This document shows, in pieces, positions 1 to 64,000 of a DNA stretch of 64,000 nt; the stretch's first letter is position 1, and every line of letters begins with the position of its first letter. The stretch covers positions 248,001 through 312,000 of the forward strand of contig NZ_AUBG01000001.1 in the NCBI RefSeq assembly GCF_000429125.1. Direction: 5' to 3'. Position numbers and translations under genes: made by a program. The stretch is from Aequorivita capsosiphonis DSM 23843 (GTDB lineage: Bacteria > Bacteroidota > Bacteroidia > Flavobacteriales > Flavobacteriaceae). The notes beneath the pieces are model-generated. The model was not told the origin of the DNA, ran no database searches, and saw only the letters and a list, made by a program, of their open reading frames with translations.

Positions 1-34
1 AATTTCGTGATTTTTTTTACCACAAAGGCACAGA

Positions 35-54
35 CCTGCCTGCCGGCAGGCAGG
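35..54. repeat. 20-bp perfect palindrome, family A
   Basis: A perfect 10+10 palindrome whose half-site is CCTGCCTGCC. It sits inside a CACAAAGGCACAGA...GGACACAG phrase just downstream of the transketolase stop. A 17/20 imperfect copy lies at 2112-2131, upstream of the same gene. It looks like a short dispersed repeat and could also act as a hairpin at the 3' end of the transcript, but there is no T-run. Confidence 0.7.
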
Positions 55-69
55 GGACACAGGGAAAGC

Positions 70-2079
70 CTACTCTTTTTTGGAAAGCAAAGCCTTTGCT
101 CTTTTTATAACGTTTTCTACAGTGAAGCCGTATTCCTTCATAACCTCAGGTCCTGGTGCTGATTCACCGTATTTATCAATTCCTATTACATCACCATCAT
201 CCGTTACATATTTTAGCCAACCAACAGGAGATCCAGCCTCTACTGACAGTCGTTTTCGTATTTTCTTTGGAAATATTTTTTCTCGGTAAGCGTCACTTTG
301 TTTATCAAATAAACTCCAGCATGGCATGCTAACAACTCGTGCCTCAATAGCATCTTTCTTCAATTTTTCCTGAGCGCCTAAAATCAATTGAACTTCAGAT
401 CCGGTGGCTATTAAAATAATATCTGGATCGCCATCAGAGTCAGAAAGAATGTAAGCCCCTTTCTCAAGGTTTTTTGCTTTAGCGTATTTATTCTGATCGA
501 TAATAGGAAGTTTTTGACGCGTTAAGGAAAGTGCCACAGGTCCATCGGTATGATTAATTGCAACACGCCAAGCATGTGCGGTTTCATTGGCATCTGCGGG
601 ACGAATTACCATCATATTTGGAACAGTGCGCAAACCAATCAACTGTTCAACGGGCTGGTGGGTAGTTCCGTCTTGACCTAGCGCAATACTGTCATGTGTA
701 TAAACCATAATGGTCCGGATTTTCATGATGGCAGCCAATCTAAGCGGTGGCCGCATATAATCTGAAAATATTAAAAATGTAGCACCATAGGGAATTAGAT
801 ACTTGCTTAATGCCATTCCGTTGAGTATTGCTCCCATCGCGTGTTCGCGAATTCCGAAGTGGAAGTTACGCCCATCGCGGTGTTTGGGTTCAAAGGATTT
901 ATAATCATTGAGATTGGTATCTGTGGATGGTGCAAGATCTGCTGATCCACCAATCATTTGTGGCAAATATTCCGCAATCGCATTCAAGGTTTTTCCTGAA
1001 GCTTTACGTGTAGCCATTTCGTCTCCAGGTTCAAAAACGGGTAGTTTCTTCTCCCAATCATCAGGCCATTTTCCTGAAGTGATTGTCTCGTATTCTTCGG
1101 CAAGATCTGGATGACGTTTCTTATAATTTTTATATAATTCGTTCCAATCTTCCTCGTATTTAGCAGATTTCTTTCCGGCTTTTCTATAAAAATCCAGAAC
1201 TTCATCGGGGACAACGAAATTTTTATCCGGATCAAAGCCGAAGTTTTCCTTAACCAAACGCACCTCATCCTTTCCCAAAGGTGAACCGTGCGCGGCTGCG
1301 GTATCGTGCTTATTGGGACTTCCATAACCAATATGACTTCGGATGATTATTAACGAAGGCCGATTTGTTTCTTTTTGAGCATTTTTAATGGCTTTCGATA
1401 CTGCTTCCAAATCATTTATATCAGGTAACTTTTGAACATACCAGCCATAAGCTTTGAAGCGTTCTTCTACATTTTCATCAAAAGCAAGGTCGGTATCTCC
1501 TTCAATTGTAATCTCGTTATTATCGTAGAAATAGATAATATTTCCCAGTTCCAGATGGCCGGCAAGTGAAGCGGCTTCCGCAGAAACTCCTTCCATAAGA
1601 TCGCCATCACTGCAAATAGCATAAATAGTATAATCGAAAATTTTGAAATCCGGTTGGTTGTAGCGCGCAGCAATATATTTTTGGGCAATAGCCATTCCCA
1701 CTCCATTGGCAAATCCCTGTCCCAAAGGCCCAGTGGTGACTTCAATTCCGGGAGTAAGACCGTATTCTGGATGGCCAGCAGTTATACTGTGGAGTTCCCT
1801 GAAATTTTTAAGGTCGTTTAGTGTAATTTTATATCCGGTTAAATACAAATAACTGTATTGCAACATACAGGCGTGCCCACAAGAAAGAACAAAACGATCG
1901 CGATTTGCCCAATCTGGATTTTTAGGATTATAATGCATTACTTCTGCCCACAGTAAGTGACCTAAGGGCGATAGCGCCATTGGTGTTCCGGGATGTCCGG
2001 AGTCTGCTCTTTGTACGGCATCAGCCGATAAAACTCTTACGGTATCAATGCCTTCTTGAACTATATTTTTACTTTTCAT
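70..2079 (-). CDS. tkt: Transketolase
   Basis: Thiamine-diphosphate enzyme of the non-oxidative pentose phosphate pathway that moves two-carbon ketol units between sugar phosphates in the cytoplasm. At 669 residues it has the usual full length. The N-terminal part carries the HPGTPMALSP substrate loop and the ThDP/Mg motif GDGDLMEG-like stretch (SDGDLMEGVSAEA, then YDNNEITIEG). The middle carries HDSIALGQDGTTHQPVEQL, typical of the pyrimidine domain. The C-terminal domain is complete. The start ATG is at 2079. Rpe and class I aldolase are encoded nearby on the same strand, so pentose and triose metabolism genes cluster, but gaps of over 100 bases make a single operon unlikely. Confidence 0.97.
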   Translation of the reverse strand: MKSKNIVQEGIDTVRVLSADAVQRADSGHPGTPMALSPLGHLLWAEVMHYNPKNPDWANRDRFVLSCGHACMLQYSYLYLTGYKITLNDLKNFRELHSITAGHPEYGLTPGIEVTTGPLGQGFANGVGMAIAQKYIAARYNQPDFKIFDYTIYAICSDGDLMEGVSAEAASLAGHLELGNIIYFYDNNEITIEGDTDLAFDENVEERFKAYGWYVQKLPDINDLEAVSKAIKNAQKETNRPSLIIIRSHIGYGSPNKHDTAAAHGSPLGKDEVRLVKENFGFDPDKNFVVPDEVLDFYRKAGKKSAKYEEDWNELYKNYKKRHPDLAEEYETITSGKWPDDWEKKLPVFEPGDEMATRKASGKTLNAIAEYLPQMIGGSADLAPSTDTNLNDYKSFEPKHRDGRNFHFGIREHAMGAILNGMALSKYLIPYGATFLIFSDYMRPPLRLAAIMKIRTIMVYTHDSIALGQDGTTHQPVEQLIGLRTVPNMMVIRPADANETAHAWRVAINHTDGPVALSLTRQKLPIIDQNKYAKAKNLEKGAYILSDSDGDPDIILIATGSEVQLILGAQEKLKKDAIEARVVSMPCWSLFDKQSDAYREKIFPKKIRKRLSVEAGSPVGWLKYVTDDGDVIGIDKYGESAPGPEVMKEYGFTVENVIKRAKALLSKKE

Positions 2080-2111
2080 CTGTAGATTATATTTGTTTTT
2101 TAATGGTCATA

Positions 2112-2131
2112 CCTGCCTACCTGCAGGCTGG
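2112..2131. repeat. Imperfect copy of palindrome family A
   Basis: CCTGCCTACC followed by TGCAGGCTGG matches the perfect palindrome at 35-54 in 17 of 20 positions. It lies in the 115-base gap between the transketolase start and the NADH dehydrogenase stop. Confidence 0.5.
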
Positions 2132-2194
2132 TGTAATTCGCACATCATTTTCAGTATGAACTAAAAATTTTTCGACTGCGCTCATTTCATAACT

Positions 2195-3493
2195 TTATGC
2201 TTCTTCTTTTTCTTTAACTTCCTTTTTTTCTGTCTCAGGATTAAATTCAGCCGGCTTTAATATCATTCCCAAGGGTTGATCGTAGCTGAAATAACTCACC
2301 GCCCAATCAATAAAAGTGACGGTTTTATCACGAAATCCAAGCAAGGAAAAAATGTGTACAAACATCCATACGAACCAGGCAAAGCCACCTTGAAATTTGA
2401 AATTCGGCAGATCGACCACGGCCCTTTTCCTACCAATTGTGGCCATCACTCCTTTATTGTGATACTCGAAAGGCTCCATCTCTTTGTTTGCAAGAATTTT
2501 CAATATATTTTTGGCGAGATGCTCGCCTTGCTGTTGTGCAACCGGCGCCAGCATAGGTAATCCTTTGGGATTTTCAGAAGTAATATAAGCAGCCACATCT
2601 CCGATTGCAAAAATATTGTTGGTGCCTTTTACTTTATTATATTCGTTGACCGAAATTCGATGACTGACGATAGCTTCGTCGGGAAAGCCTTTTATTGGTG
2701 ATCCTTTTACTCCTGCAGACCATATTACTGTATCGGTTGTAAAGCTGCTTCCGTCTTCCATCATGATAGTCTTATCGTCATACTTTTTAACGCGGGTGTT
2801 GAGGAAGACATTCACGCCCAATTCCTTTAAATATTCAAGGCTTTTTTCAGAAGCTTCTTGTGACATGCCGGCAAGTAAATCAGGACCAGATTGGTAAAGA
2901 TTGACGCTCATTTTAGAAAGCGGAAGTTCCGGAAATTCCTTCGGGATAACATGCTTTCTCATCTCGGCCAGCGCTCCGGCGAGTTCAATTCCTGCTGGGC
3001 CACCTCCAACTATGGCGATATTCATAATCTCCTCAATAGGTTCTTTTCTATTATTGGCCAAAGCGTGCTCCAGATTTTGAAAAATCCGATTGCGCATTTG
3101 CAGTGCGTCGGGCAAGGATTTTAAGGTGAGGAGTCTATTTTTAACAGGTTCGAAATTGTAAAAGTTTGTTTCGCTTCCAGATGCAACAATCAAGTAATCA
3201 TAATCTATTGTACCAATGGAAGTTGAAATTTGATTTTTATCGATATTGACCGAAAGCACTTCCGCCATTCGAAAGTTGACGTTTTTATATTTACAAAAAA
3301 TCCGTCGAACGGGATAAGCGATATTTCCGGGTTCCAATCCACCTGTTGCCACCTGATACATCAAGGGTTGAAAATTGTGGTAGTTGTTTCTATCAATAAG
3401 AAGCACTTCTACTGATTTTTTATGAAATGATCTAACCATTTTCACACCGCCAAACCCAGCGCCAACTATTACTATTTTAGGTGTTTTCGCCAT
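2195..3493 (-). CDS. ndh: Type II NADH:quinone oxidoreductase (NDH-2)
   Basis: Single-subunit, non-proton-pumping NADH dehydrogenase that feeds electrons from NADH to menaquinone at the inner face of the membrane. The N-terminus has the FAD Rossmann motif (IVGAGFGGVKMV, residues ~8-20). A second dinucleotide fold for NADH starts at IAIVGGGPAGIELAGALAEM (~160-178), and FAIGDVAAY lies near residue 295. The C-terminal ~60 residues hold a hydrophobic stretch (GFAWFVWMFVHIFSLLGF), consistent with membrane association, and end in a very acidic/basic EKKEVKEKEEA tail. The length (432) is normal. It could work with the quinol-oxidising complex encoded at 22-28 kb. Confidence 0.95.
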   Translation of the reverse strand: MAKTPKIVIVGAGFGGVKMVRSFHKKSVEVLLIDRNNYHNFQPLMYQVATGGLEPGNIAYPVRRIFCKYKNVNFRMAEVLSVNIDKNQISTSIGTIDYDYLIVASGSETNFYNFEPVKNRLLTLKSLPDALQMRNRIFQNLEHALANNRKEPIEEIMNIAIVGGGPAGIELAGALAEMRKHVIPKEFPELPLSKMSVNLYQSGPDLLAGMSQEASEKSLEYLKELGVNVFLNTRVKKYDDKTIMMEDGSSFTTDTVIWSAGVKGSPIKGFPDEAIVSHRISVNEYNKVKGTNNIFAIGDVAAYITSENPKGLPMLAPVAQQQGEHLAKNILKILANKEMEPFEYHNKGVMATIGRKRAVVDLPNFKFQGGFAWFVWMFVHIFSLLGFRDKTVTFIDWAVSYFSYDQPLGMILKPAEFNPETEKKEVKEKEEA

Positions 3494-3757
3494 TAAAATT
3501 TACAATTCTACTTTAAAACTCCAAATTTGATTTTTAAGCTATAATAATACTTCATTAAAAAGCATTATTTTAAATGAATTTTTATCATTATAAAATTAAG
3601 AACCTAAAGGTAATCTATAATTTTCGTAAATATTTACACAAGCCATTTCATAATTTACAATATTCCCACCTCGAATAAAAGGTTTGAATATTTCCGGTTT
3701 AACACGAATTTTTTTTATACTTCAATAGGTTAATTGACTTAGAATATTGTTTTCTTG

Positions 3758-4129
3758 TTATTCATTATCTTCTTCAAGATCATTGTGATTGTCTCCTCCA
3801 AGGCTATAATAATTATTTTCTTCATCTTCTTTCCCTGAGTTTGCTTTGGCCTCGTCATCTTTTGAACCTGGAACATCGAGGTCTTCAGCAGTCATATCTT
3901 CCGGAAAATCCTTTTCATTTCGTTGATTAGATTCAACGGGAGGTTTTTTGGTTTTACTTGGATCTTCAGGATTTAAATCTGTTTCTTTTTCGTTGTTATA
4001 AATATCCTCGGAAGCGGGATAGTGTGGATAACCGGGAAAACCTTTTTTTTCTGCTTTGTCTTGTTTTTGAACTGGAATTTTATCCTTGATCTGACTGGAC
4101 TTATGGACATCTTTTTCTTCGTTTTTCAT
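3758..4129 (-). CDS. Acidic, probably disordered protein of unknown function
   Basis: A 123-residue protein without signal peptide or membrane segment, built almost entirely of charged and polar residues. It falls into a basic first third (KSSQIKDKIPVQKQDKAEKK), a PGYPHYPASEDIYNNEKE centre and an acidic tail with EDEENNYYSLGGDNHNDLEED. The length without internal stops, the ATG start and the motif-like tail argue that it is real. I recall similar conserved tails in other Bacteroidota hypothetical proteins but cannot name a family. Function unknown. It stands alone, with 112 bases to the aldolase gene. Confidence 0.75.
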   Translation of the reverse strand: MKNEEKDVHKSSQIKDKIPVQKQDKAEKKGFPGYPHYPASEDIYNNEKETDLNPEDPSKTKKPPVESNQRNEKDFPEDMTAEDLDVPGSKDDEAKANSGKEDEENNYYSLGGDNHNDLEEDNE

Positions 4130-4241
4130 TTTTTTTTAAATTTTGATAATAGCATTGTGCTTTTTGCTATGTAATTATTAGAATTTTGGCAATATTCATC
4201 TATTTTGTAGAATCAACCTGAACTCCTTCAATCAGGATACA

Positions 4242-5261
4242 CTATTTTTCCATATCAGGCTTGTATTCACCGCGACATGCGGCTGCATTAAGCTTGACGC
4301 GATGGTGCAATGCCTGTTGCGCTTTTTCTATATTTTCTTCCTTTCCATTCCAGATATCAATGGAGGGATGCTGCAAGGCTCTACTAAATGAAAAGACAAG
4401 AGCCCAAGGCATTTTAGGTTTATATTTTTTATTCATCGCATTTAAACGCTCTGTTGCCAGTTTCGAAGATTGACCGCCCGACAAAAATGCCACGCCGACA
4501 ACGGAAGCGGGCACACATCGCAATAAGCATTTTACGGTAGTTTCGGCAATTTCATCTGTGCTTGATTGTTCGGAGCAATCAGATCCAGGTAAAATCATAT
4601 TTGGTTTTAAGATCATCCCCTCAGCTAAAATGCGTTGTTTATGCAACTGGTCAAAAACAATATGCAATACTTGCTCGGTGACGGATAAGCATGTTTTTAA
4701 ATCGTGTTTTCCTTCCATCAAAACCTCAGGTTCTACCATTGGCACTAACCCCGCTTCTTGACAAAGTGCCGCATAGCGCGCCAACACAATTGCGTTATTC
4801 TCAATACATCTACGTGTTGGAATGCTGTCTCCAATTTTTAGTACCGCTCTCCATTTGGCAAAACGCAGTCCCATTTCGCTGTATTCAGATAGTCTTTCAC
4901 GTAAACCATCTAGACCCGCGGTTATTTTTTCGCCAGGAAAACCAGCCAACTCCTTTGCTCCCATATCCACTTTGATTCCGGGGATGATGCCGGCATCTAT
5001 AACAGCTTCTACAAATGGAGTTCCATCGGAAAGCTTCTGTCTAACAGTTTCATCATACAAAATTGCACCGTTGACCCCTTCTTTGAGTCTCGGAGTCGTC
5101 ACAATCATTTCACGGTAACGTCGGCGCATTTCTGCAGTTTGTGGGATTCCCAAAGCGGCAAAACGTTTGTTACAAGTAGGGTTACTCTCATCCATAGCTA
5201 ATAGTCCCTTATTGTCAGCCACCATTGCCTTAGCAGTTTTTATTAGTTCGGCTTCATTCAT
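4242..5261 (-). CDS. Class I fructose-bisphosphate aldolase
   Basis: Schiff-base aldolase that cleaves fructose 1,6-bisphosphate to dihydroxyacetone phosphate and glyceraldehyde 3-phosphate. It is 339 residues long. Family motifs in order: LLAMDESNPTCNKRFAALGI near the N-terminus, WRAVLKIGD (~138), VEPEVLMEG (~178), the active-site lysine region MILKPNMILPGSD (~217) and FLSGGQSSKLATERLNAM (~258). It resembles the plant/animal-type class I enzyme rather than the metal-dependent class II enzyme. Start ATG at 5261. Together with tkt and rpe it links glycolysis/gluconeogenesis with the pentose phosphate pathway. Confidence 0.95.
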   Translation of the reverse strand: MNEAELIKTAKAMVADNKGLLAMDESNPTCNKRFAALGIPQTAEMRRRYREMIVTTPRLKEGVNGAILYDETVRQKLSDGTPFVEAVIDAGIIPGIKVDMGAKELAGFPGEKITAGLDGLRERLSEYSEMGLRFAKWRAVLKIGDSIPTRRCIENNAIVLARYAALCQEAGLVPMVEPEVLMEGKHDLKTCLSVTEQVLHIVFDQLHKQRILAEGMILKPNMILPGSDCSEQSSTDEIAETTVKCLLRCVPASVVGVAFLSGGQSSKLATERLNAMNKKYKPKMPWALVFSFSRALQHPSIDIWNGKEENIEKAQQALHHRVKLNAAACRGEYKPDMEK

Positions 5262-5419
5262 TTGATTCTATTCTTTTTTGATGTGACCATTAAAATTAAA
5301 TATATCTAACTAAGAAAGCTTATACTATCCGAAGTATAGTTTATAAAATTCCCACCCCAATACTGCAAAAAAAGCACAGAACCTTTTGATCAACTTCTTT
5401 ACTGATAACATTACCAAGA

Positions 5420-5495
5420 CATTGATCATTAACAAATTAAGAGACATTAAGGATAGGCTGAGCACCTTACTCTCTTAATACCTTAATGGTTCAGA
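5420..5495. repeat. Dispersed TTAATACCTTAATGG-type repeat phrase
   Basis: The gap between the aldolase start and the rpe stop contains AATTAAGAGACATTAAGG and, inverted, CTCTTAATACCTTAATGGTTCAG. A closely similar phrase (CAATTAAGGTATTAAG ... CCCTTAATGGCTCA) occupies 7283-7367. The two halves within each copy are roughly inverted relative to each other, so this looks like a degenerate dispersed intergenic repeat. It is not a gene. Confidence 0.4.
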
Positions 5496-5516
5496 ATAAT
5501 TAAATTATCTTGATGT

Positions 5517-6167
5517 TTAAGCTTTCTTCAGAGCCGCAATGGTTTCAAAAGGGTTCTTAGATCCAAAAACCGCACTCCCAGCGACCAATATATCTGCACC
5601 TACCTTAATAAGTTTTGACGCATTCAATAGATCAACACCACCATCTACTTCTATTCGGGTTTTTGAACCCGTTTTTTCTATTAAATTCCGGACTTTATCA
5701 ATTTTTCGATAGGTATGTTCTATAAAATTTTGTCCTCCGAAACCTGGATTAACCGCCATAATTAGCACTTGGTCAATATCAAATATAATATCTTCCAGAT
5801 TGTTTACAGCAGTATGTGGATTAAGCGCAACACTTGCTCGCATTCCTTCTTGCTTAATGGATTGAATAGTACTGTTTAGATGAACGCAAGCTTCTATATG
5901 AACTATTAAATTACTCGCACCGGCTTCCTTAAACCTACTGATGTAACGTTCTGGCTTTATTATCATCAAATGTACGTCCAGCGGTTTTGATGTATACTTT
6001 TTAATAGCCTCCATCACCGGAAAACCAAAAGAGATATTCGGAACAAAAACACCATCCATAATATCAACGTGAATCCAATCGGCATCGCTTTGGTTGAGCA
6101 TTTCGATGTCCGTTGCAAGATTGGCAAAATCACCAGAGAGAATAGAAGGTGCTATTAGGTGTGACAT
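5517..6167 (-). CDS. rpe: Ribulose-phosphate 3-epimerase
   Basis: TIM-barrel epimerase interconverting D-ribulose 5-phosphate and D-xylulose 5-phosphate in the pentose phosphate pathway. At 216 residues it is standard length. It begins LIAPSILSGDFANL and has the metal-binding motifs HVDIMDGVFVPN (~33-44) and DVHLMI (~64). MAVNPGFGGQNF (~138) and EVDGGV (~173) form the phosphate and catalytic loops, and it ends with VAGSAVFGS. All expected catalytic regions are visible. It is transcribed towards the aldolase and transketolase genes. Confidence 0.97.
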   Translation of the reverse strand: MSHLIAPSILSGDFANLATDIEMLNQSDADWIHVDIMDGVFVPNISFGFPVMEAIKKYTSKPLDVHLMIIKPERYISRFKEAGASNLIVHIEACVHLNSTIQSIKQEGMRASVALNPHTAVNNLEDIIFDIDQVLIMAVNPGFGGQNFIEHTYRKIDKVRNLIEKTGSKTRIEVDGGVDLLNASKLIKVGADILVAGSAVFGSKNPFETIAALKKA

Positions 6168-6665
6168 ATATTTTTAAATGATTATTTGGAAACTATTCAA
6201 AGGTCTATACTGATTTCTTCTTCCTGAATTGCTGATTGCCCACTTGAATCTGATAAAACAAAATCTTTAACGTTAAAACAAAAATTTTTAGAGTTCAGTT
6301 AGCAGATGTTAGTATCGTAAATTTAGTCTTGTTATATACTAACAAAATAAAGTTGGAGAAAGATCGCTTGATTTTAGCAAACAAAACTATGTTAAAGGTT
6401 CTTATTATTAATTTAAAACAATCTTAAATTCTTGTTATAATGCTACTTGAGTAGCGGTTTTCCAATGCTATACTCGTTATCTTTATATGATGAATACAAG
6501 AAAATAAAAACGATTTTCATCCTTCATGGCCTCCACAATTAAGATCAATAAAGATAACTACGGATTTACTAGATTTTTTTACATGATTTGGAATAAGAAT
6601 TATATAAATCACATTGTAATTGTGTGATTATCGGCTTGATTAATATCAATTAACTAAAAGACAAA
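6168..6665. other. Intergenic region between divergent genes
   Basis: A 498-base AT-rich stretch between the divergently transcribed rpe and AraC-type genes. It must hold both promoters, but I see no clean TTTG/TAnnTTTG pair, no RNA gene and no ORF with protein-like composition. Confidence 0.5.
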
Positions 6666-7226
6666 ATGTTCATATACATTAAATACATGGTTAGTTTACG
6701 CTGCAAAATGGTAGTAAAGCAAGAACTGCAAAAACTAGGATTACACTATGTAAATGTAGAACTAGGAACAATTGAAATATTAGAAACCCTTAGCGTTTCA
6801 CAAAAAAGACAACTTCGTAAAAACCTAAAGGTATATGGTTTGGAGCTGCTTGACGACAAGCGGAACATCATTATTGAAAAAATCAAGGCCGTAATCATCG
6901 AAATGGTCCACTATGCCGATGAACTTCCAAAAGTGAACTATTCAGATTACATAAGTGAAAAATTGGAATATGACTATACATATCTAGCCAACACATTTTC
7001 CGAAGTAAAAGGCATCACCATTCAGCAATATATTATCCTAAACAAAATTGAACGGGTAAAAGAACTTTTAATGTATGATGAGCTAAATCTTACTGAAATA
7101 TCCTATAAACTTCATTATAGCAGCGTGGCACATTTATCCAACCAGTTTAAAAAAGTTACAGGGCTTACACCAACCTACTTTAAAGGACTAAAAAAGAAAC
7201 GTCTGAAAAACCTCGAGGATTTGTAA
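6666..7226 (+). CDS. HMA-like domain fused to AraC-type DNA-binding domain
   Basis: A 186-residue regulator with two parts. Residues ~1-65 resemble a heavy-metal-associated ferredoxin-like fold (IKYMVSLRCKMVVKQELQKLG). Residues ~95-180 form an AraC double helix-turn-helix (NKIERVKELLMYDELNLTEISYKLHYSSVAHLSNQFKKVTGLTP region). In related Bacteroidota regulators as I remember them, the N-terminal loop is CxxC; here the first position is Ser10 with only Cys13 kept, so metal or thiol sensing may be lost or altered. It lies upstream of the glycan island in the same direction but 330 bases away, so control of that island is plausible but unproven. Confidence 0.85.
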   Translation: MFIYIKYMVSLRCKMVVKQELQKLGLHYVNVELGTIEILETLSVSQKRQLRKNLKVYGLELLDDKRNIIIEKIKAVIIEMVHYADELPKVNYSDYISEKLEYDYTYLANTFSEVKGITIQQYIILNKIERVKELLMYDELNLTEISYKLHYSSVAHLSNQFKKVTGLTPTYFKGLKKKRLKNLEDL

Positions 7227-7556
7227 AAAAATTTTGCGTTCAAAACCACTCTTTTATTATATTATTTCCTACCTGCTGATAACAATTAAGGTATTAAGTA
7301 GTTAAGTAGAATTGAGGTTTTAGTGGAAATTACGCTAACTAAATTTCCCTAATCCCTTAATGGCTCAAAAAATACTTAATGTTTAAAAAAATAAAACTAT
7401 TCATGCGCTTAAATTTATAAAACCAATGTGGGAATGCTATAAATCTTCTTCTTTCCTATGTAATATATTTTTCAATAAAATAAACCATCTTTAAACTATG
7501 GTTAGATTTATAGTACAGAAAACCACAATCTGGATTTATCCTATTAAATTTTAGCG
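7227..7556. other. Intergenic region upstream of the cupin gene
   Basis: 330 AT-rich bases with a TTAATGG-type dispersed repeat phrase at about 7283-7380, resembling the one at 5420-5495. No RNA gene or convincing promoter pair was identified. The cupin operon promoter should lie here. Confidence 0.45.
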
Positions 7557-7895
7557 ATGGAAAACACAGAAATTGAAAAATCAAAAGCCTTAATCATGGT
7601 GGAGATAATAGAATATGTTCCCAATGCTGTTGTCATAAAAACAATAATTAAGAAAACGACCGGAAGTGTAATTGCTACTTCAAATGATTCTGGTGAAGAC
7701 CTAATCGAAAAAGTATTGCCGTTCGATAAGTTTATACAAATAATCGAAGGGCAGGCCGAAATAGTAATCAACGGCGATTCGCATAGCTTAAAAACCGGAC
7801 AGGCCATCATTATCCCAGCCCATTCCAACAACACGATTAAAGCCAACGAGCGTTTTAAAATGATTTCTACCGTTATTAAAAGTGGTTATGAATAA
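7557..7895 (+). CDS. Small cupin-fold protein
   Basis: 112 residues forming one conserved beta-barrel domain of the cupin type: VIEYVP start, then DKFIQIIEGQAEIVINGDSHSLKTGQAIIIPAHSNNTIKA (split here by domain, not quoted whole) and a MISTVIKSGYE end. The glycine-rich turns fit cupin motifs 1 and 2. The histidines that normally bind metal in motif 1 are replaced (FDKFIQ where HxH is usual), so a metalloenzyme role is doubtful. It is likely cotranscribed with the PIG-L gene 12 bases downstream. Possible roles are sugar binding or isomerisation, or a regulatory sensor. Confidence 0.85.
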   Translation: MENTEIEKSKALIMVEIIEYVPNAVVIKTIIKKTTGSVIATSNDSGEDLIEKVLPFDKFIQIIEGQAEIVINGDSHSLKTGQAIIIPAHSNNTIKANERFKMISTVIKSGYE

Positions 7896-7907
7896 TTAGA
7901 CAAAAAA

Positions 7908-8585
7908 ATGAAAGGAATCATGATCCCTTCTGAAGTTTTAACAAAAGAAAAAAACATAGCCGTCATCGTAGCCCATCCCGATGATGAAACCCTTTGGTGC
8001 GGCGGAACGATGCTATTACATCCCGACTGTAACTGGTTCGTTGCCTGTTTATGTAGAAAAAATGATGCTGATAGGGCTCCAAAATTTAAAAAAGTACTAG
8101 AAATATTAAAGGCGGAAGGTATCATGGGAAATCTTGATGATGGCGCAAGACAAAGACGTTTAGATAGGAAAGCCGTAAAGCGAGTAATTTTAGAATTACT
8201 CCCAAAACAGAGCTTCAACCTGATTATAACCCACAGTCCTTTTGGTGAATACACCAGACATTTACGTCACGAAGAAATTGGTAGAGCAGTTATAGCACTT
8301 TGGAAGGATAAAAAAATAAAAACCAAAAAACTATGGGCCTTTGCTTATGAAGATGGAAATAAAGAATACTATTCTCAAGCTATTAAAGACGCAAGTATTT
8401 ATCAAACACTTTCGCAAGATATCTGGGAAGAAAAACACAGAATAATTACTGAGGTTTACGGTTTTCAAAAAACAGGTTTCGAAGCCAAAACAACGCCTAA
8501 AAGTGAAGCCTTTTGGGAATTCGAGAATCCGAAAGATGCTCTAAACTGGCTAGATAAGAAAGAAATTGAAAACAAAGAAACATAA
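7908..8585 (+). CDS. PIG-L (LmbE) family N-deacetylase
   Basis: Zinc-dependent deacetylase of the family that includes MshB, BshB and PIG-L, which remove the acetyl group from GlcNAc attached to an acceptor. The diagnostic VAHPDDETLWCGG motif is at residues ~21-33 (His23, Asp25, Asp26). The third ligand region is HLRHEEIG (~122-129) after THSPFGEY. The length (225) fits. It is nine bases upstream of the GT4 gene, the same pairing used for mycothiol and bacillithiol. The neighbours lack a cysteine ligase, however, and the sequence is not close to BshB as I know it. The substrate is therefore probably an N-acetylated glycoside made by the adjacent glycosyltransferase. Confidence 0.9.
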   Translation: MKGIMIPSEVLTKEKNIAVIVAHPDDETLWCGGTMLLHPDCNWFVACLCRKNDADRAPKFKKVLEILKAEGIMGNLDDGARQRRLDRKAVKRVILELLPKQSFNLIITHSPFGEYTRHLRHEEIGRAVIALWKDKKIKTKKLWAFAYEDGNKEYYSQAIKDASIYQTLSQDIWEEKHRIITEVYGFQKTGFEAKTTPKSEAFWEFENPKDALNWLDKKEIENKET

Positions 8586-8594
8586 CTATATTAT

Positions 8595-9737
8595 ATGAAA
8601 GTTTTGGTGCTTTATGATTATCCTCCTTCTCCTGGCGGCCTTGCAACTCAAGGCGATATGCTTTACAAAGGGCTAATGAATCTTGGTGTGGAAGCCAAAG
8701 CAGCACATTTTGAATCGGCTCAGGAAAAGGAATGGTATTACCGCTGGTTTGAACCTGATATTGTGGTGGGAGTAGGCTATTGGGGCCATACACCTCATAT
8801 TATTCTTCATCCTCAACGCTATGGTATTAGAGCAGTGCCCTGGCTGGTAGCCGATGGATATATTGCCAATTATCAGGAAGTCTTAAACGAACTGCCCCTT
8901 ATTTTGGTAACTTCAAATTGGGTGAAAGAGATGTATGTCCGGGATGGCATCAAACCCGATAATATTGAAGTACTTCCCGTAGGTTGTGATACTTCAGCTT
9001 TTATTCCTTTTGATAAAAATGACCCAAAAATTTTATCAGTTCGAGAATCCTTGGGGATTTCACCAGACCAGCTCATGATTTTGACCGTAGGTGGTGATGC
9101 CGCTTCAAAAGGAGCGCAGGAAGTAATGCAAGCACTCTCAATAATAGATACCAAAGCACCAGACTGGAAATACGTTTGTAAAGTATGGCCGCAACCACGA
9201 ACCAAAGTGCAAAATATGCTCGACCTGAAAATGGCAGAGTCTCTTGGTCTCGAAAAGAATATTACGTACGCCACCAACACTGTTTCACGAAACTTTATGC
9301 CTTATTTAATTGGTGCCTGCGATATTTATGCCGCACCTTCACGCCTTGAAGGCTTTGGAATGCCACAGGTAGAAGCTGGCGCATGCGGCAAACCTGTCAT
9401 TGGGATCAAAGCCATGGGTATGTTAGATACACTTATCCATAACAAAACTGCTTTTCTGGCAGAAGTAGCCAAAAAAATTGTTGTAGATGAAGTCGTTTTA
9501 GGTGAAGAATCGGGTTTTGAAAGCAGTCGAAAAGTGCGATTCGATACTCCTCGAATCGTTGATTACCGTGCCAACGTCCAGAATATTGCCACCTATATGC
9601 TCCGACTTATGGAAGATGAGGAACTTAGAGTTAAAATGGGAAAAGCAGGAAGAGAGCGAGCAGTAGAATATTTTGACAATACTGTTGTTACCAAAAGGTT
9701 TGTAAAAATAATCCAAGATAAGCTGGGGATAAATTAA
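8595..9737 (+). CDS. GT4-family glycosyltransferase
   Basis: Retaining GT-B glycosyltransferase of 380 residues with no signal peptide or membrane segment, so cytoplasmic. The N-terminal Rossmann domain starts MKVLVLYDYPPSPGGLATQ. The C-terminal nucleotide-sugar domain has TVGGDAASKGAQEVMQAL and the EX7E-type stretch APSRLEGFGMPQVEAGACGKPVI (~315-335), which is typical of GT4. It lacks the N-terminal signature of BshA. It lies nine bases after the PIG-L gene and 178 bases before nagB. Donor and acceptor are unknown; the deacetylase pairing suggests transfer of GlcNAc, and that is inference. Confidence 0.9.
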   Translation: MKVLVLYDYPPSPGGLATQGDMLYKGLMNLGVEAKAAHFESAQEKEWYYRWFEPDIVVGVGYWGHTPHIILHPQRYGIRAVPWLVADGYIANYQEVLNELPLILVTSNWVKEMYVRDGIKPDNIEVLPVGCDTSAFIPFDKNDPKILSVRESLGISPDQLMILTVGGDAASKGAQEVMQALSIIDTKAPDWKYVCKVWPQPRTKVQNMLDLKMAESLGLEKNITYATNTVSRNFMPYLIGACDIYAAPSRLEGFGMPQVEAGACGKPVIGIKAMGMLDTLIHNKTAFLAEVAKKIVVDEVVLGEESGFESSRKVRFDTPRIVDYRANVQNIATYMLRLMEDEELRVKMGKAGRERAVEYFDNTVVTKRFVKIIQDKLGIN

Positions 9738-9915
9738 TATAAGATGATTATCCATAGAGTTTCTTAGAAGTTTATATGACAAAAGACATATAACTCTATT
9801 AATTTCCATAAAAAAACATTCATTACTATTTTGACTTATGTCCGAGGTCTATGTTAGGATGATAAACGGATAAACATTTAATACAAATCGAGTCAACAAC
9901 TTAAATAAAGTAAGC

Positions 9916-10722
9916 ATGAGAGTTCTAATAAAACAAGACGAAAATAAGATCGCTCAGTGGACAGCCAATTATTTAATTAAAAAGATAAATGATTTCAATC
10001 CAACAATAAAAAAGCCCTTCGTTCTTGGATTACCAACAGGTTCGTCGCCAATTGCTACCTATAAGGAACTAATTAGGAGGAATAAAATAGGAGATATATC
10101 CTTTAAGCACATAATTACTTTCAATATGGACGAATACATTGGCATTCCTGAAAATCATCCCCAGAGCTATCATTCCTTTATGTATGAGAAGCTCTTCAAC
10201 CACATTGACATTCCTAGTGAAAACATAAATATTTTAAAAGGTAACGCATCCAATCTGGAAAAAGAATGTATTGAATATGAGAAGAAGATATTAAAATATG
10301 GAGGCATTGACATTTTTCTAGGAGGCATAGGTATGGATGGACATATCGCCTTTAACGAACCAGGGTCTTCACTGACTTCCAGAACCAGTATAAAAATACT
10401 TTGCTATGATACCATTCAAGCCAATTCTAGGTTTTTTGAAAATGATGCACACCAAGTACCTTCCGCAGCATTAACCGTTGGTGTTGGAACCATTATGGAC
10501 GCAAGAGAAGTGCTGGTCATTGTTAGTGGTTATAAGAAGGCAAGAGCATTAAAAGAGGTAGTAGAAGGCGCCGTAAACCACATGTGGCCTGCTTCTATGC
10601 TCCAAATGCATCCAAAATGCATCTTAGTTTGCGATGAACCCTCAACCTTGGAGTTCCAGGTTAAAACAGTAAAATATTTTAAAGATATCGAACGTATTTC
10701 CACGGATGGAAGTCCTCAGTAA
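9916..10722 (+). CDS. nagB: Glucosamine-6-phosphate deaminase
   Basis: Converts glucosamine 6-phosphate to fructose 6-phosphate and ammonia, or the reverse. It has 268 residues, the usual NagB length. Signatures are LGLPTGSSPIATYKEL (phosphate loop), the catalytic FNMDEYIGIP (~69-78) and LGGIGMDGHIAFNEPGS (~132-148, with the acid/base histidine). The ring-opening and allosteric regions look intact. It sits between the PIG-L/GT4 pair and the toroid hydrolase, suggesting supply or recycling of amino sugar for this island rather than general chitin catabolism. No nagA or transporter is adjacent. Confidence 0.93.
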   Translation: MRVLIKQDENKIAQWTANYLIKKINDFNPTIKKPFVLGLPTGSSPIATYKELIRRNKIGDISFKHIITFNMDEYIGIPENHPQSYHSFMYEKLFNHIDIPSENINILKGNASNLEKECIEYEKKILKYGGIDIFLGGIGMDGHIAFNEPGSSLTSRTSIKILCYDTIQANSRFFENDAHQVPSAALTVGVGTIMDAREVLVIVSGYKKARALKEVVEGAVNHMWPASMLQMHPKCILVCDEPSTLEFQVKTVKYFKDIERISTDGSPQ

Positions 10723-10741
10723 ACCCGATAAAAGAAACGCC

Positions 10742-11917
10742 ATGCCACTTGAAAAAGACAAACAGATTGAAGAAGCCAAGAAAGCTGCCATTGATGTGCT
10801 TTTGCACAATTCTCATGGAACTGTTGCAAATTTGCCCCGAACAGCAGGCTGGGGATATCCCGAACCCTATACCAGAGACTTATTAATATCAGTATTGGGA
10901 ATAGCCTCAAGTGGAAATGCAGAACTTATAAGTAGCGTAAAAAATGTTCTAATTACTCTTGCCGAAAATCAATCGGATAACGGGCAAGCACCGTCACTTG
11001 TGAATGATAAGAAAAACCGCGGTTCTAGCGATACCACACCACTATTTTTGATGGCAGTAGGTGTTTACAGAAACCTAACCAATGATCCAAATTTTCTAAA
11101 AACCGCAGTAGATAAAGCGCTTGTTTGGATGCAATACCAATGCCCTACCAGCCATTATTTAATAGCGCAACAACCAACAAGTGATTGGCGTGACGAACAG
11201 TGGGTGCTGGGTTATGGTCTTTTCGTAAACACTACAACATATAGCGCTCTCAAACTTTTAGGAGAAGAAAAACGAGCTAAAAACCTTGGCAATGCAATTC
11301 AACAACTAACTTATACTTCGGATAAACTGCATACTTGTGCGCACGAAGGGCTTGCAATTAAAGACAAACCTTATTTCGCATTATGGTCTTACAAAGTGTA
11401 CAGCAGCGAGCGGTTTGACTTATTAGGAAACAGCCTCGCAATTCTTTCTGGCTTGGCCTCGCCAGAAAAAGCTAAGAAAATGGTGAAATGGATAGAAAGC
11501 GAATGTGAATCAATGCATAAAACAAAGGAATTAGCGCTCGACCTTACACCCAATTTTTTTCCATTTATTCAACCTGAAGATGCGGATTGGTTACCGAGGT
11601 ATTCCGAATATAATAATCCTGGAGATTATCACAACGGTGGAATCTGGCCATTTATCAGCGGATTTTATATTGCAGCGCTCGTGGCATCCAAAGAATATGA
11701 TTTGGCAGAGAAAAAACTGCTCGCACTTACAAACCTCATCAAAAAAGGCGGGGACGATAAATTAGAGTTTAGCTTTAACGAATGGTATAAAGCCCAAACT
11801 GGAAAACCCATGGGGCAGGATTGGCAAACTTGGAGTGCCTCTAATTATTTGTACGCAACAGCCTGTGTTCAAGAAAGACGAACCCCGTTTTTTGAGGAGA
11901 TTCGGTCGAAATTATAA
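10742..11917 (+). CDS. (alpha/alpha)6-toroid glycoside hydrolase, GH100/amylo-alpha-1,6-glucosidase-like
   Basis: A 391-residue enzyme beginning MPLEKDKQIEEAKK; an upstream ATG at 10706 overlaps the end of nagB and is less likely. Visible family features are GWGYPEPYTRDLLISVLGIA (~30-50, containing the catalytic acid region), DWRDEQWVLGYG, FALWSYKVYSSERFDLLGNSLAIL and HNGGIWPFISGFYIAAL. GQDWQTWSASNYLYA comes near the end. This matches neutral/alkaline invertase (GH100) and glycogen-debranching C-terminal toroids. No signal peptide, so cytoplasmic. The substrate could be sucrose, a glucoside or an oligosaccharide of this island. It starts 19 bases after nagB, so likely in its operon. Confidence 0.85.
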   Translation: MPLEKDKQIEEAKKAAIDVLLHNSHGTVANLPRTAGWGYPEPYTRDLLISVLGIASSGNAELISSVKNVLITLAENQSDNGQAPSLVNDKKNRGSSDTTPLFLMAVGVYRNLTNDPNFLKTAVDKALVWMQYQCPTSHYLIAQQPTSDWRDEQWVLGYGLFVNTTTYSALKLLGEEKRAKNLGNAIQQLTYTSDKLHTCAHEGLAIKDKPYFALWSYKVYSSERFDLLGNSLAILSGLASPEKAKKMVKWIESECESMHKTKELALDLTPNFFPFIQPEDADWLPRYSEYNNPGDYHNGGIWPFISGFYIAALVASKEYDLAEKKLLALTNLIKKGGDDKLEFSFNEWYKAQTGKPMGQDWQTWSASNYLYATACVQERRTPFFEEIRSKL

Positions 11918-12285
11918 ATGTATAAAACATTAGCAAAATCAATTAACGTTGATATTAGTTTAAGATGATGAACGTTATTCATTAAATTCTTAACTCAAAG
12001 CAATATGTGAATTATGTAACTCTAACCTCCTTATCTTCAACTTTATTCACACATTATTCGATATCTTTATATGTTGTTTAATGCTATCTAAAAAGCAAAA
12101 GACACAGCAAAAATTAAGAAAAAGAGAATCGAAAATAGGTTTTTCCAAAAGTAAAACCTTCAATTTTACTTGGAATTTCTTTAAGTCTTAGCGTATTTAT
12201 ATAGAAAGTATATGCTTAAATCAAAAAATCGCTAATATTGAATCATTAAGCCAATTTTCACCAATCTCCTCTAAACCAACTAAAC
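11918..12285. other. Intergenic region upstream of GT4-toroid gene
   Basis: 368 AT-rich bases with no ORF of protein-like composition, no RNA gene and no long inverted repeat. The long gap implies that the downstream glycosyltransferase fusion has its own promoter. Confidence 0.5.
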
Positions 12286-14577
12286 ATGAAAATTGCTTTT
12301 GTAGCTACATATCCCCCACGAGAATGCGGAATAGGAACATTTACGCAAAGTCTCGCAAATGCGCTAAAGAATAAGGATGATGATGAAAATGAAATTATTG
12401 TTATCGCCATGCACGATAATCAAGAAAAATATGCATTTCCTCCTGAAGTAAAACTAACAATACATCAAGAGCGTCAAACCGATTATTTGAAAGCTGCTGA
12501 TTTTATAAATCGTAGTGGCGCAGAAGTTTGTATTCTTGAACATGAATTTGGTATTTTCGGAGGCCAAAGCGGTGTATATATTCTTCCACTGTTACATAGG
12601 TTGCAGATTCCATTGATTTCAACTTTACACACCATTCTTGAAACTCCCTCATACACCGAAAAGGCCATTTTAAAACAGATTTGTAAAATGTCTGATAAAT
12701 TGGTCGTGATGAGTTACAAAGCCATTCAATTTCTTAAAAATATCTACGACGTTCCTTCAGAAAAAATTGCTCGAATAGAACACGGAGTTCCCAATATTCA
12801 TTTTAATAAAGAGAAATCCAGAGCCGAATTGAAGTTTAGCGATAAAAAACTGCTTTTGACCTTTGGTTTCGTCGGGCGTAACAAAGGAATTGAAACAGTT
12901 ATTAAAGCCTTACCAAAAATAATTGAAAAGCATCCTGAAGTATTTTATGTAGTCTTGGGAAAAACACATCCGAACGTGCTCAGATCTGAGGGCGAAGAAT
13001 ACCGAAATTACCTTCAAGTGCTTATAAAAACATTAAAACTTGGCGATCATGTTCTTCTTCTTAATGAATTTATAGAAGAAAGGGAACTTTTTAAATATTT
13101 GGCGGCATCAGATATTTATATTACACCTTATGTTAATGAAGCTCAAATTACCAGTGGAACCCTTACGTATGCCATGGGTTCTGGTTGCGTTGTTGTTTCC
13201 ACACCATATTGGCATGCAGCAGAATTACTTACTGAAAACAAAGGCTGTCTTTTTGATTTTAGAGATGAAAATGCCTTGGCCAAAATCTTGAATAAATTAC
13301 TGGATAAGCCTGAAATGATGAAGACCATTCAGAAAAATGCGGAAGAATATGGACAAGACATCATCTGGCCAAAAATTGGACAGCGATACTTCGAACTTGC
13401 TGAACACTTGGTTTCTGAGCCTGCAAAACCAGAACCAAAAAAAGAAATGGACATCGACCTTCTGCTGTTGCCACCGTTTTCATTAGCGCATATTAAAAGA
13501 ATGACCGACGATACGGGGATTATTCAACACGCCAAATTTGGAATTCCCAATTTGAAAGAAGGCTATTGTCTTGACGATAATTCTCGGGCACTGCTTATGG
13601 TTTGTATGACTTATAAGCAGAAGAAGAGTGAAATCGCTTTAGAGTTGATGCCCATTTACCTCAGCTACATCCACTATATGCAAAATAAAGATGGCACCTT
13701 CCGGAATTTTCTAAGCTTTAACCGGAATTTTCTTGATGAAGTGGGCTCTGAAGATTCCTTCGGAAGAACGATTTGGGTACTAGGCTATCTTATGGGCCAC
13801 GCACCGAATGATGCGTATTACCAAACAGCAAAATTGGTTTTCTTTGATGCTTCACCCAATTTTGAGAAAATGAAATCTATCAGAGGAATAGCAAATACAA
13901 TGATTGGCATATGCTACTATCTGAAAACAAATCCAGATGACGGTGGCATGAAAATGTGCTTACTGAGAATGACGGATATCTTAGTGGTTCATTTCGAACA
14001 AAATCAATCGAAAAACTGGAACTGGTTTGAATCGCTTTTGGCTTATGATAATGGTATTTTACCACTTGCCTTACTTCATGCTTCACAGGTTTTGGAGAAC
14101 AAAAAAGCAAAAGACGTCGCCTTCGAAGCAATGCGTTTTCTTACTACGCACACCCTCAAAGATGGCTATCTGTCAGTAATTGGAAACAGACAGTGGTTTG
14201 TAAAAGATAAGGAACGCTCCATCTATGCGCAGCAACCCATTGATGCTATGGCGATGGTGCTTATGTATCACCAAGCTTTCGTTTTAACTGGACAAAGAGA
14301 ATACTTAGATAAACTGTTTACTTCCTTTATGTGGTTTTTGGGCGAAAATGATCTCCGGATGAATTTATACGATTTCGAGACAAAAGGATGTTGTGATGGT
14401 TTTGAGGATTATGGTGTAAACCGAAATCAGGGAGCCGAAAGTTCTTTAGCGTATCTCATTTCACACCTTACTGTTTTACAGGCGTATGAAGAATCTTATC
14501 ATTTTCGGGAATTAAGCGATTTAAGCAATTCAACCAACCATACACCAAAACACAGCGGGTTGGAGGTTGCTAAATAA
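12286..14577 (+). CDS. GT4 glycosyltransferase fused to C-terminal helical toroid domain
   Basis: A 763-residue two-domain protein. Residues 1-~385 are a GT-B transferase: VATYPPRECGIGTFTQSLA at the start, LEHEFGIFGGQSG, EHGVPNI, LTFGFVGRNKGIETVIKALP and YITPYVNEAQITSGTLTYAMGSGCVVVSTPY (in parts). After a KPEPKKEMDID linker, residues ~400-750 are helix-rich (DDNSRALLMVCMTYK, EDSFGRTIWVLGYLMGH, NWNWFESLLAYDNGILPLALLHAS, DGFEDYGVNRNQGAESSLAYL) and resemble an (alpha/alpha)n glycoside-processing fold. No signal peptide. Converges with the GH130 gene. The fusion suggests one protein that builds and trims or senses a chain. The product is unknown; mannosyl transfer is a guess from the GH130 neighbour. 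Confidence 0.88.
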   Translation: MKIAFVATYPPRECGIGTFTQSLANALKNKDDDENEIIVIAMHDNQEKYAFPPEVKLTIHQERQTDYLKAADFINRSGAEVCILEHEFGIFGGQSGVYILPLLHRLQIPLISTLHTILETPSYTEKAILKQICKMSDKLVVMSYKAIQFLKNIYDVPSEKIARIEHGVPNIHFNKEKSRAELKFSDKKLLLTFGFVGRNKGIETVIKALPKIIEKHPEVFYVVLGKTHPNVLRSEGEEYRNYLQVLIKTLKLGDHVLLLNEFIEERELFKYLAASDIYITPYVNEAQITSGTLTYAMGSGCVVVSTPYWHAAELLTENKGCLFDFRDENALAKILNKLLDKPEMMKTIQKNAEEYGQDIIWPKIGQRYFELAEHLVSEPAKPEPKKEMDIDLLLLPPFSLAHIKRMTDDTGIIQHAKFGIPNLKEGYCLDDNSRALLMVCMTYKQKKSEIALELMPIYLSYIHYMQNKDGTFRNFLSFNRNFLDEVGSEDSFGRTIWVLGYLMGHAPNDAYYQTAKLVFFDASPNFEKMKSIRGIANTMIGICYYLKTNPDDGGMKMCLLRMTDILVVHFEQNQSKNWNWFESLLAYDNGILPLALLHASQVLENKKAKDVAFEAMRFLTTHTLKDGYLSVIGNRQWFVKDKERSIYAQQPIDAMAMVLMYHQAFVLTGQREYLDKLFTSFMWFLGENDLRMNLYDFETKGCCDGFEDYGVNRNQGAESSLAYLISHLTVLQAYEESYHFRELSDLSNSTNHTPKHSGLEVAK

Positions 14578-14599
14578 GCCATCAGATTTTGTTCAGGCT

Positions 14600-14619
14600 C
14601 TTCTTGTAAAAACAAGAAG
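14600..14619. terminator. Hairpin between convergent GT4-toroid and GH130 genes
   Basis: Eight-base stem CTTCTTGT / ACAAGAAG with an AAAA loop, 23 bases after the stop of the plus-strand gene. There is no T-run after it, so terminator function is uncertain. A second, looser inverted pair, GTCCTCT (14648-14654) and AGAGGAC (14691-14697), follows. Confidence 0.4.
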
Positions 14620-14713
14620 TAGCATGAAAGACTTACTTAAACTTTACGTCCTCTGCGTTTCCAGCGGTAATTTATCTAACACAAAGACAAAGAGGACACA
14701 AAGTAAGCAGTTT

Positions 14714-16174
14714 CTAATTCTTCAGGCCTTCAAATAATGCATCCATTTCTACCACTGCATACGTGGTAGAATAATCTGAAACCGCATAAGGCAGAATTAG
14801 ATTGTTATTATGAATAATCGAGCCGCAAGAATATACTACATTTGGAACGTATCCTTCCCGTTCGTTTTCTATGGGCATAAGCAGAGGCTCTTCGAGTCGC
14901 CCAATTTCTTTAGTGGGGTCATCTAAGTCGAAAAGTGAGGCACCAATACAGTAGCGGCGCATGGGGCCAACTCCGTGCGTGATTATCAACCATCCTTTTT
15001 CAGTCCATAAAGGCGAGCCACAATTTCCTATCTTTGAAAACTCCCAAGGGTACTTTGGTTCCTGAAGCAGAATCGGATTATTCCAAAGTGTATTTCTATC
15101 AGAGAACATGATATAATTATTAACACCGTCTAATCTGGAGAGCATTGCATATTGTCCTTTTATTTTTCTGGGAAAAAGTGCCAAGTTTTTACCCAAAGCA
15201 CCTTTGCCGTGCAAAGGCATAATTCTAAATGTACAAAAATCACTCGTGGAAAGAAGTTTTGGTAAAATAGTGTGACCGTTATAAGCAGTATAGGTGGCGT
15301 AAAACTTAATGCATCCATCGTCATCTACAAAACGCACAAAACGGGCATCTTCTATTCCATTACTTTCCGATTCTGAAATTGGATAAATTACACGTTCACT
15401 AATATCTGAGTCATGTTCAAACTCAATATCATAATAAGAATCTACCAACCAAGTAATTTCTTCAAGAGCAAGTTTTTTTGCATCACTTATTTCTGAATCC
15501 TTCAGAATATTATTTACCGATTTTTTTAAGGTGATATATTCAAAATGATCCGGTAAATCATCTACAATAATATTAAAGTACTTTTCAGGAATGTTCATTT
15601 CTCTCATTTTTTTTACAAACCTTCCCTTGTGGTATGATTTTTTTTGAGAGATTTCTGCCACATCCATCGATTTTCCTATGCTCATCAAGTGTAAATCGTT
15701 ATTTTTATCAAGTATAGCTCTTCTGAATACGATTGAAGAGATATGCCCCTCACCAGTAGCTCTAAACGAAATAATAACGCGCTTTTCCCCTTCCTCTAAA
15801 TAAGTCTGATCTACATCGGGAATAATAGATGGGTTAAAAAACGCAGTCGATTCTAGGGAGTACTCCATGGTAAGGTAGGATCCGATAAGCAGTTTACGCT
15901 CACCAGATATATCATCAATATTAACATCCATTTGCTCAATTAAGCTCAGTGCATTGTTATAATGCTTGTTAAAGAGATGGGTAATATTACGATGCCGGTA
16001 TGCAAATTCTCTTAGGGTTTGTTCTAGGGCAATATGAACATCGCTTTCACTCATTGCAAAAACCAATGCTAGCATATCTTTTGTTGCCGATTCCCCATTC
16101 ATAAAATAGCGGGCCACTACCCTACTAGAATCGGGAAGAAATTTTAACTGTTTTCGTGTTACAGGAACTCTCAT
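14714..16174 (-). CDS. GH130-family glycoside phosphorylase, probably mannoside-acting
   Basis: A 486-residue protein starting at ATG 16174; an upstream TTG at 16183 is the only longer option. The C-terminal ~330 residues carry GH130 features: ATGEGHISSIVFRRA, GIEDARFVRFVDDDG (conserved E-D-A-R acid region), GNCGSPLWTEKGWLIITHGVGPMRRYCIGASLFDLDDP (in parts) and EGYVPNVVYSCGSII. GH130 enzymes phosphorolyse beta-mannosides. The first ~150 residues are an extra helical region not found in short GH130 enzymes. No signal peptide, so it should act on cytoplasmic oligosaccharide, releasing mannose 1-phosphate without spending ATP. Faces the GT4-toroid gene. Confidence 0.9.
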   Translation of the reverse strand: MRVPVTRKQLKFLPDSSRVVARYFMNGESATKDMLALVFAMSESDVHIALEQTLREFAYRHRNITHLFNKHYNNALSLIEQMDVNIDDISGERKLLIGSYLTMEYSLESTAFFNPSIIPDVDQTYLEEGEKRVIISFRATGEGHISSIVFRRAILDKNNDLHLMSIGKSMDVAEISQKKSYHKGRFVKKMREMNIPEKYFNIIVDDLPDHFEYITLKKSVNNILKDSEISDAKKLALEEITWLVDSYYDIEFEHDSDISERVIYPISESESNGIEDARFVRFVDDDGCIKFYATYTAYNGHTILPKLLSTSDFCTFRIMPLHGKGALGKNLALFPRKIKGQYAMLSRLDGVNNYIMFSDRNTLWNNPILLQEPKYPWEFSKIGNCGSPLWTEKGWLIITHGVGPMRRYCIGASLFDLDDPTKEIGRLEEPLLMPIENEREGYVPNVVYSCGSIIHNNNLILPYAVSDYSTTYAVVEMDALFEGLKN

Positions 16175-16183
16175 TTTATTCAA

Positions 16184-16928
16184 TTTAAGAAAAGTAAGGT
16201 ACGCTTAATAATAACCACACAAAAAATCGTAATGCTATAGTTTTGCTAAATTTTTTAACGTTAAAGGCGATAAAGCCTAAAAAGTAAATACCGAAGCATT
16301 AATTATTTCGTAATCTATACCTATTGCGCGTTATTTGGTTCTGAAAGATCATTGATATTTGGCATATAACTCAAACTCAAAGCTTGCCCTTGAGACTATA
16401 GATGAAAAAGAGGCACTTATCCATTGTTTGAGATACTTTCTGAGGAAGTAATTAAAGAAGACGTTCCATTAGCAATTCGGTATAAGAAGCTTCGTTAGCA
16501 CTTCCACCAGAAAACATTATCCCTACGGAAGTAACATAACTGCATTTATATGGACTTATGCTATTAAAAATAGTAATTAAAGATTCGCCTTCATTCTCAC
16601 ACAACAAAGACAAGCCAAACAAGGAATGCTAATTGTTTAAAAGCCAGGACAACCTCTATTTTAATCAACTCATTATCAATCATCCTATACTCAAAGCTAA
16701 GTAGTTTAGCAATCAAATTTTTTTAGCGACAAAAATTTTATTGAAACAATTAAAAACCAGATTCTTTACCAGTTAACTTTAATATTCCCTTAAAAACCCT
16801 GTGAATTACGCCCTTTTAATATAGTGGCTTTTGAATTAAAGTGAAAAACGAAAAATTACAGGCAGATTTAAACGGGGAAGATTCAAAAAATGAAAACTCA
16901 GCTGAGTGATCAATAATCTCTAATAAAA
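16184..16928. other. Long intergenic region with a possible gene remnant
   Basis: 745 bases between the divergent GH130 and SnoaL-like genes. Apart from the broken reading frame at 16452-16683 on the minus strand (listed separately) I see no intact gene, RNA or repeat. The sequence is AT-rich, with the island promoters presumably at its two ends. Confidence 0.5.
16452..16683 (-). pseudogene. Possible frameshifted small gene remnant, family not recognised
   Basis: From ATG 16683 the frame reads MIDNELIKIEVVLAFKQLAF and then stops. In the adjacent frame, an open stretch covering 16628 down to the TAA at 16452 reads GLSLLCENEGESLITIFNS, ISPYKCSYVTSVGIMFSGG and SANEASYTELLMERLL. Both parts look protein-like (mixed hydrophobic and charged, few low-complexity runs) and join after a single-base shift near 16610-16628, giving about 75 residues. 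I do not recognise the family. It may be a decayed gene or a chance open stretch. Confidence 0.3.
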
Positions 16929-17279
16929 ATGAACGCTTCAGAAGAATCAAAAGAAAAAGTCTTATTCTTTTTAGATGCCTTAAATAATGAGGATTATGAA
17001 GCTGCCAAAGAATGTCTCATTCCTGACTTTAAGTTTAAGGGACCACTGGGAAAAACCCAGGGAGCCGAAGAATATCTGAAACAGATGCGGAAAATCAAAT
17101 TTAAGTATAGCATTGTAAAAATATTTGCTCACGACGATGAGGTTTCAGTAATATATGATATTGAGATGGGATGCAAAGATGAAATAACTACTTGTGGCCT
17201 ATACCTTTTTAAAAATGGCAAGATTCGTTCCTTAAAGGTTTTTTATGATCCACGACCCGTTTTGCAAAATGCTAAATGA
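16929..17279 (+). CDS. SnoaL/NTF2-like domain protein
   Basis: A single small cone-shaped alpha+beta domain of 116 residues: helical start ASEESKEKVLFFLDALNNEDYEAAKECL, then DFKFKGPLGKTQGAEEYLKQMRKI, then a beta-rich end with VSVIYDIEMGC and CGLYLFKNGKIRSLKVFYDPRP. The order fits SnoaL-like polyketide cyclase/ketosteroid-isomerase folds, where ligand identity cannot be deduced. No signal peptide. It precedes a small coiled coil and cfa on the same strand and may belong to a stress-linked group. Confidence 0.85.
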   Translation: MNASEESKEKVLFFLDALNNEDYEAAKECLIPDFKFKGPLGKTQGAEEYLKQMRKIKFKYSIVKIFAHDDEVSVIYDIEMGCKDEITTCGLYLFKNGKIRSLKVFYDPRPVLQNAK

Positions 17280-17361
17280 CTCGATTCCAATGAGGGATTG
17301 ATAGAGTCGTGCCTAGCGCTGTTAAACAAAGAAAATATTTATTAACTATAAGTAAAATGTA

Positions 17362-17547
17362 ATGATACACGGAATTGAAGAACGCGAACAATTGAGGAGG
17401 CTCCACGATCGACATAAAAGATTGTCCTTGGAGGTTTTTGATAGAATAAACAGCAATGACGAGAAAAAAATAATTGAAGAAAGGAAAAGAAAGTTGGAAG
17501 AAGCGACCAGAGAACTTGAGGCTTTAATAAAAAAACTACACTCCTAA
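17362..17547 (+). CDS. Small charged coiled-coil protein
   Basis: 61 residues, almost entirely predicted helix, rich in Glu, Arg and Lys (EEREQLRRLHDRHKRLSLEVF, then KKIIEERKRKLEEATRELEALIKKLH in parts), with heptad-like leucine spacing. ATG start after TAAAATGTA context; 82 bases after the SnoaL-like gene and 77 bases before the chosen cfa start. Function unknown; the composition supports a real small protein. Confidence 0.6.
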   Translation: MIHGIEEREQLRRLHDRHKRLSLEVFDRINSNDEKKIIEERKRKLEEATRELEALIKKLHS

Positions 17548-17624
17548 AAAAAAGTAGAAATGGATCGATTCTCCAAGAATTTTTCTTGGGGTTTGCTCCA
17601 ATTGTGCTTAAAAATTCAGTTGAG

Positions 17625-18812
17625 ATGAATAAATATCAAAATGCTATTCAGGATCTTCTTGTTACAACCGATATTAAAATCAATGGAAATCGGCCATGGG
17701 ATATTCAGGTTAAAAATGAAAATTTTTATAAAAGAGTTCTTCAAAATGGTTCCCTCGGTTTAGGTAATTCTTATATGGAAGCTTGGTGGAAATGTGATCA
17801 ATTGGATGAACTTTTCTATCGCCTTTTTAAAGCCGATCTTGAAAAAAGTATCAAGACAAATTTCAAATTGAAATGGCTTATTCTAAAGGCAAAGCTTTTC
17901 AATAGACAAACCAAAACGAAAGCCGAAAAATCTATCGCCAGTCATTACGACATAGGAAATAAATTGTTTAAAAAAATGCTGGATCCATTGATGATTTATT
18001 CCTGCGGATACTGGCAAGAAGCTGAAAACCTCAAACAAGCACAAGAAAACAAACTAGAGCTAATTTGTAGAAAGCTCAAACTTCAAGAAGGCCAAAGCGT
18101 ATTGGACATAGGCTGTGGCTGGGGCGGCTTCGCTTATTATTGCGCTAAAAATTATAAAGTAAAAGTTACCGGAATTACCATTTCCAAAGAACAATTCGAT
18201 TTTGCCAAAGCGGGATGCAAGGGTCTAAATGTGGAAATCCGCTTACAGGATTACCGCGACCTCAACGAAAAATATGACCGAATTGTTTCTATAGGAATGC
18301 TGGAGCACGTAGGTTACAAAAACTATAGTCCTTATATGGAAATAGTAAAAAACAATTTAAAGGATGAGGGAATTTGCCTTCTTCATTTTATTGGCAATAA
18401 TGAATCGGAATATACAACCGATCCTTGGATCAATAAATATATTTTTTCTGAAGGATTGGTTCCGTCTATGACTCAAATTTCTATGGCAATGGAAAACCAG
18501 CTGATTCTTCAGGACGCACATAATTTTGGGCCCTATTATGATAAAACGCTCATGGCCTGGTACCACAACTTTAAAAATGCGTGGCCAGAATTTGAGAAAT
18601 CATACGATGAATCTTTCTATAAAATGTGGGAATTTTACCTCTGTTCCGCCGCCGCTTCCTTTCGTGCAAAAAGACTTCAATTATGGCAATTAGTTGTTAC
18701 CAAAAAAGAATTCTCCTCCATTTATCAATCTGTAAGACCAAAGCACTTAAATACTCGTGAACTTGATAGTTTTAATAACCATAAACGTATTCCAAAGTCA
18801 GAAATCGCATGA
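17625..18812 (+). CDS. cfa: Cyclopropane-fatty-acyl-phospholipid synthase
   Basis: SAM-dependent enzyme adding a methylene bridge to unsaturated acyl chains of membrane phospholipids, usually under acid or stationary stress. I choose ATG 17625 (MNKYQNAIQDLL, 395 residues) because the family N-terminus aligns there; a TTG at 17586 would add 13 residues of low similarity. Features: GNSYMEAWWKCDQLDELF (~45-62), SHYDIGNKLFKKML, YSCGYWQEAENL with the catalytic cysteine, SAM motif VLDIGCGWGGFAYY and SIGMLEHVGYKNY. LLHFIGNNESEYTTDPWINKYIFSEG follows (in parts). All core motifs are intact. Downstream is an Na+/H+ antiporter. Confidence 0.96.
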   Translation: MNKYQNAIQDLLVTTDIKINGNRPWDIQVKNENFYKRVLQNGSLGLGNSYMEAWWKCDQLDELFYRLFKADLEKSIKTNFKLKWLILKAKLFNRQTKTKAEKSIASHYDIGNKLFKKMLDPLMIYSCGYWQEAENLKQAQENKLELICRKLKLQEGQSVLDIGCGWGGFAYYCAKNYKVKVTGITISKEQFDFAKAGCKGLNVEIRLQDYRDLNEKYDRIVSIGMLEHVGYKNYSPYMEIVKNNLKDEGICLLHFIGNNESEYTTDPWINKYIFSEGLVPSMTQISMAMENQLILQDAHNFGPYYDKTLMAWYHNFKNAWPEFEKSYDESFYKMWEFYLCSAAASFRAKRLQLWQLVVTKKEFSSIYQSVRPKHLNTRELDSFNNHKRIPKSEIA

Positions 18813-18924
18813 ATTAATAATTAGCATACAAGCACAATCCCTTCTATTATTTTGACATTTCCATAATTTCATTCAATGATAGTTAGGACTTCGAAAAACG
18901 GGCAACGAACCTAATCACCAATCC

Positions 18925-20202
18925 ATGAATTTGTTCCATCTCATAAGTATCCTAATTGTATTTGCCGCAACTTTTGGATACCTAAATGAACGCTTTCTGA
19001 AATTGCCCGCAATCATTGGACTGTTTTTAATTTCTATGGCATTCTCGTTACTGGTTCTGTTGCTTGGTAATGTCTTCCCTTCCTTACTATCCTATGAAAA
19101 AAGTATTCTCAATCAGATTGACTTTCAAAACTTTTTAATGAAAGGTATTTTGGGGCTTATGCTTTTTGCTGGAGCCTTGAGATTGGATCTAGAACAAATG
19201 AAAACGCAGCGAATACCCATTTTTATTTTTGCGACCTTAGGGGTTTTGATATCCACCTTTATCATTGGTATCGCTCTTTTCAATATTTTAGGGCTCATGG
19301 GAATCTCCGTGCCCTTAATTCACACCCTAATCTTCGGTGCACTTATCTCACCTACAGACCCCATAGCCATTCTTGGAATATTGAACAAGACTTCAATAGC
19401 AAAGTCTTTGGAAATCAAGATAGAGGGAGAAAGCCTGTTTAACGATGGAGTTGGCTACGTACTTTTTGTAACATTATGTCATATTGCTACCCAAAAGATC
19501 GGAGATGCGCAGCTATCTTTCTTTCCCATTGCACTTTTGTTTTTAAAAGAGGTTGGCGGCGCGTTGATTTTAGGCTATTTATTAGGCAAGTTGACCACTC
19601 ATGCGCTATCAAAAATAAACAACTATGAAGTTGAAGTACTTCTTACCTTAGCCCTAGTTATGGGCGGTTATATGTTAGCGGATATCCTCAGAGTTTCCGG
19701 CCCAATTGCCATGGTTGTTGGTGGTTTAATGATAGGAAAAGGTTTGACTAAAGGGAAAGGTCTTTCTGATATTACAAAAGATTACGTTCGGAAATTTTGG
19801 GAACTGATTGATGCGCTCCTCAACGCAATTCTATTTTTATTACTAGGTCTGACCGTTTTACAAGTACAATTCAACAAAGAAATATTTATTATTGGGATAT
19901 TCTGTATCCTATTGGTTTTATTGAGCCGCTTTATTTCCCTCAAAGTGCTCACCTTAACCATGAAAAATTGGATTTTCTTTGAACCAGGCGCATCATTTAT
20001 TATGACTTGGGGCGGATTGCGCGGAGGAATATCAATTGCCATGGCCATCATCTTGTCTCAGGAAATCTCCAAAGATCTATTCCTAAGCATAACATATATT
20101 ATAGTCGTGTTTTCCATCTTGGTTCAAGGCTTAACTTTGGAAAAAGTAGTGAAAAAATTTGATGCTAATGTTGAAAAAGAAACTAAAAGAAAAATCAAGT
20201 GA
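18925..20202 (+). CDS. CPA1-type Na+(K+)/H+ antiporter
   Basis: Inner-membrane protein of 425 residues with about 12 transmembrane helices and no large C-terminal extension. Family motifs: LKLPAIIGLFLISMAFSLL, GILGLMLFAGALRLDLEQM, the FGALISPTDPIAILGIL motif (~140-156) and the ion-binding EGESLFNDGVGYVLFV (~167-182). SGPIAMVVGGLMIGKG and TWGGLRGGISIAMAI (~355-370) come later. These match NhaP-type exchangers involved in pH and sodium homeostasis, as expected for a marine or salt-exposed bacterium. 112 bases after cfa. Confidence 0.93.
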   Translation: MNLFHLISILIVFAATFGYLNERFLKLPAIIGLFLISMAFSLLVLLLGNVFPSLLSYEKSILNQIDFQNFLMKGILGLMLFAGALRLDLEQMKTQRIPIFIFATLGVLISTFIIGIALFNILGLMGISVPLIHTLIFGALISPTDPIAILGILNKTSIAKSLEIKIEGESLFNDGVGYVLFVTLCHIATQKIGDAQLSFFPIALLFLKEVGGALILGYLLGKLTTHALSKINNYEVEVLLTLALVMGGYMLADILRVSGPIAMVVGGLMIGKGLTKGKGLSDITKDYVRKFWELIDALLNAILFLLLGLTVLQVQFNKEIFIIGIFCILLVLLSRFISLKVLTLTMKNWIFFEPGASFIMTWGGLRGGISIAMAIILSQEISKDLFLSITYIIVVFSILVQGLTLEKVVKKFDANVEKETKRKIK

Positions 20203-20236
20203 GTCAATAGCCTTTCTGAGACTTCGTACAATAATA

Positions 20237-20284
20237 AAATCTTTAAAATTATTTTGAAGTGCCAATGAAACTTTTTATTAAGTT
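20237..20284 (+). repeat. Left copy of ~46-bp imperfect direct repeat
   Basis: AATCTTTAAAATTATTTTGA followed by AGTGCCAATGAAACTTTTTATTAAG resembles the stretch at 20539-20584 (AATCTTCAAAATTATTCTGA ...). The two copies flank the palindromic repeat cluster. The right copy overlaps the 3' end of the TDT transporter gene. Confidence 0.6.
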
Positions 20285-20285
20285 C

Positions 20286-20495
20286 GCCCTGAAAGGGCGT
20301 AATATCTTAACATCGAGCAACGCTCGATGATGGGGAAGCCTTAAACATCTAAAGCCCTGAAAGGGCGTAATAGCTAAACTGTATTATGGAACGCCTGCCA
20401 TTGCCGTTTATGACGCTCTTTCAGGGCTGGTTTTAGACTCGTTACGCAACCCATAAGGAGTTGTGTAATGTTATGGTAGGTTGCGCTTTCAGGGC
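20286..20495. repeat. REP-like cluster of GCCCTGAAAGGGC units
   Basis: Four copies of a short palindromic unit. Two are direct, GCCCTGAAAGGGCGTAAT at 20286-20303 and 20354-20371. Two are inverted, CGCTCTTTCAGGGC ending at 20427 and GCGCTTTCAGGGC ending at 20495. A perfect hairpin, CATCGAGC-AAC-GCTCGATG, lies at 20311-20329 between the first pair. No transposase is present. Such head-to-tail and inverted arrays resemble REP/BIME elements mobilised by RAYT enzymes elsewhere in a genome. Confidence 0.75.
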
Positions 20496-20538
20496 ATATT
20501 CATTTTATAGCTTGATAGCGGGATGGTTCTGTTTTCGT

Positions 20539-20584
20539 AATCTTCAAAATTATTCTGAAGTGCAGAATGAACTTCTTATAAAGT
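20539..20584 (+). repeat. Right copy of ~46-bp imperfect direct repeat
   Basis: Partner of 20237-20284. It ends inside the last codons of the TDT transporter gene (stop at 20576-20578), so the duplicated copy at the left may be a duplication of that gene end created when the palindromic cluster inserted. Confidence 0.55.
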
Positions 20585-21667
20585 CCTTAAAAAATATTTG
20601 ATCATCGCATACAACATGCTCAGAAAAACAATGGTCCAAGATGCTATGGCAATAATCACGAACACCGAACCAATCCCATTTAATAAAGACAGTCCTATTA
20701 TCTGGGATAACTTTAATGTACAAACAGCATACATACCCAAGGGAAAAACCAGAGTCCAATATTGGAAAGTATATTTTAAGGGAATTTTTTTTACTATATG
20801 CCGCCAAATACCCAATACAATTATCAACGGTATCCACCACGTCCCGATGGCCCAAAAAAGTGAAGTGAAGCCCTTTAGAAATGAAAGCACATCCGGCAAG
20901 AAAGATGATTTTTCGGCATTCTGAATAAGCATCGAACCCGCCAGAACCGATATAGCATCTGCCCCCATACTGATCCAATAGTTCGCCTTAAGTTGATCTG
21001 CTTTGACCTTTAAAAAAATAAGTCTATAAAAAACCAAGGTTATAATAATGATATAAAACATACAACCACACAAAAAGAGAATAAAGGAGAAAAAAAGGAT
21101 TGTATTGATTTCCTTGGGAAAGTTGTCTACTAAAAGTACACTTAAAACAAAAAGGGATTGTGTGGATACAATAATGAGTAGCCAAGAGCCATTTACACCC
21201 TTTAATGAAGGTTTATGTGCTTCTTCAATAATAATTGCAAACAAAGTATAGATAAGAAATACCCAAGATATCAAGCCTATCACAAAAAAGAAGATTCCAA
21301 CAGAATCATTAGTTACGATCAGTACAAATTGAGACCCCATAATGCAACAAGCAGCGGGAATGGAGAGGAACCCCATATTTCTGTTATTTTTATAAAAGTC
21401 ATTGATAACTTCTCTTTTGAAAAACAACAATCGAATTATCAATATTGCGGAAAGTATAATAAATGAAACAAGGTTAATATATAATGTGGTTTTAGCAAAT
21501 ATTTGGTATTCAAAAAAATGAGCTGCTATGGATACAATCCCAGTTGCCATAACAAGAGAAAAATAACCCGGCGGAAAAAAAGCAATCGTCTCATGGAAAG
21601 GATTTGACTTTACGCGAGAGTCATCCGGAGTTGTTTGTGATTTATTTTTGGCAAAGGAAAATTTCAT
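20576..21667 (-). CDS. TDT/SLAC1-like membrane transporter
   Basis: A 363-residue inner-membrane protein with about ten hydrophobic helices. The N-terminal FPPGYFSLVMATGIVSIAAHF is typical of the tellurite-resistance/dicarboxylate transporter (TDT, TehA, SLAC1) superfamily. The loop TSLFWAIGTWWIPLIIVLGIWRH and the stretch YWTLVFPLGMYAVCTLKLSQI are also family-like. Related proteins are anion channels or sulfite/C4-dicarboxylate exporters; substrate cannot be told from sequence. Its 3' end touches the direct repeat flanking the palindromic cluster. Confidence 0.85.
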   Translation of the reverse strand: MKFSFAKNKSQTTPDDSRVKSNPFHETIAFFPPGYFSLVMATGIVSIAAHFFEYQIFAKTTLYINLVSFIILSAILIIRLLFFKREVINDFYKNNRNMGFLSIPAACCIMGSQFVLIVTNDSVGIFFFVIGLISWVFLIYTLFAIIIEEAHKPSLKGVNGSWLLIIVSTQSLFVLSVLLVDNFPKEINTILFFSFILFLCGCMFYIIIITLVFYRLIFLKVKADQLKANYWISMGADAISVLAGSMLIQNAEKSSFLPDVLSFLKGFTSLFWAIGTWWIPLIIVLGIWRHIVKKIPLKYTFQYWTLVFPLGMYAVCTLKLSQIIGLSLLNGIGSVFVIIAIASWTIVFLSMLYAMIKYFLRTL

Positions 21668-21948
21668 AACTTATTTTAAATCAATTCGAATTATTTAATG
21701 CATATCGGCAAAAGCAGCTAATGTTCTAATATGACTTAGAGCAAAGTCGTCATCTTACGGCAGGATGGCATAAGACATATAACAGAATTAATTTTTGTTA
21801 AAGAACAAAGATTTAAGCGCTATTTCGTCTTATATCCTACGTCTTACCGTCCTAAGTCAATTTTGAGTTTCTTAATGGGAAGAAACGCTGCACTCAAAAA
21901 ACAGCATCGTAGCTTTGGCGCAAAGGATCAAAAAGAGCATTTTGACTC

Positions 21949-22314
21949 TCATAATATTGGCCCGAGAGTTCCTATTACCACAAGAAGTTCAAAGGTGTTT
22001 TCCACTTCCATACCGTCGGAATATATGAGGGATAAAGTTTCCTTTCCCTGCCCAGAGGCTCTAAACTTGAAAGTATATTCAATTTCGTTTCCTTTGGTTT
22101 TTTGTAAAGCTGCCGATACTAGTTCTACAAAGGAATTTGGTTTGACCAATTGCCACGAGTATTTAGATTCCGATTCGCCTTTTAAGACAATTTCAAAAGT
22201 ATCATTCACACTCAATTCAACACTTGAGCCACTGTCTTTATAGGTGTAAGGTCCTGCACAGCCAGTAAAAACCAAGAAACTAATCAATACCAAGTACTTT
22301 CTAATTTTCGACAT
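21949..22314 (-). CDS. Chagasin-like (I42 inhibitor fold) lipoprotein
   Basis: 121 residues. The signal peptide ends in VFTGCAGP, a lipobox with Cys ~19. The rest is a beta-rich domain, ELSVNDTFEIVLKGESESKYSWQLV then YTFKFRASGQGKETLSLIY, matching the chagasin/ICP fold. The inhibitory loops are poor: NPTTGY is replaced by GESESKY, and the GxGG and RPW loops are absent, so cysteine-protease inhibition is doubtful. Its start overlaps the cytochrome b stop by 14 bases, so it is translationally coupled to the respiratory operon. That suggests a role in the periplasmic face or assembly of the complex. Confidence 0.8.
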   Translation of the reverse strand: MSKIRKYLVLISFLVFTGCAGPYTYKDSGSSVELSVNDTFEIVLKGESESKYSWQLVKPNSFVELVSAALQKTKGNEIEYTFKFRASGQGKETLSLIYSDGMEVENTFELLVVIGTLGPIL

Positions 22315-23737
22315 TATTTTTAGATTTATAATTCTTACTTTTTGAATCCTGAAGAAGAAAAGCTACAATATTCTCCAATTCTTCCTTACTTAAAGAACCT
22401 CCATAAGCAGGCATATTTTCGGAGCCGTTTACAATTCGAATAATCATTTCTTCCTTAGTAAGCCTATTTTGTACGTCGGTAAGTTCGGGTCCACGGATGC
22501 CTCCCTGATCGCCAATTTTATGACAATACAGACATCCCTCGGTATTATAGAGCTCGATTCCCTTTTTTACTTTTTCTGATGCTTTTGGCACCGCACTATA
22601 CTCAGACAATGGCTTCGCGTTAAACCGTGGATGCCACGGCGCTTGGTGACCTACATACCAAAGACTTCCGATCGCTAAAATCACTAAAACCACTCCCGCA
22701 ATCGCCCACGGTCGTCGCAATGGGCTGCGTTCCCCTTTATTGGACAAAAATGGAATGGAAAACAAGAAAATTCCACCAATCAAAGGAGCTAAAAACATAA
22801 CGTAAGACTCCAGTTGACGCGGCATTAAAGCAAATATTGCAAAGATCCAGGTAAAATACCAATCTGGTTTAGGATTGGCTTGCACATTGGTAAGATCTGG
22901 CGGCGATGTAAGTGCCGGCGCTCCAACAAAAAAGGCCAAGATCAATAAAACCACTAATACAAATAAACTAAAAATAGCATCCCTCCATATCGCATCTGGG
23001 AAAAATGGAACTCCTTTTTTATCCAATAAATCTTGGTACCATTTTCTATATGTTTTTGGATTTAACAACCTACCAGCTTTTGGAGGTTCGGAGATACCGT
23101 TTTTAAACACCAAGTACACGTGATAGCTCACAATCATAAAAAGAATGGCCGGAAAAAGAAAAACGTGCATAGAAAAAAAGCGATTCAGCGTTTCCCCGTT
23201 TATGGTTTTACCACCTAAAAGGAAATAGGAAATAGAATCTCCAAAAATCGGAATTCTGCCTATTTGTTCGGCAGCAACCACTGCAGACCAAACTCCATTG
23301 TTGTCCCATCGCAATAGTTGGCCTGTAAAGGCCATAATGATAGTTAGGCCCATTAATAAAACCCCCGTTATCCAACTCATTTCCCTCGGATATTTATAGG
23401 CGGCATTTATATAAACCCGTATCAAGTGCAAACCCATTAAGAAAATCATTGCCGAGGCGCCCCAATTGTGAAGCCCACGAATAAAACTTCCTAAAACCGC
23501 ATCATTTTCAATATATTGAAGGGATTGATAAGCAACATCTGCTGAAGGTTGGTATAAAAAGCCCAAAGAGATCCCAGTAACTATCTGTACCAATAAACAA
23601 AATAGCGTAGCACTTCCCCAAACGTAATTCCATTTTACATTGGGTGGCACCAGATGGGTTTTCAAGGGTTTCAGTAAATCACTGACTCCTCCTCTGTCAT
23701 CTATCCATTGCCATATTTTAATTAATTGTTTTTTCAC
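22301..23737 (-). CDS. Quinol:cytochrome c reductase cytochrome b subunit fused to cytochrome c domain
   Basis: Membrane subunit oxidising menaquinol, 478 residues. The cytochrome b part has the haem-ligand pairs RGLHNWGASAMIFLMGLHLIR and MHVFLFPAILFMIVSYHVY (two histidines each), then a subunit IV-like region with the PPDL and PKPDWYF motifs. After the last helices a mono-haem cytochrome c domain carries CLYCH (residues 402-406) and a candidate axial Met442 (ENMPAYGG). It overlaps the Rieske gene by four bases (ATGA). This fused QcrB/C design passes electrons directly towards the caa3 oxidase encoded upstream. Confidence 0.95.
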   Translation of the reverse strand: MKKQLIKIWQWIDDRGGVSDLLKPLKTHLVPPNVKWNYVWGSATLFCLLVQIVTGISLGFLYQPSADVAYQSLQYIENDAVLGSFIRGLHNWGASAMIFLMGLHLIRVYINAAYKYPREMSWITGVLLMGLTIIMAFTGQLLRWDNNGVWSAVVAAEQIGRIPIFGDSISYFLLGGKTINGETLNRFFSMHVFLFPAILFMIVSYHVYLVFKNGISEPPKAGRLLNPKTYRKWYQDLLDKKGVPFFPDAIWRDAIFSLFVLVVLLILAFFVGAPALTSPPDLTNVQANPKPDWYFTWIFAIFALMPRQLESYVMFLAPLIGGIFLFSIPFLSNKGERSPLRRPWAIAGVVLVILAIGSLWYVGHQAPWHPRFNAKPLSEYSAVPKASEKVKKGIELYNTEGCLYCHKIGDQGGIRGPELTDVQNRLTKEEMIIRIVNGSENMPAYGGSLSKEELENIVAFLLQDSKSKNYKSKNNVEN

Positions 23738-24258
23738 GCTGTTATATCCGTTATTGGAATTGCATCCGTTTGAATTTCCAAGTGTTCCCCAGAAATCCTG
23801 ACTGGATATTTATATAATCCTCTTGGTGGTGGTCCTGCAGCTCTTGACCCATCTTTATAATAAACTCCGCCATGGCACGGACACATAAATAATTCCGGTT
23901 TCTCTTCCCAACGCACAGGACACCCCAAATGGCTACAGTTCACCGAAAAGGCAACAAACTCGTCATTTTCCACTCTACGTATATATGCGGCAGATTGTGC
24001 AATCTTACCGCTCCATTTGTAAGGCGAGGCATTCTTAAAGGTTACCAGTTGGGTTTTTCCCACTTCAAAATTGGAAGCTAAACCGATTTGCCTCCATTTT
24101 TTCCCAGTGTTTCTAGTTACTGGGTCAAGCATAGCTATTATTAAAGGAAACGCTAATACAGCTCCTATTAAAGCACCTATTCCAACTGAAAATTTCGACA
24201 AAAAATTTCTTCGGCTAAGGGTTTCCTTTGTTTCGTTTTTCTCACATTCACAGCCCAT
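23734..24258 (-). CDS. Rieske [2Fe-2S] protein of the bc complex
   Basis: 174 residues. N-terminal twin-arginine signal/anchor (SRRNFLSKF, then a hydrophobic helix, residues ~22-44) and a C-terminal Rieske domain with CSHLGC (Cys108, His110, Cys113) and CPCHG (Cys126, Cys128, His129). Both cluster ligand pairs and the disulfide pair are present. Electron carrier between quinol and the cytochrome c domain, facing the periplasm and exported by Tat. Its start overlaps the small upstream membrane gene by 11 bases. Confidence 0.96.
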   Translation of the reverse strand: MGCECEKNETKETLSRRNFLSKFSVGIGALIGAVLAFPLIIAMLDPVTRNTGKKWRQIGLASNFEVGKTQLVTFKNASPYKWSGKIAQSAAYIRRVENDEFVAFSVNCSHLGCPVRWEEKPELFMCPCHGGVYYKDGSRAAGPPPRGLYKYPVRISGEHLEIQTDAIPITDITA

Positions 24259-24466
24259 CTTTATCGTCCTTTAGTAATTCTTTATAAATATCCATTATCC
24301 ATCCGCTCAGGGCTACGGCAAAAATTACTATTCCCATTCCTGTGATAATCCAGGTGGTTAAAATTCCCCAAAAGATGCAGACCAAGCCGAAGGCCAAAAA
24401 GAAGGGCCAATAAGTTGGTTTGGGCAGTCGCTCTGGTTGTGCTTTATATTTGTTCTGTGTTTCCAT
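24248..24466 (-). CDS. Small cytochrome c oxidase subunit IV-like membrane protein
   Basis: 72 residues with two adjoining transmembrane helices (YWPFFLAFGLVCIFWGILTTW and IVIFAVALSGWIMDIY) after a RLPKPTYWP lead-in, the pattern of bacterial CtaF/subunit 4-like proteins. The charged tail KELLKDDKDGL is cytoplasmic. Overlaps the ctaG end by 23 bases and the Rieske start by 11 bases, so it is firmly in the operon. Probable accessory subunit of the oxidase or of a reductase-oxidase supercomplex. Confidence 0.8.
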   Translation of the reverse strand: METQNKYKAQPERLPKPTYWPFFLAFGLVCIFWGILTTWIITGMGIVIFAVALSGWIMDIYKELLKDDKDGL

Positions 24467-25337
24467 ATTGAATCGTTTTTTTCGGAATTGTTGAAGTTTT
24501 TATGGTTTCAGGATTCTTTTCAGTTTCTGTTATTGGATCGTTATACCATCGAAGCAAAATCCCCATTGACAGCACTACGTAGAAAATACAGCCTGGAACC
24601 CACATTATCATTCCTGCAATTTCTTGATCGGTACGGACAGATAAAGGAATGGGATTTCGCAGGGTGGTAAAAAAGGGAACTGCCTCCGCCGCAGAAGCTG
24701 CCGAAGCCGAAAATGCCACATACAATCCCAAAAGAGAACAACTTAAACAGGCCGTAAACAGGTAAATGACGCTTGCAACAGGTGCCAAGCGTTTGGAAGA
24801 ATCTGGATGAAAAATAGGAAATGAAAAAATTAAACCAGCCCATAAAACCAAGCCCATAATGAGGATACCTGGAATGTGGGTTATCCAACTTCCTTTGCTA
24901 ACTACGATCCCACATATTGCAACTCCTGTTTTTGAGGAAAGAATGGCCGCGCTTAAAAGATGTCCGCCCCACATCGCAATAGCGCCAATTATCCAAAAAG
25001 CTACAATGGCATAACTGGGGTTTTTAGAAAAATTAAATGAAGCCAGCCGAGTTTCTTTAAATAGTTCGGAAGGCAAGGATTTAAGTATAAGTACGGGAAC
25101 CAACATCAAAATAAAAAACTGTTGTAGCATGATTACACTGTGCAGCCCAAAATTATTTAGTTGGGAAACGGGCGAACCAATCGTGATATAAATAAACAGC
25201 AAGGCCGAAAAAAAGGAGACCTTCTGAAGTATTGCTGTCCTAAGTAACAATAGGTATCCTATAAATACCAAACCAAGCCCTATCAGCCACGGAAGTGACC
25301 AATGTGAGGCATCTAAAAAATAATTTAAAACATTCAT
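24444..25337 (-). CDS. ctaG: Cytochrome c oxidase assembly factor, CtaG family
   Basis: Polytopic membrane protein, about seven helices, of the caa3_CtaG family needed for copper insertion or assembly of caa3 oxidases. I place the start at ATG 25337 (MNVLNYFLDASHWSL, 297 residues). There it overlaps the TGA of the upstream subunit III gene in a four-base ATGA junction, whereas the longer frame to 25400 begins with a poor leader. Motifs include HWSLPWLIGLGLVFIGYLLLL, HSVIMLQQFFILMLVPVLIL, GSWITHIPGILIMGLVLWAGLIF and QEIAGMIMWVPGCIFYV (in parts). Confidence 0.9.
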   Translation of the reverse strand: MNVLNYFLDASHWSLPWLIGLGLVFIGYLLLLRTAILQKVSFFSALLFIYITIGSPVSQLNNFGLHSVIMLQQFFILMLVPVLILKSLPSELFKETRLASFNFSKNPSYAIVAFWIIGAIAMWGGHLLSAAILSSKTGVAICGIVVSKGSWITHIPGILIMGLVLWAGLIFSFPIFHPDSSKRLAPVASVIYLFTACLSCSLLGLYVAFSASAASAAEAVPFFTTLRNPIPLSVRTDQEIAGMIMWVPGCIFYVVLSMGILLRWYNDPITETEKNPETIKTSTIPKKTIQYGNTEQI

Positions 25338-25909
25338 AACAAAGGATTTATATAAACGAAATAAAACACAAACAACCAGACCACGTCCACAAAATGCCAA
25401 TAAATATCAACACCCTGAATCGCGGAAATGCTTACGATTTTTAACTTTCCAAAGGAAATACCAAACAAAATTGACAAGGCGATAATGCCCAAAATCACGT
25501 GGAGTCCGTGAAAACCGGTTAGTGTAAAAAAGCTGGAACCAAAAATATCCTGGCTCAGCGTAATCTGTTTTTTATAGAGCCCCATATATTCGTTCACCTG
25601 ACCAATGATGAATACAATTCCAAACAAAATGGTAGTTGCCATCAAGATTTTATACAGCACATATTTTTCGTTTAGCAAAGCTTTCTTGCTGAAAATCAGA
25701 GTGAAACTACTCGCAATCAAAAACAAGGTGAAAATTCCTGTTTTTACCACATCAAGATTTTTTGCAACGGTATCTGTGGCATTTGTGAAATTTCTGTAAT
25801 AGACATAAGCAATAATGAGCGCCATAAAAAAGAACGCTTCAGAAGCAATCAAAAGCAACATCACTATTTTTCCTTTGTTTTTCATTTCTTTCAATTGATT
25901 TCGATTCAA
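25334..25909 (-). CDS. ctaE: Cytochrome c oxidase subunit III
   Basis: Five-helix subunit III of a haem-copper oxidase, 191 residues, with no catalytic metals. MLLLIASEAFFFMALIIAYVYYR near the N-terminus contains the conserved glutamate in the helix. FFTLTGFHGLHVILGIIALSIL and the final VDIYWHFVDVVWLFVFYFVYI are classic subunit III signatures (in parts). 12 bases after the ctaD stop and overlapping ctaG by four bases. Confidence 0.95.
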   Translation of the reverse strand: MNRNQLKEMKNKGKIVMLLLIASEAFFFMALIIAYVYYRNFTNATDTVAKNLDVVKTGIFTLFLIASSFTLIFSKKALLNEKYVLYKILMATTILFGIVFIIGQVNEYMGLYKKQITLSQDIFGSSFFTLTGFHGLHVILGIIALSILFGISFGKLKIVSISAIQGVDIYWHFVDVVWLFVFYFVYINPLL

Positions 25910-25921
25910 CTACCAACTATT

Positions 25922-27577
25922 TCAATTCAGTCTTTTATCTGGCTTATCGGGATGATCCAAATCCCATAATGGTCTTCGGCTGTGCACGGGTGGTATTTCA
26001 ACAAAATTTTTAAGGTTTGGTGGAGAGGGCACCGCCCACTCCAAAGTCCACGCATTCCAAGGATTGGAAGTAACTGTTCTAGGTTTCTTTAAAGTGGTGT
26101 ATATATTCCAAAAGAAAACCGCCATTCCCGTAAACATAAAAAAGGCTCCAATTGACGAGAATAGATTCAACACCTTCCAGTACGGCAAATCTGGGTAGGT
26201 ATAAATACGTCTTGGCATACCAATCATCCCTAAAATATGTTGTAAAAAGAAGGTCAGATTAAACCCAATTACAAACAGCCAAAAATGCCATTTGCCCAAT
26301 CTTTTTGATAATTTTCTACCACTAATCTTCGGAAACCAATAATAGATTCCTGCAAAAATTCCGAAGAGACTTCCACCTAAAAACACATAATGAATATGGG
26401 CAACCAAATAATACGTATCGGTTAATTGCCAATCAATAGGAACAATGGCGAAGGAAATACCGCTCAATCCTCCAAGCGTAAAATCGATTAAAAACGCTAT
26501 TGCAAAAAACATAGGAATTGTTAATCGAATACTTCCCTTGTACATGGTTCCTATCCAATTGATTACTTTTAGACCCGTTGGAATTCCTATCAACATACTG
26601 CTTATGGCGAAAAAACTGTTTACCGCGTTTGAAAGCCCGACCGTAAACATATGGTGCGCCCAAACACTATACGAAAGCAGCGCAATGGCAACCGTTGATG
26701 CGGCTACGAATTTATATCCAAAAATGGGCCTTCTGGAAAAAACGGGGATTACTTCAGAAATTATTCCAAAGGCTGGGAGTGCCAAAATATATACTTCGGG
26801 ATGTCCAAACGCCCAAAAAAAGTGTTGCCATAAAAGGGCTGAACCTCCTGAAGACGGTATAAAGAAATGGGCATCGAACTGACGGTCCAATAAATTTAAG
26901 AAAAGCCCCGAATTCAATAATGGAAATGCTGCCAGCATTAAGAAGGCATTTACAAACATCATCCACACAAACAGTGGAAGCATGTTCAGTTTCATCTCTG
27001 GCGAACGCATGCAAAGCACCGTAGTTACAAAATTAAGCGCTGCGCCAATACTGCCAATCCCTGTCAATATCAAGCCCACCAAATAGTAATCTACTCCAGC
27101 CGTGGATGTATAATTCATCTCGCTCAAGGGAGGATAGTTGAACCATCCGGCCTTTGGTCCTCCGCCGGCCAGAAAGCTGAAATAAAGCAAAACACCGCCC
27201 ATACAGGTCATCCAAAAACTAAAGGCATTCAATCGGGGAAAAGCCATATCGTTGGCGCCAATCATCAAGGGAATCAAGTAAGTTCCCAAACCGATCAAGG
27301 CAGGCATCAGCACCAAAAAAATCATAGTGGTGCCATGCATAGTAAAAATCTGGCTGTACATTTCAGGGGAAACGAGATGATTCTCCGGCCAAGACAATTG
27401 TGCTCGAATAATCATGGCCTGTAACCCCCCAATAATAAAGAAAAAGAGTGCCAGCCATAGATACATGATCCCCAACTGCTTGTGATCTACAGAGGAAATC
27501 CAAAGCAACTTCCCCCTAGCTCTTTTTAAGCTTGGAAGCGGTTCGTTTTCTTCAGGCATTTTAATGTACAGGCTCAT
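25922..27577 (-). CDS. ctaD: Cytochrome c oxidase subunit I (A-type haem-copper oxidase)
   Basis: Catalytic, proton-pumping subunit, 551 residues and 12 helices. Haem a ligand His is in FTMHGTTMIF. CuB and cross-linked Tyr lie in WAFGHPEVYILALPAFG, further CuB histidines in VWAHHMFTVGL, and the haem a3/a histidines in YYLVAHIHYVFLGG. The D-channel aspartate is present (IGANDMAFPRLNAFSFW), as are the channel glutamate (GHPEVY) and K-channel residues (IPTGLKVINW), so it is a family A enzyme. ATG at 27577 overlaps the ctaC stop by four bases. Confidence 0.97.
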   Translation of the reverse strand: MSLYIKMPEENEPLPSLKRARGKLLWISSVDHKQLGIMYLWLALFFFIIGGLQAMIIRAQLSWPENHLVSPEMYSQIFTMHGTTMIFLVLMPALIGLGTYLIPLMIGANDMAFPRLNAFSFWMTCMGGVLLYFSFLAGGGPKAGWFNYPPLSEMNYTSTAGVDYYLVGLILTGIGSIGAALNFVTTVLCMRSPEMKLNMLPLFVWMMFVNAFLMLAAFPLLNSGLFLNLLDRQFDAHFFIPSSGGSALLWQHFFWAFGHPEVYILALPAFGIISEVIPVFSRRPIFGYKFVAASTVAIALLSYSVWAHHMFTVGLSNAVNSFFAISSMLIGIPTGLKVINWIGTMYKGSIRLTIPMFFAIAFLIDFTLGGLSGISFAIVPIDWQLTDTYYLVAHIHYVFLGGSLFGIFAGIYYWFPKISGRKLSKRLGKWHFWLFVIGFNLTFFLQHILGMIGMPRRIYTYPDLPYWKVLNLFSSIGAFFMFTGMAVFFWNIYTTLKKPRTVTSNPWNAWTLEWAVPSPPNLKNFVEIPPVHSRRPLWDLDHPDKPDKRLN

Positions 27578-28500
27578 TTCAGGTTGTGGATATAGGTAAC
27601 CAGTGCATTCAGTTCTTTTTTTGAGAAAATAAAATTAGGCATGTGCGCTCCAGATTTTACTTTTTGCGGATCCTCCAGCCATTCTTTTAAGTTTTCTTTA
27701 TTGTTTATTTTCATATCGGCCAAAAAACGTTTTCTACTAGCAAAATGTGTCAAATTTGGACCGATGTTGGCTTGATATGGAGTTCCATTGATAGCGTGAC
27801 AATTAGTGCAGGTTTTCTGTTCAAATAGCCTTTTTCCTTCTATAAAATTCGAATTTTCACTTGTTGCCACGGGTTTCAATTGTTGGGTTTGCCAAGCCTC
27901 GAAATCTTTCGGATTTTGAGCGGTAACCCTAATGCGCATACGGGCGTGGGCTTGGCCGCAGAATTCACTACAAGTGCCTAAGTACTCTCCTTCCTTATCG
28001 GCGTAAAGCCACATATAATTTGTGTTGCCGGGAATCATATCCATTTTTCGCCCTAACTCTGGCACCCACCAACTATGGATTACATCTGCTGAGTTAAGCT
28101 GCAACAAGACTTTTTTTCCTACCGGAATATGGATTTGATTTGCGGTAGTTACGCCACTATTCGGATATTTAGCCTCCCACCACCATTGATGGCCCGTAAT
28201 CTGTAGAAATGGCTCCGGATTTTCAGGAATGTTCTGCACTTTCCCCATTGTAGAAATGGTCAAATAAACGAAAACCGCTGTAATGGTCGTGGCCAGTGAT
28301 GTTAAAAAAATCTCAACCTTGACGCTTCCTTCCCTTTGCTCAGGTAAATCAGGCCTTTTTTCTGAATTGTATTTATATAAATAATAAAAGATATAAAACA
28401 CTACTAGAAAAAAAATAATGGCTGCCACCACAAGAAAATAGATGAAAAGATTATTGATCAATTCAACATTGGTTGTTTCCAAAGAAAAAGTGAGCGTCAT
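27574..28500 (-). CDS. ctaC: Cytochrome c oxidase subunit II with cytochrome c domain (caa3 type)
   Basis: 308 residues. Two N-terminal helices (~15-45 and ~62-85), a cupredoxin domain with all CuA ligands (His142, Cys177, Glu179, Cys181, His185, Met188) and a C-terminal mono-haem cytochrome c (CTNCH, 231-235; candidate axial Met in HMPNFIF). Accepts electrons from the bc complex cytochrome c domain and delivers them to CuA. First gene of the minus-strand respiratory operon; the promoter should lie in 28501-29011. Confidence 0.96.
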   Translation of the reverse strand: MTLTFSLETTNVELINNLFIYFLVVAAIIFFLVVFYIFYYLYKYNSEKRPDLPEQREGSVKVEIFLTSLATTITAVFVYLTISTMGKVQNIPENPEPFLQITGHQWWWEAKYPNSGVTTANQIHIPVGKKVLLQLNSADVIHSWWVPELGRKMDMIPGNTNYMWLYADKEGEYLGTCSEFCGQAHARMRIRVTAQNPKDFEAWQTQQLKPVATSENSNFIEGKRLFEQKTCTNCHAINGTPYQANIGPNLTHFASRKRFLADMKINNKENLKEWLEDPQKVKSGAHMPNFIFSKKELNALVTYIHNLK

Positions 28501-29011
28501 TATCTATTAAGTTAAATTTTTATCCACTTAAGAAAACCAATGGGAACGGAGGATAAGTACTCTGTTTAATAAGGAATGTTTATTTTGAAAAACTATCAAT
28601 TTGATGTCAGCTCTAAATGTGACACCAGATAGCAATGATTGCCTCGTTCCCAAACGGCTTCATGCATTTGGACCATATTGAGAATAATGGGTTTTGCCCC
28701 TCTTTCGCAAAATGAATGTTCTTCAATGCGGAGATGATGAGTTGTCCAATTTTCTGAATGCTTATACCTTCTATTAAAAGCCTTCACTAATTTAAAAAAA
28801 GACTGAAATAGCTTTTAGTTCATTAAAATATATTTTTAGCCTTTTAACTTAATTCTGTCTTAAGTTTTTCGCTTTTAAAGAAATGTACCAAAGCATATAT
28901 AAACTACCTCGAGGCAAAGCTTCTGGAAATCAGACCCCAAAAAGGAATAAACCTAAATACGCATAAAAAAAGAGGCCGGAGCCTCTTTTCTAAAATCAGA
29001 TTATGGTAAAA
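28501..29011. other. Intergenic region upstream of ctaC
   Basis: 511 bases. It contains a terminator for the 29012 gene (listed separately) and the ctaC promoter region. A minus-strand open frame of 63 codons at 28596-28787 (MKAFNRRYKHSENWTTHHLR, later MVQMHEAVWERGNHCYLVSH) has a surprisingly protein-like composition with many His, Trp and Cys. I do not recognise it and cannot say if it is translated. Confidence 0.4.
28964..28990 (-). terminator. Rho-independent terminator of the 29012 lipoprotein gene
   Basis: AAAGAGGC / GCCTCTTTT hairpin read on the minus strand, followed by a seven-base T-run, 22 bases after the stop of the minus-strand lipoprotein gene. Confidence 0.85.
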
Positions 29012-29434
29012 CTAAAAACTTGGATACTCTTTTTGCCATTGTTCATATTTCTTATACTGCTCTGGAGATAGCACTGGTTTTAAGCTTAAACCTCGCTGCT
29101 GCTGCAATTTTTCATTATCTATTTGAGAAATATTGTTGTTCTTCCCCATATCCTTTATCTTCTTATTATAATCGTTTTCAAAATTGATTATCTGCTCTTG
29201 GTCCATATCTAAATACTTGTACATACCGTGCATAGTTTCGGTATTTAGAGTTAGATATTCATCATTGATAGTGGTATTATCACCAACCAAATTATCATCG
29301 GCCAGATTATCCATATTATTATCCGGGGTTTCGGCAGCATAGGTATTGCTTTCTACCTTCTTTTTACTAGTGTCGTTACACGAAACAAAGGCAACGATTC
29401 CCAAGGTCATAAAAGCGATTTTTAAAGTTTTCAT
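29012..29434 (-). CDS. Small lipoprotein with helical C-terminal half, unknown function
   Basis: 140 residues from ATG 29434 (a TTG at 29446 would add four). MKTLKIAFMTLGIVAFVSCND is a lipoprotein signal peptide with the lipobox cysteine. An acidic, Asn/Asp-rich linker (~25-55) follows, then a helical segment ending LSPEQYKKYEQWQKEYPSF, reminiscent of the LTPEQ...Y motif in Spy/CpxP-like and other Bacteroidota envelope proteins. Function unknown. Has its own terminator. Confidence 0.8.
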   Translation of the reverse strand: MKTLKIAFMTLGIVAFVSCNDTSKKKVESNTYAAETPDNNMDNLADDNLVGDNTTINDEYLTLNTETMHGMYKYLDMDQEQIINFENDYNKKIKDMGKNNNISQIDNEKLQQQRGLSLKPVLSPEQYKKYEQWQKEYPSF

Positions 29435-29536
29435 AGGTTCTTTCAATTATTGGGTCTAAATTTTATAAAACCAAATTATAGAAATTTTCTATTGAAAGCG
29501 TTTTCGATAACACAAAATATTAACTCAAAAAAAAAA

Positions 29537-30520
29537 TTATTTCTCCCCCGCTATTCCGCGGATTTGTTCCTGAAAAGATTTCGGGCAACATTTGTATTTA
29601 TTCTTGAAGATTTTTGAAAAATAGCTTCTACTGGTCAATCCAATACTGTAAACAATCTCAGAGATATTTAGGTCCGTGGTTTTAATTAGTTCCATGGCTT
29701 TTTCTAAGCGAACGTTACGAATATAATCAATGACCGTTCTATCGTGTATTTTCTTAAAGCCTTCCTGAAGTTTTGCTGGTGAAAGTCGAGTTTCGCTACA
29801 TAGAAATTCAATTGAATAATTTAATGAAGGATTTTCACGAATGAAATCAGAAACTGTTTGCACCCGATTAATTTCAGTTTGGGTAAGCACTCCATAATCT
29901 TGATGCTCATTAGAAAAAGCATTTAATACTTGCTCCATTTTAAGTCCCAAAATTTGCAAAATCAAACCTTGCATAATGAGTTCACAAGCTACGTCATCCT
30001 TAGACATTCGGGATAAACTATTTATCTTTTCAAGCAATTTTAAATAAGGTCGACCAATATATATATAGTTAGATTTTGTGACCTGGCTACAGTAGGAGTT
30101 CTTGAATTTATCATAGAACAAATTTTTAGCAGTTAAAGCCTTCTCTTTCGGTTTCCCAAAAGAAATAACACAAAATTGATTCACCGAATGCTGGTCCAAA
30201 CCAATTAAAACATCGTCTGAAGATTTATTATAGACAATAGCACTTTGGAACGGCAAAATCACCTCAGCAGTTGCATTTGCTTTTATTGACAAAACCCCTT
30301 TCCAACAATAGATAAAGTAGAAGCCTTCCTTGCTTATCTGACTTATCTTAATATGTTCCTGTAGTTTCGTATTAATTGAATATTCCTGATAACAGAATCC
30401 GTTCGGAAACTCGTTCAGTTTCTGATTTCTTTCAGCTTCCTCTTTTAAGAGTAGATAATGTTCTTTTAAAGGAAAAGATTGTTGTGGTTTTGAAATTGAG
30501 TCTGGCTTTGATTGTTCCAT
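29537..30520 (-). CDS. AraC-family transcriptional regulator
   Basis: 327 residues from ATG 30520. The N-terminal ~200 residues form a sensor region of cupin-like type with no clear ligand motif. The C-terminal ~100 residues have two helix-turn-helices (SIEFLCSETRLSPAKLQEGFKK and NISEIVYSIGLTSRSYFSKIFKNKY), typical of AraC. Related to the regulator at 40042-41061 over the DNA-binding domain, where several segments are near-identical (NISEIV/SISEIV, SRSYFSKIFK/SKSYFSKIFK). Target unknown. It lies between the CDF exporter and the lipoprotein gene. Confidence 0.9.
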   Translation of the reverse strand: MEQSKPDSISKPQQSFPLKEHYLLLKEEAERNQKLNEFPNGFCYQEYSINTKLQEHIKISQISKEGFYFIYCWKGVLSIKANATAEVILPFQSAIVYNKSSDDVLIGLDQHSVNQFCVISFGKPKEKALTAKNLFYDKFKNSYCSQVTKSNYIYIGRPYLKLLEKINSLSRMSKDDVACELIMQGLILQILGLKMEQVLNAFSNEHQDYGVLTQTEINRVQTVSDFIRENPSLNYSIEFLCSETRLSPAKLQEGFKKIHDRTVIDYIRNVRLEKAMELIKTTDLNISEIVYSIGLTSRSYFSKIFKNKYKCCPKSFQEQIRGIAGEK

Positions 30521-30803
30521 AACCAATAAGTTTTTTGTTAATTACAAGGCTTTTGCAAATTTTCGATATAAAGTGAAAACATGTAGGTATGAAATATAAA
30601 TTTAAAAATTAAATAACGTTAAAAAAAGGAATACTCCTTAAATTGGATAAATAGCAGATTTAACCTATCTTCTATCTAATCAGATCTTTGAGTTTGTTAA
30701 TAATTTCCAAAGGATTTAAATAAAGAAAAACGGAACTTCACATACGTGACATTATTGAAGTCTTTTTTTAAGATGAAAGAATAAATATTAAGTGAGGAAA
30801 ACC

Positions 30804-31709
30804 TTAAGCTTTTCTAATTATTTGAATATATACCTGAGAAACCTTGGGACACTTTTCCTTAATTTCATTACTTAAAGCCGCAATTTTGTTTTCTGCCTCT
30901 TCTAGCAATAGATTTTCCCTAAAAACGATCTCGAGAATTACTAAAATGGCGTCAGGACCAAAATGATTTGTTTTAGGATATCCATAGTCCAAAATATCAT
31001 GATCTGAGTCTAAAATAGCTTCTAATTTGTTTAAAACCTCTGGCGTTGCACTTTCGCCTAATAGCAGGCCTTTAGTTTCTCTTGCCAAGAAAATGGCCAC
31101 GACCAATAATACAACCCCAATAAGAATGGAAGCCGCTCCATCTGCATATTCGTATTGAAAATGGATAGAGATAAAAACGCCTAAGAAAGCTATAATAAGA
31201 CCCGTGACGGCGGCCGAATCCTCTAAGATTATTACAAAATTTGCAGGGTCCTTACTCTTTATCATGTTTTTAAAAAGATTTCCCTTTGGGTTCAGTTTTT
31301 TAAAACTGCGGATAGCAATAATAAGTGACGAACCTTCAAATAATACCGCAGCGCCAAGAACACAATAATTCCAAATGGGTTCTTTAATTATTTCCGGGTT
31401 TTGTATGGAATGTACCCCTTCATAAATGGCGAAACCTCCACCAAAAGCAAAAATAAGAAGACTCACAATAAAACTCCAGAAATAAGTTTCCATTCCATAA
31501 CCGAAAACATGGGTTTTATCGGAAGCGCGTTTTCCCTTTTTAATTCCAAAAAGTAACAAAAATCCATTCCCAGTATCTACAATGGAATGGATTCCTTCTG
31601 CAAACATAGCGGAACTCCCTGTAAAAAAAGCCGCTATAAATTTACTGATAGCAATCAGAACATTCGCCGTAATGGCGCCGTATATAGCTATGTTCGATTT
31701 ATGTTTCAT
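30804..31709 (-). CDS. Cation diffusion facilitator (CDF) family transporter
   Basis: 301 residues with about six transmembrane helices and a C-terminal cytoplasmic domain. Transport-site motifs: FAEGIHSIVDTGNGFLLLFG in helix 2 (HxxxD) and ILEDSAAVTGLIIAFLGV in helix 5 (LED variant), as in the SLC30A9-like branch. ATPEVLNKLEAIL and QVYIQIIRK mark the C-terminal metal-sensing domain. Proton-driven export of Zn2+, Fe2+ or another divalent metal. The divergent neighbour at 32006 encodes a metal-binding HMA protein. Confidence 0.92.
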   Translation of the reverse strand: MKHKSNIAIYGAITANVLIAISKFIAAFFTGSSAMFAEGIHSIVDTGNGFLLLFGIKKGKRASDKTHVFGYGMETYFWSFIVSLLIFAFGGGFAIYEGVHSIQNPEIIKEPIWNYCVLGAAVLFEGSSLIIAIRSFKKLNPKGNLFKNMIKSKDPANFVIILEDSAAVTGLIIAFLGVFISIHFQYEYADGAASILIGVVLLVVAIFLARETKGLLLGESATPEVLNKLEAILDSDHDILDYGYPKTNHFGPDAILVILEIVFRENLLLEEAENKIAALSNEIKEKCPKVSQVYIQIIRKA

Positions 31710-32005
31710 TTTAGTTTCGGCATTTCAAATATTCTTAAAATCATTCTGAATAAAATAAAAGCCTAGCCTTTTAAGTTTCAGAACGGTGTTTACGAAAATT
31801 AATCATTCAATCGGAAATCGAATGTTCTATAAAGATAAAAAAATAGCTCGCAAGCTTTATAAAAGTAGTCAAATTAAGAAAACCCGTAAAAAGTCTAACT
31901 TAAAAGGAATTGAAAAATTTACTCGAATAGAATGGATGTGTAACTTATGTTACAGCATATCGCTAATGGAGCTTGTATTTTTGAAAAACCAAATTTTATA
32001 AAGCG

Positions 32006-32275
32006 ATGAAAACTATATTTATAATACATAACCTAAAGTGCAGAGGTTGCGCAAATACTATTACTAATAACCTATCGTCCATTCAAAATATTTCTGAGGT
32101 AAAAGTCGATGTGTCTGAGAGCGCCGTATCTTTTCAATCTTTAACCCCAAATAATTCTTTAAAAGTGAAAGAAAAATTGAAAAGTTTAGGCTATCCATGC
32201 ATAGAAGATTCAAATTCGCTCACTTCACAGGCAAAATCTTTCGTAAGCTGCGCTACCGGGAAACTTTCAAAATAG
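32006..32275 (+). CDS. Heavy-metal-associated (HMA) domain protein
   Basis: 89 residues. A single HMA ferredoxin-like fold: IFIIHNLKCRGCANTITNNL with a CxxC metal site (Cys12, Cys15), then EVKVDVSESAVSFQ and KVKEKLKSLGYPC, the standard betaalphabeta-betaalphabeta order. The C-terminal ~20 residues add a further Cys. Probably a cytoplasmic copper or zinc chaperone. Divergent from the CDF exporter, 128 bases before the peroxiredoxin gene. Confidence 0.88.
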   Translation: MKTIFIIHNLKCRGCANTITNNLSSIQNISEVKVDVSESAVSFQSLTPNNSLKVKEKLKSLGYPCIEDSNSLTSQAKSFVSCATGKLSK

Positions 32276-32403
32276 ATTATTGGATTACATTCTCATAAAT
32301 AAACATGAATCATCCTCAATAGATGATTTATATCACTGTTTAGAATTTATGTAAAGCTTAATTTTATTCAATTTTTAAACTACAACGGTAAAAACTAATT
32401 ATT

Positions 32404-33066
32404 ATGGAAACAAATCAAGAAATACCACAAGTGAACGCAATGCCAAGAATTGGTGATAAGGCTCCAGACTTTGAGGCAAATACAACAAAAGGAAAAATAA
32501 AATTTTCAGACTTCGCCAAAGATAAATGGGTAGTTATGTTTTCGCATCCTGCAGATTTCACCCCAGTTTGCACCACTGAACTAAGCGGATTTGCAAAGCG
32601 AAAAGGCGAGTTTGATGCTTTAAATACAGAACTTTTAGGCTTGAGTATTGACAGTATTCACGCACATTTGGGATGGGTTCAAAATGTAAGGGAAAACACA
32701 GGTGTTTACTTTGATTTCCCTATTATTGCAGACATAGACATGAAAGTAGCAAAGCTTTATGGAATGCTACAACCCAATGAAAGTGAAACGGCTGCTGTAC
32801 GTGCCGTCTTCTTTATAGATCCTAGCAAGAAAATACGTTTGATTATGTATTATCCATTAAACGTAGGTAGAAATATGGATGAGATTTTACGTGCTTTGGA
32901 AGCACTTCAGATTTCTGACGAACACAAAGTTGCCATGCCATTAGATTGGAAAAAAGGAGATAAAGTAATTGTTGGCCCACCAAAAACCTTAGACGAACTT
33001 AACAACCGATTAGCGGATGATTCACTGAAAAAAGTAGATTGGTATTTAGCTATGAAAAATATTTAA
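32404..33066 (+). CDS. 1-Cys peroxiredoxin (Prx6 type)
   Basis: 220 residues. Reduces hydrogen peroxide and alkyl hydroperoxides with a peroxidatic cysteine at Cys56 in the motif SHPADFTPVCTTEL. There is no resolving cysteine in the usual C-terminal VCP position (the C-terminal half reads DYWKKGDK-like PLDWKKGDKVIVGPP), which marks the 1-Cys Prx6 subfamily. Full length with the extended C-terminal domain. Followed by its own hairpin at 33075-33111. Confidence 0.95.
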   Translation: METNQEIPQVNAMPRIGDKAPDFEANTTKGKIKFSDFAKDKWVVMFSHPADFTPVCTTELSGFAKRKGEFDALNTELLGLSIDSIHAHLGWVQNVRENTGVYFDFPIIADIDMKVAKLYGMLQPNESETAAVRAVFFIDPSKKIRLIMYYPLNVGRNMDEILRALEALQISDEHKVAMPLDWKKGDKVIVGPPKTLDELNNRLADDSLKKVDWYLAMKNI

Positions 33067-33074
33067 TTTATCTT

Positions 33075-33111
33075 AGATCAGCCTTGCGTTTGTAAAATTC
33101 AAGGCTGATCT
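33075..33111 (+). terminator. Hairpin after the peroxiredoxin gene
   Basis: Perfect 11-base stem GATCAGCCTTG / CAAGGCTGATC with a 13-base loop, 9 bases after the stop. The following TAATTAGTTTT is only partly T-rich, so it may be a terminator or an mRNA-stabilising hairpin. Confidence 0.6.
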
Positions 33112-33145
33112 AATTAGTTTTCAATCAGATAAAACCCTTTAAACA

Positions 33146-34489
33146 ATGACAATAAAACAATTTCAAGATAAACCACTAGCGCATTACTCTTATGCTATTA
33201 TTAGTGAAGGCGAAATGGCTTTGGTAGATCCGGCCAGAAATCCTATGCCGTACTATAAATATGCCGAAGAAAACAATGCAAAAATTGTAGCTGTATTTGA
33301 AACTCACCCACATGCCGATTTTGTGAGCAGTCACTTACAAATACACCAAGAAACCGGGGCAACAATCTATGTCAGTAAATTGGTAGGCGCAAATTATCCG
33401 CATCAAACCTTTGATGATGGCGATACGCTAAAATTGGGGAAAACAATTTTTACTGCAATCAACACGCCGGGGCATTCTCCAGACGGGATTACAATAATTG
33501 CAAAAGATGACAAGGAAAATCACGTCATGTTCTCGGGAGATACTTTATTTATTGGCGACGTTGGACGCCCAGATTTACGTGAAAAAGCTGGAAACATGAG
33601 AGCTACTCGTGAAAAACTCGCTAAAAGTATGTTCGACACTATTCAAAATAAATTTAATCATTTACCGGATGATACTATATTATACCCAGCTCACGGAGCA
33701 GGTTCGTTATGTGGTAAAAACATGAGCACAGATTCTTCTAGCACTTTAGGAAATGAACGCGTTGGGAATTGGGCATTTAAAAAACAAACCGAAGAACAAT
33801 TCGTTGATTACATTTTAAGCGACCAACCATTTATCCCTTCCTATTTTGGATTTGACGTAGATATGAATAAAAGTGGCGCAGACAATTTCGAAAAGAACAT
33901 CGGTGATGTTTCTCTTAAAATTGGAATTGACAAACTTCCTGAAAACGCTTTGATAATAGATGTTAGAGATGAGGCAGATTTTAAAAAGAACCATCTTTTA
34001 GGCAGTATAAATATCATGGCTCGCAGTGAAGGTGACAAGTTAGAAACTTGGCTCGGCGCTATTGTTAAACCTAATGAGAAGTTCTATTTAGTCTTAAATT
34101 CTATAAACGATAAAGATGAAATTCTTGATCGTATTGCTAAAATAGGTTACGAAACCCAAATTGAAGCTGTAGTCACACTTTCAAACAAGACTTTTGTTAA
34201 TTCAGATAAGTTTGATCTTGAAGATTTCAAAAAGAATAACGAAGCCTACACCATTATCGACATCAGAAACCGAGGTGAAGTTGCCCAAGGTAAGTTTTTT
34301 GAAAACGCGATAAATATTCCTCTTAACGAATTGAGAGATTCTGAAGAAGCAATCCCAACAGATAGACCTATACTTGTTCACTGCGCAGGAGGGTATAGAA
34401 GTGCTTCTGGAAGTAGTATTGTCGATAATTTGATGGATGATATCAAGGTTTTTGATTTAAGTGAAAAAGTGAATGATTTTAAAGTTTAG
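33146..34489 (+). CDS. Persulfide dioxygenase-like metallo-hydrolase fused to two rhodanese domains
   Basis: 447 residues. The N-terminal metallo-beta-lactamase fold has ETHPHADFVSSH (His54, His56, Asp58) and later NTPGHSPDG, FSGDTLFIGDVGRPDL and PAHGAGSLCG. The second-metal histidine position is Phe59, consistent with a mononuclear-iron persulfide dioxygenase. Two rhodanese domains follow. The first has no catalytic cysteine (FYLVLNS); the second has VHCAGGYRS. It likely oxidises glutathione or bacillithiol persulfide to sulfite and handles sulfane sulfur. Downstream of a peroxiredoxin, so redox and sulfide stress. Confidence 0.9.
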   Translation: MTIKQFQDKPLAHYSYAIISEGEMALVDPARNPMPYYKYAEENNAKIVAVFETHPHADFVSSHLQIHQETGATIYVSKLVGANYPHQTFDDGDTLKLGKTIFTAINTPGHSPDGITIIAKDDKENHVMFSGDTLFIGDVGRPDLREKAGNMRATREKLAKSMFDTIQNKFNHLPDDTILYPAHGAGSLCGKNMSTDSSSTLGNERVGNWAFKKQTEEQFVDYILSDQPFIPSYFGFDVDMNKSGADNFEKNIGDVSLKIGIDKLPENALIIDVRDEADFKKNHLLGSINIMARSEGDKLETWLGAIVKPNEKFYLVLNSINDKDEILDRIAKIGYETQIEAVVTLSNKTFVNSDKFDLEDFKKNNEAYTIIDIRNRGEVAQGKFFENAINIPLNELRDSEEAIPTDRPILVHCAGGYRSASGSSIVDNLMDDIKVFDLSEKVNDFKV

Positions 34490-34540
34490 TTAGATCAATT
34501 ATAAAATTGCTTGCCAGCGATAGTTAGCAGGTTAAAAATT

Positions 34541-34575
34541 AAAGCCCTTGAACAGAAAATCAAGGGCTTTTTTTA
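34541..34575 (+). terminator. Rho-independent terminator
   Basis: Stem AAAGCCCTTG / CAAGGGCTTT with an AACAGAAAAT loop and a seven-T run, 52 bases downstream of the persulfide dioxygenase stop. Confidence 0.9.
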
Positions 34576-34709
34576 TGGTTTTAGCTAATATTTTCAATCG
34601 TAAATTAAAACCATTTAGCGTTTAGCTATTGTTTAACCTTACTTTTGTTTAAGAAATAAGCAAATTTATTAAACATTTTGTATTTTTCAACAAAATAAAA
34701 TCTAGCCCA

Positions 34710-34874
34710 ATGTTCAGTATATTCAAGAAGAAATCGGAAAAGGAAAAATTACAAACGCAGTATGAAAAGCTTCTTAAGGAAGCATATACGCTTTCAACCA
34801 CTAATAGAAAAATGAGCGATCAAAAAGCTTTTGAAGCTTCAGAAGTTTTAAAGCAAATTGAAAAACTTGATTAA
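34710..34874 (+). CDS. Small helical protein, Lacal_2735 family
   Basis: 54 residues from ATG 34710. Starts MFSIFKKKSEKEKLQTQYEK, then LLKEAYTLSTTNRKMSDQKA and ends EVLKQIEKLD. This matches a Flavobacteriia-wide small helical protein family I know as Lacal_2735 (DUF6435-type); function unknown. First of five small genes in the same direction (34710-36214). Confidence 0.8.
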   Translation: MFSIFKKKSEKEKLQTQYEKLLKEAYTLSTTNRKMSDQKAFEASEVLKQIEKLD

Positions 34875-34888
34875 ATCAATTGAGGCAA

Positions 34889-35293
34889 ATGAAAGAAGAT
34901 AAAAAGCCAGATCAAGTAGCTTTTAATATTGAAAAACAAAAATATGACGCTGCCCTAAAACCCTATGCAACTTCGTTAGGAGCACCAGTTATTACCGCTA
35001 CCGTTACAACGGCCTGGAAAAACAGAAGTATTAATAAAGTAAATCATAAGATAAAAACTAAGTATTCAGAGTTAAAATCAGAATATGAAAAAATGATTGC
35101 TGAATTTGAATATAATCAGCTTATCTTCAATTCACGCTTTAGTTTTGAACCAATAATCGGACAGGTTTATCATCTTTATAAAAGAGAAACTGGAGAATCC
35201 TTTCTTTCTTTAATCGAGCCAGAGACTTGCAAATTTAATTTTCTTGGCAGTTTCTATTTAAATGTAGGTCAAACTTGGGAGAAAATAAATTAA
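34889..35293 (+). CDS. Hypothetical protein
   Basis: 134 residues from ATG 34889 (a TTG at 34880 would add three). Mostly charged and helical in its first two-thirds (KPDQVAFNIEKQKYDAALKPYATSLG, later VNHKIKTKYSELKSEYEKMIAEF in parts) and ends with a domain containing VYHLYKRETGESFLSLIEP and GSFYLNVGQTWEKIN. The tail resembles the DUF2452 proteins of Bacteroidota, which is my best guess. Ends two bases before the next gene start. Confidence 0.75.
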   Translation: MKEDKKPDQVAFNIEKQKYDAALKPYATSLGAPVITATVTTAWKNRSINKVNHKIKTKYSELKSEYEKMIAEFEYNQLIFNSRFSFEPIIGQVYHLYKRETGESFLSLIEPETCKFNFLGSFYLNVGQTWEKIN

Positions 35294-35295
35294 AA

Positions 35296-35580
35296 ATGAC
35301 CGAAAAAGAATTGACCGAAAGACAACTAGGCCGCATCATCGAAATGGCCTGGGAAGACCGAACTCCTTTTGAAGCCATTGATTTTCAATTTGGGTTTCCT
35401 GAAAAAGAAGTTATTAAAATAATGCGCGGCAATTTAAAAGAAAGCAGCTTCAAACTTTGGAGAAAACGCGTAAACAGCAACGTTAGTAAAAAGCATCTAA
35501 AAAAGCGAAGCTCCGAAATCACCCGTTTTAAATGCTATAGACAAAAAGCGATATCGGGAAATAAAATTAGTAAAAGGTAA
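35296..35580 (+). CDS. DUF2805/TIGR03643-type small protein
   Basis: 94 residues from ATG 35296 (MTEKELTERQLGRIIEMAWE). EMAWEDRTPFEAIDFQFGFPEKEVIKIMR, split here by domain, is the signature of a small widespread family (TIGR03643/DUF2805) with a predicted helix-turn-helix-like core; function unknown. Ends with a basic tail. Spaced 2 bases after the upstream gene and 6 bases before the flavin reductase start, so one operon. Confidence 0.85.
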   Translation: MTEKELTERQLGRIIEMAWEDRTPFEAIDFQFGFPEKEVIKIMRGNLKESSFKLWRKRVNSNVSKKHLKKRSSEITRFKCYRQKAISGNKISKR

Positions 35581-35586
35581 TTCCCT

Positions 35587-36214
35587 ATGCATTTCAGAAA
35601 AAAGGATATTGAAAATTTAGATCGGATTACCCGATTGAAAATAATAAATTCAGTTACTGGAGTAAAACCGGCCAATCTCATTGGCACCATAGACATAGAA
35701 GGTAAAACCAATCTTGCTATTTTCAGCAGTGTGATTCATTTGGGAAGTAATCGCGTTGGTAGGCTTTATCTCGCGTCCAAAAACAGAAGACGTAGGCCAC
35801 ACTTTTACCAATATATCAGAAACTGGTTATTATACCATAAATCACATTCATCCCGAATTTATAAAAAATGCACATTATACTTCTGGAAAATTTAGAAAAG
35901 ACATTTCTGAATTTAATCGATGTGATCTTACCGAAGAATATTTGGATGACTTTAAAGCACCTTTTGTAAAAGAGAGAAAATTCAAAATGGGGCTTTGCTT
36001 TAGGGAAAAAATAGATATCGCTCTAAATGATACATTTTTGGTGATAGGTGAAATAGTGGAATTAGTACTTCCTAAAATGCATTCATTAGATGAAGATATT
36101 GATCTGCAAGAAACAAATGCAGTGGGAATTTCAGGATTAAACACTTATTATTCCCTCACCAAATTAGAACAACATCCCTTTGTTAGATTACCCGAAGTTC
36201 CTGAGTTTAAATAG
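35587..36214 (+). pseudogene. Flavin reductase family protein, frameshifted
   Basis: The first part (ATG 35587) reads MHFRKKDIENLDRITRLKII then NSVTGVKPANLIGTI and NLAIFSSVIHLGSN, the usual N-terminus of flavin reductase-like flavoproteins. Near 35750-35756 the frame changes: the family continuation VGFISRPKTEDV and SETGYYTINHIHPEF lies in another frame and runs to the TAA at 36214. Two bases appear missing at CGCG (expected CGCGCG), which would restore one ~209-residue protein. It is either a real disruption or a sequencing error at a dinucleotide repeat. Confidence 0.85.
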
Positions 36215-36354
36215 AACCGTATATTTCAGTTGAAATCTTTTCATTTATATTTTCAGCTCAAATCTGTTGAAATATGCCCAATAATCTTGATATTTGAGTA
36301 GATTTCAGAATCTAAAGAAGTAAATTCCTACTTACCCATTCAAATCCCACTATT

Positions 36355-38259
36355 ATGAGCAATTATCACATAAAAAATTTAGAAGAATATTTTCAAGTAT
36401 ATCGTAAATCGGTTCGCGATCCTGAAGGTTTTTGGGAAGAGATAGCCGAAGAGAATTTTATATGGCGAAAACGATGGGATAAAGTATTGGAATATGATTT
36501 TTCAGAAGCTGAATTCGCTTGGTATAAAGGAGCGCAGTTAAATATAACAGAAAACTGTATCGATCGGCATTTATATACACACGCCGATAAAACCGCGATT
36601 ATTTTTGAACCCAATGATCCTACGGAAATGGCAGAACATATTAGCTATCGCCAACTGCACGATCGGGTTTGTAGGTTTGCAAATGTTTTACAAAACCACG
36701 GAGTTCAAAAAGGTGATCGCGTTTGTATTTATTTACCAATGATTCCAGAGTTGGCTGTTTCATTGCTTGCATGCGCCCGAATTGGCGCTATTCATTCTGT
36801 AGTTTTTGCTGGGTTTTCGGCCTCTGCCCTTTCCATGCGCATTAATGATTCTGATTGTAAATTGGTAATCACCAGCGACGGTTCCTTCCGCGGAAATAAA
36901 ACAATAGATTTAAAAGGAATTGTTGATGAAGCCTTGGAAAATTGTGAAGGTGTAAAAACGGTCTTGGTAGCAAAAAGGATTAATTCTGAAATAAAGATGG
37001 TAGAAAACCGGGATAAGTGGCTACAACCTTTATTGGATGCTGCTAGCAATGAATGTGAGCCCGAAATTATGGATGCCGAAGATCCGCTATTTATATTGTA
37101 CACTTCCGGCTCCACAGGAAAACCAAAAGGAATGGTTCATACCATTGCCGGGTATATGGTTTTTACCGCACATACGTTTAAAAACGTATTCCAGTATCGT
37201 GAAAATGATGTGTTTTGGTGTACTGCGGATATTGGTTGGGTTACGGGACATAGCTATATTGTGTACGGTCCCTTGGCAAATGGCGCTACCACAGTTCTAT
37301 TTGAGGGGGTTCCCTCTTATCCAGATTTTGGTCGCTTTTGGGAAATCATCGAAAAACATAAAGTGAATCAATTTTACACGGCACCTACTGCCATACGTGC
37401 TTTAGCCAAAGAACAGAATTTTTCGGAAAGCCACGATCTTTCATCCCTGAAGATTTTAGGCAGCGTTGGGGAACCCATTAACGAAGAGGCTTGGCATTGG
37501 TATAACGATAATATTGGCAAGAAACAATGTCCGATTGTAGATACGTGGTGGCAAACAGAAACCGGTGGAATTATGATTTCACCCATTCCCTATTCTACGC
37601 CAACCATTCCCACATATGCCACACTACCATTACCAGGAGTTCAACCCGCGTTAATGGATGAAAATGGCAAGGAGTTAAAAGGAAATTCAGTAAACGGTAG
37701 ACTTTGCATTAAGTTTCCGTGGCCCGGAATGGCGCGAACCATTTGGAATAACCACCAACGCTATAAGGAAACCTATTTTTCAACCTTTGAAAACTATTAT
37801 TTCTGCGGCGATGGCGCACTTCGGGATAGCACGGGCTATTACCGAATTACAGGCCGAGTTGATGATGTAATAATTGTTTCTGGACATAATTTAGGAACCG
37901 CGCCCATTGAAGACGCTGTTAACGAACATCCGGCAGTTTCAGAAAGTGCAATCGTAGGATTTCCGCACAACGTAAAAGGAAATGCACTCTATGGCTTCGT
38001 GATTTTAAAGGAGAAAGGCGAAGGTCGTTTACACGATAATCTACGCAAGGAAATTAATCAGATTATTACAGAACATATTGGGCCGATTGCGAAGCTGGAT
38101 AAAATTCAGTTTACCACTGGTCTTCCCAAAACACGAAGTGGGAAAATAATGCGCCGAATCCTGAGAAAAATCGCTGAAAAAGAAACGAGTAATCTAGGGG
38201 ATATCTCTACACTTTTAAATCCTGAAATAGTACAAGAGATAATGGATGAAGCATTGTAA
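36355..38259 (+). CDS. acs: Acetyl-CoA synthetase
   Basis: 634-residue AMP-forming ligase converting acetate, ATP and CoA to acetyl-CoA, usual length. Motifs: LYTSGSTGKPKGMVH (ATP loop), VDTWWQTETGGIMISP (acyl pocket), YYFCGDGALRD (ATP-binding aspartate), GRVDDVIIVSGHNLGT and PKTRSGKIMRRILRKIA with the regulated lysine near residue 610. Begins MSNYHIKNLEEYFQVYRKSV. Growth on acetate is likely. No neighbour in its operon. Confidence 0.95.
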   Translation: MSNYHIKNLEEYFQVYRKSVRDPEGFWEEIAEENFIWRKRWDKVLEYDFSEAEFAWYKGAQLNITENCIDRHLYTHADKTAIIFEPNDPTEMAEHISYRQLHDRVCRFANVLQNHGVQKGDRVCIYLPMIPELAVSLLACARIGAIHSVVFAGFSASALSMRINDSDCKLVITSDGSFRGNKTIDLKGIVDEALENCEGVKTVLVAKRINSEIKMVENRDKWLQPLLDAASNECEPEIMDAEDPLFILYTSGSTGKPKGMVHTIAGYMVFTAHTFKNVFQYRENDVFWCTADIGWVTGHSYIVYGPLANGATTVLFEGVPSYPDFGRFWEIIEKHKVNQFYTAPTAIRALAKEQNFSESHDLSSLKILGSVGEPINEEAWHWYNDNIGKKQCPIVDTWWQTETGGIMISPIPYSTPTIPTYATLPLPGVQPALMDENGKELKGNSVNGRLCIKFPWPGMARTIWNNHQRYKETYFSTFENYYFCGDGALRDSTGYYRITGRVDDVIIVSGHNLGTAPIEDAVNEHPAVSESAIVGFPHNVKGNALYGFVILKEKGEGRLHDNLRKEINQIITEHIGPIAKLDKIQFTTGLPKTRSGKIMRRILRKIAEKETSNLGDISTLLNPEIVQEIMDEAL

Positions 38260-38392
38260 AACAGAAAATAAAGTTTGACAATTATTTAATAAAGAAACTG
38301 ATATCTTCTAAATACCAGATTTTTCTGATTCTTGCCTGAAAATATTTCAGTCACTAATTGGAATGCTTGCTATCTTATTCAACAACCATTGG

Positions 38393-38400
38393 TATCTTTG
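38393..38400 (+). promoter_or_regulatory. Candidate Bacteroidota -7 element
   Basis: TATCTTTG matches the TAnnTTTG consensus, 17 bases before the lipoprotein start at 38417. A TTG at 38368-38370 is a possible upstream element but the spacing is about 22 bases. Confidence 0.55.
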
Positions 38401-38416
38401 AAAAAAATAAAATTCT

Positions 38417-39169
38417 ATGAAATATCTCCCACTGATTATCCTTTTTGTACTGTTTAATTCCTGCAAAGAGGAGGAAAAACAACTTACCGCACAGGAAATT
38501 ATTGACAAGACAATTGAAAATGCCGGCGGGCAAAAATATGAAAATGCGAAAATTAAATTCACTTTTCGAGACACAGAGTACAGCAGCAAGAGACAAAATG
38601 GAAAATTTGAACTAACCCGCAGTTCTTCCGATTCCTTGGGCACAAAAACGGATATGGTGACCAATACCGGTTTTCAACAGCTACTAAATGAAAACAAAGT
38701 TGACTTACCAGATTCTACAGCTTCAAAATATGCGAATTCAGTGAACTCTGTTCATTACTTTGTCCAATTGCCGTATGGATTAAATTCTGCCGCAGTTATA
38801 AAAGAGTTGGTTGGAGAAACAACTATAAAGGAAAAGAAATATTACGAAATAAAGGTCACTTTTAAGCAAGAAGGAGGCGGAACAGATTACGACGACATCT
38901 ATATGTATTGGATAAATCACGGGGATTTTACAGTCGATTATTTCGCTTATAAATTCTACACAGGAAAAGGAGGAATACGTTTTAGAGAAGCCTATAACTC
39001 AAGAACAATCGATGGTATACGATTTGTAGATTATAAAAACTATAAAGCAGAACCGTGGAGGAATGTCGATCTAAAGACATTGGGAGATTTGTTTACTGAA
39101 GGCAAACTTGAACTTCTTTCAGATATTAAAACGGAGCATATTTCTGTTAATTCCGTAACTGCGGAATAA
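38417..39169 (+). CDS. Lipoprotein, DUF6503-like, unknown function
   Basis: 250 residues. Signal peptide MKYLPLIILFVLFNSCKEE with the lipobox cysteine. The rest is beta-rich: AQEIIDKTIENAGGQKYENAKI at the start, later VYYFVQLPYGLNSAAV-like HYFVQLPYGLNSAAVI, YEIKVTFKQEGGGTDY and GIRFVDYKNYK. The arrangement resembles DUF6503/LolA-like outer-membrane lipoprotein folds common in Flavobacteriia. Function unknown. Has a TATCTTTG promoter element just upstream. Confidence 0.82.
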   Translation: MKYLPLIILFVLFNSCKEEEKQLTAQEIIDKTIENAGGQKYENAKIKFTFRDTEYSSKRQNGKFELTRSSSDSLGTKTDMVTNTGFQQLLNENKVDLPDSTASKYANSVNSVHYFVQLPYGLNSAAVIKELVGETTIKEKKYYEIKVTFKQEGGGTDYDDIYMYWINHGDFTVDYFAYKFYTGKGGIRFREAYNSRTIDGIRFVDYKNYKAEPWRNVDLKTLGDLFTEGKLELLSDIKTEHISVNSVTAE

Positions 39170-39370
39170 TAACATCAAATATATGATGAAATGTGTTGAG
39201 ATTCATTTTTTTTAGGAAGAATGTTAAAACCTAAAGCCATCTTTCAATATTTAAAATACTGATGGAAACGGGTTAAAAATTATGTGTATTAGATTAGTTA
39301 AAATTTTAACTTTTCATTACATTTATTGTCCTGATCGTGAGCTTTTTATAAACCCCTCAATTTCTTCATT

Positions 39371-39547
39371 ATGGTTTGGACATTTATTTTTCTATTCCTA
39401 TCAGTAGTGACCGCTATCCTGGGTTTTTTAGGATTGGGATTCGGTCCAATTGAACCCGCCAAAATAATTTTTTACGTTTTGGCTGCCCTTCTAGTGGTCT
39501 CTTTTTTTATTGAACGCCGCAAGAAACCGAGACACTATTTAGATTAA
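39371..39547 (+). CDS. DUF1328-like small membrane protein
   Basis: 58 residues from ATG 39371: MVWTFIFLFLSVVTAILGFL then a second helix KIIFYVLAALLVVSFFIERR and KKPRHYLD. Two hydrophobic helices separated by GLGFGPIEPA fit the DUF1328 family of small inner-membrane proteins. It has a good terminator directly after. Confidence 0.75.
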   Translation: MVWTFIFLFLSVVTAILGFLGLGFGPIEPAKIIFYVLAALLVVSFFIERRKKPRHYLD

Positions 39548-39562
39548 TTCGGTAATCTAAAC

Positions 39563-39602
39563 TGAAAAAGACCTATAGAAATGAAACTCTATAGGTCTTT
39601 CA
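39563..39602. terminator. Bidirectional terminator
   Basis: AAAAAGACCTATAG / CTATAGGTCTTT stem (about 12 bases) with an AAATGAAACT loop between the convergent DUF1328-like gene and the small 39648 gene. A/T-rich flanks on both sides allow use in both directions. Confidence 0.85.
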
Positions 39603-39647
39603 CTTTAATAACAATCAACTAACTGATCATTAGTGAGGATTCTACTA

Positions 39648-39794
39648 TTATTTAGTAGCTTTCGGATTCATGCTAGAATCTTTCTTTGGATCGTAATTTG
39701 GATCCTTTTTAGGGTCTTGTTTAGGATTTTGTCCTGTTTTACTTGTCTGCTGATCCTTTTTATTCCCTGGTTTGTTTTTGTCTGAAGTACTCAT
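39648..39794 (-). CDS. Small Lys/Pro/Gln-rich peptide
   Basis: 48 residues from ATG 39794: MSTSDKNKPGNKKDQQTSKT, then GQNPKQDPKKDPNYDPKKDS and SMNPKATK. Highly polar with repeating PKxDP units; no signal or membrane segment. Similar in style to the Gln/Asn-rich ORF at 41441-41536 (which begins with the equivalent of MSTQNQQ). Its own bidirectional terminator supports expression. Confidence 0.65.
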   Translation of the reverse strand: MSTSDKNKPGNKKDQQTSKTGQNPKQDPKKDPNYDPKKDSSMNPKATK

Positions 39795-40041
39795 AGCGTT
39801 TTTTTTATTAGTATTATTTACTTCGTTAAATTTAGTATAATAAATAATAATATTCTATCCCATAACAAACAAAATCTAACGCTATTAGACTTGTTTACAA
39901 ATACTTAAACTTTAAATTTTCGTAATTCGTCGCATTATTGATAATCCATAGTAAATGTTACAACTCAAAAAACTGAACTAATTAAACAAACTTCATCCCA
40001 TTATCAGTAATTTCACAGATGTAATTTAAAAAAACCGTCCA

Positions 40042-41061
40042 ATGAACTCTATAGAAGTTAATTCGCTTCCATTAAAAGATGTGATTCGAGATATTGCTAA
40101 GCTTTTCAATATAACATATACTGAAAATTGTGGAGAATATCTTTTAGAACTACCACCCTCCGTTGGTAAAGGCAGTATCCGTGGAATTAATTTTGAAGGT
40201 GGCTTGGGTCTTATCCAATACGATTGTCTTTTTAAAGAGGATATGGAGATTAACTTTGTGATAAATCATGTACATCCATTAAAATTCCTTTATACGATTG
40301 AAGGTCTGTTATTGCATCGTTTCGAAAATGAGGAAAATCTTCATAAAATTGAACAATATCAAAGTGCTATCGTTGCGAGCAGTAAGCAAAATGGTCATGT
40401 TCTTTTTTTTAACGCAAATCAAAAAACTAATGTCAATAGTCTAGAAATTGATAGAAAAGAATTCCAATCCAAAATGGAATGTGATATAAACAGTCTTGAC
40501 GACGAATTGGAAATTCTTTTTAAAGACATAAAGGGTGACGGAGCTTTTTATTACAACGGAAACTACAGCTTGGGAATTGCAGAAATTCTCAATGAAATGC
40601 TCGAGTTTACAGCTGAAAGCTTTACAAGAAAGCTTTTTTTAGAAGGAATGGCCTATCAAATTCTAACGGAACAAATCCTTCAGTATCAAGATGACCAAAT
40701 GGACGAAAACAGCAGAATGCTCCTTCGCTCTTCCGAATTGAAACAAATTCACCATATTTCAAACCTTATAGAAAGTAATATCTCAGATATTCCAAGCGTA
40801 GAAAATTTGGCCAAGGAATCTGGATTAAATGTCAATAAACTACAAGCAGGTTTCAAAAAGCTTTATGGCACGACGGTAAATAACTTTGTACAAATGAAGC
40901 GGCTGGAAGCAGCCTATAACCTACTTACAAAAACTGATTTAAGTATTTCAGAAATTGTAAATGCCATTGGACTTTCCAGCAAAAGTTATTTTTCCAAAAT
41001 TTTTAAGGAGAAACATTCCATATCACCTTCAGAGTTTAGAAAAAAATATAGGAATAAATAA
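40042..41061 (+). CDS. AraC-family transcriptional regulator
   Basis: 339 residues. The N-terminal half is a sensor domain (cupin-like beta strands around YDCLFKEDMEINFVINHVHP, then helices). The C-terminal ~100 residues are the AraC DNA-binding pair (SVENLAKESGLNVNKLQAGFKKLYG and SISEIVNAIGLSSKSYFSKIFKEKH). Paralogue of the 29537 regulator. Solitary gene with a good terminator. Ligand and targets unknown. Confidence 0.9.
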   Translation: MNSIEVNSLPLKDVIRDIAKLFNITYTENCGEYLLELPPSVGKGSIRGINFEGGLGLIQYDCLFKEDMEINFVINHVHPLKFLYTIEGLLLHRFENEENLHKIEQYQSAIVASSKQNGHVLFFNANQKTNVNSLEIDRKEFQSKMECDINSLDDELEILFKDIKGDGAFYYNGNYSLGIAEILNEMLEFTAESFTRKLFLEGMAYQILTEQILQYQDDQMDENSRMLLRSSELKQIHHISNLIESNISDIPSVENLAKESGLNVNKLQAGFKKLYGTTVNNFVQMKRLEAAYNLLTKTDLSISEIVNAIGLSSKSYFSKIFKEKHSISPSEFRKKYRNK

Positions 41062-41063
41062 AA

Positions 41064-41100
41064 ACCCCAGTCAAATATATTTTGACTGAGGTCTTATTTT
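41064..41100 (+). terminator. Rho-independent terminator of the AraC gene
   Basis: CAGTCAAA-TATA-TTTTGACTG stem and ACC/GGT base pairs, followed by TCTTATTTTC, immediately after the AraC stop. Confidence 0.75.
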
Positions 41101-41367
41101 CATAGCATTTTTCTATTCAGCTAAATTATTAAGAAAAAACCTACTTTATTAACTCATATGAAATAATGTTTAACGCAAAGTATTAATTTTCAATAAATTC
41201 AGTTATATTTACACCTCCTTCTTCCTTTACAAAAGTTTCCCCATTTCAAATAATTATTAAGTAGAATCAATTTAATATGCTTAGCCGTTTAATTCTTTAT
41301 TTGAACTAAATCTTTCAATACTTTTAATTGAATTCACTCCCCCTTTATATCCCCACAATAGGAAACC

Positions 41368-41400
41368 CCTTTCTCATTGTGTTGATTTAGGGGTTTCTCC
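41368..41400 (-). terminator. Terminator-like hairpin
   Basis: GGAAACCCCT / AGGGGTTTCTCC stem of about 10 bases with a TTCTCATTGTGTTGATTT loop. It lies 41 bases past the 3' end of the 41441-41536 small minus-strand ORF and reads as its likely terminator. Confidence 0.6.
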
Positions 41401-41440
41401 ATTTTCAAAAAATAAAAAGGAATTCATTTTTAACAAATCA

Positions 41441-41536
41441 CTACTCTTCTTCCTGTGAATTACGCTGATTTTGTGGATCTCTGTGCTGATTCTGTTGTTG
41501 ACTGTGAGAATCCTTTTGTTGATTTTGAGTGCTCAG
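41441..41536 (-). CDS. Possible small Gln/Asn-rich peptide with non-canonical start
   Basis: Minus-strand frame of 31 codons: after a CTG it reads STQNQQKDSHSQQQNQHRD and ends QNQRNSQEEE. An in-frame TAA nine bases upstream of the CTG leaves only CTG, GTT or ATT as start. The CTG occupies the place of ATG in the related MSTSDKNK gene at 39648, and a terminator-like hairpin follows. It may be translated from CTG, or may have lost its start. Confidence 0.4.
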   Translation of the reverse strand: MSTQNQQKDSHSQQQNQHRDPQNQRNSQEEE

Positions 41537-41760
41537 AACAATTTATTTTTAAATTAGTAACTCATCTTTCTTTTCACTAATAAAATTAAACCCCTCCTAA
41601 ATTACTCTAGCACAAATCAATCACAAAATTTAAAGAAGTACTTATAATTTAACCATGCATTATCTTAAAGAATATTTTCATTAATATTTCATTAATACAT
41701 TCAGCAAAATGCAACTTCATTTTATAATTGAGGCTTTCCTTTTAACTCAGTAGAGTTACG

Positions 41761-41768
41761 TATCTTTG
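41761..41768 (+). promoter_or_regulatory. purB -7 element
   Basis: TATCTTTG, a TAnnTTTG match, lies 20 bases before the purB ATG at 41788. A TTG at 41729-41731 is too far for a clean upstream element. Confidence 0.6.
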
Positions 41769-41787
41769 CCCTCTTAAAATTTAAAAC

Positions 41788-43131
41788 ATGTACACCAACG
41801 CTTTACAAGCCATTTCGCCCATAGACGGGAGATACTCGTCAAAAACATCAAGCCTTATCCCTTATTTTTCTGAAGAGGCACTCATTCGTTACCGTGTACA
41901 GGTAGAGATTGAATATTTTATCGCTCTCGTTGAGCTTGATCTTTCACAGTTAAGTGATTTTGACAGAAGCCTCTTTCCTGAATTACGAAAGTTATATCTC
42001 GATTTTTCCGTACAAGATGCCAATAAAATTAAGGAAACTGAAAAGATCACCAACCACGATGTAAAAGCGGTTGAATATTTTATCAAAGATAAGTTTGACG
42101 AATTACAGCTACACAAATACAAAGAATTCATTCATTTCGGATTGACTTCGCAGGATATTAATAATACTGCGGTTCCACTTTCATTAAAGGATGCCATCAA
42201 CAATGTTTACGTGCCACTTTTAATGGAGCTGAAGGATAAGTTACAAGAACTGTCGGAAAACTGGGCAGATGTATCCATGCTTGCGCGAACGCACGGTCAA
42301 CCTGCATCTCCAACACGTCTTGGAAAAGAAATAAAAGTTTTTGTTGTTCGAATTGAAGAACAGTTCGACCTGATGAACGATATAAAGAGTGCCGCTAAGT
42401 TTGGCGGTGCTACAGGAAATTTCAACGCGCATAAAGTTGCCTACCCAAGTATTGATTGGAGAGCTTTTGGAAAACATTTCGTGGAAGGTACTTTAGGATT
42501 AAACCACTCTTTCCCTACTACCCAAATTGAGCATTACGATCATATGGCAGCTCTTTTTGATGCGCTAAAAAGAATCAATACAATTCTTATAGACCTAGAT
42601 AGAGATATTTGGACATACGTTTCGATGGACTATTTTAAACAAAGAATTAAAGAAGGTGAAGTTGGCTCAAGCGCGATGCCACATAAAGTAAACCCTATAG
42701 ACTTTGAAAACAGTGAAGGAAATTTAGGAATTGCAAATGCGCTTTTTGAACATCTTTCGGCAAAACTTCCTATTAGCAGATTGCAACGCGATCTTACGGA
42801 TAGTACGGTTTTAAGAAATATTGGGGTGCCCATTGGCCATACGTTAATCGCCTTTCATTCTACTTTAAAAGGTCTAGGAAAATTATTGTTGAATGAACCA
42901 AAATTCGCAGAAGACCTAGAAAACAATTGGGCAGTTGTGGCTGAGGCAATCCAAACCATTCTCCGTCGTGAGGGCTACCCAAATCCGTATGAGGCGTTAA
43001 AAGGCCTAACCCGTACCAACGAAAAAATCAATCAAACATCCATGGCGAATTTTATTGAAACCTTGGAAATACCCGAAAGCGTAAAGCAGGAAATGCGAAA
43101 CATTACTCCTGGAAATTACACAGGGATTTAA
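41788..43131 (+). CDS. purB: Adenylosuccinate lyase
   Basis: 447-residue fumarase/aspartase superfamily enzyme that cleaves SAICAR and adenylosuccinate in purine synthesis. Starts MYTNALQAISPIDGRYSSKT. Signature SSAMPHKVNPIDFENSEGN is near residue 293 and the catalytic histidine region is TSQDINNTAVP plus MLARTHGQPASPT. Full length, standard order. Isolated gene with a -7 element just upstream and a bidirectional terminator downstream. Confidence 0.96.
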   Translation: MYTNALQAISPIDGRYSSKTSSLIPYFSEEALIRYRVQVEIEYFIALVELDLSQLSDFDRSLFPELRKLYLDFSVQDANKIKETEKITNHDVKAVEYFIKDKFDELQLHKYKEFIHFGLTSQDINNTAVPLSLKDAINNVYVPLLMELKDKLQELSENWADVSMLARTHGQPASPTRLGKEIKVFVVRIEEQFDLMNDIKSAAKFGGATGNFNAHKVAYPSIDWRAFGKHFVEGTLGLNHSFPTTQIEHYDHMAALFDALKRINTILIDLDRDIWTYVSMDYFKQRIKEGEVGSSAMPHKVNPIDFENSEGNLGIANALFEHLSAKLPISRLQRDLTDSTVLRNIGVPIGHTLIAFHSTLKGLGKLLLNEPKFAEDLENNWAVVAEAIQTILRREGYPNPYEALKGLTRTNEKINQTSMANFIETLEIPESVKQEMRNITPGNYTGI

Positions 43132-43283
43132 GAAGAAGGATAAAAAAGGCTTACCACGAATTCACGAATGTTTATTGTGGGTTTGCGGCACCATGCAAAA
43201 ATCAGTTCGTCAAGGTAATGGATATTATCCAGGACAGCAATCCATTTTATTCGTGCATTCGAGGGCTACGATAACGATCAATT

Positions 43284-43323
43284 AAAAAAGGCTTCATCCA
43301 ATATTTCGGTGAAGCCTTTTTCT
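43284..43323. terminator. Bidirectional terminator between purB and the DUF4252 operon
   Basis: AAAAAAGGCTTCA / TGAAGCCTTTTTC, about 12 base pairs with a TCCAATATTTCGG loop. A-run on the left and T-run on the right serve the two convergent genes. Confidence 0.9.
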
Positions 43324-43341
43324 TTCTATTAATCAACTAAC

Positions 43342-43881
43342 TTAATCTTTAAATATCTCTCCGAGCCCGCTGAATTTGGAAATATCCAAATCTCCACGTT
43401 CGGCAGATTCCATAAGTTTGATCATTTGGTCCGGACGCATATTTTCACCCAACAGCCTAATGACGGCAAAGCCACGCTTATCATCACTGGCAAAAACAAT
43501 CACCTCATCAATAGCGTCTTCTTCACCGGTATATTTTAAAGTTGCGTTCCAATCCTTGCTTTTCATTCGAGTGAGCTCTTTATATTGCGCTCCATCAAGA
43601 ATAGTCTTCAATTCATTTCTTTCCTTTTCAAAATCAGCAGTATCTCCATCTTTTATTGGGTAAGCGACAACATTTACCTTTTTTATAGTGTTTAGGATAT
43701 CCTTTTCTTCCTGAGAGAAATTACTATCTTTTCCCTGAAGCAAGCTGGCAGCGAGGTCCATTTTCACAAACTTAGCATCGTCTTGTTTTTCCACAAGATA
43801 CTTCTGTAAAGATTTTTCGCTACAGGAAGTAAGCGCGGTTGCGGCAAGAATAAAGGCTATAACATATCTAGTAAGTACCAT
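43342..43881 (-). CDS. DUF4252 family lipoprotein
   Basis: 179 residues. Lipoprotein signal peptide (AATALTSCSEK) followed by a DUF4252 domain: KYLVEKQDDAKFVKMDLAAS, later INTIKKVNVVAYPIKDG-like ILNTIKKVNVVAYPIKD and the RPDQMIKLMESAE end. Function unknown, widespread in Bacteroidota next to ECF sigma factors. One base after the upstream DUF4252 gene, so they are a tandem pair. Confidence 0.9.
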   Translation of the reverse strand: MVLTRYVIAFILAATALTSCSEKSLQKYLVEKQDDAKFVKMDLAASLLQGKDSNFSQEEKDILNTIKKVNVVAYPIKDGDTADFEKERNELKTILDGAQYKELTRMKSKDWNATLKYTGEEDAIDEVIVFASDDKRGFAVIRLLGENMRPDQMIKLMESAERGDLDISKFSGLGEIFKD

Positions 43882-43882
43882 A

Positions 43883-44422
43883 TTATTGCTTTTTCGTTTT
43901 ATCGATATTCTTCAATTGATCACCTCCAGGAATCTTTAATTCTTGGGTTAATTTTGAAATTTGCTTCAAGTCTATATTCCCCGTAATGCTCATTATAATT
44001 GTGGTAGGTTTACCATCAACCATCCCGTCCAAGTGCATTAAAAGTTCACTCACGTAATTTTCGTTTTTCCCTTCTTTACTATAGAACTTGATGTTTTTAC
44101 CATCTTCTTTTACACGCATCAATTCTCCCAAACTTTTAGAGCTGGAAATATATTTTGCGACAGCGTCATCCATCTTTTTTGCTACTGTAGGATTATCGGT
44201 TGTAAAAATCTTGATATCATCTAGATCATTAACCATTTTAAGATATGCCTGCGCCTCTGGGTCGGATGAATTAAGATCCATCTTACTCAAAAGTTTAAAC
44301 ATATTTTTAGTGACCACTACTGATGATACATCTTTTTCGTTTTCAAAAGAATCGAAGGCATTCTGAGCCCAGGAAACCATGGGAGCAATGGCAAGTGCGA
44401 TTATTAGTGCTATTTTTTTCAT
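43883..44422 (-). CDS. DUF4252 family secreted protein
   Basis: 179 residues with a cleavable signal peptide (IALIIALAIAPMVSWAQNAF) and a DUF4252 domain: KNMFKLLSKMDLNSSDPEAQ, NDLDDIKIFTTDNPTVAKKM and LMHLDGMVDGKPTTIIMSIT. Paralogue of the next gene in the tandem, but without a lipobox, so it should be periplasmic. Probably an output or regulator of the upstream sigma factor system. Confidence 0.9.
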   Translation of the reverse strand: MKKIALIIALAIAPMVSWAQNAFDSFENEKDVSSVVVTKNMFKLLSKMDLNSSDPEAQAYLKMVNDLDDIKIFTTDNPTVAKKMDDAVAKYISSSKSLGELMRVKEDGKNIKFYSKEGKNENYVSELLMHLDGMVDGKPTTIIMSITGNIDLKQISKLTQELKIPGGDQLKNIDKTKKQ

Positions 44423-44487
44423 CGTTATTTATTTTTTATTGTGTATTCCTATTGTTTATTTCTATTACTTGTTGTGTATTTTGAACA

Positions 44488-44534
44488 GATTTTGACAATA
44501 TTACCCAAACCCTAAAGGGATTATCGTCAAAATC
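44488..44534. promoter_or_regulatory. Long-stem inverted repeat upstream of the DUF4252 pair
   Basis: GATTTTGAC at 44488-44496 pairs with GTCAAAATC at 44526-44534, enclosing a nested CCCTAAAGGG. It lies between the putative anti-sigma gene and the DUF4252 pair. No T-run follows in either direction, so an operator or RNA element is more likely than a terminator. Confidence 0.4.
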
Positions 44535-44610
44535 TTTATTTAGGTTCAATTATATTCTTTTTGGTTATTTTTTGGAATTTAGTACTTGGTACTTGGTATT
44601 TATTTTGAAA

Positions 44611-45048
44611 TTACTCAAAAATTTTATCCTTCGTTATTTCAAATTGATCTACAAATGTGAGTCGTTCCGCACCTTTGTTTAAGTTCTCTGAAAGAAATAG
44701 CATGGCATCTTTACTTTTTTCAAAAGCCACTAAAGCTTCTTTTTCTTCTTGTGTATATTGTGGTTGTGAAAAATAAAATCCTGCTACTCCTAAAGCAACT
44801 ATTAGCATTGCTGCGATTGAATACCACCAAGTTTTATTGATTTTTGAATGGTTTTCAGGCAGTTCAATCTCTTTTGTTGAACGTTCTTCTTTTGCAGCTT
44901 TTAAACCAATAAAAATCGGTTTATATTGCACTAAATGATCTGCCACCATTTCATTATTGAAATAATCTCGCAAAACTTTTTCTTCTGAAAGGCTTGTAGC
45001 GCCTTCAAAATAGGCGTCTAGCAATTTTTCTATTTTAACTGATTCCAT
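44611..45048 (-). CDS. Putative anti-sigma factor / membrane partner of the ECF sigma factor
   Basis: 145 residues. A cytoplasmic N-terminal region with KIEKLLDAYFEGATSLSEEKVLRDYFNNE, typical of Bacteroidota anti-sigma-like proteins, one transmembrane helix (WYSIAAMLIVALGVAGFYF, ~75-94) and a short periplasmic C-terminus. Overlaps the sigma gene by 14 bases, so translationally coupled. Function as anti-sigma is inferred from position and topology. Confidence 0.75.
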   Translation of the reverse strand: MESVKIEKLLDAYFEGATSLSEEKVLRDYFNNEMVADHLVQYKPIFIGLKAAKEERSTKEIELPENHSKINKTWWYSIAAMLIVALGVAGFYFSQPQYTQEEKEALVAFEKSKDAMLFLSENLNKGAERLTFVDQFEITKDKIFE

Positions 45049-45541
45049 AATTATATTTCTTAATCATTGTATCTCTAACTGTTTTTCTTGCACGTGAAAG
45101 TGCTACTCTAATCGCTGTTTCGTTGCTATCCAGCATTTTTGCTATTTCCGAAAACTCAAACTGTTCCACGTCTCGCAATTGAAGCACTATTTTTTGTTGC
45201 TCGGGCAAGGTTTCCATTATTTTGAAAACCATTTCAACTCCGTCATTCGCCTCAATATTCTTTTCAATGTTTTCCGAAGTCTGATAATTGCTATGCACAA
45301 TTTTTAAATTGGAAGCCTGTTTCGATTTTAACCGGTCTAAACAATAATTCTTTGTCATAGTGATTGCAAATGCCTCAGGGCTCTTATAATTTGCAATCTT
45401 CTCCTTTCCTCTCCACAACTTCAAAAATACTTCTTGCACGGCATCTTCAGCTTCATCCTGAGAAACCAAAATCCTTTTGGCCAAACGATATAGCTTGTCT
45501 TTAAAGGGCAATACTAAATTGGTGAATTCTGTTTTGGTCAT
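45035..45541 (-). CDS. ECF-type RNA polymerase sigma factor
   Basis: 168 residues. Region 2: LYRLAKRILVSQDEAEDAVQEVFLKLW; the -10 recognition helix follows. Region 4: LPEQQKIVLQLRDVEQFEFSEIAKML and DSNETAIRVALSRARKTVR, a helix-turn-helix. Size and motifs fit an ECF sigma factor. Directs transcription of an unknown regulon; overlaps its putative anti-sigma gene and precedes two DUF4252 genes. Confidence 0.93.
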   Translation of the reverse strand: MTKTEFTNLVLPFKDKLYRLAKRILVSQDEAEDAVQEVFLKLWRGKEKIANYKSPEAFAITMTKNYCLDRLKSKQASNLKIVHSNYQTSENIEKNIEANDGVEMVFKIMETLPEQQKIVLQLRDVEQFEFSEIAKMLDSNETAIRVALSRARKTVRDTMIKKYNYGIS

Positions 45542-45655
45542 TTTGGTTAGATTCTACTTCCGGCTTCTATCTTAATGACGAACCGAGTTATTTTTTGTTA
45601 CATTGAAAATCAATCCTGACATTTTTCCTCAAGATTAAATTGAATTTATTCGTGA

Positions 45656-45673
45656 TCCCGATAGCTATCGGGA
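45656..45673. repeat. 18-bp perfect palindrome, family B
   Basis: TCCCGATAGCTATCGGGA, identical to the element at 53915-53932. Located in the 279-base gap between the ECF sigma gene and the S41 protease gene. Confidence 0.8.
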
Positions 45674-45820
45674 CGTGGTAAATCTTTTCCCTGTTCCATT
45701 ACTATTTCCTAAATAGAAAGCTTCCCATCTAATCCAATTTCAACTAAAAAATCATATTTTTACCATTACAATAATATTCCTAATTTACCTGTTTAATTCA
45801 AACATCTGTAAAAACATTCT

Positions 45821-47215
45821 ATGAAAAAAAGAATCTTCATTCCACTTTTAGCGCTTTCTGTCTTATTCGTTTCGTGTTTTGAAGATATGGACGATAACTT
45901 TAAACAGGCCTCTACGCTTGATATTCAAAATTTTATTTACCGCGGTTTAAATTATTATTACCTCTATAAAGCAGACAAGCCAGAACTTGCCAACGATGCT
46001 TTTACAAACCAAAGTGATCTTGATGCTTTTTTAAATAGTTATGATTCTCCCGAATCTTTGTTTGATTATCTAAAGTCTCCACAGGATAGATTTAGCAATC
46101 TCTACAGTGATTTCACCGTAATTGAAGACGCTCTTAGCGGAATAAGCCTAAGCAACGGGATGGAGTTTGGTTTAGTGTATTATCCCGATGGCAGCAACAA
46201 TGTTTTTGGTTATGTGCGCTACGTTCTGCCAAATACCGATGCAGAAACTCAAGGTATAACGCGAGGTGATTTGTTCACCAGTATTGATGGGCAACAACTA
46301 ACAGCAAATAATTTTAACGATTTACTCGCCCCAAATAGTTATTCCATTGGCCTTGCAACTTTTGACGGGAACAGTTTCACCCAAACTGGGGAAGAGGTTT
46401 TATTAAACAAGACGCAATACAATGAAAATCCAGTTTACAAAGCGCAAACCTTAGATGTGAACGGTGAAAAAATTGGTTATTTGGTATATAATAGTTTTAT
46501 AAAAAATTACGACACCCAACTTAATAACGCCTTTGCGCAATTTAAAGCCGAAGGAGTCACCAACCTAGTTTTGGATCTTAGGTATAATGGTGGTGGTGCT
46601 GTAGAAACTGCAACCGATTTGGCAAGTATGATTACTGGCCAATTTAATGGACAGATTTTTTATAAGGAATTTTGGAATGAAGATCGCCAAGCTGCAAACG
46701 CAAAAGATGGTCTTTTTGACAGTTCTATAAGTAATGGCTCATCTATAAACAGTCTTAACCTCAGCAATGTTTATATATTAACCACCAAACGAACTGCTTC
46801 TGCCAGCGAATTAGTTATCAACGGACTTAACCCCTATATAAACACCGTTCAAGTGGGCGATACAACTACTGGTAAATTTCAGGCTTCTTTTCTGCTTTAT
46901 GATGCTCCAGCACCGGATTTCAGCAGAGCTAATGCGGTTTCAACGCACAAATACGCAATGCTTCCATTGGTTTTTAAAACCTCTAACGTTGCAGGAAACA
47001 CTGATTTTGTAGATGGTCTGTTCCCACAGATCCAGTTAAAGGAAAATTATTTCAACCTCGGCCAATTGGGTGAAGAAAACGAGCCTTTACTCGCAGCAGC
47101 ACTTTCTGAAATTGCTGGAAGACCCATGCCATTAAAAAAAGATTTTAAGGTTTTGAAAGAGATTTCAGATAGTCAAGCAAATTCACCTATTGATGGGAAT
47201 ATGATTGGAAATTAA
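45821..47215 (+). CDS. S41-family peptidase (C-terminal processing protease-like) lipoprotein
   Basis: 464 residues. Lipoprotein signal peptide ending FVSCFED. An N-terminal helical part is followed by a PDZ-like region (GYVRYVLPNTDAETQGITRGDLF) and the S41 domain, with NLVLDLRYNGGGAVETATDLA and the catalytic serine in TTKRTASASELVINGL. The S41 lysine is in the TGKFQ region. Acts in the periplasm or at the outer membrane on unknown proteins. Divergent from the sigma operon. Confidence 0.88.
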   Translation: MKKRIFIPLLALSVLFVSCFEDMDDNFKQASTLDIQNFIYRGLNYYYLYKADKPELANDAFTNQSDLDAFLNSYDSPESLFDYLKSPQDRFSNLYSDFTVIEDALSGISLSNGMEFGLVYYPDGSNNVFGYVRYVLPNTDAETQGITRGDLFTSIDGQQLTANNFNDLLAPNSYSIGLATFDGNSFTQTGEEVLLNKTQYNENPVYKAQTLDVNGEKIGYLVYNSFIKNYDTQLNNAFAQFKAEGVTNLVLDLRYNGGGAVETATDLASMITGQFNGQIFYKEFWNEDRQAANAKDGLFDSSISNGSSINSLNLSNVYILTTKRTASASELVINGLNPYINTVQVGDTTTGKFQASFLLYDAPAPDFSRANAVSTHKYAMLPLVFKTSNVAGNTDFVDGLFPQIQLKENYFNLGQLGEENEPLLAAALSEIAGRPMPLKKDFKVLKEISDSQANSPIDGNMIGN

Positions 47216-47278
47216 TTCTATTGATTTCACTTGGATTAATCCGTGCTTCTGAAATATTTTTATAGAAGTTTAAGATGT

Positions 47279-47665
47279 CTATGAAAGCACCTTAATCGGC
47301 TTTTTATCTTCGTCTATGGCTACAAAAGTGAATTCACCGCTCACGGCCTTTTCCCGACTGTAAGAATACATTTCTTCAATGTATATTTCCACCCTAACCT
47401 TTAGACTCGTTCTTCCTAAATAAGACACTTTGCCAATTAATTCTATGATGGTTCCGGCTGGTATGGGTTTAGTAAAATCTATTTTGTCCGATGAAACAGT
47501 GACCATTCTATGTCGGCTAAATCGCGTGGCTGTAATAAAAGCCACTTCATCCATTAACTGCATAGCTGTTCCTCCAAAAAGAGTGTCGTAATGGTTTGTG
47601 GTGTTCGGAAAAACCGCTTTAAATATTCGTGTTTCACTCTTTTCAATTCGCTCTTCTACTGTCAT
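47279..47665 (-). CDS. Acyl-CoA thioesterase, hotdog fold
   Basis: 128 residues. Standard 4HBT/hotdog domain: FPNTTNHYDTLFGGTAMQLMDEVAFITATRFSRHR in the central helix region (in parts) and KIDFTKPIPAGTIIELIGKV. No signal peptide. Hydrolyses acyl-CoA to free acid and CoA. Its start overlaps the stop of the upstream PAS gene by four bases, so coupled. A second, different thioesterase is at 58805. Confidence 0.9.
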   Translation of the reverse strand: MTVEERIEKSETRIFKAVFPNTTNHYDTLFGGTAMQLMDEVAFITATRFSRHRMVTVSSDKIDFTKPIPAGTIIELIGKVSYLGRTSLKVRVEIYIEEMYSYSREKAVSGEFTFVAIDEDKKPIKVLS

Positions 47666-48228
47666 ATCAATTCAGTTTCTAATGCTAAATAATGGGTTTG
47701 ATGAGATTTGGTATACATAGGAAAAACCTGAATCTGACACCAATATTGCTGTTGATTTTCCTTGTAGTTTAAAACTTTTTCGGTGAACGGTTTACCCGCA
47801 AGAAGCTTTTCTCTGATAGCGCGCTTTGTTTGAGTCGAGGTTTCCGCTCCTTGTAAAAAAGAAGGTTTTTTGCCAATAACATAAGTCTCAGAATATCCCG
47901 TCATTTCAAAAAATCCAGGATTTGTCCATACTATATTCTGAAAGGTATCCGTTACAACTAAGGCTTCGTATGAATTTTTAAGAATTTCGGTAATATCTGT
48001 TTTCCATTGAAATTGTTTTGACAAGAGCATCAATGCTTCCTTATCCTTTTTACGAGCGTTTATTAAGTTGGTAGGAGAAAAAAAATCTGATGAAAGCCCC
48101 CAGCTTTTTAAAGGAAATATATCCTGATGTGGTTGGATTTCCTTTTTATATTTTTTTCGATCCGCTTCATTTAATGATTGCAGGAAAACATCGAGTCCCG
48201 TCATATTCCATAAATTATAATTTCCCAT
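47662..48228 (-). CDS. LOV-like PAS protein lacking the photoactive cysteine
   Basis: 188 residues. An N-terminal helical region of ~80 residues, then a PAS domain resembling a LOV domain: NIVWTNPGFFEMTGYSETYVIG, GKKPSFLQGAETSTQTKRAI and KPFTEKVLNYKENQQQYWCQIQVFP (in parts). The LOV flavin-adduct motif GxNCRFLQ reads GKKPSFLQ: Pro122 replaces the cysteine. No output domain is present. Could bind flavin without adduct chemistry or another cofactor. Coupled to the thioesterase gene. Confidence 0.8.
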   Translation of the reverse strand: MGNYNLWNMTGLDVFLQSLNEADRKKYKKEIQPHQDIFPLKSWGLSSDFFSPTNLINARKKDKEALMLLSKQFQWKTDITEILKNSYEALVVTDTFQNIVWTNPGFFEMTGYSETYVIGKKPSFLQGAETSTQTKRAIREKLLAGKPFTEKVLNYKENQQQYWCQIQVFPMYTKSHQTHYLALETELI

Positions 48229-48297
48229 AACTTCTTCTCTTATTATTGAAAGCCAGTTTATTTACTTATTTAAATTCTGAATATCAGGAAACTCTAG

Positions 48298-49272
48298 CTA
48301 TTGTTTTACAAACCTATATTGCTCACTATTCTCTCCTGATGAAATAGTAATTATATAAGTTCCACTTTGTAATACCGAAACATCTACCTTTGTCTTATCT
48401 TTAAACATTTCGGAAATAATCATCCTGCCTTGTAAATCGTAACCTGTTATTTGTGCAGCTCCATTCACTTCTATAAAAAGTATATTGGAAACTGGATTCG
48501 GATAAATTGAAACCTCAAAATTCTGATTCTTTACACCACCCAAAACCTGCTCATTAATAACACCTACGGCATCCAAGTCAAATCCACTTGAATAGAAAGG
48601 TGTAGGGAACGGATCGTTTATTGCGTTGCCAAAACTATCATAGCGAGCATATTCTGAATCGATACTGCCAACAACATCCAAGATTTTTATATGAGTGATC
48701 TTATTCTTGTTTAATAAAGGATTGTCTTCCAGTTCTGAAATGTCAAATGGCGTTCCGAACATTGCTCTATATTTTCCCGCAAGATTATTGATGTAAGTTG
48801 GATCTATATTTCCAAACCCTTCCACTTGAACGATGGTCTGGGTTTGACTATGCGATGGAAAGCGGAAATAATTAGTGCCATCAGAACTTACCTCAACAAA
48901 GGCTAGTTCCAAATATGTATCGCTAAAACTATTTTCAAAAACAGCGAAATCAAAACCTGGCCCATCTTTTATAGGTCTGTCAAAGGTTAGAATCGCTTCT
49001 CCGGCATCTCCCAAACTAACAGCGGTACTATTTGCTAGTCCTAACGCATTTTCCGGCTCGCCGTAGGTTGCAAAACTACTGCCGCTGGCTTCAAAGTCAG
49101 GATTAGAAAGATCTACGTGACCACGAACTACCGAAATTCCTGTAGCCCACGAAATAAAGCTCTGGTTATCCGCAGCAATAGCCGTCGAGCCCAGCTGTCC
49201 CGCTGCGGGAGGATAGCTTTGGGCATTGACGACAATTGTGGCTAATAATGAAATAAAAACTAATTTTTTCAC
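48298..49272 (-). CDS. T9SS-sorted surface protein of the B12 locus
   Basis: 324 residues. Signal peptide LLATIVVNAQSYPP, a middle domain with NALGLANSTAVSLGDAGEAILTFD, FDFAVFENSFSDTYLELAFVEVSSDG (in parts) and a C-terminal type A T9SS sorting domain (VSIYPNPVSNILFIEVN ... SGTYIITI). Its start overlaps the stop of the upstream propeller gene by four bases (ATGA). Proposed extra surface component for cobalamin capture or a cell-surface lectin-like role; not proven. Last gene of the riboswitch-led operon. Confidence 0.8.
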   Translation of the reverse strand: MKKLVFISLLATIVVNAQSYPPAAGQLGSTAIAADNQSFISWATGISVVRGHVDLSNPDFEASGSSFATYGEPENALGLANSTAVSLGDAGEAILTFDRPIKDGPGFDFAVFENSFSDTYLELAFVEVSSDGTNYFRFPSHSQTQTIVQVEGFGNIDPTYINNLAGKYRAMFGTPFDISELEDNPLLNKNKITHIKILDVVGSIDSEYARYDSFGNAINDPFPTPFYSSGFDLDAVGVINEQVLGGVKNQNFEVSIYPNPVSNILFIEVNGAAQITGYDLQGRMIISEMFKDKTKVDVSVLQSGTYIITISSGENSEQYRFVKQ

Positions 49273-50561
49273 TTTACAACTAATTTTTGGGTAGTCGTTT
49301 TACCTTTCATTTCAATTTGAAAGAGATATACACCAGCATTTAATTCTGCTGTGGAAATAGCTTGATTATTGTATGTTACCGTTTTAATATGTCTTCCCAA
49401 GAAATCATAAATCGTTATTTCTGCATTTTCAGAAGTATTCAATCTAAAAGAACCTGAAGTTGGATTTGGGTATACTAAAACTGAAGTATGCGAAACCTCT
49501 TCGATATTAGCGGTCTCATCTTCCCATTTGTAAAATCCATTTGGAAGATGGCCAACCATGTGTTCAGAAATAAAATTTCCGTCTTCAGAATAAACAAAAA
49601 CCTTTCCGGCACTGACGTAATCTACTCCATCTGCCAAATAAAGTTTGTCGTCAATTTTGTCAAAACCGTAGGCTAATTGCGCTCCGTTTGCACCAGCTTC
49701 AATATAAGTGGTGGTCGGAAGCGATGTATCGTCCAAAGCCATTTTATAGATACTTGTACCGAGCAAATAATATAGATTGGTTTCATCCAATCCTAAAAAT
49801 CCTGGATGCTGTCCAGCTTCGAAAGTGAATTCTTCAGCATTATTGAAATCTGTTAAATCTATTTTATAAAGTTTTGCAATAGTCTCATCGCCAGTCCAAT
49901 CTGGTTTCCCACTACACAACACATAGAGATTATTATCGTCAATTTTCAAGGAAGATGGAACATCTGCCACTGTAATTACCTCTACAGAGTTTGTAGCGAG
50001 ATCAATAACGGAAATAGTATTTCCATGACCATAACCTCCCTGGTGTGCAACATATAGAACTCCGTCTTTCTGGAGAATACGCTCTGGTCCTTCAGCAACA
50101 GGAATTGTTCCCGTAATGGTACTTGTTGCCAGATCAATAATAGCAATATAATCGTCATTTACATCTCCGCCATCTCCCCAATTAGTCACATATCCTTTAT
50201 CGCCGTAAAAGGCAATGTTGCGTGGGTTGACCAGTTGGTCTGTGATACTTGTTACTAATTCAAATGTATTTCTGTTTATAACTTTAACCTCATTGCTATA
50301 ATTTAGTACCACATACGCAAAATCTTGGGTAAGTCCCATACCCTGGCCTGTATCTCCCAATTCCATTCCATTATTTTGATTGGAAAAAATGTTGTTTTCG
50401 AGTGTTCCAGATTGATTTAAAAATGAAACTGAAGCAGTGTTTGTTCCAATCATGCCTTCATTTAAAATGAATACTCCTTCTAAATAGTCTTGTGCGAATC
50501 CAAAAGCAGTAAAAAGGATAGCAGTGAATAGGGATAATGAACTTTTGTAATAATTTTTCAT
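49269..50561 (-). CDS. BtuG-like beta-propeller with T9SS sorting domain
   Basis: 430 residues. Cleavable signal peptide (FTAFGFAQDYLEG), then a YncE/DUF5074-type beta-propeller with repeated blade motifs (GYVTNWGDGGDVNDDYIAIIDLA, VLYVAHQGGYGHGNTISVIDL, LYVLCSGKPDWTGDE in parts) and a C-terminal T9SS domain (SVLVYPNPTSGSFRLNTS ... AGVYLFQIEMKG). Homologous to the lipoprotein next door. Probably a surface corrinoid-binding protein exported by T9SS rather than by lipoprotein surface export. Confidence 0.85.
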   Translation of the reverse strand: MKNYYKSSLSLFTAILFTAFGFAQDYLEGVFILNEGMIGTNTASVSFLNQSGTLENNIFSNQNNGMELGDTGQGMGLTQDFAYVVLNYSNEVKVINRNTFELVTSITDQLVNPRNIAFYGDKGYVTNWGDGGDVNDDYIAIIDLATSTITGTIPVAEGPERILQKDGVLYVAHQGGYGHGNTISVIDLATNSVEVITVADVPSSLKIDDNNLYVLCSGKPDWTGDETIAKLYKIDLTDFNNAEEFTFEAGQHPGFLGLDETNLYYLLGTSIYKMALDDTSLPTTTYIEAGANGAQLAYGFDKIDDKLYLADGVDYVSAGKVFVYSEDGNFISEHMVGHLPNGFYKWEDETANIEEVSHTSVLVYPNPTSGSFRLNTSENAEITIYDFLGRHIKTVTYNNQAISTAELNAGVYLFQIEMKGKTTTQKLVVK

Positions 50562-50654
50562 AAGAATTTGGTTTTTTAAAGCTTAAATAAAAAAGAATCC
50601 TCTCATCGTTATAATTCAAAAATTCCTTTTTTTCAATCAGTAAATAATGTCCAT

Positions 50655-51713
50655 TTATTCATTAAAATAAATTCCACCAGGAATAATTCCAGTTTGGAAA
50701 TCCTGAATTTCTTGATTGGTAGAAAGATCAAATATTTTTAAAGAACCTTTACTAGCAAAATCTCCCGCATCTGTTGCGTAAAGTTTTCCGTCTTTTGCCT
50801 TTAACGCATAAAAGAGACCATCGATGATTCCAGTACCTGGTAATGTAACTGAAGATGTATTTACTTTATAAACTTTTCCATTAAGGCTGTAGAAAAGATT
50901 GTTTCCATCAGCGGTTAAATTTGTTGGATGATCTGTAGTTGCAAAGTTGAAAGTATCCGTTACCGTTTCTGTTAAAAGGTCTATTTTTACCAAAGAGCCC
51001 GAAGTTTCAGTACCAGCATAGCTTGGAGTTCCACCGCAAAGCACATATAACTCATTTCCAGAAACCACCATTGAATTTGGAACATCGCCAACAGTAATTG
51101 TTTTTTCTACGGAAATTCCAGAAATCACTGAAACCAGATTGTTTTGACCGTAACCACCTTGGTGAGCAACATATACTTTAGTGTTATGCGAAACCATTTT
51201 TTCAGGACCAAAATCTACAGGAATTGTAGTAACAACCTCATTAGATCTTAAATCGAGTACCGCAACGAAATCGTCTGAATTATCATTTGGATCTCCCCAA
51301 TTAGTAACATAGCCCCTAGTTCCTGAAGCTCCTATAAAATGACGTGGACTTGCAATGTCTGTTTTTATTGAATCTACACTTTCAAACGTATAACGGTTGG
51401 CAACCATTATTTTATTTGAATTATTTACAACAATATATGCGTTGTCATTTTCAAAACCCATCGATTGCACGATGTTCCCAAGATCGAATCCGTTTACACT
51501 TTTATAAATACTTTGAGCTACGGTGCTATAGTCTTCAGAAATATAAGTGATAGTACCACTTCCGTTGTTAAAAGGGCCTTCATTAGTAATAAAAACACCT
51601 TTCTCATAATCATCAGGTATATATTCTGACGAGGTATTATCGTCATCACTGCTACAGGAAATAAACAGCAAAGTGGTAAGAGATAAAAGCAATAGTTTTT
51701 TCATGATTTTCAT
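50655..51713 (-). CDS. BtuG-like surface lipoprotein beta-propeller (DUF5074 type)
   Basis: 352 residues. Lipoprotein signal peptide ending LLFISCSSDDDN, where acidic residues after Cys match a lipoprotein export signal. Propeller blades such as GYVTNWGDPNDNSDDFVAVLDL, VYVAHQGGYGQNNLVSVIS and LYVLCGGTPSYAGTETS (in parts). The family includes BtuG, a high-affinity vitamin B12 capture lipoprotein of Bacteroides. Lies five bases after the TonB-dependent receptor gene, the partner expected to sit under it. Confidence 0.85.
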   Translation of the reverse strand: MKIMKKLLLLSLTTLLFISCSSDDDNTSSEYIPDDYEKGVFITNEGPFNNGSGTITYISEDYSTVAQSIYKSVNGFDLGNIVQSMGFENDNAYIVVNNSNKIMVANRYTFESVDSIKTDIASPRHFIGASGTRGYVTNWGDPNDNSDDFVAVLDLRSNEVVTTIPVDFGPEKMVSHNTKVYVAHQGGYGQNNLVSVISGISVEKTITVGDVPNSMVVSGNELYVLCGGTPSYAGTETSGSLVKIDLLTETVTDTFNFATTDHPTNLTADGNNLFYSLNGKVYKVNTSSVTLPGTGIIDGLFYALKAKDGKLYATDAGDFASKGSLKIFDLSTNQEIQDFQTGIIPGGIYFNE

Positions 51714-51718
51714 TTTAG

Positions 51719-53551
51719 TTATATATTAAAGTTTAGGAATATTTCGATACTTCTTGAAGGCATAGGTCGGTAAGCAACATTTTCGTAATAGGTATTAAAA
51801 ACGTTTTTTAATCGCCCACCAAAGGTGATATTTGGAATAAAAGCAAACTTGTAATCAATTCCTATGTTAAAAACGGAATAAGCATCTACCCTGTCGCTAT
51901 TGTCCGTTGTTGTGAAGGCTTCCCCATTAAACAAACCTTGAATGTATGCGGACAAATTTTTAGAATCATATTGCAAAGAACCTCCTGCTTTATGAAAAGG
52001 CACATAAATAAGCTGCTTTTCTTTTTCCAAATCTTCAGCTTTCGTATAAGAATAATTGGCGTTGAGGCTTAATCTATTCCGTTTGTTAAAATTAAAGGCA
52101 TAATTCAAATTTACCTCAACGCCATAGTTTTCAGTTTTATTGATGTTTACCGGAACCCAAAGACCACCGTTTCCTGGAATCCATTTTATTAAATCTTTAG
52201 AGGAAATATAATAAGCGGCAACATCCGCTTTTAAATTTCCAAAGACAAAATCCTGTCCAACTTCCACTTGATACGAAGTTTCTGGCTGTAATTGAAAATT
52301 TCCGCCGGCATACCAATACAAATCGTTAAAAGTAGGAACACGGTAGTTTTTAGAACCATTTAAACGCAGCGCATAATTATTCGTGAGTTTCCATTTCGCA
52401 TCTGCCGAAAACAGAAATGGGTTGTCGAAATCATTTAAAAACTCCTTCCGAAGATTGACTCCATAGCTGAGTTTATCAGATATTTTATGATTTAGCAAAA
52501 CCACGGCTGCCAAAGTTTTTCGCGAGTTATCACCAACATTCTCTCCGCTCGCACTAACATAATCATATTCGAGTTTTCCATTTAAACGAAGCTTTTTAAG
52601 AAGAAAAACCTCAGTTTGAAGAGCTCCTATAAATGTATTTGCCTTTCCTCCTTCGTAATAGTATTTTTCGCTACTCGGAAAATATTTGTATTCTTCAAAT
52701 AGGTGAGCAAAGCTTGCTTTCGTAGTAAAAACACCAATATTTTGTTGTAATTGCCAAAGGTTTCGAGTGTTGATATCTTTGTAAGCATCTCTCCCCAAAG
52801 TGTTTAAGCTGCCCGAAAAATTACGATCGTTATACGAATATTCTGAGTTCCAAGAAGCAAAACCATTTTTCAATTTTCTAGCCTCATTTACTTTAGCTGA
52901 AAAGCGCAGAAACTGTCCGTGGTTATTGGTTTTACTTTTCCCGACATAATCGTAATCATTTTCAGAACTTATAAAATCTACACCCACATTCAAATAATGA
53001 TCGTCCCAACTTTGTGTTGTACTTGCATTTGCGGCGATTGTGGAAAAACTTCCATAACGCAATCCAAGGTTAGTGGAATTAGTTTTATCAAAAGAAAAGT
53101 TGTTGTTTAAATGAATACTTCCACCCACAGCCCCACTTCCGTATTGCACCCCGCCACCGCCACTTCTTATGGAAATAGCATCGTAATTTAATGGTGAAAT
53201 TGTATTGAAATCGGTTTGTCCCGTAAAGTTGGAGTTAATATTTATTCCATTCCAGATAACAGCGGTTTGTGCTGCGTTTGTTCCTCTAAAAGATGGAGAT
53301 GAAACCATTCCAAAACCATTTTCCTTAAAGTAAATTGAAGAGTTATACCGAAGTGTTTCCGTTAAGGATGTGGCATTTCTTTTAATAACAGAATCGCTGA
53401 GCTTTTCAACTTTAAAACCTTTAGAAAAATGAAGGAGTTTGGCATCTGCCAGAACCACCTCTGGCAATTCCTGAATGGCGTCAAGTTGTGCCTGAGCAGC
53501 AAATGTGCACAGCAATAGCATGAATATAATATGGAAACCTTGTTGTTTCAT
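51719..53551 (-). CDS. TonB-dependent receptor, probably for vitamin B12 (BtuB-like)
   Basis: 610 residues. Signal peptide (LLLCTFAAQAQLDA), plug domain (SLTETLRYNSSIYFKENGFG, MVSSPSFRGTNAAQTAVIWNG, IRSGGGGVQYGSGAVGG) and a 22-strand-type barrel ending in a C-terminal aromatic residue pattern (SIEIFLNFNI). Leftward from a cobalamin riboswitch and upstream of BtuG-like proteins, so the substrate is most likely cobalamin. It lacks an N-terminal carboxypeptidase-like extension and is short for a TBDT but complete. Confidence 0.88.
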   Translation of the reverse strand: MKQQGFHIIFMLLLCTFAAQAQLDAIQELPEVVLADAKLLHFSKGFKVEKLSDSVIKRNATSLTETLRYNSSIYFKENGFGMVSSPSFRGTNAAQTAVIWNGININSNFTGQTDFNTISPLNYDAISIRSGGGGVQYGSGAVGGSIHLNNNFSFDKTNSTNLGLRYGSFSTIAANASTTQSWDDHYLNVGVDFISSENDYDYVGKSKTNNHGQFLRFSAKVNEARKLKNGFASWNSEYSYNDRNFSGSLNTLGRDAYKDINTRNLWQLQQNIGVFTTKASFAHLFEEYKYFPSSEKYYYEGGKANTFIGALQTEVFLLKKLRLNGKLEYDYVSASGENVGDNSRKTLAAVVLLNHKISDKLSYGVNLRKEFLNDFDNPFLFSADAKWKLTNNYALRLNGSKNYRVPTFNDLYWYAGGNFQLQPETSYQVEVGQDFVFGNLKADVAAYYISSKDLIKWIPGNGGLWVPVNINKTENYGVEVNLNYAFNFNKRNRLSLNANYSYTKAEDLEKEKQLIYVPFHKAGGSLQYDSKNLSAYIQGLFNGEAFTTTDNSDRVDAYSVFNIGIDYKFAFIPNITFGGRLKNVFNTYYENVAYRPMPSRSIEIFLNFNI

Positions 53552-53593
53552 AATGCAACCTTTATCCCGAAAGTTTGTTGATTTTATGTTATG

Positions 53594-53786
53594 AATTTGG
53601 CAGGTCTCCTGGCTTGTCTGTGGTGCTACCTTCCCGCCCTAAAAAATATTATGGACAGTGGTTTTTGAAGTATGCACACCCAAAATATTTGGGCCGACTT
53701 ACAGTTGCGGGAACAGCTTCGGATTATAACCGAATTCCCTTTTAAGAGTGTTTTTTCATCGTGAAAATCTACTCACCTAAATTCGG
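53594..53786 (-). promoter_or_regulatory. Cobalamin riboswitch
   Basis: Read on the minus strand this has the conserved B12 aptamer core: AAAAGGGAA, GAAGCTGTTCCCGCAACTG, ACCACTG, GGGCGGGAAGG and the end AAGCCAGGAGACCTGCC. All conserved boxes are present in order. It precedes the TonB-dependent receptor start by 43 bases and should repress the leftward operon when B12 is plentiful. No riboswitch is seen before the rightward btuFCD genes. Confidence 0.95.
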
Positions 53787-53788
53787 TG

Positions 53789-53796
53789 CAAAGATA
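53789..53796 (-). promoter_or_regulatory. -7 element of the B12 operon
   Basis: On the minus strand TATCTTTG matches TAnnTTTG and ends 3-8 bases before the riboswitch 5' end, placing the start site at the aptamer. No exact TTTG at -33. Confidence 0.65.
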
Positions 53797-53914
53797 GAAG
53801 TAATTATTAAGGATGGGAAAGGTTATTTGACGAAGTTTCGCAAAGAGCCATAGATCAATATCAAGGACCATAGAAGATATATTCATTTTGTGAAACTTTG
53901 TGATACCTTTGTGC

Positions 53915-53932
53915 TCCCGATAGCTATCGGGA
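53915..53932. repeat. 18-bp perfect palindrome, family B
   Basis: Second identical copy of TCCCGATAGCTATCGGGA, embedded in a TTTGTGATACCTTTGTG...CTGTGAAA phrase, 21 bases before the btuF start. Confidence 0.8.
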
Positions 53933-53953
53933 CTGTGAAACAACCAAGCAACG

Positions 53954-55102
53954 ATGACATTTTACCATAGAATTATTTTTTATTTTCTTCTAATCATTAC
54001 CATGTTTTCATGTAAAAATGAAACTAAAAATAGCACGAAAACCGCTTCCTCTATAATAAGTGAGTCAAGTATTAAATACGCTAAAAGCTTTGAGGTAAGC
54101 ACTTTTGATGGGTATAAAATTATTACACTTACAAATCCTTGGCCGGGAACTGAACAAACATTTAAATACGCTTTAGTTGAAGAAAATGGATCCCTTCCAA
54201 ACCCTGAAGATTATGATGCAGTGGTTCAAATTCCCGTGAAAAGACTGGTTGTAACTTCTACCACTCATATTCCCTCTTTGGAAATGTTAGGCGAAATTGA
54301 AAGTTTGGTGGGTTTTCCAAACTTAAGTTATATCTCTTCGGAAAAAACTCGCGAAAGGATTTCAGAAGGAAAAATTACCGAACTCGGGAAAAATGAAGAT
54401 ATAAACACCGAAATTCTAATCGATTTAAATCCTGATGTGGTTATTGGCTTTGCCATTGACGGCAACAATTCAACTTTTTCCACCATTCAAAAAACAGGGA
54501 TTCCAGTCTTGTATAATTCTGATTGGACGGAAACTTCACCTATGGGAAAAGCGGAATGGATCAAATTTTTCGGACTGCTATTTAAAAAAGAAAAACGAGC
54601 AGACAGTATTTTTAATTCCATTGAAAAAGAATATCTTTCTGCTAAAGAAACAGCATCAAAAGCTTCCAAAACACCTACAGTCATTAGTGGCGCTATGTTT
54701 AAAGACGTCTGGTATATGCCACAAGGAGATAGTTGGGCTGCGAAATTTATTGAAGATGCCAATGGGAAATACCTGTGGAAAAATACCAGTGGAACAGGAA
54801 GCTTATCACTAAATCTGGAATCAGTAATTGAAAAAGGTCACGAAGCCGAAGTATGGATTGGCCCTGGACAATTCACGAGTATGGACGAAATAAAAAATGC
54901 GAGTCAAGCTTACGCTCAATTTAAAGCTTTTAAAGATGGTGATGTTTATTCCTATAGTATGAAAAAAGGCCCAACAGGAGGTGTAATTTATTTTGAATTA
55001 GCACCTAACCGACCCGATTTGGTTTTAAAAGATCACGTAAAAATTTTACATCCAGAACTCCTGCCAGAATATGAACTTTATTTTTTCAACAAGCTTCAGT
55101 AA
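53954..55102 (+). CDS. btuF: ABC transporter substrate-binding lipoprotein (BtuF-like)
   Basis: 382 residues. Lipoprotein signal peptide (LLIITMFSCKNET), then a class III periplasmic binding protein with TSTTHIPSLEMLGEIESLVGFP, DVVIGFAIDGNNSTFS and MFKDVWYMPQGDSWAAKFIEDA (in parts). The fold is shared by corrinoid and siderophore binders; B12 is inferred from the adjacent riboswitch operon. TAATG overlap with btuC. Confidence 0.9.
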   Translation: MTFYHRIIFYFLLIITMFSCKNETKNSTKTASSIISESSIKYAKSFEVSTFDGYKIITLTNPWPGTEQTFKYALVEENGSLPNPEDYDAVVQIPVKRLVVTSTTHIPSLEMLGEIESLVGFPNLSYISSEKTRERISEGKITELGKNEDINTEILIDLNPDVVIGFAIDGNNSTFSTIQKTGIPVLYNSDWTETSPMGKAEWIKFFGLLFKKEKRADSIFNSIEKEYLSAKETASKASKTPTVISGAMFKDVWYMPQGDSWAAKFIEDANGKYLWKNTSGTGSLSLNLESVIEKGHEAEVWIGPGQFTSMDEIKNASQAYAQFKAFKDGDVYSYSMKKGPTGGVIYFELAPNRPDLVLKDHVKILHPELLPEYELYFFNKLQ

Positions 55103-56133
55103 TGCAGACGGCCCAAACATATAGAACCCATTTTATTGTTCTCTTTCTGATGCTGCTCGTAGCCTTTTTGGTGAATTTAAGTATGGGTTCGGTTTCCATT
55201 CCATTAGGTGAAATAGTTTCCGTCTTTCTCGGCAATGGGGCTTCAAAAGAAACCTGGCGGTACATTTTGATTGATTACAGATTACCAAAAGCAATTACCG
55301 CAATGCTTGCCGGCGGTGGCTTGGCCATTTCAGGATTGCTGATGCAAACTTTATTTAGAAACCCGTTGGCTGGGCCCTTTGTATTAGGCTTAAGCAGCGG
55401 CGCTAGTTTGGGTGTCGCAATTTTAATATTAGGCGCGAGTGCTTTTGGAGGATTTTTCGGCACTATGTTATTGAGCCAATGGAGTCTCGTAATCGCTGCA
55501 GGATTAGGAAGTTTCCTAGTGTTAATGGCTGTTTTGGCAGTGACCTTCAGAATAAAAGACACGATGGCTATTCTAATAATTGGCTTGATGTTCGGGAGTG
55601 TTACAACGGCGGTAGTTTCTGTGTTATCCTATTTCAGCAACGCTGAACAACTGCAACAATATATTTTCTGGTCCTTTGGAAGTCTGGGAAACCAATCTTG
55701 GCAAGGCGTACTGATTTTGAGCATTTGCTTTGTGATGGGATTACTTTTGAGCATTGCAAGCAGTAAATCACTAAACGCACTTCTTTTAGGTGAAAACTAT
55801 GCGAAAAGCATGGGACTTCATATAAAAAGAACCACGTTTATAATCATTTTAGCAACCAGTATTCTTGCGGGCGGAATTACGGCCTTTGTTGGTCCAATCG
55901 CCTTTGTTGGTTTGGCTGTACCGCATTTGGTTCGACAATTTTATAAAACATCAAATCATTTGGTTTTATTGCCGGCCGTTTTGCTATGTGGCAGTTTACT
56001 GATGCTTATTTGCGATACTGTGGCACAATTGCCGTTTAGCGAATTTACGCTGCCAATAAATGCAATTACTTCCTTAATAGGAGCGCCTGTTGTTATTTGG
56101 CTGTTGGTACGGAAACGAAAACTTTTCTTTTAA
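55102..56133 (+). CDS. btuC: ABC transporter permease (BtuC-like)
   Basis: 343 residues, about ten helices of the FecCD/BtuC type. RLPKAITAMLAGGGLAISGL, LMQTLFRNPLAGPFVLGLSSGASLG and FVGPIAFVGLAVPHLVRQF are family signatures (in parts). ATG 55102 overlaps the btuF TAA; the TAA overlaps the ATG of btuD. Inner-membrane channel for corrinoid import. Confidence 0.93.
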   Translation: MQTAQTYRTHFIVLFLMLLVAFLVNLSMGSVSIPLGEIVSVFLGNGASKETWRYILIDYRLPKAITAMLAGGGLAISGLLMQTLFRNPLAGPFVLGLSSGASLGVAILILGASAFGGFFGTMLLSQWSLVIAAGLGSFLVLMAVLAVTFRIKDTMAILIIGLMFGSVTTAVVSVLSYFSNAEQLQQYIFWSFGSLGNQSWQGVLILSICFVMGLLLSIASSKSLNALLLGENYAKSMGLHIKRTTFIIILATSILAGGITAFVGPIAFVGLAVPHLVRQFYKTSNHLVLLPAVLLCGSLLMLICDTVAQLPFSEFTLPINAITSLIGAPVVIWLLVRKRKLFF

Positions 56134-56927
56134 TGGTTACAGAAGAAAAACATACCATTTTAGAAGCTCGAAATCTAACAGTAGGATATTCGAATAAAAA
56201 AGGTGATTCCGTAATTGGGAAAAACATCAACTTCTCTATTTCCAAAGGGGAATTAGTCGGCCTTGTTGGCGCAAATGGAATTGGAAAATCTACACTTCTT
56301 AGGTCATTAACGGGAATGCAGACTCCTTTAAATGGTGAAGTTTTCCTGAACAGAAAAAACCTAGTGGAATATTCCTCTTTCCAGCTTGCAACTCATTTAA
56401 GCGTAGTTTTAACAGAAGCACCCGCCTCCAAGAATCTTTCGGTTTTAGAAATGATTTCCCTTGGAAGACAACCTTACACTAATTGGATGGGTTCTCTTTC
56501 CGAAGAAGATAAAAAAGCAGTAAACACGGCTCTTAAAGCTACAGAAACCGCTTCTCTAGCCCATAGAAAGTGTTTTGAACTCAGCGATGGGCAAATGCAA
56601 CGCGTTGCAATTGCTAGAGCTTTGGCGCAGGATACACCAATCATAATTTTGGACGAACCCACAACTCATTTAGATATTTACCACCGTGCTTATGTCTTGA
56701 AATTGCTAAAAAAACTAGCTTCGGAATCTAAAAAAACGATATTCTTTTCCACTCACGAAATAGATCTGGCAATTCAGCTTACCGATAAAATGCTCGTGAT
56801 GGCAAAAGACAAAACTTATTTTGATGAACCTTGCAAGCTGATTGAGGCTGGAAGATTTGATACTTTATTCCCAAAAGAAACCATAGATTTTGATGGGAAA
56901 ACGGGACGGTTTATAATAAAGAAATAA
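56133..56927 (+). CDS. btuD: ABC transporter ATP-binding protein (BtuD-like)
   Basis: 264 residues from ATG 56133 in a TAATG junction; an in-frame longer start at 56097 lies inside btuC and is unlikely. Walker A LVGANGIGKSTLLRSL, signature ELSDGQMQRVAIARAL, Walker B IIILDEPTTHLD and switch histidine IFFSTHEIDLA. FecE/BtuD subfamily. Completes the inner-membrane importer with btuF and btuC. Confidence 0.93.
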   Translation: MVTEEKHTILEARNLTVGYSNKKGDSVIGKNINFSISKGELVGLVGANGIGKSTLLRSLTGMQTPLNGEVFLNRKNLVEYSSFQLATHLSVVLTEAPASKNLSVLEMISLGRQPYTNWMGSLSEEDKKAVNTALKATETASLAHRKCFELSDGQMQRVAIARALAQDTPIIILDEPTTHLDIYHRAYVLKLLKKLASESKKTIFFSTHEIDLAIQLTDKMLVMAKDKTYFDEPCKLIEAGRFDTLFPKETIDFDGKTGRFIIKK

Positions 56928-57021
56928 CAAGTTGTAGTCTTTCTTTTATATGAGATTGTAGAGACTTTTCTATCTTTAGCTATTCAAGCAAAATAGCTAG
57001 AACAACCTAATATCTATAAAA

Positions 57022-58350
57022 TTGAACGAAACATTTCTTTTCCTTCTGCTCGCGGCAATTAGTATTCTCATAGGAGCATTTCTCGGGAATTATTTTGCAC
57101 GCTTAAAAAACAAAACTGAAAACACTAAACTGAAGGAACGCCTACAAAACTCAAAACTTCAAGAGGAAAAACTCTATGAACGTCTCGGTATTTTGGAAAG
57201 TGAAAAAGAAAAAATTAGAGCCGAAAAGGAACAAGCAAATATCCAACTCTCTAGGCAAAGTGCAGAATACGATGCACTCTATGCCGAACTTGAAAAAGAA
57301 AAAGAACGTTTTAAAAATTTTGAAGAAGATTTTAAGGATAAATTTGAAAACCTAGCCAACAAGATCCTGATTTCAAAAACCGAAACTTTTACGCAGTCCA
57401 ATCAAAAAAACATTGAAGAAATTTTAAAACCTTTAAATGAAAAGATTAAAAGCTTTGAAGAAAAAGTAGGCAAAAATAATGTTGACTTTATAAGAACCCA
57501 CGCAGAATTAGGCAAGCAACTTCAATATCTAAATGAACAAAACATTAAGATAAGCCAAGAAGCAGATAACCTCACCAAGGCATTAAAAGGAGATTCCAAG
57601 ATTCAAGGAAATTGGGGCGAAATGATTTTATCCCGAGTTTTAGAGGAGTCGGGCCTCGAAAAAGGCCGCGAGTACACCATTCAGGACACTCACGAAAATC
57701 CTGATGGCGGTAGATTGCAAACAGATGTCATCATCCATCTTCCCGATGGTAAAAAAATGATCATTGACAGCAAAGTATCCCTTACAGATTTTGAAAGGTA
57801 TGTTTCTGAAGAAGATGAAACTCTTAAAAAGAAATACTTAAAAGATCATATTGATTCTATCAAAAGACATATTGTTAGTTTGAGTGAAAAGAAGTATTAC
57901 CACGTAATCAATGAAAGTCCTGATACTATATTTATGTTTGTTCCTATTGAACCCGCTTTTGCAATCGCCGCAGCCAATCAAAAGAACCTCTATCAAGAAG
58001 CTTTTAAACGAAAAGTGATGATTGTAACTCCTTCCACCCTATTGGCTGCACTGCGTTTGGTAGAAAACTTATGGGAAAACGATAATCAGAAAAAAAACAC
58101 ACTTGAAATAGCCACCGAAGCTGGAAAGTTATATGACGCTTTTGTTGGACTTTTAGATGAATTAAGTAAAATTAGACGCCAATTAGGAACTGTTCAAGGC
58201 TCTTTTGATAACGCACTAATTAAACTGGAAGGAAAAGGAAACCTTATCAGAAGAGTTGAAAAATTAAATAAGCTCGGAGCGATTACGAGCAAAAGCATCA
58301 ATCAAAAATTATTGAAAAATACTAATGAGAATCAAGACGATAACAATTGA
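57022..58350 (+). CDS. rmuC: RmuC family DNA recombination protein
   Basis: 442 residues. N-terminal helix (LLLAAISILIGAFLGNYF), a long coiled coil (~30-190), then the RmuC nuclease-like domain with GNWGEMILSRVLEESGLEKGREY, RLQTDVIIHLPDGKKMIIDSKVSL, MFVPIEPAFAIAAANQ and TPSTLLAALRLVENLW (in parts). The start is TTG at 57022, chosen because the hydrophobic helix begins right there and no ATG lies upstream in frame. Role in limiting genome inversions or DNA metabolism. Confidence 0.9.
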   Translation: MNETFLFLLLAAISILIGAFLGNYFARLKNKTENTKLKERLQNSKLQEEKLYERLGILESEKEKIRAEKEQANIQLSRQSAEYDALYAELEKEKERFKNFEEDFKDKFENLANKILISKTETFTQSNQKNIEEILKPLNEKIKSFEEKVGKNNVDFIRTHAELGKQLQYLNEQNIKISQEADNLTKALKGDSKIQGNWGEMILSRVLEESGLEKGREYTIQDTHENPDGGRLQTDVIIHLPDGKKMIIDSKVSLTDFERYVSEEDETLKKKYLKDHIDSIKRHIVSLSEKKYYHVINESPDTIFMFVPIEPAFAIAAANQKNLYQEAFKRKVMIVTPSTLLAALRLVENLWENDNQKKNTLEIATEAGKLYDAFVGLLDELSKIRRQLGTVQGSFDNALIKLEGKGNLIRRVEKLNKLGAITSKSINQKLLKNTNENQDDNN

Positions 58351-58433
58351 AATATTATTCTATTTTTTAAAATAGCCTAAAGCCTTATTCTATTTATAAA
58401 CCAATAATCATTTTATTTGTATAAATTTAAAAA

Positions 58434-58808
58434 ATGAAAAAAATCCTCTTTATTATTTTAGGAGCTCTTCTCGCACTCTACCTATTTTATATGGCATTTG
58501 TGTATTTCGTGCCTTATAGTGAAGGAACACGTGCAGGAGAACTGATACAATTTAGCCATAGAGGCGTGATGGTGAAAACTTGGGAAGGACAGATAAGCCA
58601 AGGTATTAGCGGGGCTCAGATATTTTCATTCTCTGTATTAGATCAGGATGCAGATGTTATTGAAAAACTAAAAGAGTATCAGGGTGGTTATGTAAAAGTG
58701 ACCTATGTAGAGCGCTACGCATCTTTCATCATTTGGGGAGAAACAAAGTTTTTCGTCACAGATGTTGAAAAAGAAAACTCTCCACATTTTAACAGACAAT
58801 ACGAATGA
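58434..58808 (+). CDS. Small membrane-anchored protein, function unknown
   Basis: 124 residues: one N-terminal helix (ILFIILGALLALYLFYMAF) followed by a compact soluble domain (GTRAGELIQFSHRGVMVKTWEGQISQG in parts, and YQGGYVKVTYVERYASFIIWGETKFFV). Homologues are often labelled 6-phosphogluconate dehydrogenase in databases, which the length and lack of a Rossmann fold contradict. Overlaps the thioesterase gene by four bases. Confidence 0.85.
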   Translation: MKKILFIILGALLALYLFYMAFVYFVPYSEGTRAGELIQFSHRGVMVKTWEGQISQGISGAQIFSFSVLDQDADVIEKLKEYQGGYVKVTYVERYASFIIWGETKFFVTDVEKENSPHFNRQYE

Positions 58809-59356
58809 GTAATATTCATAAAAACATTGAAGAATCGCAAGTTACCATCTCTCAATTGATGTTGCCTTCGCACGAAAATTTTGGCGGAAAAATACACGGA
58901 GGTTATATTTTGTCCCTTATGGATCAAATTGCGTTTGCCTGTGCTTCAAAACACAGTAAATACTACTGTGTTACCGCCTCGGTGGATACGGTGAATTTCC
59001 TAAATGCGATTGAAGTGGGTGAATTGGTGACTTTAAAAGCTTCCGTTAATTACGTAGGAAGGACTTCTATGGTAATTGGAATTCGAGTAGAAGCAGAAAA
59101 CATACATACTGGAGCGAAAAAACACTGCAACTCCTCGTATTTTACCATGGTGGCAAAAGACGAAAACGGCGTTGGGAAAGAAGTACCTGGATTGATTTTG
59201 GACTCAAAAACGGAAATTAGGCGGTTTTTAAAAAGTGCCCATAGGCTGGCTACTAAAAAACAGAAAAAATACCAAGAACCCAACTTTGAAATTGAAAAAC
59301 ATATTCACGAGCTAAAAAATCACAAAGTTACGGTAGCCTACAGAGGCCACATATAG
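58805..59356 (+). CDS. Acyl-CoA thioesterase, hotdog fold
   Basis: 183 residues. SHENFGGKIHGGYILSLMDQIAFACASKHSK is the hotdog central helix (in parts), with VDTVNFLNAIEVGELVTLKASV and VNYVGRTSMVIGIRVEAEN, then a C-terminal tail. Overlaps the upstream small membrane gene by four bases, so coupled. Cleaves acyl-CoA; chain specificity unknown. Distinct from the 47279 enzyme. Confidence 0.9.
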   Translation: MSNIHKNIEESQVTISQLMLPSHENFGGKIHGGYILSLMDQIAFACASKHSKYYCVTASVDTVNFLNAIEVGELVTLKASVNYVGRTSMVIGIRVEAENIHTGAKKHCNSSYFTMVAKDENGVGKEVPGLILDSKTEIRRFLKSAHRLATKKQKKYQEPNFEIEKHIHELKNHKVTVAYRGHI

Positions 59357-59367
59357 AAGTGAAAAAC

Positions 59368-59940
59368 TTATTCCTTTGCAATTTTAAGCGTTGCTTGCAT
59401 ATTGTTGCAAGTCACCTTAACAAAATACAAGCCACTGTTTAGTCTGCTCATATCAACCTGCGTATTGTTTCCTCCCCCATTTCCCTGGGAAACCAGGCTT
59501 CCCAAAACATTATATATCTGATAACTATCCACTTTAAAAAGTGAAGATATCATTAAGTTACTCTTTACTGGATTAGGATAGAAATTAAGGTTTTTCACAA
59601 ATTTATCCTCGGTGGAAAGTTTTGCAACTACAGTTACCTTTCCTTGCATCAAAGAATTTGAATCGTTTTGATATTCCGTAGTTCCAAGGTTAGAGAAAGT
59701 ATATGAAAACTCGTTACCGGTACCTTTTAGCAAACCACTATCAAAACTTTCACTTCCATTTAAACTAGTTACACTTTTTTGAGAGCTATCCGTCCATTTC
59801 CATACCACAGTATCTCCTATTTGGATAGTAGGACTAGCCACTGAAGTTTCGATCCCTTGTTCCCAAGCAATTTCATAAACATTCTGTGCAGAGAGAATGT
59901 TTATAGTTAAAAAACACAAAAATAAAGTAATTTTCCTCAT
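59368..59940 (-). CDS. Cupredoxin-like secreted protein with T9SS sorting domain, copper ligands lost
   Basis: 190 residues from ATG 59940 (MRKITLFLCFLTINILSAQN), the start that gives a clean signal peptide. A plastocyanin-like domain has GDTVVWKWTDSSQKSVTSLNGS, GNEFSYTFSNLGTTEY and QGKVTVVAKL, followed by a C-terminal T9SS domain (NFYPNPVKSNLMI ... LNSGLYFVKV). At the type 1 copper positions the family His, Cys and His are replaced (EYQNDSNSLMQG where YxC...HxxxM is usual), so it should not bind copper. Alone between thioesterase and carB. Confidence 0.85.
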   Translation of the reverse strand: MRKITLFLCFLTINILSAQNVYEIAWEQGIETSVASPTIQIGDTVVWKWTDSSQKSVTSLNGSESFDSGLLKGTGNEFSYTFSNLGTTEYQNDSNSLMQGKVTVVAKLSTEDKFVKNLNFYPNPVKSNLMISSLFKVDSYQIYNVLGSLVSQGNGGGNNTQVDMSRLNSGLYFVKVTCNNMQATLKIAKE

Positions 59941-60019
59941 AAACGAATGGATATTTGGGATCATACACTAATTTACGAAAATATATTAACATAAAATCAG
60001 ATAAAATCTAAATCTGAGC

Positions 60020-62872
60020 CTATTTGCTTAAATACATTTTTCTGCGCGCATACAAGTCATAAAACTGGTCATCCTTCAAGCTATCTATGAACAATATGCT
60101 TTCTCCAGTACTCTTCATTTCAGGTCCCAATTGTTTGTTTACATTTGGAAATTTATTAAAACTAAAAACAGGTTGTTTGATTGCAAAACCATCTAATTTC
60201 GGATTGAAGTCAAAGTCAGTTACCTTATTATGGCCCAACATCACTTTAGTTGCATAATTAACATAAGGTTCTCCGTAAGCTTTTGCAATAAAAGGCACCG
60301 TTCTAGACGCTCTTGGGTTTGCTTCAATGATATATACAATATCATCTTTAATAGCGAATTGTACGTTTATTAAACCTACTGTATTTAGTGATTTTGCTAT
60401 TTTTTCGGTGTGATCCTTAATTTGTTGCATCACAAATTCACCTATATTGAAAGGTGGAAGTGTAGCATTTGAATCTCCAGAATGAATTCCACAAGGTTCA
60501 ATATGTTCCATTATTCCAATGATATACACATTTTCACCGTCGCAGATTGCATCTGCTTCCGCTTCTATGGCACCATCTAAATAGTGATCCAGCAATAATT
60601 TATTATTAGGAATTTTTCGAAGTAAATCTACCACATGCTCTTCCAATTCCTTTTTATTGATAACAATTTTCATTCCCTGACCTCCCAAAACATAAGATGG
60701 ACGAATCAAAAGTGGAAAATCAAGTTGATCGGCAAGTACCAAGGCTTCGTCCGTAGTTTCAGCTACGCCAAATTCTGGATAAGGAATGTTGTTTTCTTGT
60801 AAAAGCTTTGAAAAACTCCCACGATCTTCGGCTAAATCTAACGATTGATAGGTAGTTCCAATTATATTGATGCCGTAGCGATCCAGTTTTTCAGCGAGTT
60901 TTAAAGCTGTTTGCCCACCTAATTGCACAATAACACCTTCTGGTTTTTCGTGACGGATAATATCATAAATATGCTCCCAAAAAACAGGCTCGAAGTACAG
61001 TTTATCAGCAACATCAAAATCTGTAGAAACTGTTTCTGGGTTACAGTTTATCATTATGGTTTCGTAGCCACATTCCGCAGCTGCTAAAACACCGTGAACA
61101 CAACAATAATCAAATTCAATTCCCTGCCCTATTCTGTTCGGGCCTGAACCAAGAACAATTATCTTTTTCTTTTCGGTAACCACACTATCATTTTCTGAAT
61201 ATGCCTCCTGACCTTCGAGCTGCATTTCATTTTCAAACGTTGAGTAATAATAAGGGGTTTCTGCTTTAAATTCGGCAGCACAAGTATCTACTAATTTATA
61301 CACACGCTGAATGTGCATTTCTTCACGCTTTTTATACACGTGACTTTCCAAACATTTCAGCATATGGGCAATTTGTCTGTCACCATATCCTTTTTGCTTA
61401 GCTTCCAACAACAATTCTCTAGGAAGTGTATCTAAAGTATATTTTGAAATTTCTTTCTCCAAGAAATACAATTCTTCATATTGGCGAAGAAACCACATAT
61501 CAATCTTTGTAATTTCATGAATTCTACTAAGCGGAATTCCAATAGATATCGCATCGTAAATCACGAAAACACGATCCCAACTTGCGTTCTTCAACTTGTC
61601 AAGAATTTGTTCATAATTGGTGTAACTTTTTCCGTCGGCACCTATTCCATTGCGTTTTATCTCTAGAGATTGCGTGGCCTTATGAAGTGCTTCCTGGAAC
61701 GATCGTCCAATTCCCATCACTTCTCCTACCGATTTCATTTGTAGTCCTAAAGTTCGGTCAGATCCTTCAAATTTGTCGAAGTTCCAACGTGGTATTTTTA
61801 CAATTACATAGTCTAATGTTGGTTCAAAAAGCGCTGAAGTTGACTTTGTTATTTGGTTGTTTAATTCATCCAAATTATAACCTATAGCCAGTTTAGTTGC
61901 GATTTTAGCAATTGGATATCCAGTAGCTTTCGAAGCCAATGCCGATGATCGAGAAACACGTGGGTTAATCTCAATGGCAATAATATCTTCCTTTTCATCT
62001 GGACTCACAGCGAACTGCACGTTACACCCTCCAGCGAAATCTCCAATACTACGCATCATCAATATTGCCATATCGCGCATTTTTTGATACGTGCGGTCAT
62101 TCAGTGTCATTGCCGGAGCGACGGTTATCGAATCTCCTGTATGAATCCCCATTGGATCCATGTTTTCGATAGAACAGATAATTACAACATTATCATTTTT
62201 ATCGCGAAGCAATTCAAGTTCAAATTCCTTCCAACCCATCATCGCCTTGTCTATCATCACCTCATGTATAGGTGAGACTTCCAAGCCATAAGATAGCAAT
62301 TCATCAAAGTCTTCTTCCTTATAAACAATGGAGGCTCCAGCGCCACCCAAAGTAAAAGAAGCTCTAATAACTAATGGAAAACCAAATTCCTGTGCAATTT
62401 CCTTTCCTTGAAGGAAAGAATTGGCTGTAGCTTGAGGCGCCATAGGCACTCCAATTTTTTCCATCAACTCCCTAAATTCTTCCCGGTCTTCTGTAATATT
62501 GATGGCGTTTATATCAACTCCTATTAATTTAACCCCAAAATCTTTCCAAATACCTTTCTCATCTGCCTCTATACATAAGTTAAGCGCAGTTTGACCTCCC
62601 ATAGTTGGAAGAACAGCATCAATTTGCGGATGTTCTTTCAAAATTTTTACCAAGGATTTTGTAGTCAACGGCAACAAATAAACATGATCCGCCATAGACG
62701 GGTCCGTCATAATAGTAGCGGGATTGCTATTGATCAAAATGGTTTCAATTCCGTCTTCACGCAGGGAGCGCAAGGATTGGGAACCGGCATAGTCAAATTC
62801 ACAGGCCTGCCCTATAACGATAGGACCAGAACCAATTAGAAGTACAGATTTTATTGAAGGATTTTTAGGCAT
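60020..62872 (-). CDS. carB: Carbamoyl-phosphate synthase large subunit
   Basis: 950 residues with two homologous ATP-grasp halves. Half 1: LLIGSGPIVIGQACEFDYAG, INSNPATIMTDP, IRASFTLGGAGA, EINPRVSRSSALASKATGYP. Half 2: VLGSGPNRIGQGIEFDYCC, INCNPETVSTDFD, IRPSYVLGGQGM, EANPRASRTVPFIAKA. Makes carbamoyl phosphate for pyrimidine and arginine synthesis with CarA (not in window). Ends shortly after the second half; the allosteric MGS-like domain of ~120 residues present in enterobacterial CarB is absent, as is usual for Flavobacteriia. Confidence 0.96.
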   Translation of the reverse strand: MPKNPSIKSVLLIGSGPIVIGQACEFDYAGSQSLRSLREDGIETILINSNPATIMTDPSMADHVYLLPLTTKSLVKILKEHPQIDAVLPTMGGQTALNLCIEADEKGIWKDFGVKLIGVDINAINITEDREEFRELMEKIGVPMAPQATANSFLQGKEIAQEFGFPLVIRASFTLGGAGASIVYKEEDFDELLSYGLEVSPIHEVMIDKAMMGWKEFELELLRDKNDNVVIICSIENMDPMGIHTGDSITVAPAMTLNDRTYQKMRDMAILMMRSIGDFAGGCNVQFAVSPDEKEDIIAIEINPRVSRSSALASKATGYPIAKIATKLAIGYNLDELNNQITKSTSALFEPTLDYVIVKIPRWNFDKFEGSDRTLGLQMKSVGEVMGIGRSFQEALHKATQSLEIKRNGIGADGKSYTNYEQILDKLKNASWDRVFVIYDAISIGIPLSRIHEITKIDMWFLRQYEELYFLEKEISKYTLDTLPRELLLEAKQKGYGDRQIAHMLKCLESHVYKKREEMHIQRVYKLVDTCAAEFKAETPYYYSTFENEMQLEGQEAYSENDSVVTEKKKIIVLGSGPNRIGQGIEFDYCCVHGVLAAAECGYETIMINCNPETVSTDFDVADKLYFEPVFWEHIYDIIRHEKPEGVIVQLGGQTALKLAEKLDRYGINIIGTTYQSLDLAEDRGSFSKLLQENNIPYPEFGVAETTDEALVLADQLDFPLLIRPSYVLGGQGMKIVINKKELEEHVVDLLRKIPNNKLLLDHYLDGAIEAEADAICDGENVYIIGIMEHIEPCGIHSGDSNATLPPFNIGEFVMQQIKDHTEKIAKSLNTVGLINVQFAIKDDIVYIIEANPRASRTVPFIAKAYGEPYVNYATKVMLGHNKVTDFDFNPKLDGFAIKQPVFSFNKFPNVNKQLGPEMKSTGESILFIDSLKDDQFYDLYARRKMYLSK

Positions 62873-62919
62873 TTTTTTTACTTTTTCTCAGCCGCAAAAT
62901 TACGACACGTTTGGGTATA

Positions 62920-62955
62920 AAAAAAAGGTGTTGCTTAGGAAACAACACCTTTTTA
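62920..62955 (-). terminator. Terminator between rpmH and carB
   Basis: AAAAAGGTGTTG / CAACACCTTTTT stem with a CTTAGGAA loop, with A-run and T-run on both sides. It lies just after the rpmH stop on the minus strand. Confidence 0.88.
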
Positions 62956-62972
62956 TATAGAATTTATCAACA

Positions 62973-63134
62973 TTATTTTTTGTGACGCATTTCAGAAGAT
63001 ACAGAAAGTTTTTTTCTGCCTTTTGCTCTACGGGCAGCCAAAACTTTTCTACCGCTTACAGAAGCCATACGCTCTCTAAAACCGTGTTTGTTTTTTCTTT
63101 TTCTTTTTGATGGCTGAAATGTTCTTTTGCTCAT
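62973..63134 (-). CDS. rpmH: 50S ribosomal protein L34
   Basis: 53 residues from ATG 63134 ([20 protein letters not shown]). An in-frame upstream ATG at 63170 gives an untypical leader and is rejected. Extremely basic: the family pattern is [20 protein letters not shown] then [17 protein letters not shown]. Part of the large ribosomal subunit. Has its own strong promoter and terminator. Confidence 0.97.
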
Positions 63135-63238
63135 TTTCTTATACTTTAACTTCTGAAATATCTTGTTCAATTGCCCCTAAAGGCGCTAACCTTAAACTGG
63201 AGTCTGATTACCTTAGCTTTTCTTTGCGTAGGCGGGTG

Positions 63239-63269
63239 CAAAAATACAACAAGTTTTCACTTAGGCAAA
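63239..63269 (-). promoter_or_regulatory. rpmH promoter
   Basis: On the minus strand TTTG (63269-63266), 19 bases, then TATTTTTG (63246-63239): an exact TTTG/N19/TAnnTTTG Bacteroidota sigma-A promoter, about 105 bases before the rpmH start. Confidence 0.8.
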
Positions 63270-63416
63270 CCTTTTTTAAAAAATATCTCTATTTTTTTTT
63301 ACACTTTCTTTTGCGCGACAATTTACAACAGATAATTTCTAATACATATAGAGGGCTATTTCGAAATTAAATGTTTTCTTAAACTACAAAGTCTTCAAAA
63401 TAGTATTTAGTTTTTA

Positions 63417-63424
63417 TACCTTTG
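63417..63424 (+). promoter_or_regulatory. Candidate -7 element
   Basis: TACCTTTG, a TAnnTTTG match, 22 bases upstream of the ATG at 63447. No clear -33 element. Confidence 0.5.
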
Positions 63425-63446
63425 CAGCCCATTTTAAAGATGATTC

Positions 63447-64000
63447 ATGTTTAATAAAAATATAAAATTGGTTTTGGCCGCTCTCGTATTGGGAACGGCG
63501 GTTTGGCAGTTTACAGAAACAAATATCGGCAATGGTATTATGCTGATCATTCTTGCCTTGATGTTTGTTTTTCTTTATTTCAAAAATGAAATAATCCTGC
63601 TTGCATTTCTTCGTCTAAGAAAACAGGATTTTCCAGGCGCTAAAAAATGGCTGGACAAAATTAAGGATCCACATGCTTCCTTAGTTCCAAAACAGGAGGG
63701 TTACTACAACTATCTAAATGGTTTAATGCTTTCACAAACCAATATGGTTGAAGCTGAAAAATACTTTAAAAAAGCAGAAAAGCTTGGGTTGAATATGACT
63801 GCAGATATGGCAATGACAAAATTGAACCTTGCCGGAATTGCAATGACCAAAAACCGCAAGCGAGAAGCAGAAAAACTTATGGCTGAAGCAAAAAGCCTGG
63901 ACAAACACAATATGTTGGACGATCAGATAAAAATGATGAAGCAGCAGATGAAAAAAATGGGACAGCCTCGTCAACAATTCGGTCGAAGTGGTCGTGGCGG
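63447..64000 (+). CDS. Membrane protein with TPR-like repeats, partial at window end
   Basis: Starts at ATG 63447 (MFNKNIKLVLAALVLGTAVW) and runs off the window after ~184 codons. Two close N-terminal helices (~7-20 and ~30-50), then helical pairs QDFPGAKKWLDKIKDPHASL, YYNYLNGLMLSQTNMVEAEKYFKKAEKLG and a basic/Met-rich QIKMMKQQMKKMGQPRQQ tail; the middle looks like tetratricopeptide repeats. Function unknown; it may scaffold a membrane complex. The 3' end is outside the window. Confidence 0.85.
   Translation, partial: MFNKNIKLVLAALVLGTAVWQFTETNIGNGIMLIILALMFVFLYFKNEIILLAFLRLRKQDFPGAKKWLDKIKDPHASLVPKQEGYYNYLNGLMLSQTNMVEAEKYFKKAEKLGLNMTADMAMTKLNLAGIAMTKNRKREAEKLMAEAKSLDKHNMLDDQIKMMKQQMKKMGQPRQQFGRSGRG

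Follow-up and report, generated by a model that had tools for sequence, protein, structure and literature searches.

A conserved PIG-L, GT4 and GH100-like gene trio next to a GT4-toroid and GH130 module in Aequorivita capsosiphonis, a probable route for turnover of an intracellular sugar conjugate

The window analyzed here, a 64,000-nucleotide stretch of the Aequorivita capsosiphonis DSM 23843 genome, contains a run of genes for sugar-active enzymes, all but the last of which lie on the plus strand. A small cupin-like accessory protein (7557..7895) is followed by a PIG-L-type N-deacetylase (7908..8585), a GT4 glycosyltransferase (8595..9737), the glucosamine-6-phosphate deaminase NagB (9916..10722), a GH100-like (α/α)6 glycoside hydrolase, here called TOR (10706..11917), and a 763-residue protein in which a GT4 is fused to an (α/α)6 domain (12286..14577). 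The last gene, on the minus strand, encodes a long GH130 protein, a predicted β-mannoside phosphorylase (14714..16174 from an ATG start at 16174, or 14714-16183 if the start is TTG). The cupin and PIG-L genes are 12 bases apart, the PIG-L and GT4 genes 9 bases apart, and the TOR frame overlaps nagB by 17 bases; the positions and spacings given in the original prediction agree exactly with the open reading frames and their translations. The first reading frame of the range covered by that prediction, which did not mention it, encodes an AraC-type regulator (6666..7226, plus strand; HTH_18, 54.1 bits with a cut-off of 33.6). The cupin-like protein stays below its family cut-off in the family scan (22.2 versus 27.2 bits), and with this score and an E of 0.001 to the cupin of locus L039, its identification as a mannose-6-phosphate isomerase domain was too weakly supported to be kept. 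Scans for promoters (40 promoter-like sites, 42.8 expected) and terminators (7 terminator-like sites, 7.9 expected) were uninformative, the base composition revealed no sharp island edge, and carriage on a plasmid was rejected, since a search of the plasmid collection with the GT4 at E 1e-20 gave no match.

The PIG-L, GT4 and TOR genes, in this order, form a conserved three-enzyme cassette. Eighty loci found with the GT4, which is kept at 77-85% identity among them, were retained for counting, with 204 further relatives beyond these. PIG-L and TOR frames are both present in 72 of the 80, and in every one of the 72 the three genes share a strand and the order PIG-L, GT4, TOR, with median gaps of 17.5 and 19.5 bases. 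Contig ends explain five of the eight remaining loci, on the TOR side in L082, L097, L106 and L117 (a partial TOR is present in three of these) and on the PIG-L side in L104; in the others, the PIG-L gene lies ~7.6 kb upstream (L127) or is split across two frames (L057), or a short piece alone matches (L102). When 395 genomes of the phylum were searched, matches to the GT4 and to TOR came from the same five. The genes do co-occur across genomes, which the original prediction had set as a condition for its reading. The AraC cluster, which may include paralogues, is found in the flanks of 29 of the 80 loci and the cupin cluster in 18.

The key residues of the two biosynthetic-type enzymes are intact. 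The PIG-L protein passes its family cut-off (PF02585, 39.1 versus 28.2 bits) and has the motif expected of a deacetylase: H23, D25, D26 and H121, which we take to be the zinc-site His/Asp residues, are invariant in 59 of 59 aligned rows. The GT4 likewise passes (PF00534, 79.4 versus 26.4 bits) and, judged by its sequence, belongs to the retaining GT-B enzymes with paired glutamates, presumably E252 and E260, both of which are invariant in 40 of 40 rows.

The pairing of a GT4 with a PIG-L deacetylase is known from mycothiol, bacillithiol and GPI synthesis and has led to important small molecules. The locus shares these two enzyme classes with bacillithiol synthesis (BshA, a GT4, BshB, a PIG-L, and BshC) but differs from it in having distinct sequence families, an added hydrolase gene and no BshC. 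The trio GT4 scores 43.5 bits with the BshA model (TIGR03999), far under the cut-off of 273.7, and the PIG-L protein 30 bits with BshB2, where 195.25 are required, while BshB1 is not listed for it at E 0.01. The true BshA, BshB1 and BshC of this genome are encoded on other contigs, the single BshC match being on contig C5; the trio GT4 is 24% identical to the genome's own BshA over 220 residues, and the PIG-L protein shares a 20-residue match alone with its BshB1. The original prediction, which denied that this was a plain bacillithiol locus, would have been contradicted by a phylogeny placing the two proteins within BshA and BshB; instead they form separate clades on very long branches. The first GT4 tree comprised BshA and frames of this genome picked by length alone, two of them identical and some maybe not GT4s; in a later, cleaner tree the long branches still make the deep placement unsafe, and the bootstrap of the PIG-L tree had not settled. 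Mycothiol synthesis (MshA and MshB) also combines a GT4 with a PIG-L protein, and MshA is among the solved GT4s nearest to the trio enzyme by profile, but the latter scores 55.4 bits with the MshA model against a cut-off of 462.5. The curated cut-offs, the trees and the presence of the genome's own Bsh genes elsewhere rule out a mycothiol locus and leave a bacillithiol or bacillithiol-variant locus with next to no chance. The pairing of PIG-A with PIG-L in the GPI-type pathway speaks for a membrane glycolipid route, of the GPI or glucosaminyl-phosphatidylglycerol kind, in which the GT4 and PIG-L proteins would make a glucosaminyl lipid. The GT4 weakly matches the NCBIfam N-acetylglucosaminyl-phosphatidylglycerol synthase model, but its 38.4 bits are far under the cut-off of 480, no lipid synthase or flippase is found among the conserved partner clusters, and the operon also holds a hydrolase of soluble type, which makes such a route distinctly unlikely.

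The hydrolase, TOR, is of GH100 type by both its Pfam score (PF12899, 49.4 bits with a cut-off of 23.6, the match being limited to the C-terminal half) and its predicted fold, and hydrolase activity is predicted for it. Residues D58, D163 and E359 are invariant in 62 of 62 aligned rows, and E359 aligns with the conserved Glu of the alkaline/neutral invertases InvA, InvB and CINV1. In Foldseek, GH100 invertases occupy ranks 1-28 (TM 0.68 for InvB), followed by dextran dextrinase, GH94, glucosylglycerate hydrolase and GH63 mannosylglycerate hydrolase. TOR differs from the invertases in its sequence (~18% identity) and in its place in a conserved operon with PIG-L and GT4 genes. This order of structural neighbors favors a rather unlikely alternative, a compatible-solute or stress-sugar cycle in which the GT4 product would be a neutral α-glycoside resembling glucosylglycerate, mannosylglycerate or sucrose, TOR would serve as its hydrolase and the PIG-L protein would act on some other N-acyl group. 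Genes for Usp (8 of 41 trio loci versus 0 of 38 control regions), Band_7 (8 versus 1) and BON (6 versus 0) proteins are also commoner near the trio, in a comparison with control regions from five trio genomes that omits the 39 of the 80 loci shorter than 19 kb and two short control pieces (L223 and L224). The comparison is biased, the tested clusters having been selected for recurring near the trio, and related loci are not independent. Dps/ferritin (4 versus 1), GlgP and clusters 18 and 19 (4 versus 0 each) and cluster 23 (3 versus 0) did not reach p 0.05 in the same 41 loci and 38 regions. The stress-sugar alternative also leaves the near-universal PIG-L gene unexplained, no phosphatase is among the conserved partners, and the sources of the trio include fen and lake MAGs besides marine isolates.

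The original prediction treated the whole run of genes as a single island, and this part of it does not hold. The NagB assignment is secure (TIGR00502, 409.5 versus 236.9 bits), but the cluster of nagB is present in 1 of the 80 loci and, besides these, in the window and one congener (L035), which rules it out as a core gene. In the window, L035 and L052 it stands between the GT4 and TOR genes, as a lineage-specific insertion in the trio. The fusion and GH130 genes constitute a module of their own, which is far more frequent than the trio: of the 395 genomes, 74 have a fusion match, in most cases with no trio, and 5 have the trio GT4. Comparison across genomes accordingly divides the locus into module A (the trio) and module B (the fusion and GH130).

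The N-terminal half of the fusion is a GT4 (PF00534, 76.2 versus 26.4 bits), whereas the toroid half has no Pfam match in the family scan. In the predicted model, one half has the GT-B fold and the other is entirely helical and matches the toroid protein YPO2471 (PDB 7tem; profile E 7.3e-21, TM 0.70 by target length), which is a stand-alone protein annotated as exported, while the toroid of the window is fused to a GT4. TOR is a predicted toroid too; a common fold origin with the toroid half of the fusion is unsupported (hhalign probability 0.8 on a percent scale). The long GH130 (PF04041, 97.4 bits with a cut-off of 26) has a GIEDAR motif that aligns with the GLED/GVED/GIED stretch of solved members, and its D279 is invariant in 23 of 23 rows. 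This Asp is invariant across the family according to PMC4599007, and by these sequence features the protein is a member of this five-bladed propeller family. R350 and H403, candidates for the basic phosphate-binding residues that a phosphorylase would keep and a hydrolase would replace by Glu, are also invariant in 23 of 23 rows. The scores for the named NCBIfam subtypes (132.8, 126 and 31.6 bits) are below the curated cut-offs of 550, 450 and 550, respectively.

Modules A and B may be independent of each other, because neither the fusion nor GH130 is found in the fetched flanks of 28 of the 80 trio loci (some of these flanks end at contig ends) and because many genomes have the fusion but no trio. 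Their relative orientation also varies. It is nevertheless unlikely that the modules are unrelated, share a genomic stress neighborhood and include in TOR a general invertase: the fusion lies near the trio in 30 of 41 loci and GH130 in 25 of 41, neither occurs in any of the 38 control regions, and the modules are kept together in several distinct arrangements. In 36 of the 80 loci, the flanks that were fetched include both module B genes, and among the best-scoring 29 of the 74 fusion matches, which have short flanks, GH130 lies within ~1.5 kb in at least 17.

The window also contains, on the minus strand, a ribulose-phosphate 3-epimerase gene (5517..6167; second copy in the genome) and genes for what we take from their sequences to be a class I fructose-bisphosphate aldolase-like protein (4242..5261) and a transketolase-like protein (70..2079). 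Just upstream of the window lie genes for ManA, PMM, GH130, GPI, PGL, Zwf, Gnd, Tal and RpiB, this GH130 being the only other match to the family in the genome. In three Gelidibacter loci, a ManA-PMM-GH130 group is divergent from and adjoins an AraC-cupin-trio-fusion group (in one of them, L051, the fusion is reduced to its GT4 half). Pentose-phosphate or glycolysis neighbors are limited to 5 of the 80 trio loci.

The cassette is probably responsible for making, trimming and degrading an intracellular sugar conjugate. As a more specific reading, to which we give a probability of about 0.38, modules A and B would be two linked cytoplasmic modules that make and turn over an α-glucosaminide and a mannoside. 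The GT4 would transfer a sugar group, which is most likely GlcNAc donated by UDP-GlcNAc, to an acceptor that is either a small molecule or a lipid, the PIG-L protein would deacetylate the product to a free-amine α-glucosaminide, and TOR would hydrolyze the latter once it is unneeded, so that the pool is turned over; in the genus of the window, the freed glucosamine may enter glycolysis through NagB. The GT4-toroid fusion and GH130 would make and phosphorolyze a mannoside, and in this genome mannose 1-phosphate could pass through PMM and ManA to fructose 6-phosphate and on to the neighboring pentose-phosphate enzymes. The two modules may act in one pathway. Counted against this reading are the top structural matches of TOR, which are sucrose-cleaving invertases and not glucosaminidases, the lack of conservation of nagB with the trio, and the linkage: a retaining GT4 should yield α-linkages, whereas the substrates of GH130 are β-mannosides.

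No title describing the PIG-L/GT4/TOR trio was found in a search of open-licence papers. According to PMC4264767, the Thermoanaerobacter cluster Teth514_1785-1796 likewise brings a GT4 together with GH130 phosphorylases, with Man-1-P as the link, but the genes listed there include an ABC transporter and a GH5 and do not include a GT4-toroid fusion, PIG-L or TOR. The Leishmania GT108 mannogen enzymes (PMC8950772) share the idea of an intracellular β-mannan that is made and phosphorolyzed by a GH130-like fold; they are a eukaryotic family without a GT4 fusion, and the likeness to module B is one of idea. A mannoside reserve, should module B make one, would bear on whether bacteria keep such a store like Leishmania, a comparison raised in PMC4264767.

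The GT4/PIG-L pair with a hydrolase nearly always adjoining it provides a handle for metabolite hunting, with deletions of the three genes predicted to lead to three different accumulations. It is possible, and we suggest it tentatively, that the locus represents a third kind of bacterial GT4/PIG-L pathway, in which an intracellular glucosaminyl conjugate pool with its own hydrolase would be combined, in many Bacteroidota, with a mannoside reserve that the GT4-toroid fusion and GH130 make and phosphorolyze and, here, with pentose-phosphate plumbing that could supply NADPH under stress. If so, the glucosaminyl conjugate would be not an end product but a pool that is turned over through a dedicated hydrolase.

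The genes, positions and spacings of the original prediction were all recovered in ORF calls and translations, and the products of all named genes except the small cupin (7557-7895) passed curated family cut-offs in family scans. The first gene of the noted range, additional to those named, encodes an AraC-type regulator (6666-7226). The core of the island is a trio of a PIG-L deacetylase (7908-8585), a GT4 glycosyltransferase (8595-9737) and TOR (10706-11917), a GH100-like (α/α)6 hydrolase. A search of 84,980 species genomes with the GT4 returned 284 relatives, the best 80 of which, at 77-85% identity, were kept. Clustering of flanking ORFs confirmed the GT4/PIG-L pairing across genomes, with a PIG-L ORF at 76 of the 80 loci, and TOR was likewise present at 76. 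Both partners were found at 72 loci, in every case on the strand of the GT4 and arranged PIG-L, GT4, TOR; the gaps have medians of 17.5 and 19.5 bases. The eight other loci were examined by tblastn: at four (L082, L097, L106 and L117) the sequence stops at or just past the GT4, three of them retaining a partial TOR; L104 begins just ahead of the GT4; in L127 PIG-L lies ~7.6 kb upstream; in Gelidibacter mesophilus (L057:9358-9968) it is split across two frames, which may reflect a pseudogene or an error in sequencing; and in L102 the PIG-L-like match is a short piece only. Between GT4 and TOR there is an inserted gene that we take to be short-chain dehydrogenase-like in L067, L071 and L072, and what is presumably a DnaJ-like gene paired with a small CbpM-like one in L058, L071 and L072.

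Among 395 genomes sampled from the phylum, GT4 (E 1e-50) and TOR (E 1e-30) were each found in five, the same five, including that of the window; GT4 was present in 4 of 99 genomes of the relatives' sample and, within the genus of the window, in 2 of 28. In its occurrence the trio is therefore rare and patchy, and it stays intact as a set. Of the 80 records, five carry titles from outside the Bacteroidota (Eubacteriaceae, Thalassobius, Proteobacteria, ANME-2 and Melioribacter MAGs); their GT4s sit among Bacteroidota rows in the tree, and thus at least some are likely mis-binned contigs. Maribellus maritimus 5E3 has two trio copies on different contigs (L064, L076). No published description of the trio was found in title listings of the open-licence literature.

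That the island is not a plain bacillithiol locus, as had been proposed, is upheld by scores, trees and the presence of separate Bsh genes. The GT4 scored 43.5 bits as BshA (cut-off 273.7) and the PIG-L 30 bits as BshB2 (cut-off 195.25). The genome's sole BshA over the cut-off (562.1 bits) is on contig C2, its sole BshC (463.7 bits) on C5 and its BshB1 (303.3 bits) on C13. The trio GT4s fall on one side of a branch with 100/99 support in an 85-row tree and again in a 15-row tree, and the trio PIG-Ls do so with 96/97 (14 rows, bootstrap not settled), the long branches in these trees making deeper placement unsafe.

The AlphaFold2 model of TOR (pLDDT 85.0, pTM 0.90) has GH100 invertases as its structural matches at ranks 1-28 (InvB, TM 0.68 at 18% identity), followed by dextran dextrinase, GH94 enzymes, glucosylglycerate hydrolase and GH63 mannosylglycerate hydrolase. 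In the alignment to the invertases, E359 falls on their conserved Glu, presumably the catalytic one in GH100, and all 62 of 62 aligned rows share D58, D163 and E359. TOR is thus very likely to be an active α-glycosidase of the inverting type.

A second module consists of a 763-residue fusion of a GT-B half with an (α/α)6 half (12286-14577, forward strand) and a long GH130 (14714-16174, reverse strand). The (α/α)6 half is related to YPO2471 (PDB 7tem; profile E 7.3e-21), and the fusion model (pLDDT 85.9, pTM 0.61) reaches TM 0.70 to it by target length. The invariance of D430, D431, D490, E582, D704 and E718 in 39 of 39 rows suggests that the toroid half is an enzyme. In the long GH130 the GIEDAR motif, R350 and H403 are conserved in 23 of 23 rows, a pattern that leans towards a phosphorylase. 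Fusion matches (E 1e-60) occur in 74 of the 395 phylum genomes, counting one matched over the GT4 half alone (G170) and one matched in two pieces (G100). GH130 adjoins the full-length fusion in all six family relatives and lies within about 1.5 kb of it in 17 of 29 others, the best-scoring ones. In Gelidibacter salicanalis IC162 (L037:9414-10562; L051) the GT4 half (383 aa) is all that remains of the fusion, beside an intact trio, and in several Flavobacteriaceae a second stand-alone GT4 (cluster 15, ~337 aa; L060, L061, L065, L074, L084, L114 and others, 8 of 80 loci) directly follows the fusion.

In the trio-locus flanks, some of which are cut short, the fusion was found at 48 of 80 loci, GH130 at 40, both at 36 and neither at 28. 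Compared with 38 control regions drawn from trio genomes, where neither was seen, the fusion was near the trio at 30 of 41 loci and GH130 at 25 of 41. The relative order and orientation of the two modules vary between lineages, and thus they were brought or kept together more than once.

The trio may also sit in a stress-related neighbourhood: Usp (8/41 vs 0/38), Band_7 (8/41 vs 1/38), BON (6/41 vs 0/38), CheB/CheR-PAS (8/41 vs 0/38) and PAS kinases (15/41 vs 6/38) were encoded around the trio more often than in the controls, an enrichment that is suggestive only because the compared clusters had been picked for recurrence; Dps/ferritin showed no clear excess (4/41 vs 1/38). A ~128-aa protein with no Pfam match (cluster 9, e.g., L065:6879-7262) is encoded near the trio at 15 of 80 loci, frequently by the gene immediately before PIG-L (10/41 trio loci vs 0/38 control regions), and relatives of an acidic ~123-aa protein that has no family name (3758-4129) at 6 of 80, non-flavobacteria included.

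A large mannose-recycling and pentose-phosphate gene cluster reaches up to the island. Just upstream of the window (contig C1, 236.9-248 kb; L182), about 8-11 kb ahead of where it starts, lie ManA (144.2 bits, cut-off 116.2), a HAD protein of the eukaryotic PMM family (50.2 bits, cut-off 22.4), a short GH130, GPI, 6-phosphogluconolactonase, Zwf, Gnd, transaldolase and RpiB; the set continues inside the window at 70-6167 with genes we take to be transketolase-like and class I aldolase-like, and with a second ribulose-phosphate epimerase copy. The only two GH130 matches in the genome both fall within this upstream-to-island stretch. At three Gelidibacter loci ManA, PMM and GH130 are divergent beside AraC, cupin and the trio, with GPI, PGL and Zwf in the same flank. 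Since ManA is near the trio at only 4 of 80 loci, PMM at 3 and any of nine pentose-phosphate/glycolysis genes at 5, the link to central metabolism is lineage-specific.

GH130 enzymes act on β-mannosides, and a retaining GT4 should form α-linkages; the bond made by the trio is therefore an unlikely target of GH130, which would either use a separate mannoside or run in the synthetic direction. Because GT4, PIG-L and a glycosidase share one operon, the trio is most simply read as a make, deacetylate and hydrolyse system: the GT4 would form a glycoside, PIG-L would deacetylate it and TOR would hydrolyse the product. Deacetylase activity is established for relatives in the PIG-L class, and this class together with nagB (9916-10722), which separates GT4 from TOR in the window and in L035 and L052, leads us to infer that the product carries an amino sugar. 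The trio would thus work like the GT4/PIG-L pathways, yet it is a member of none of those tested.
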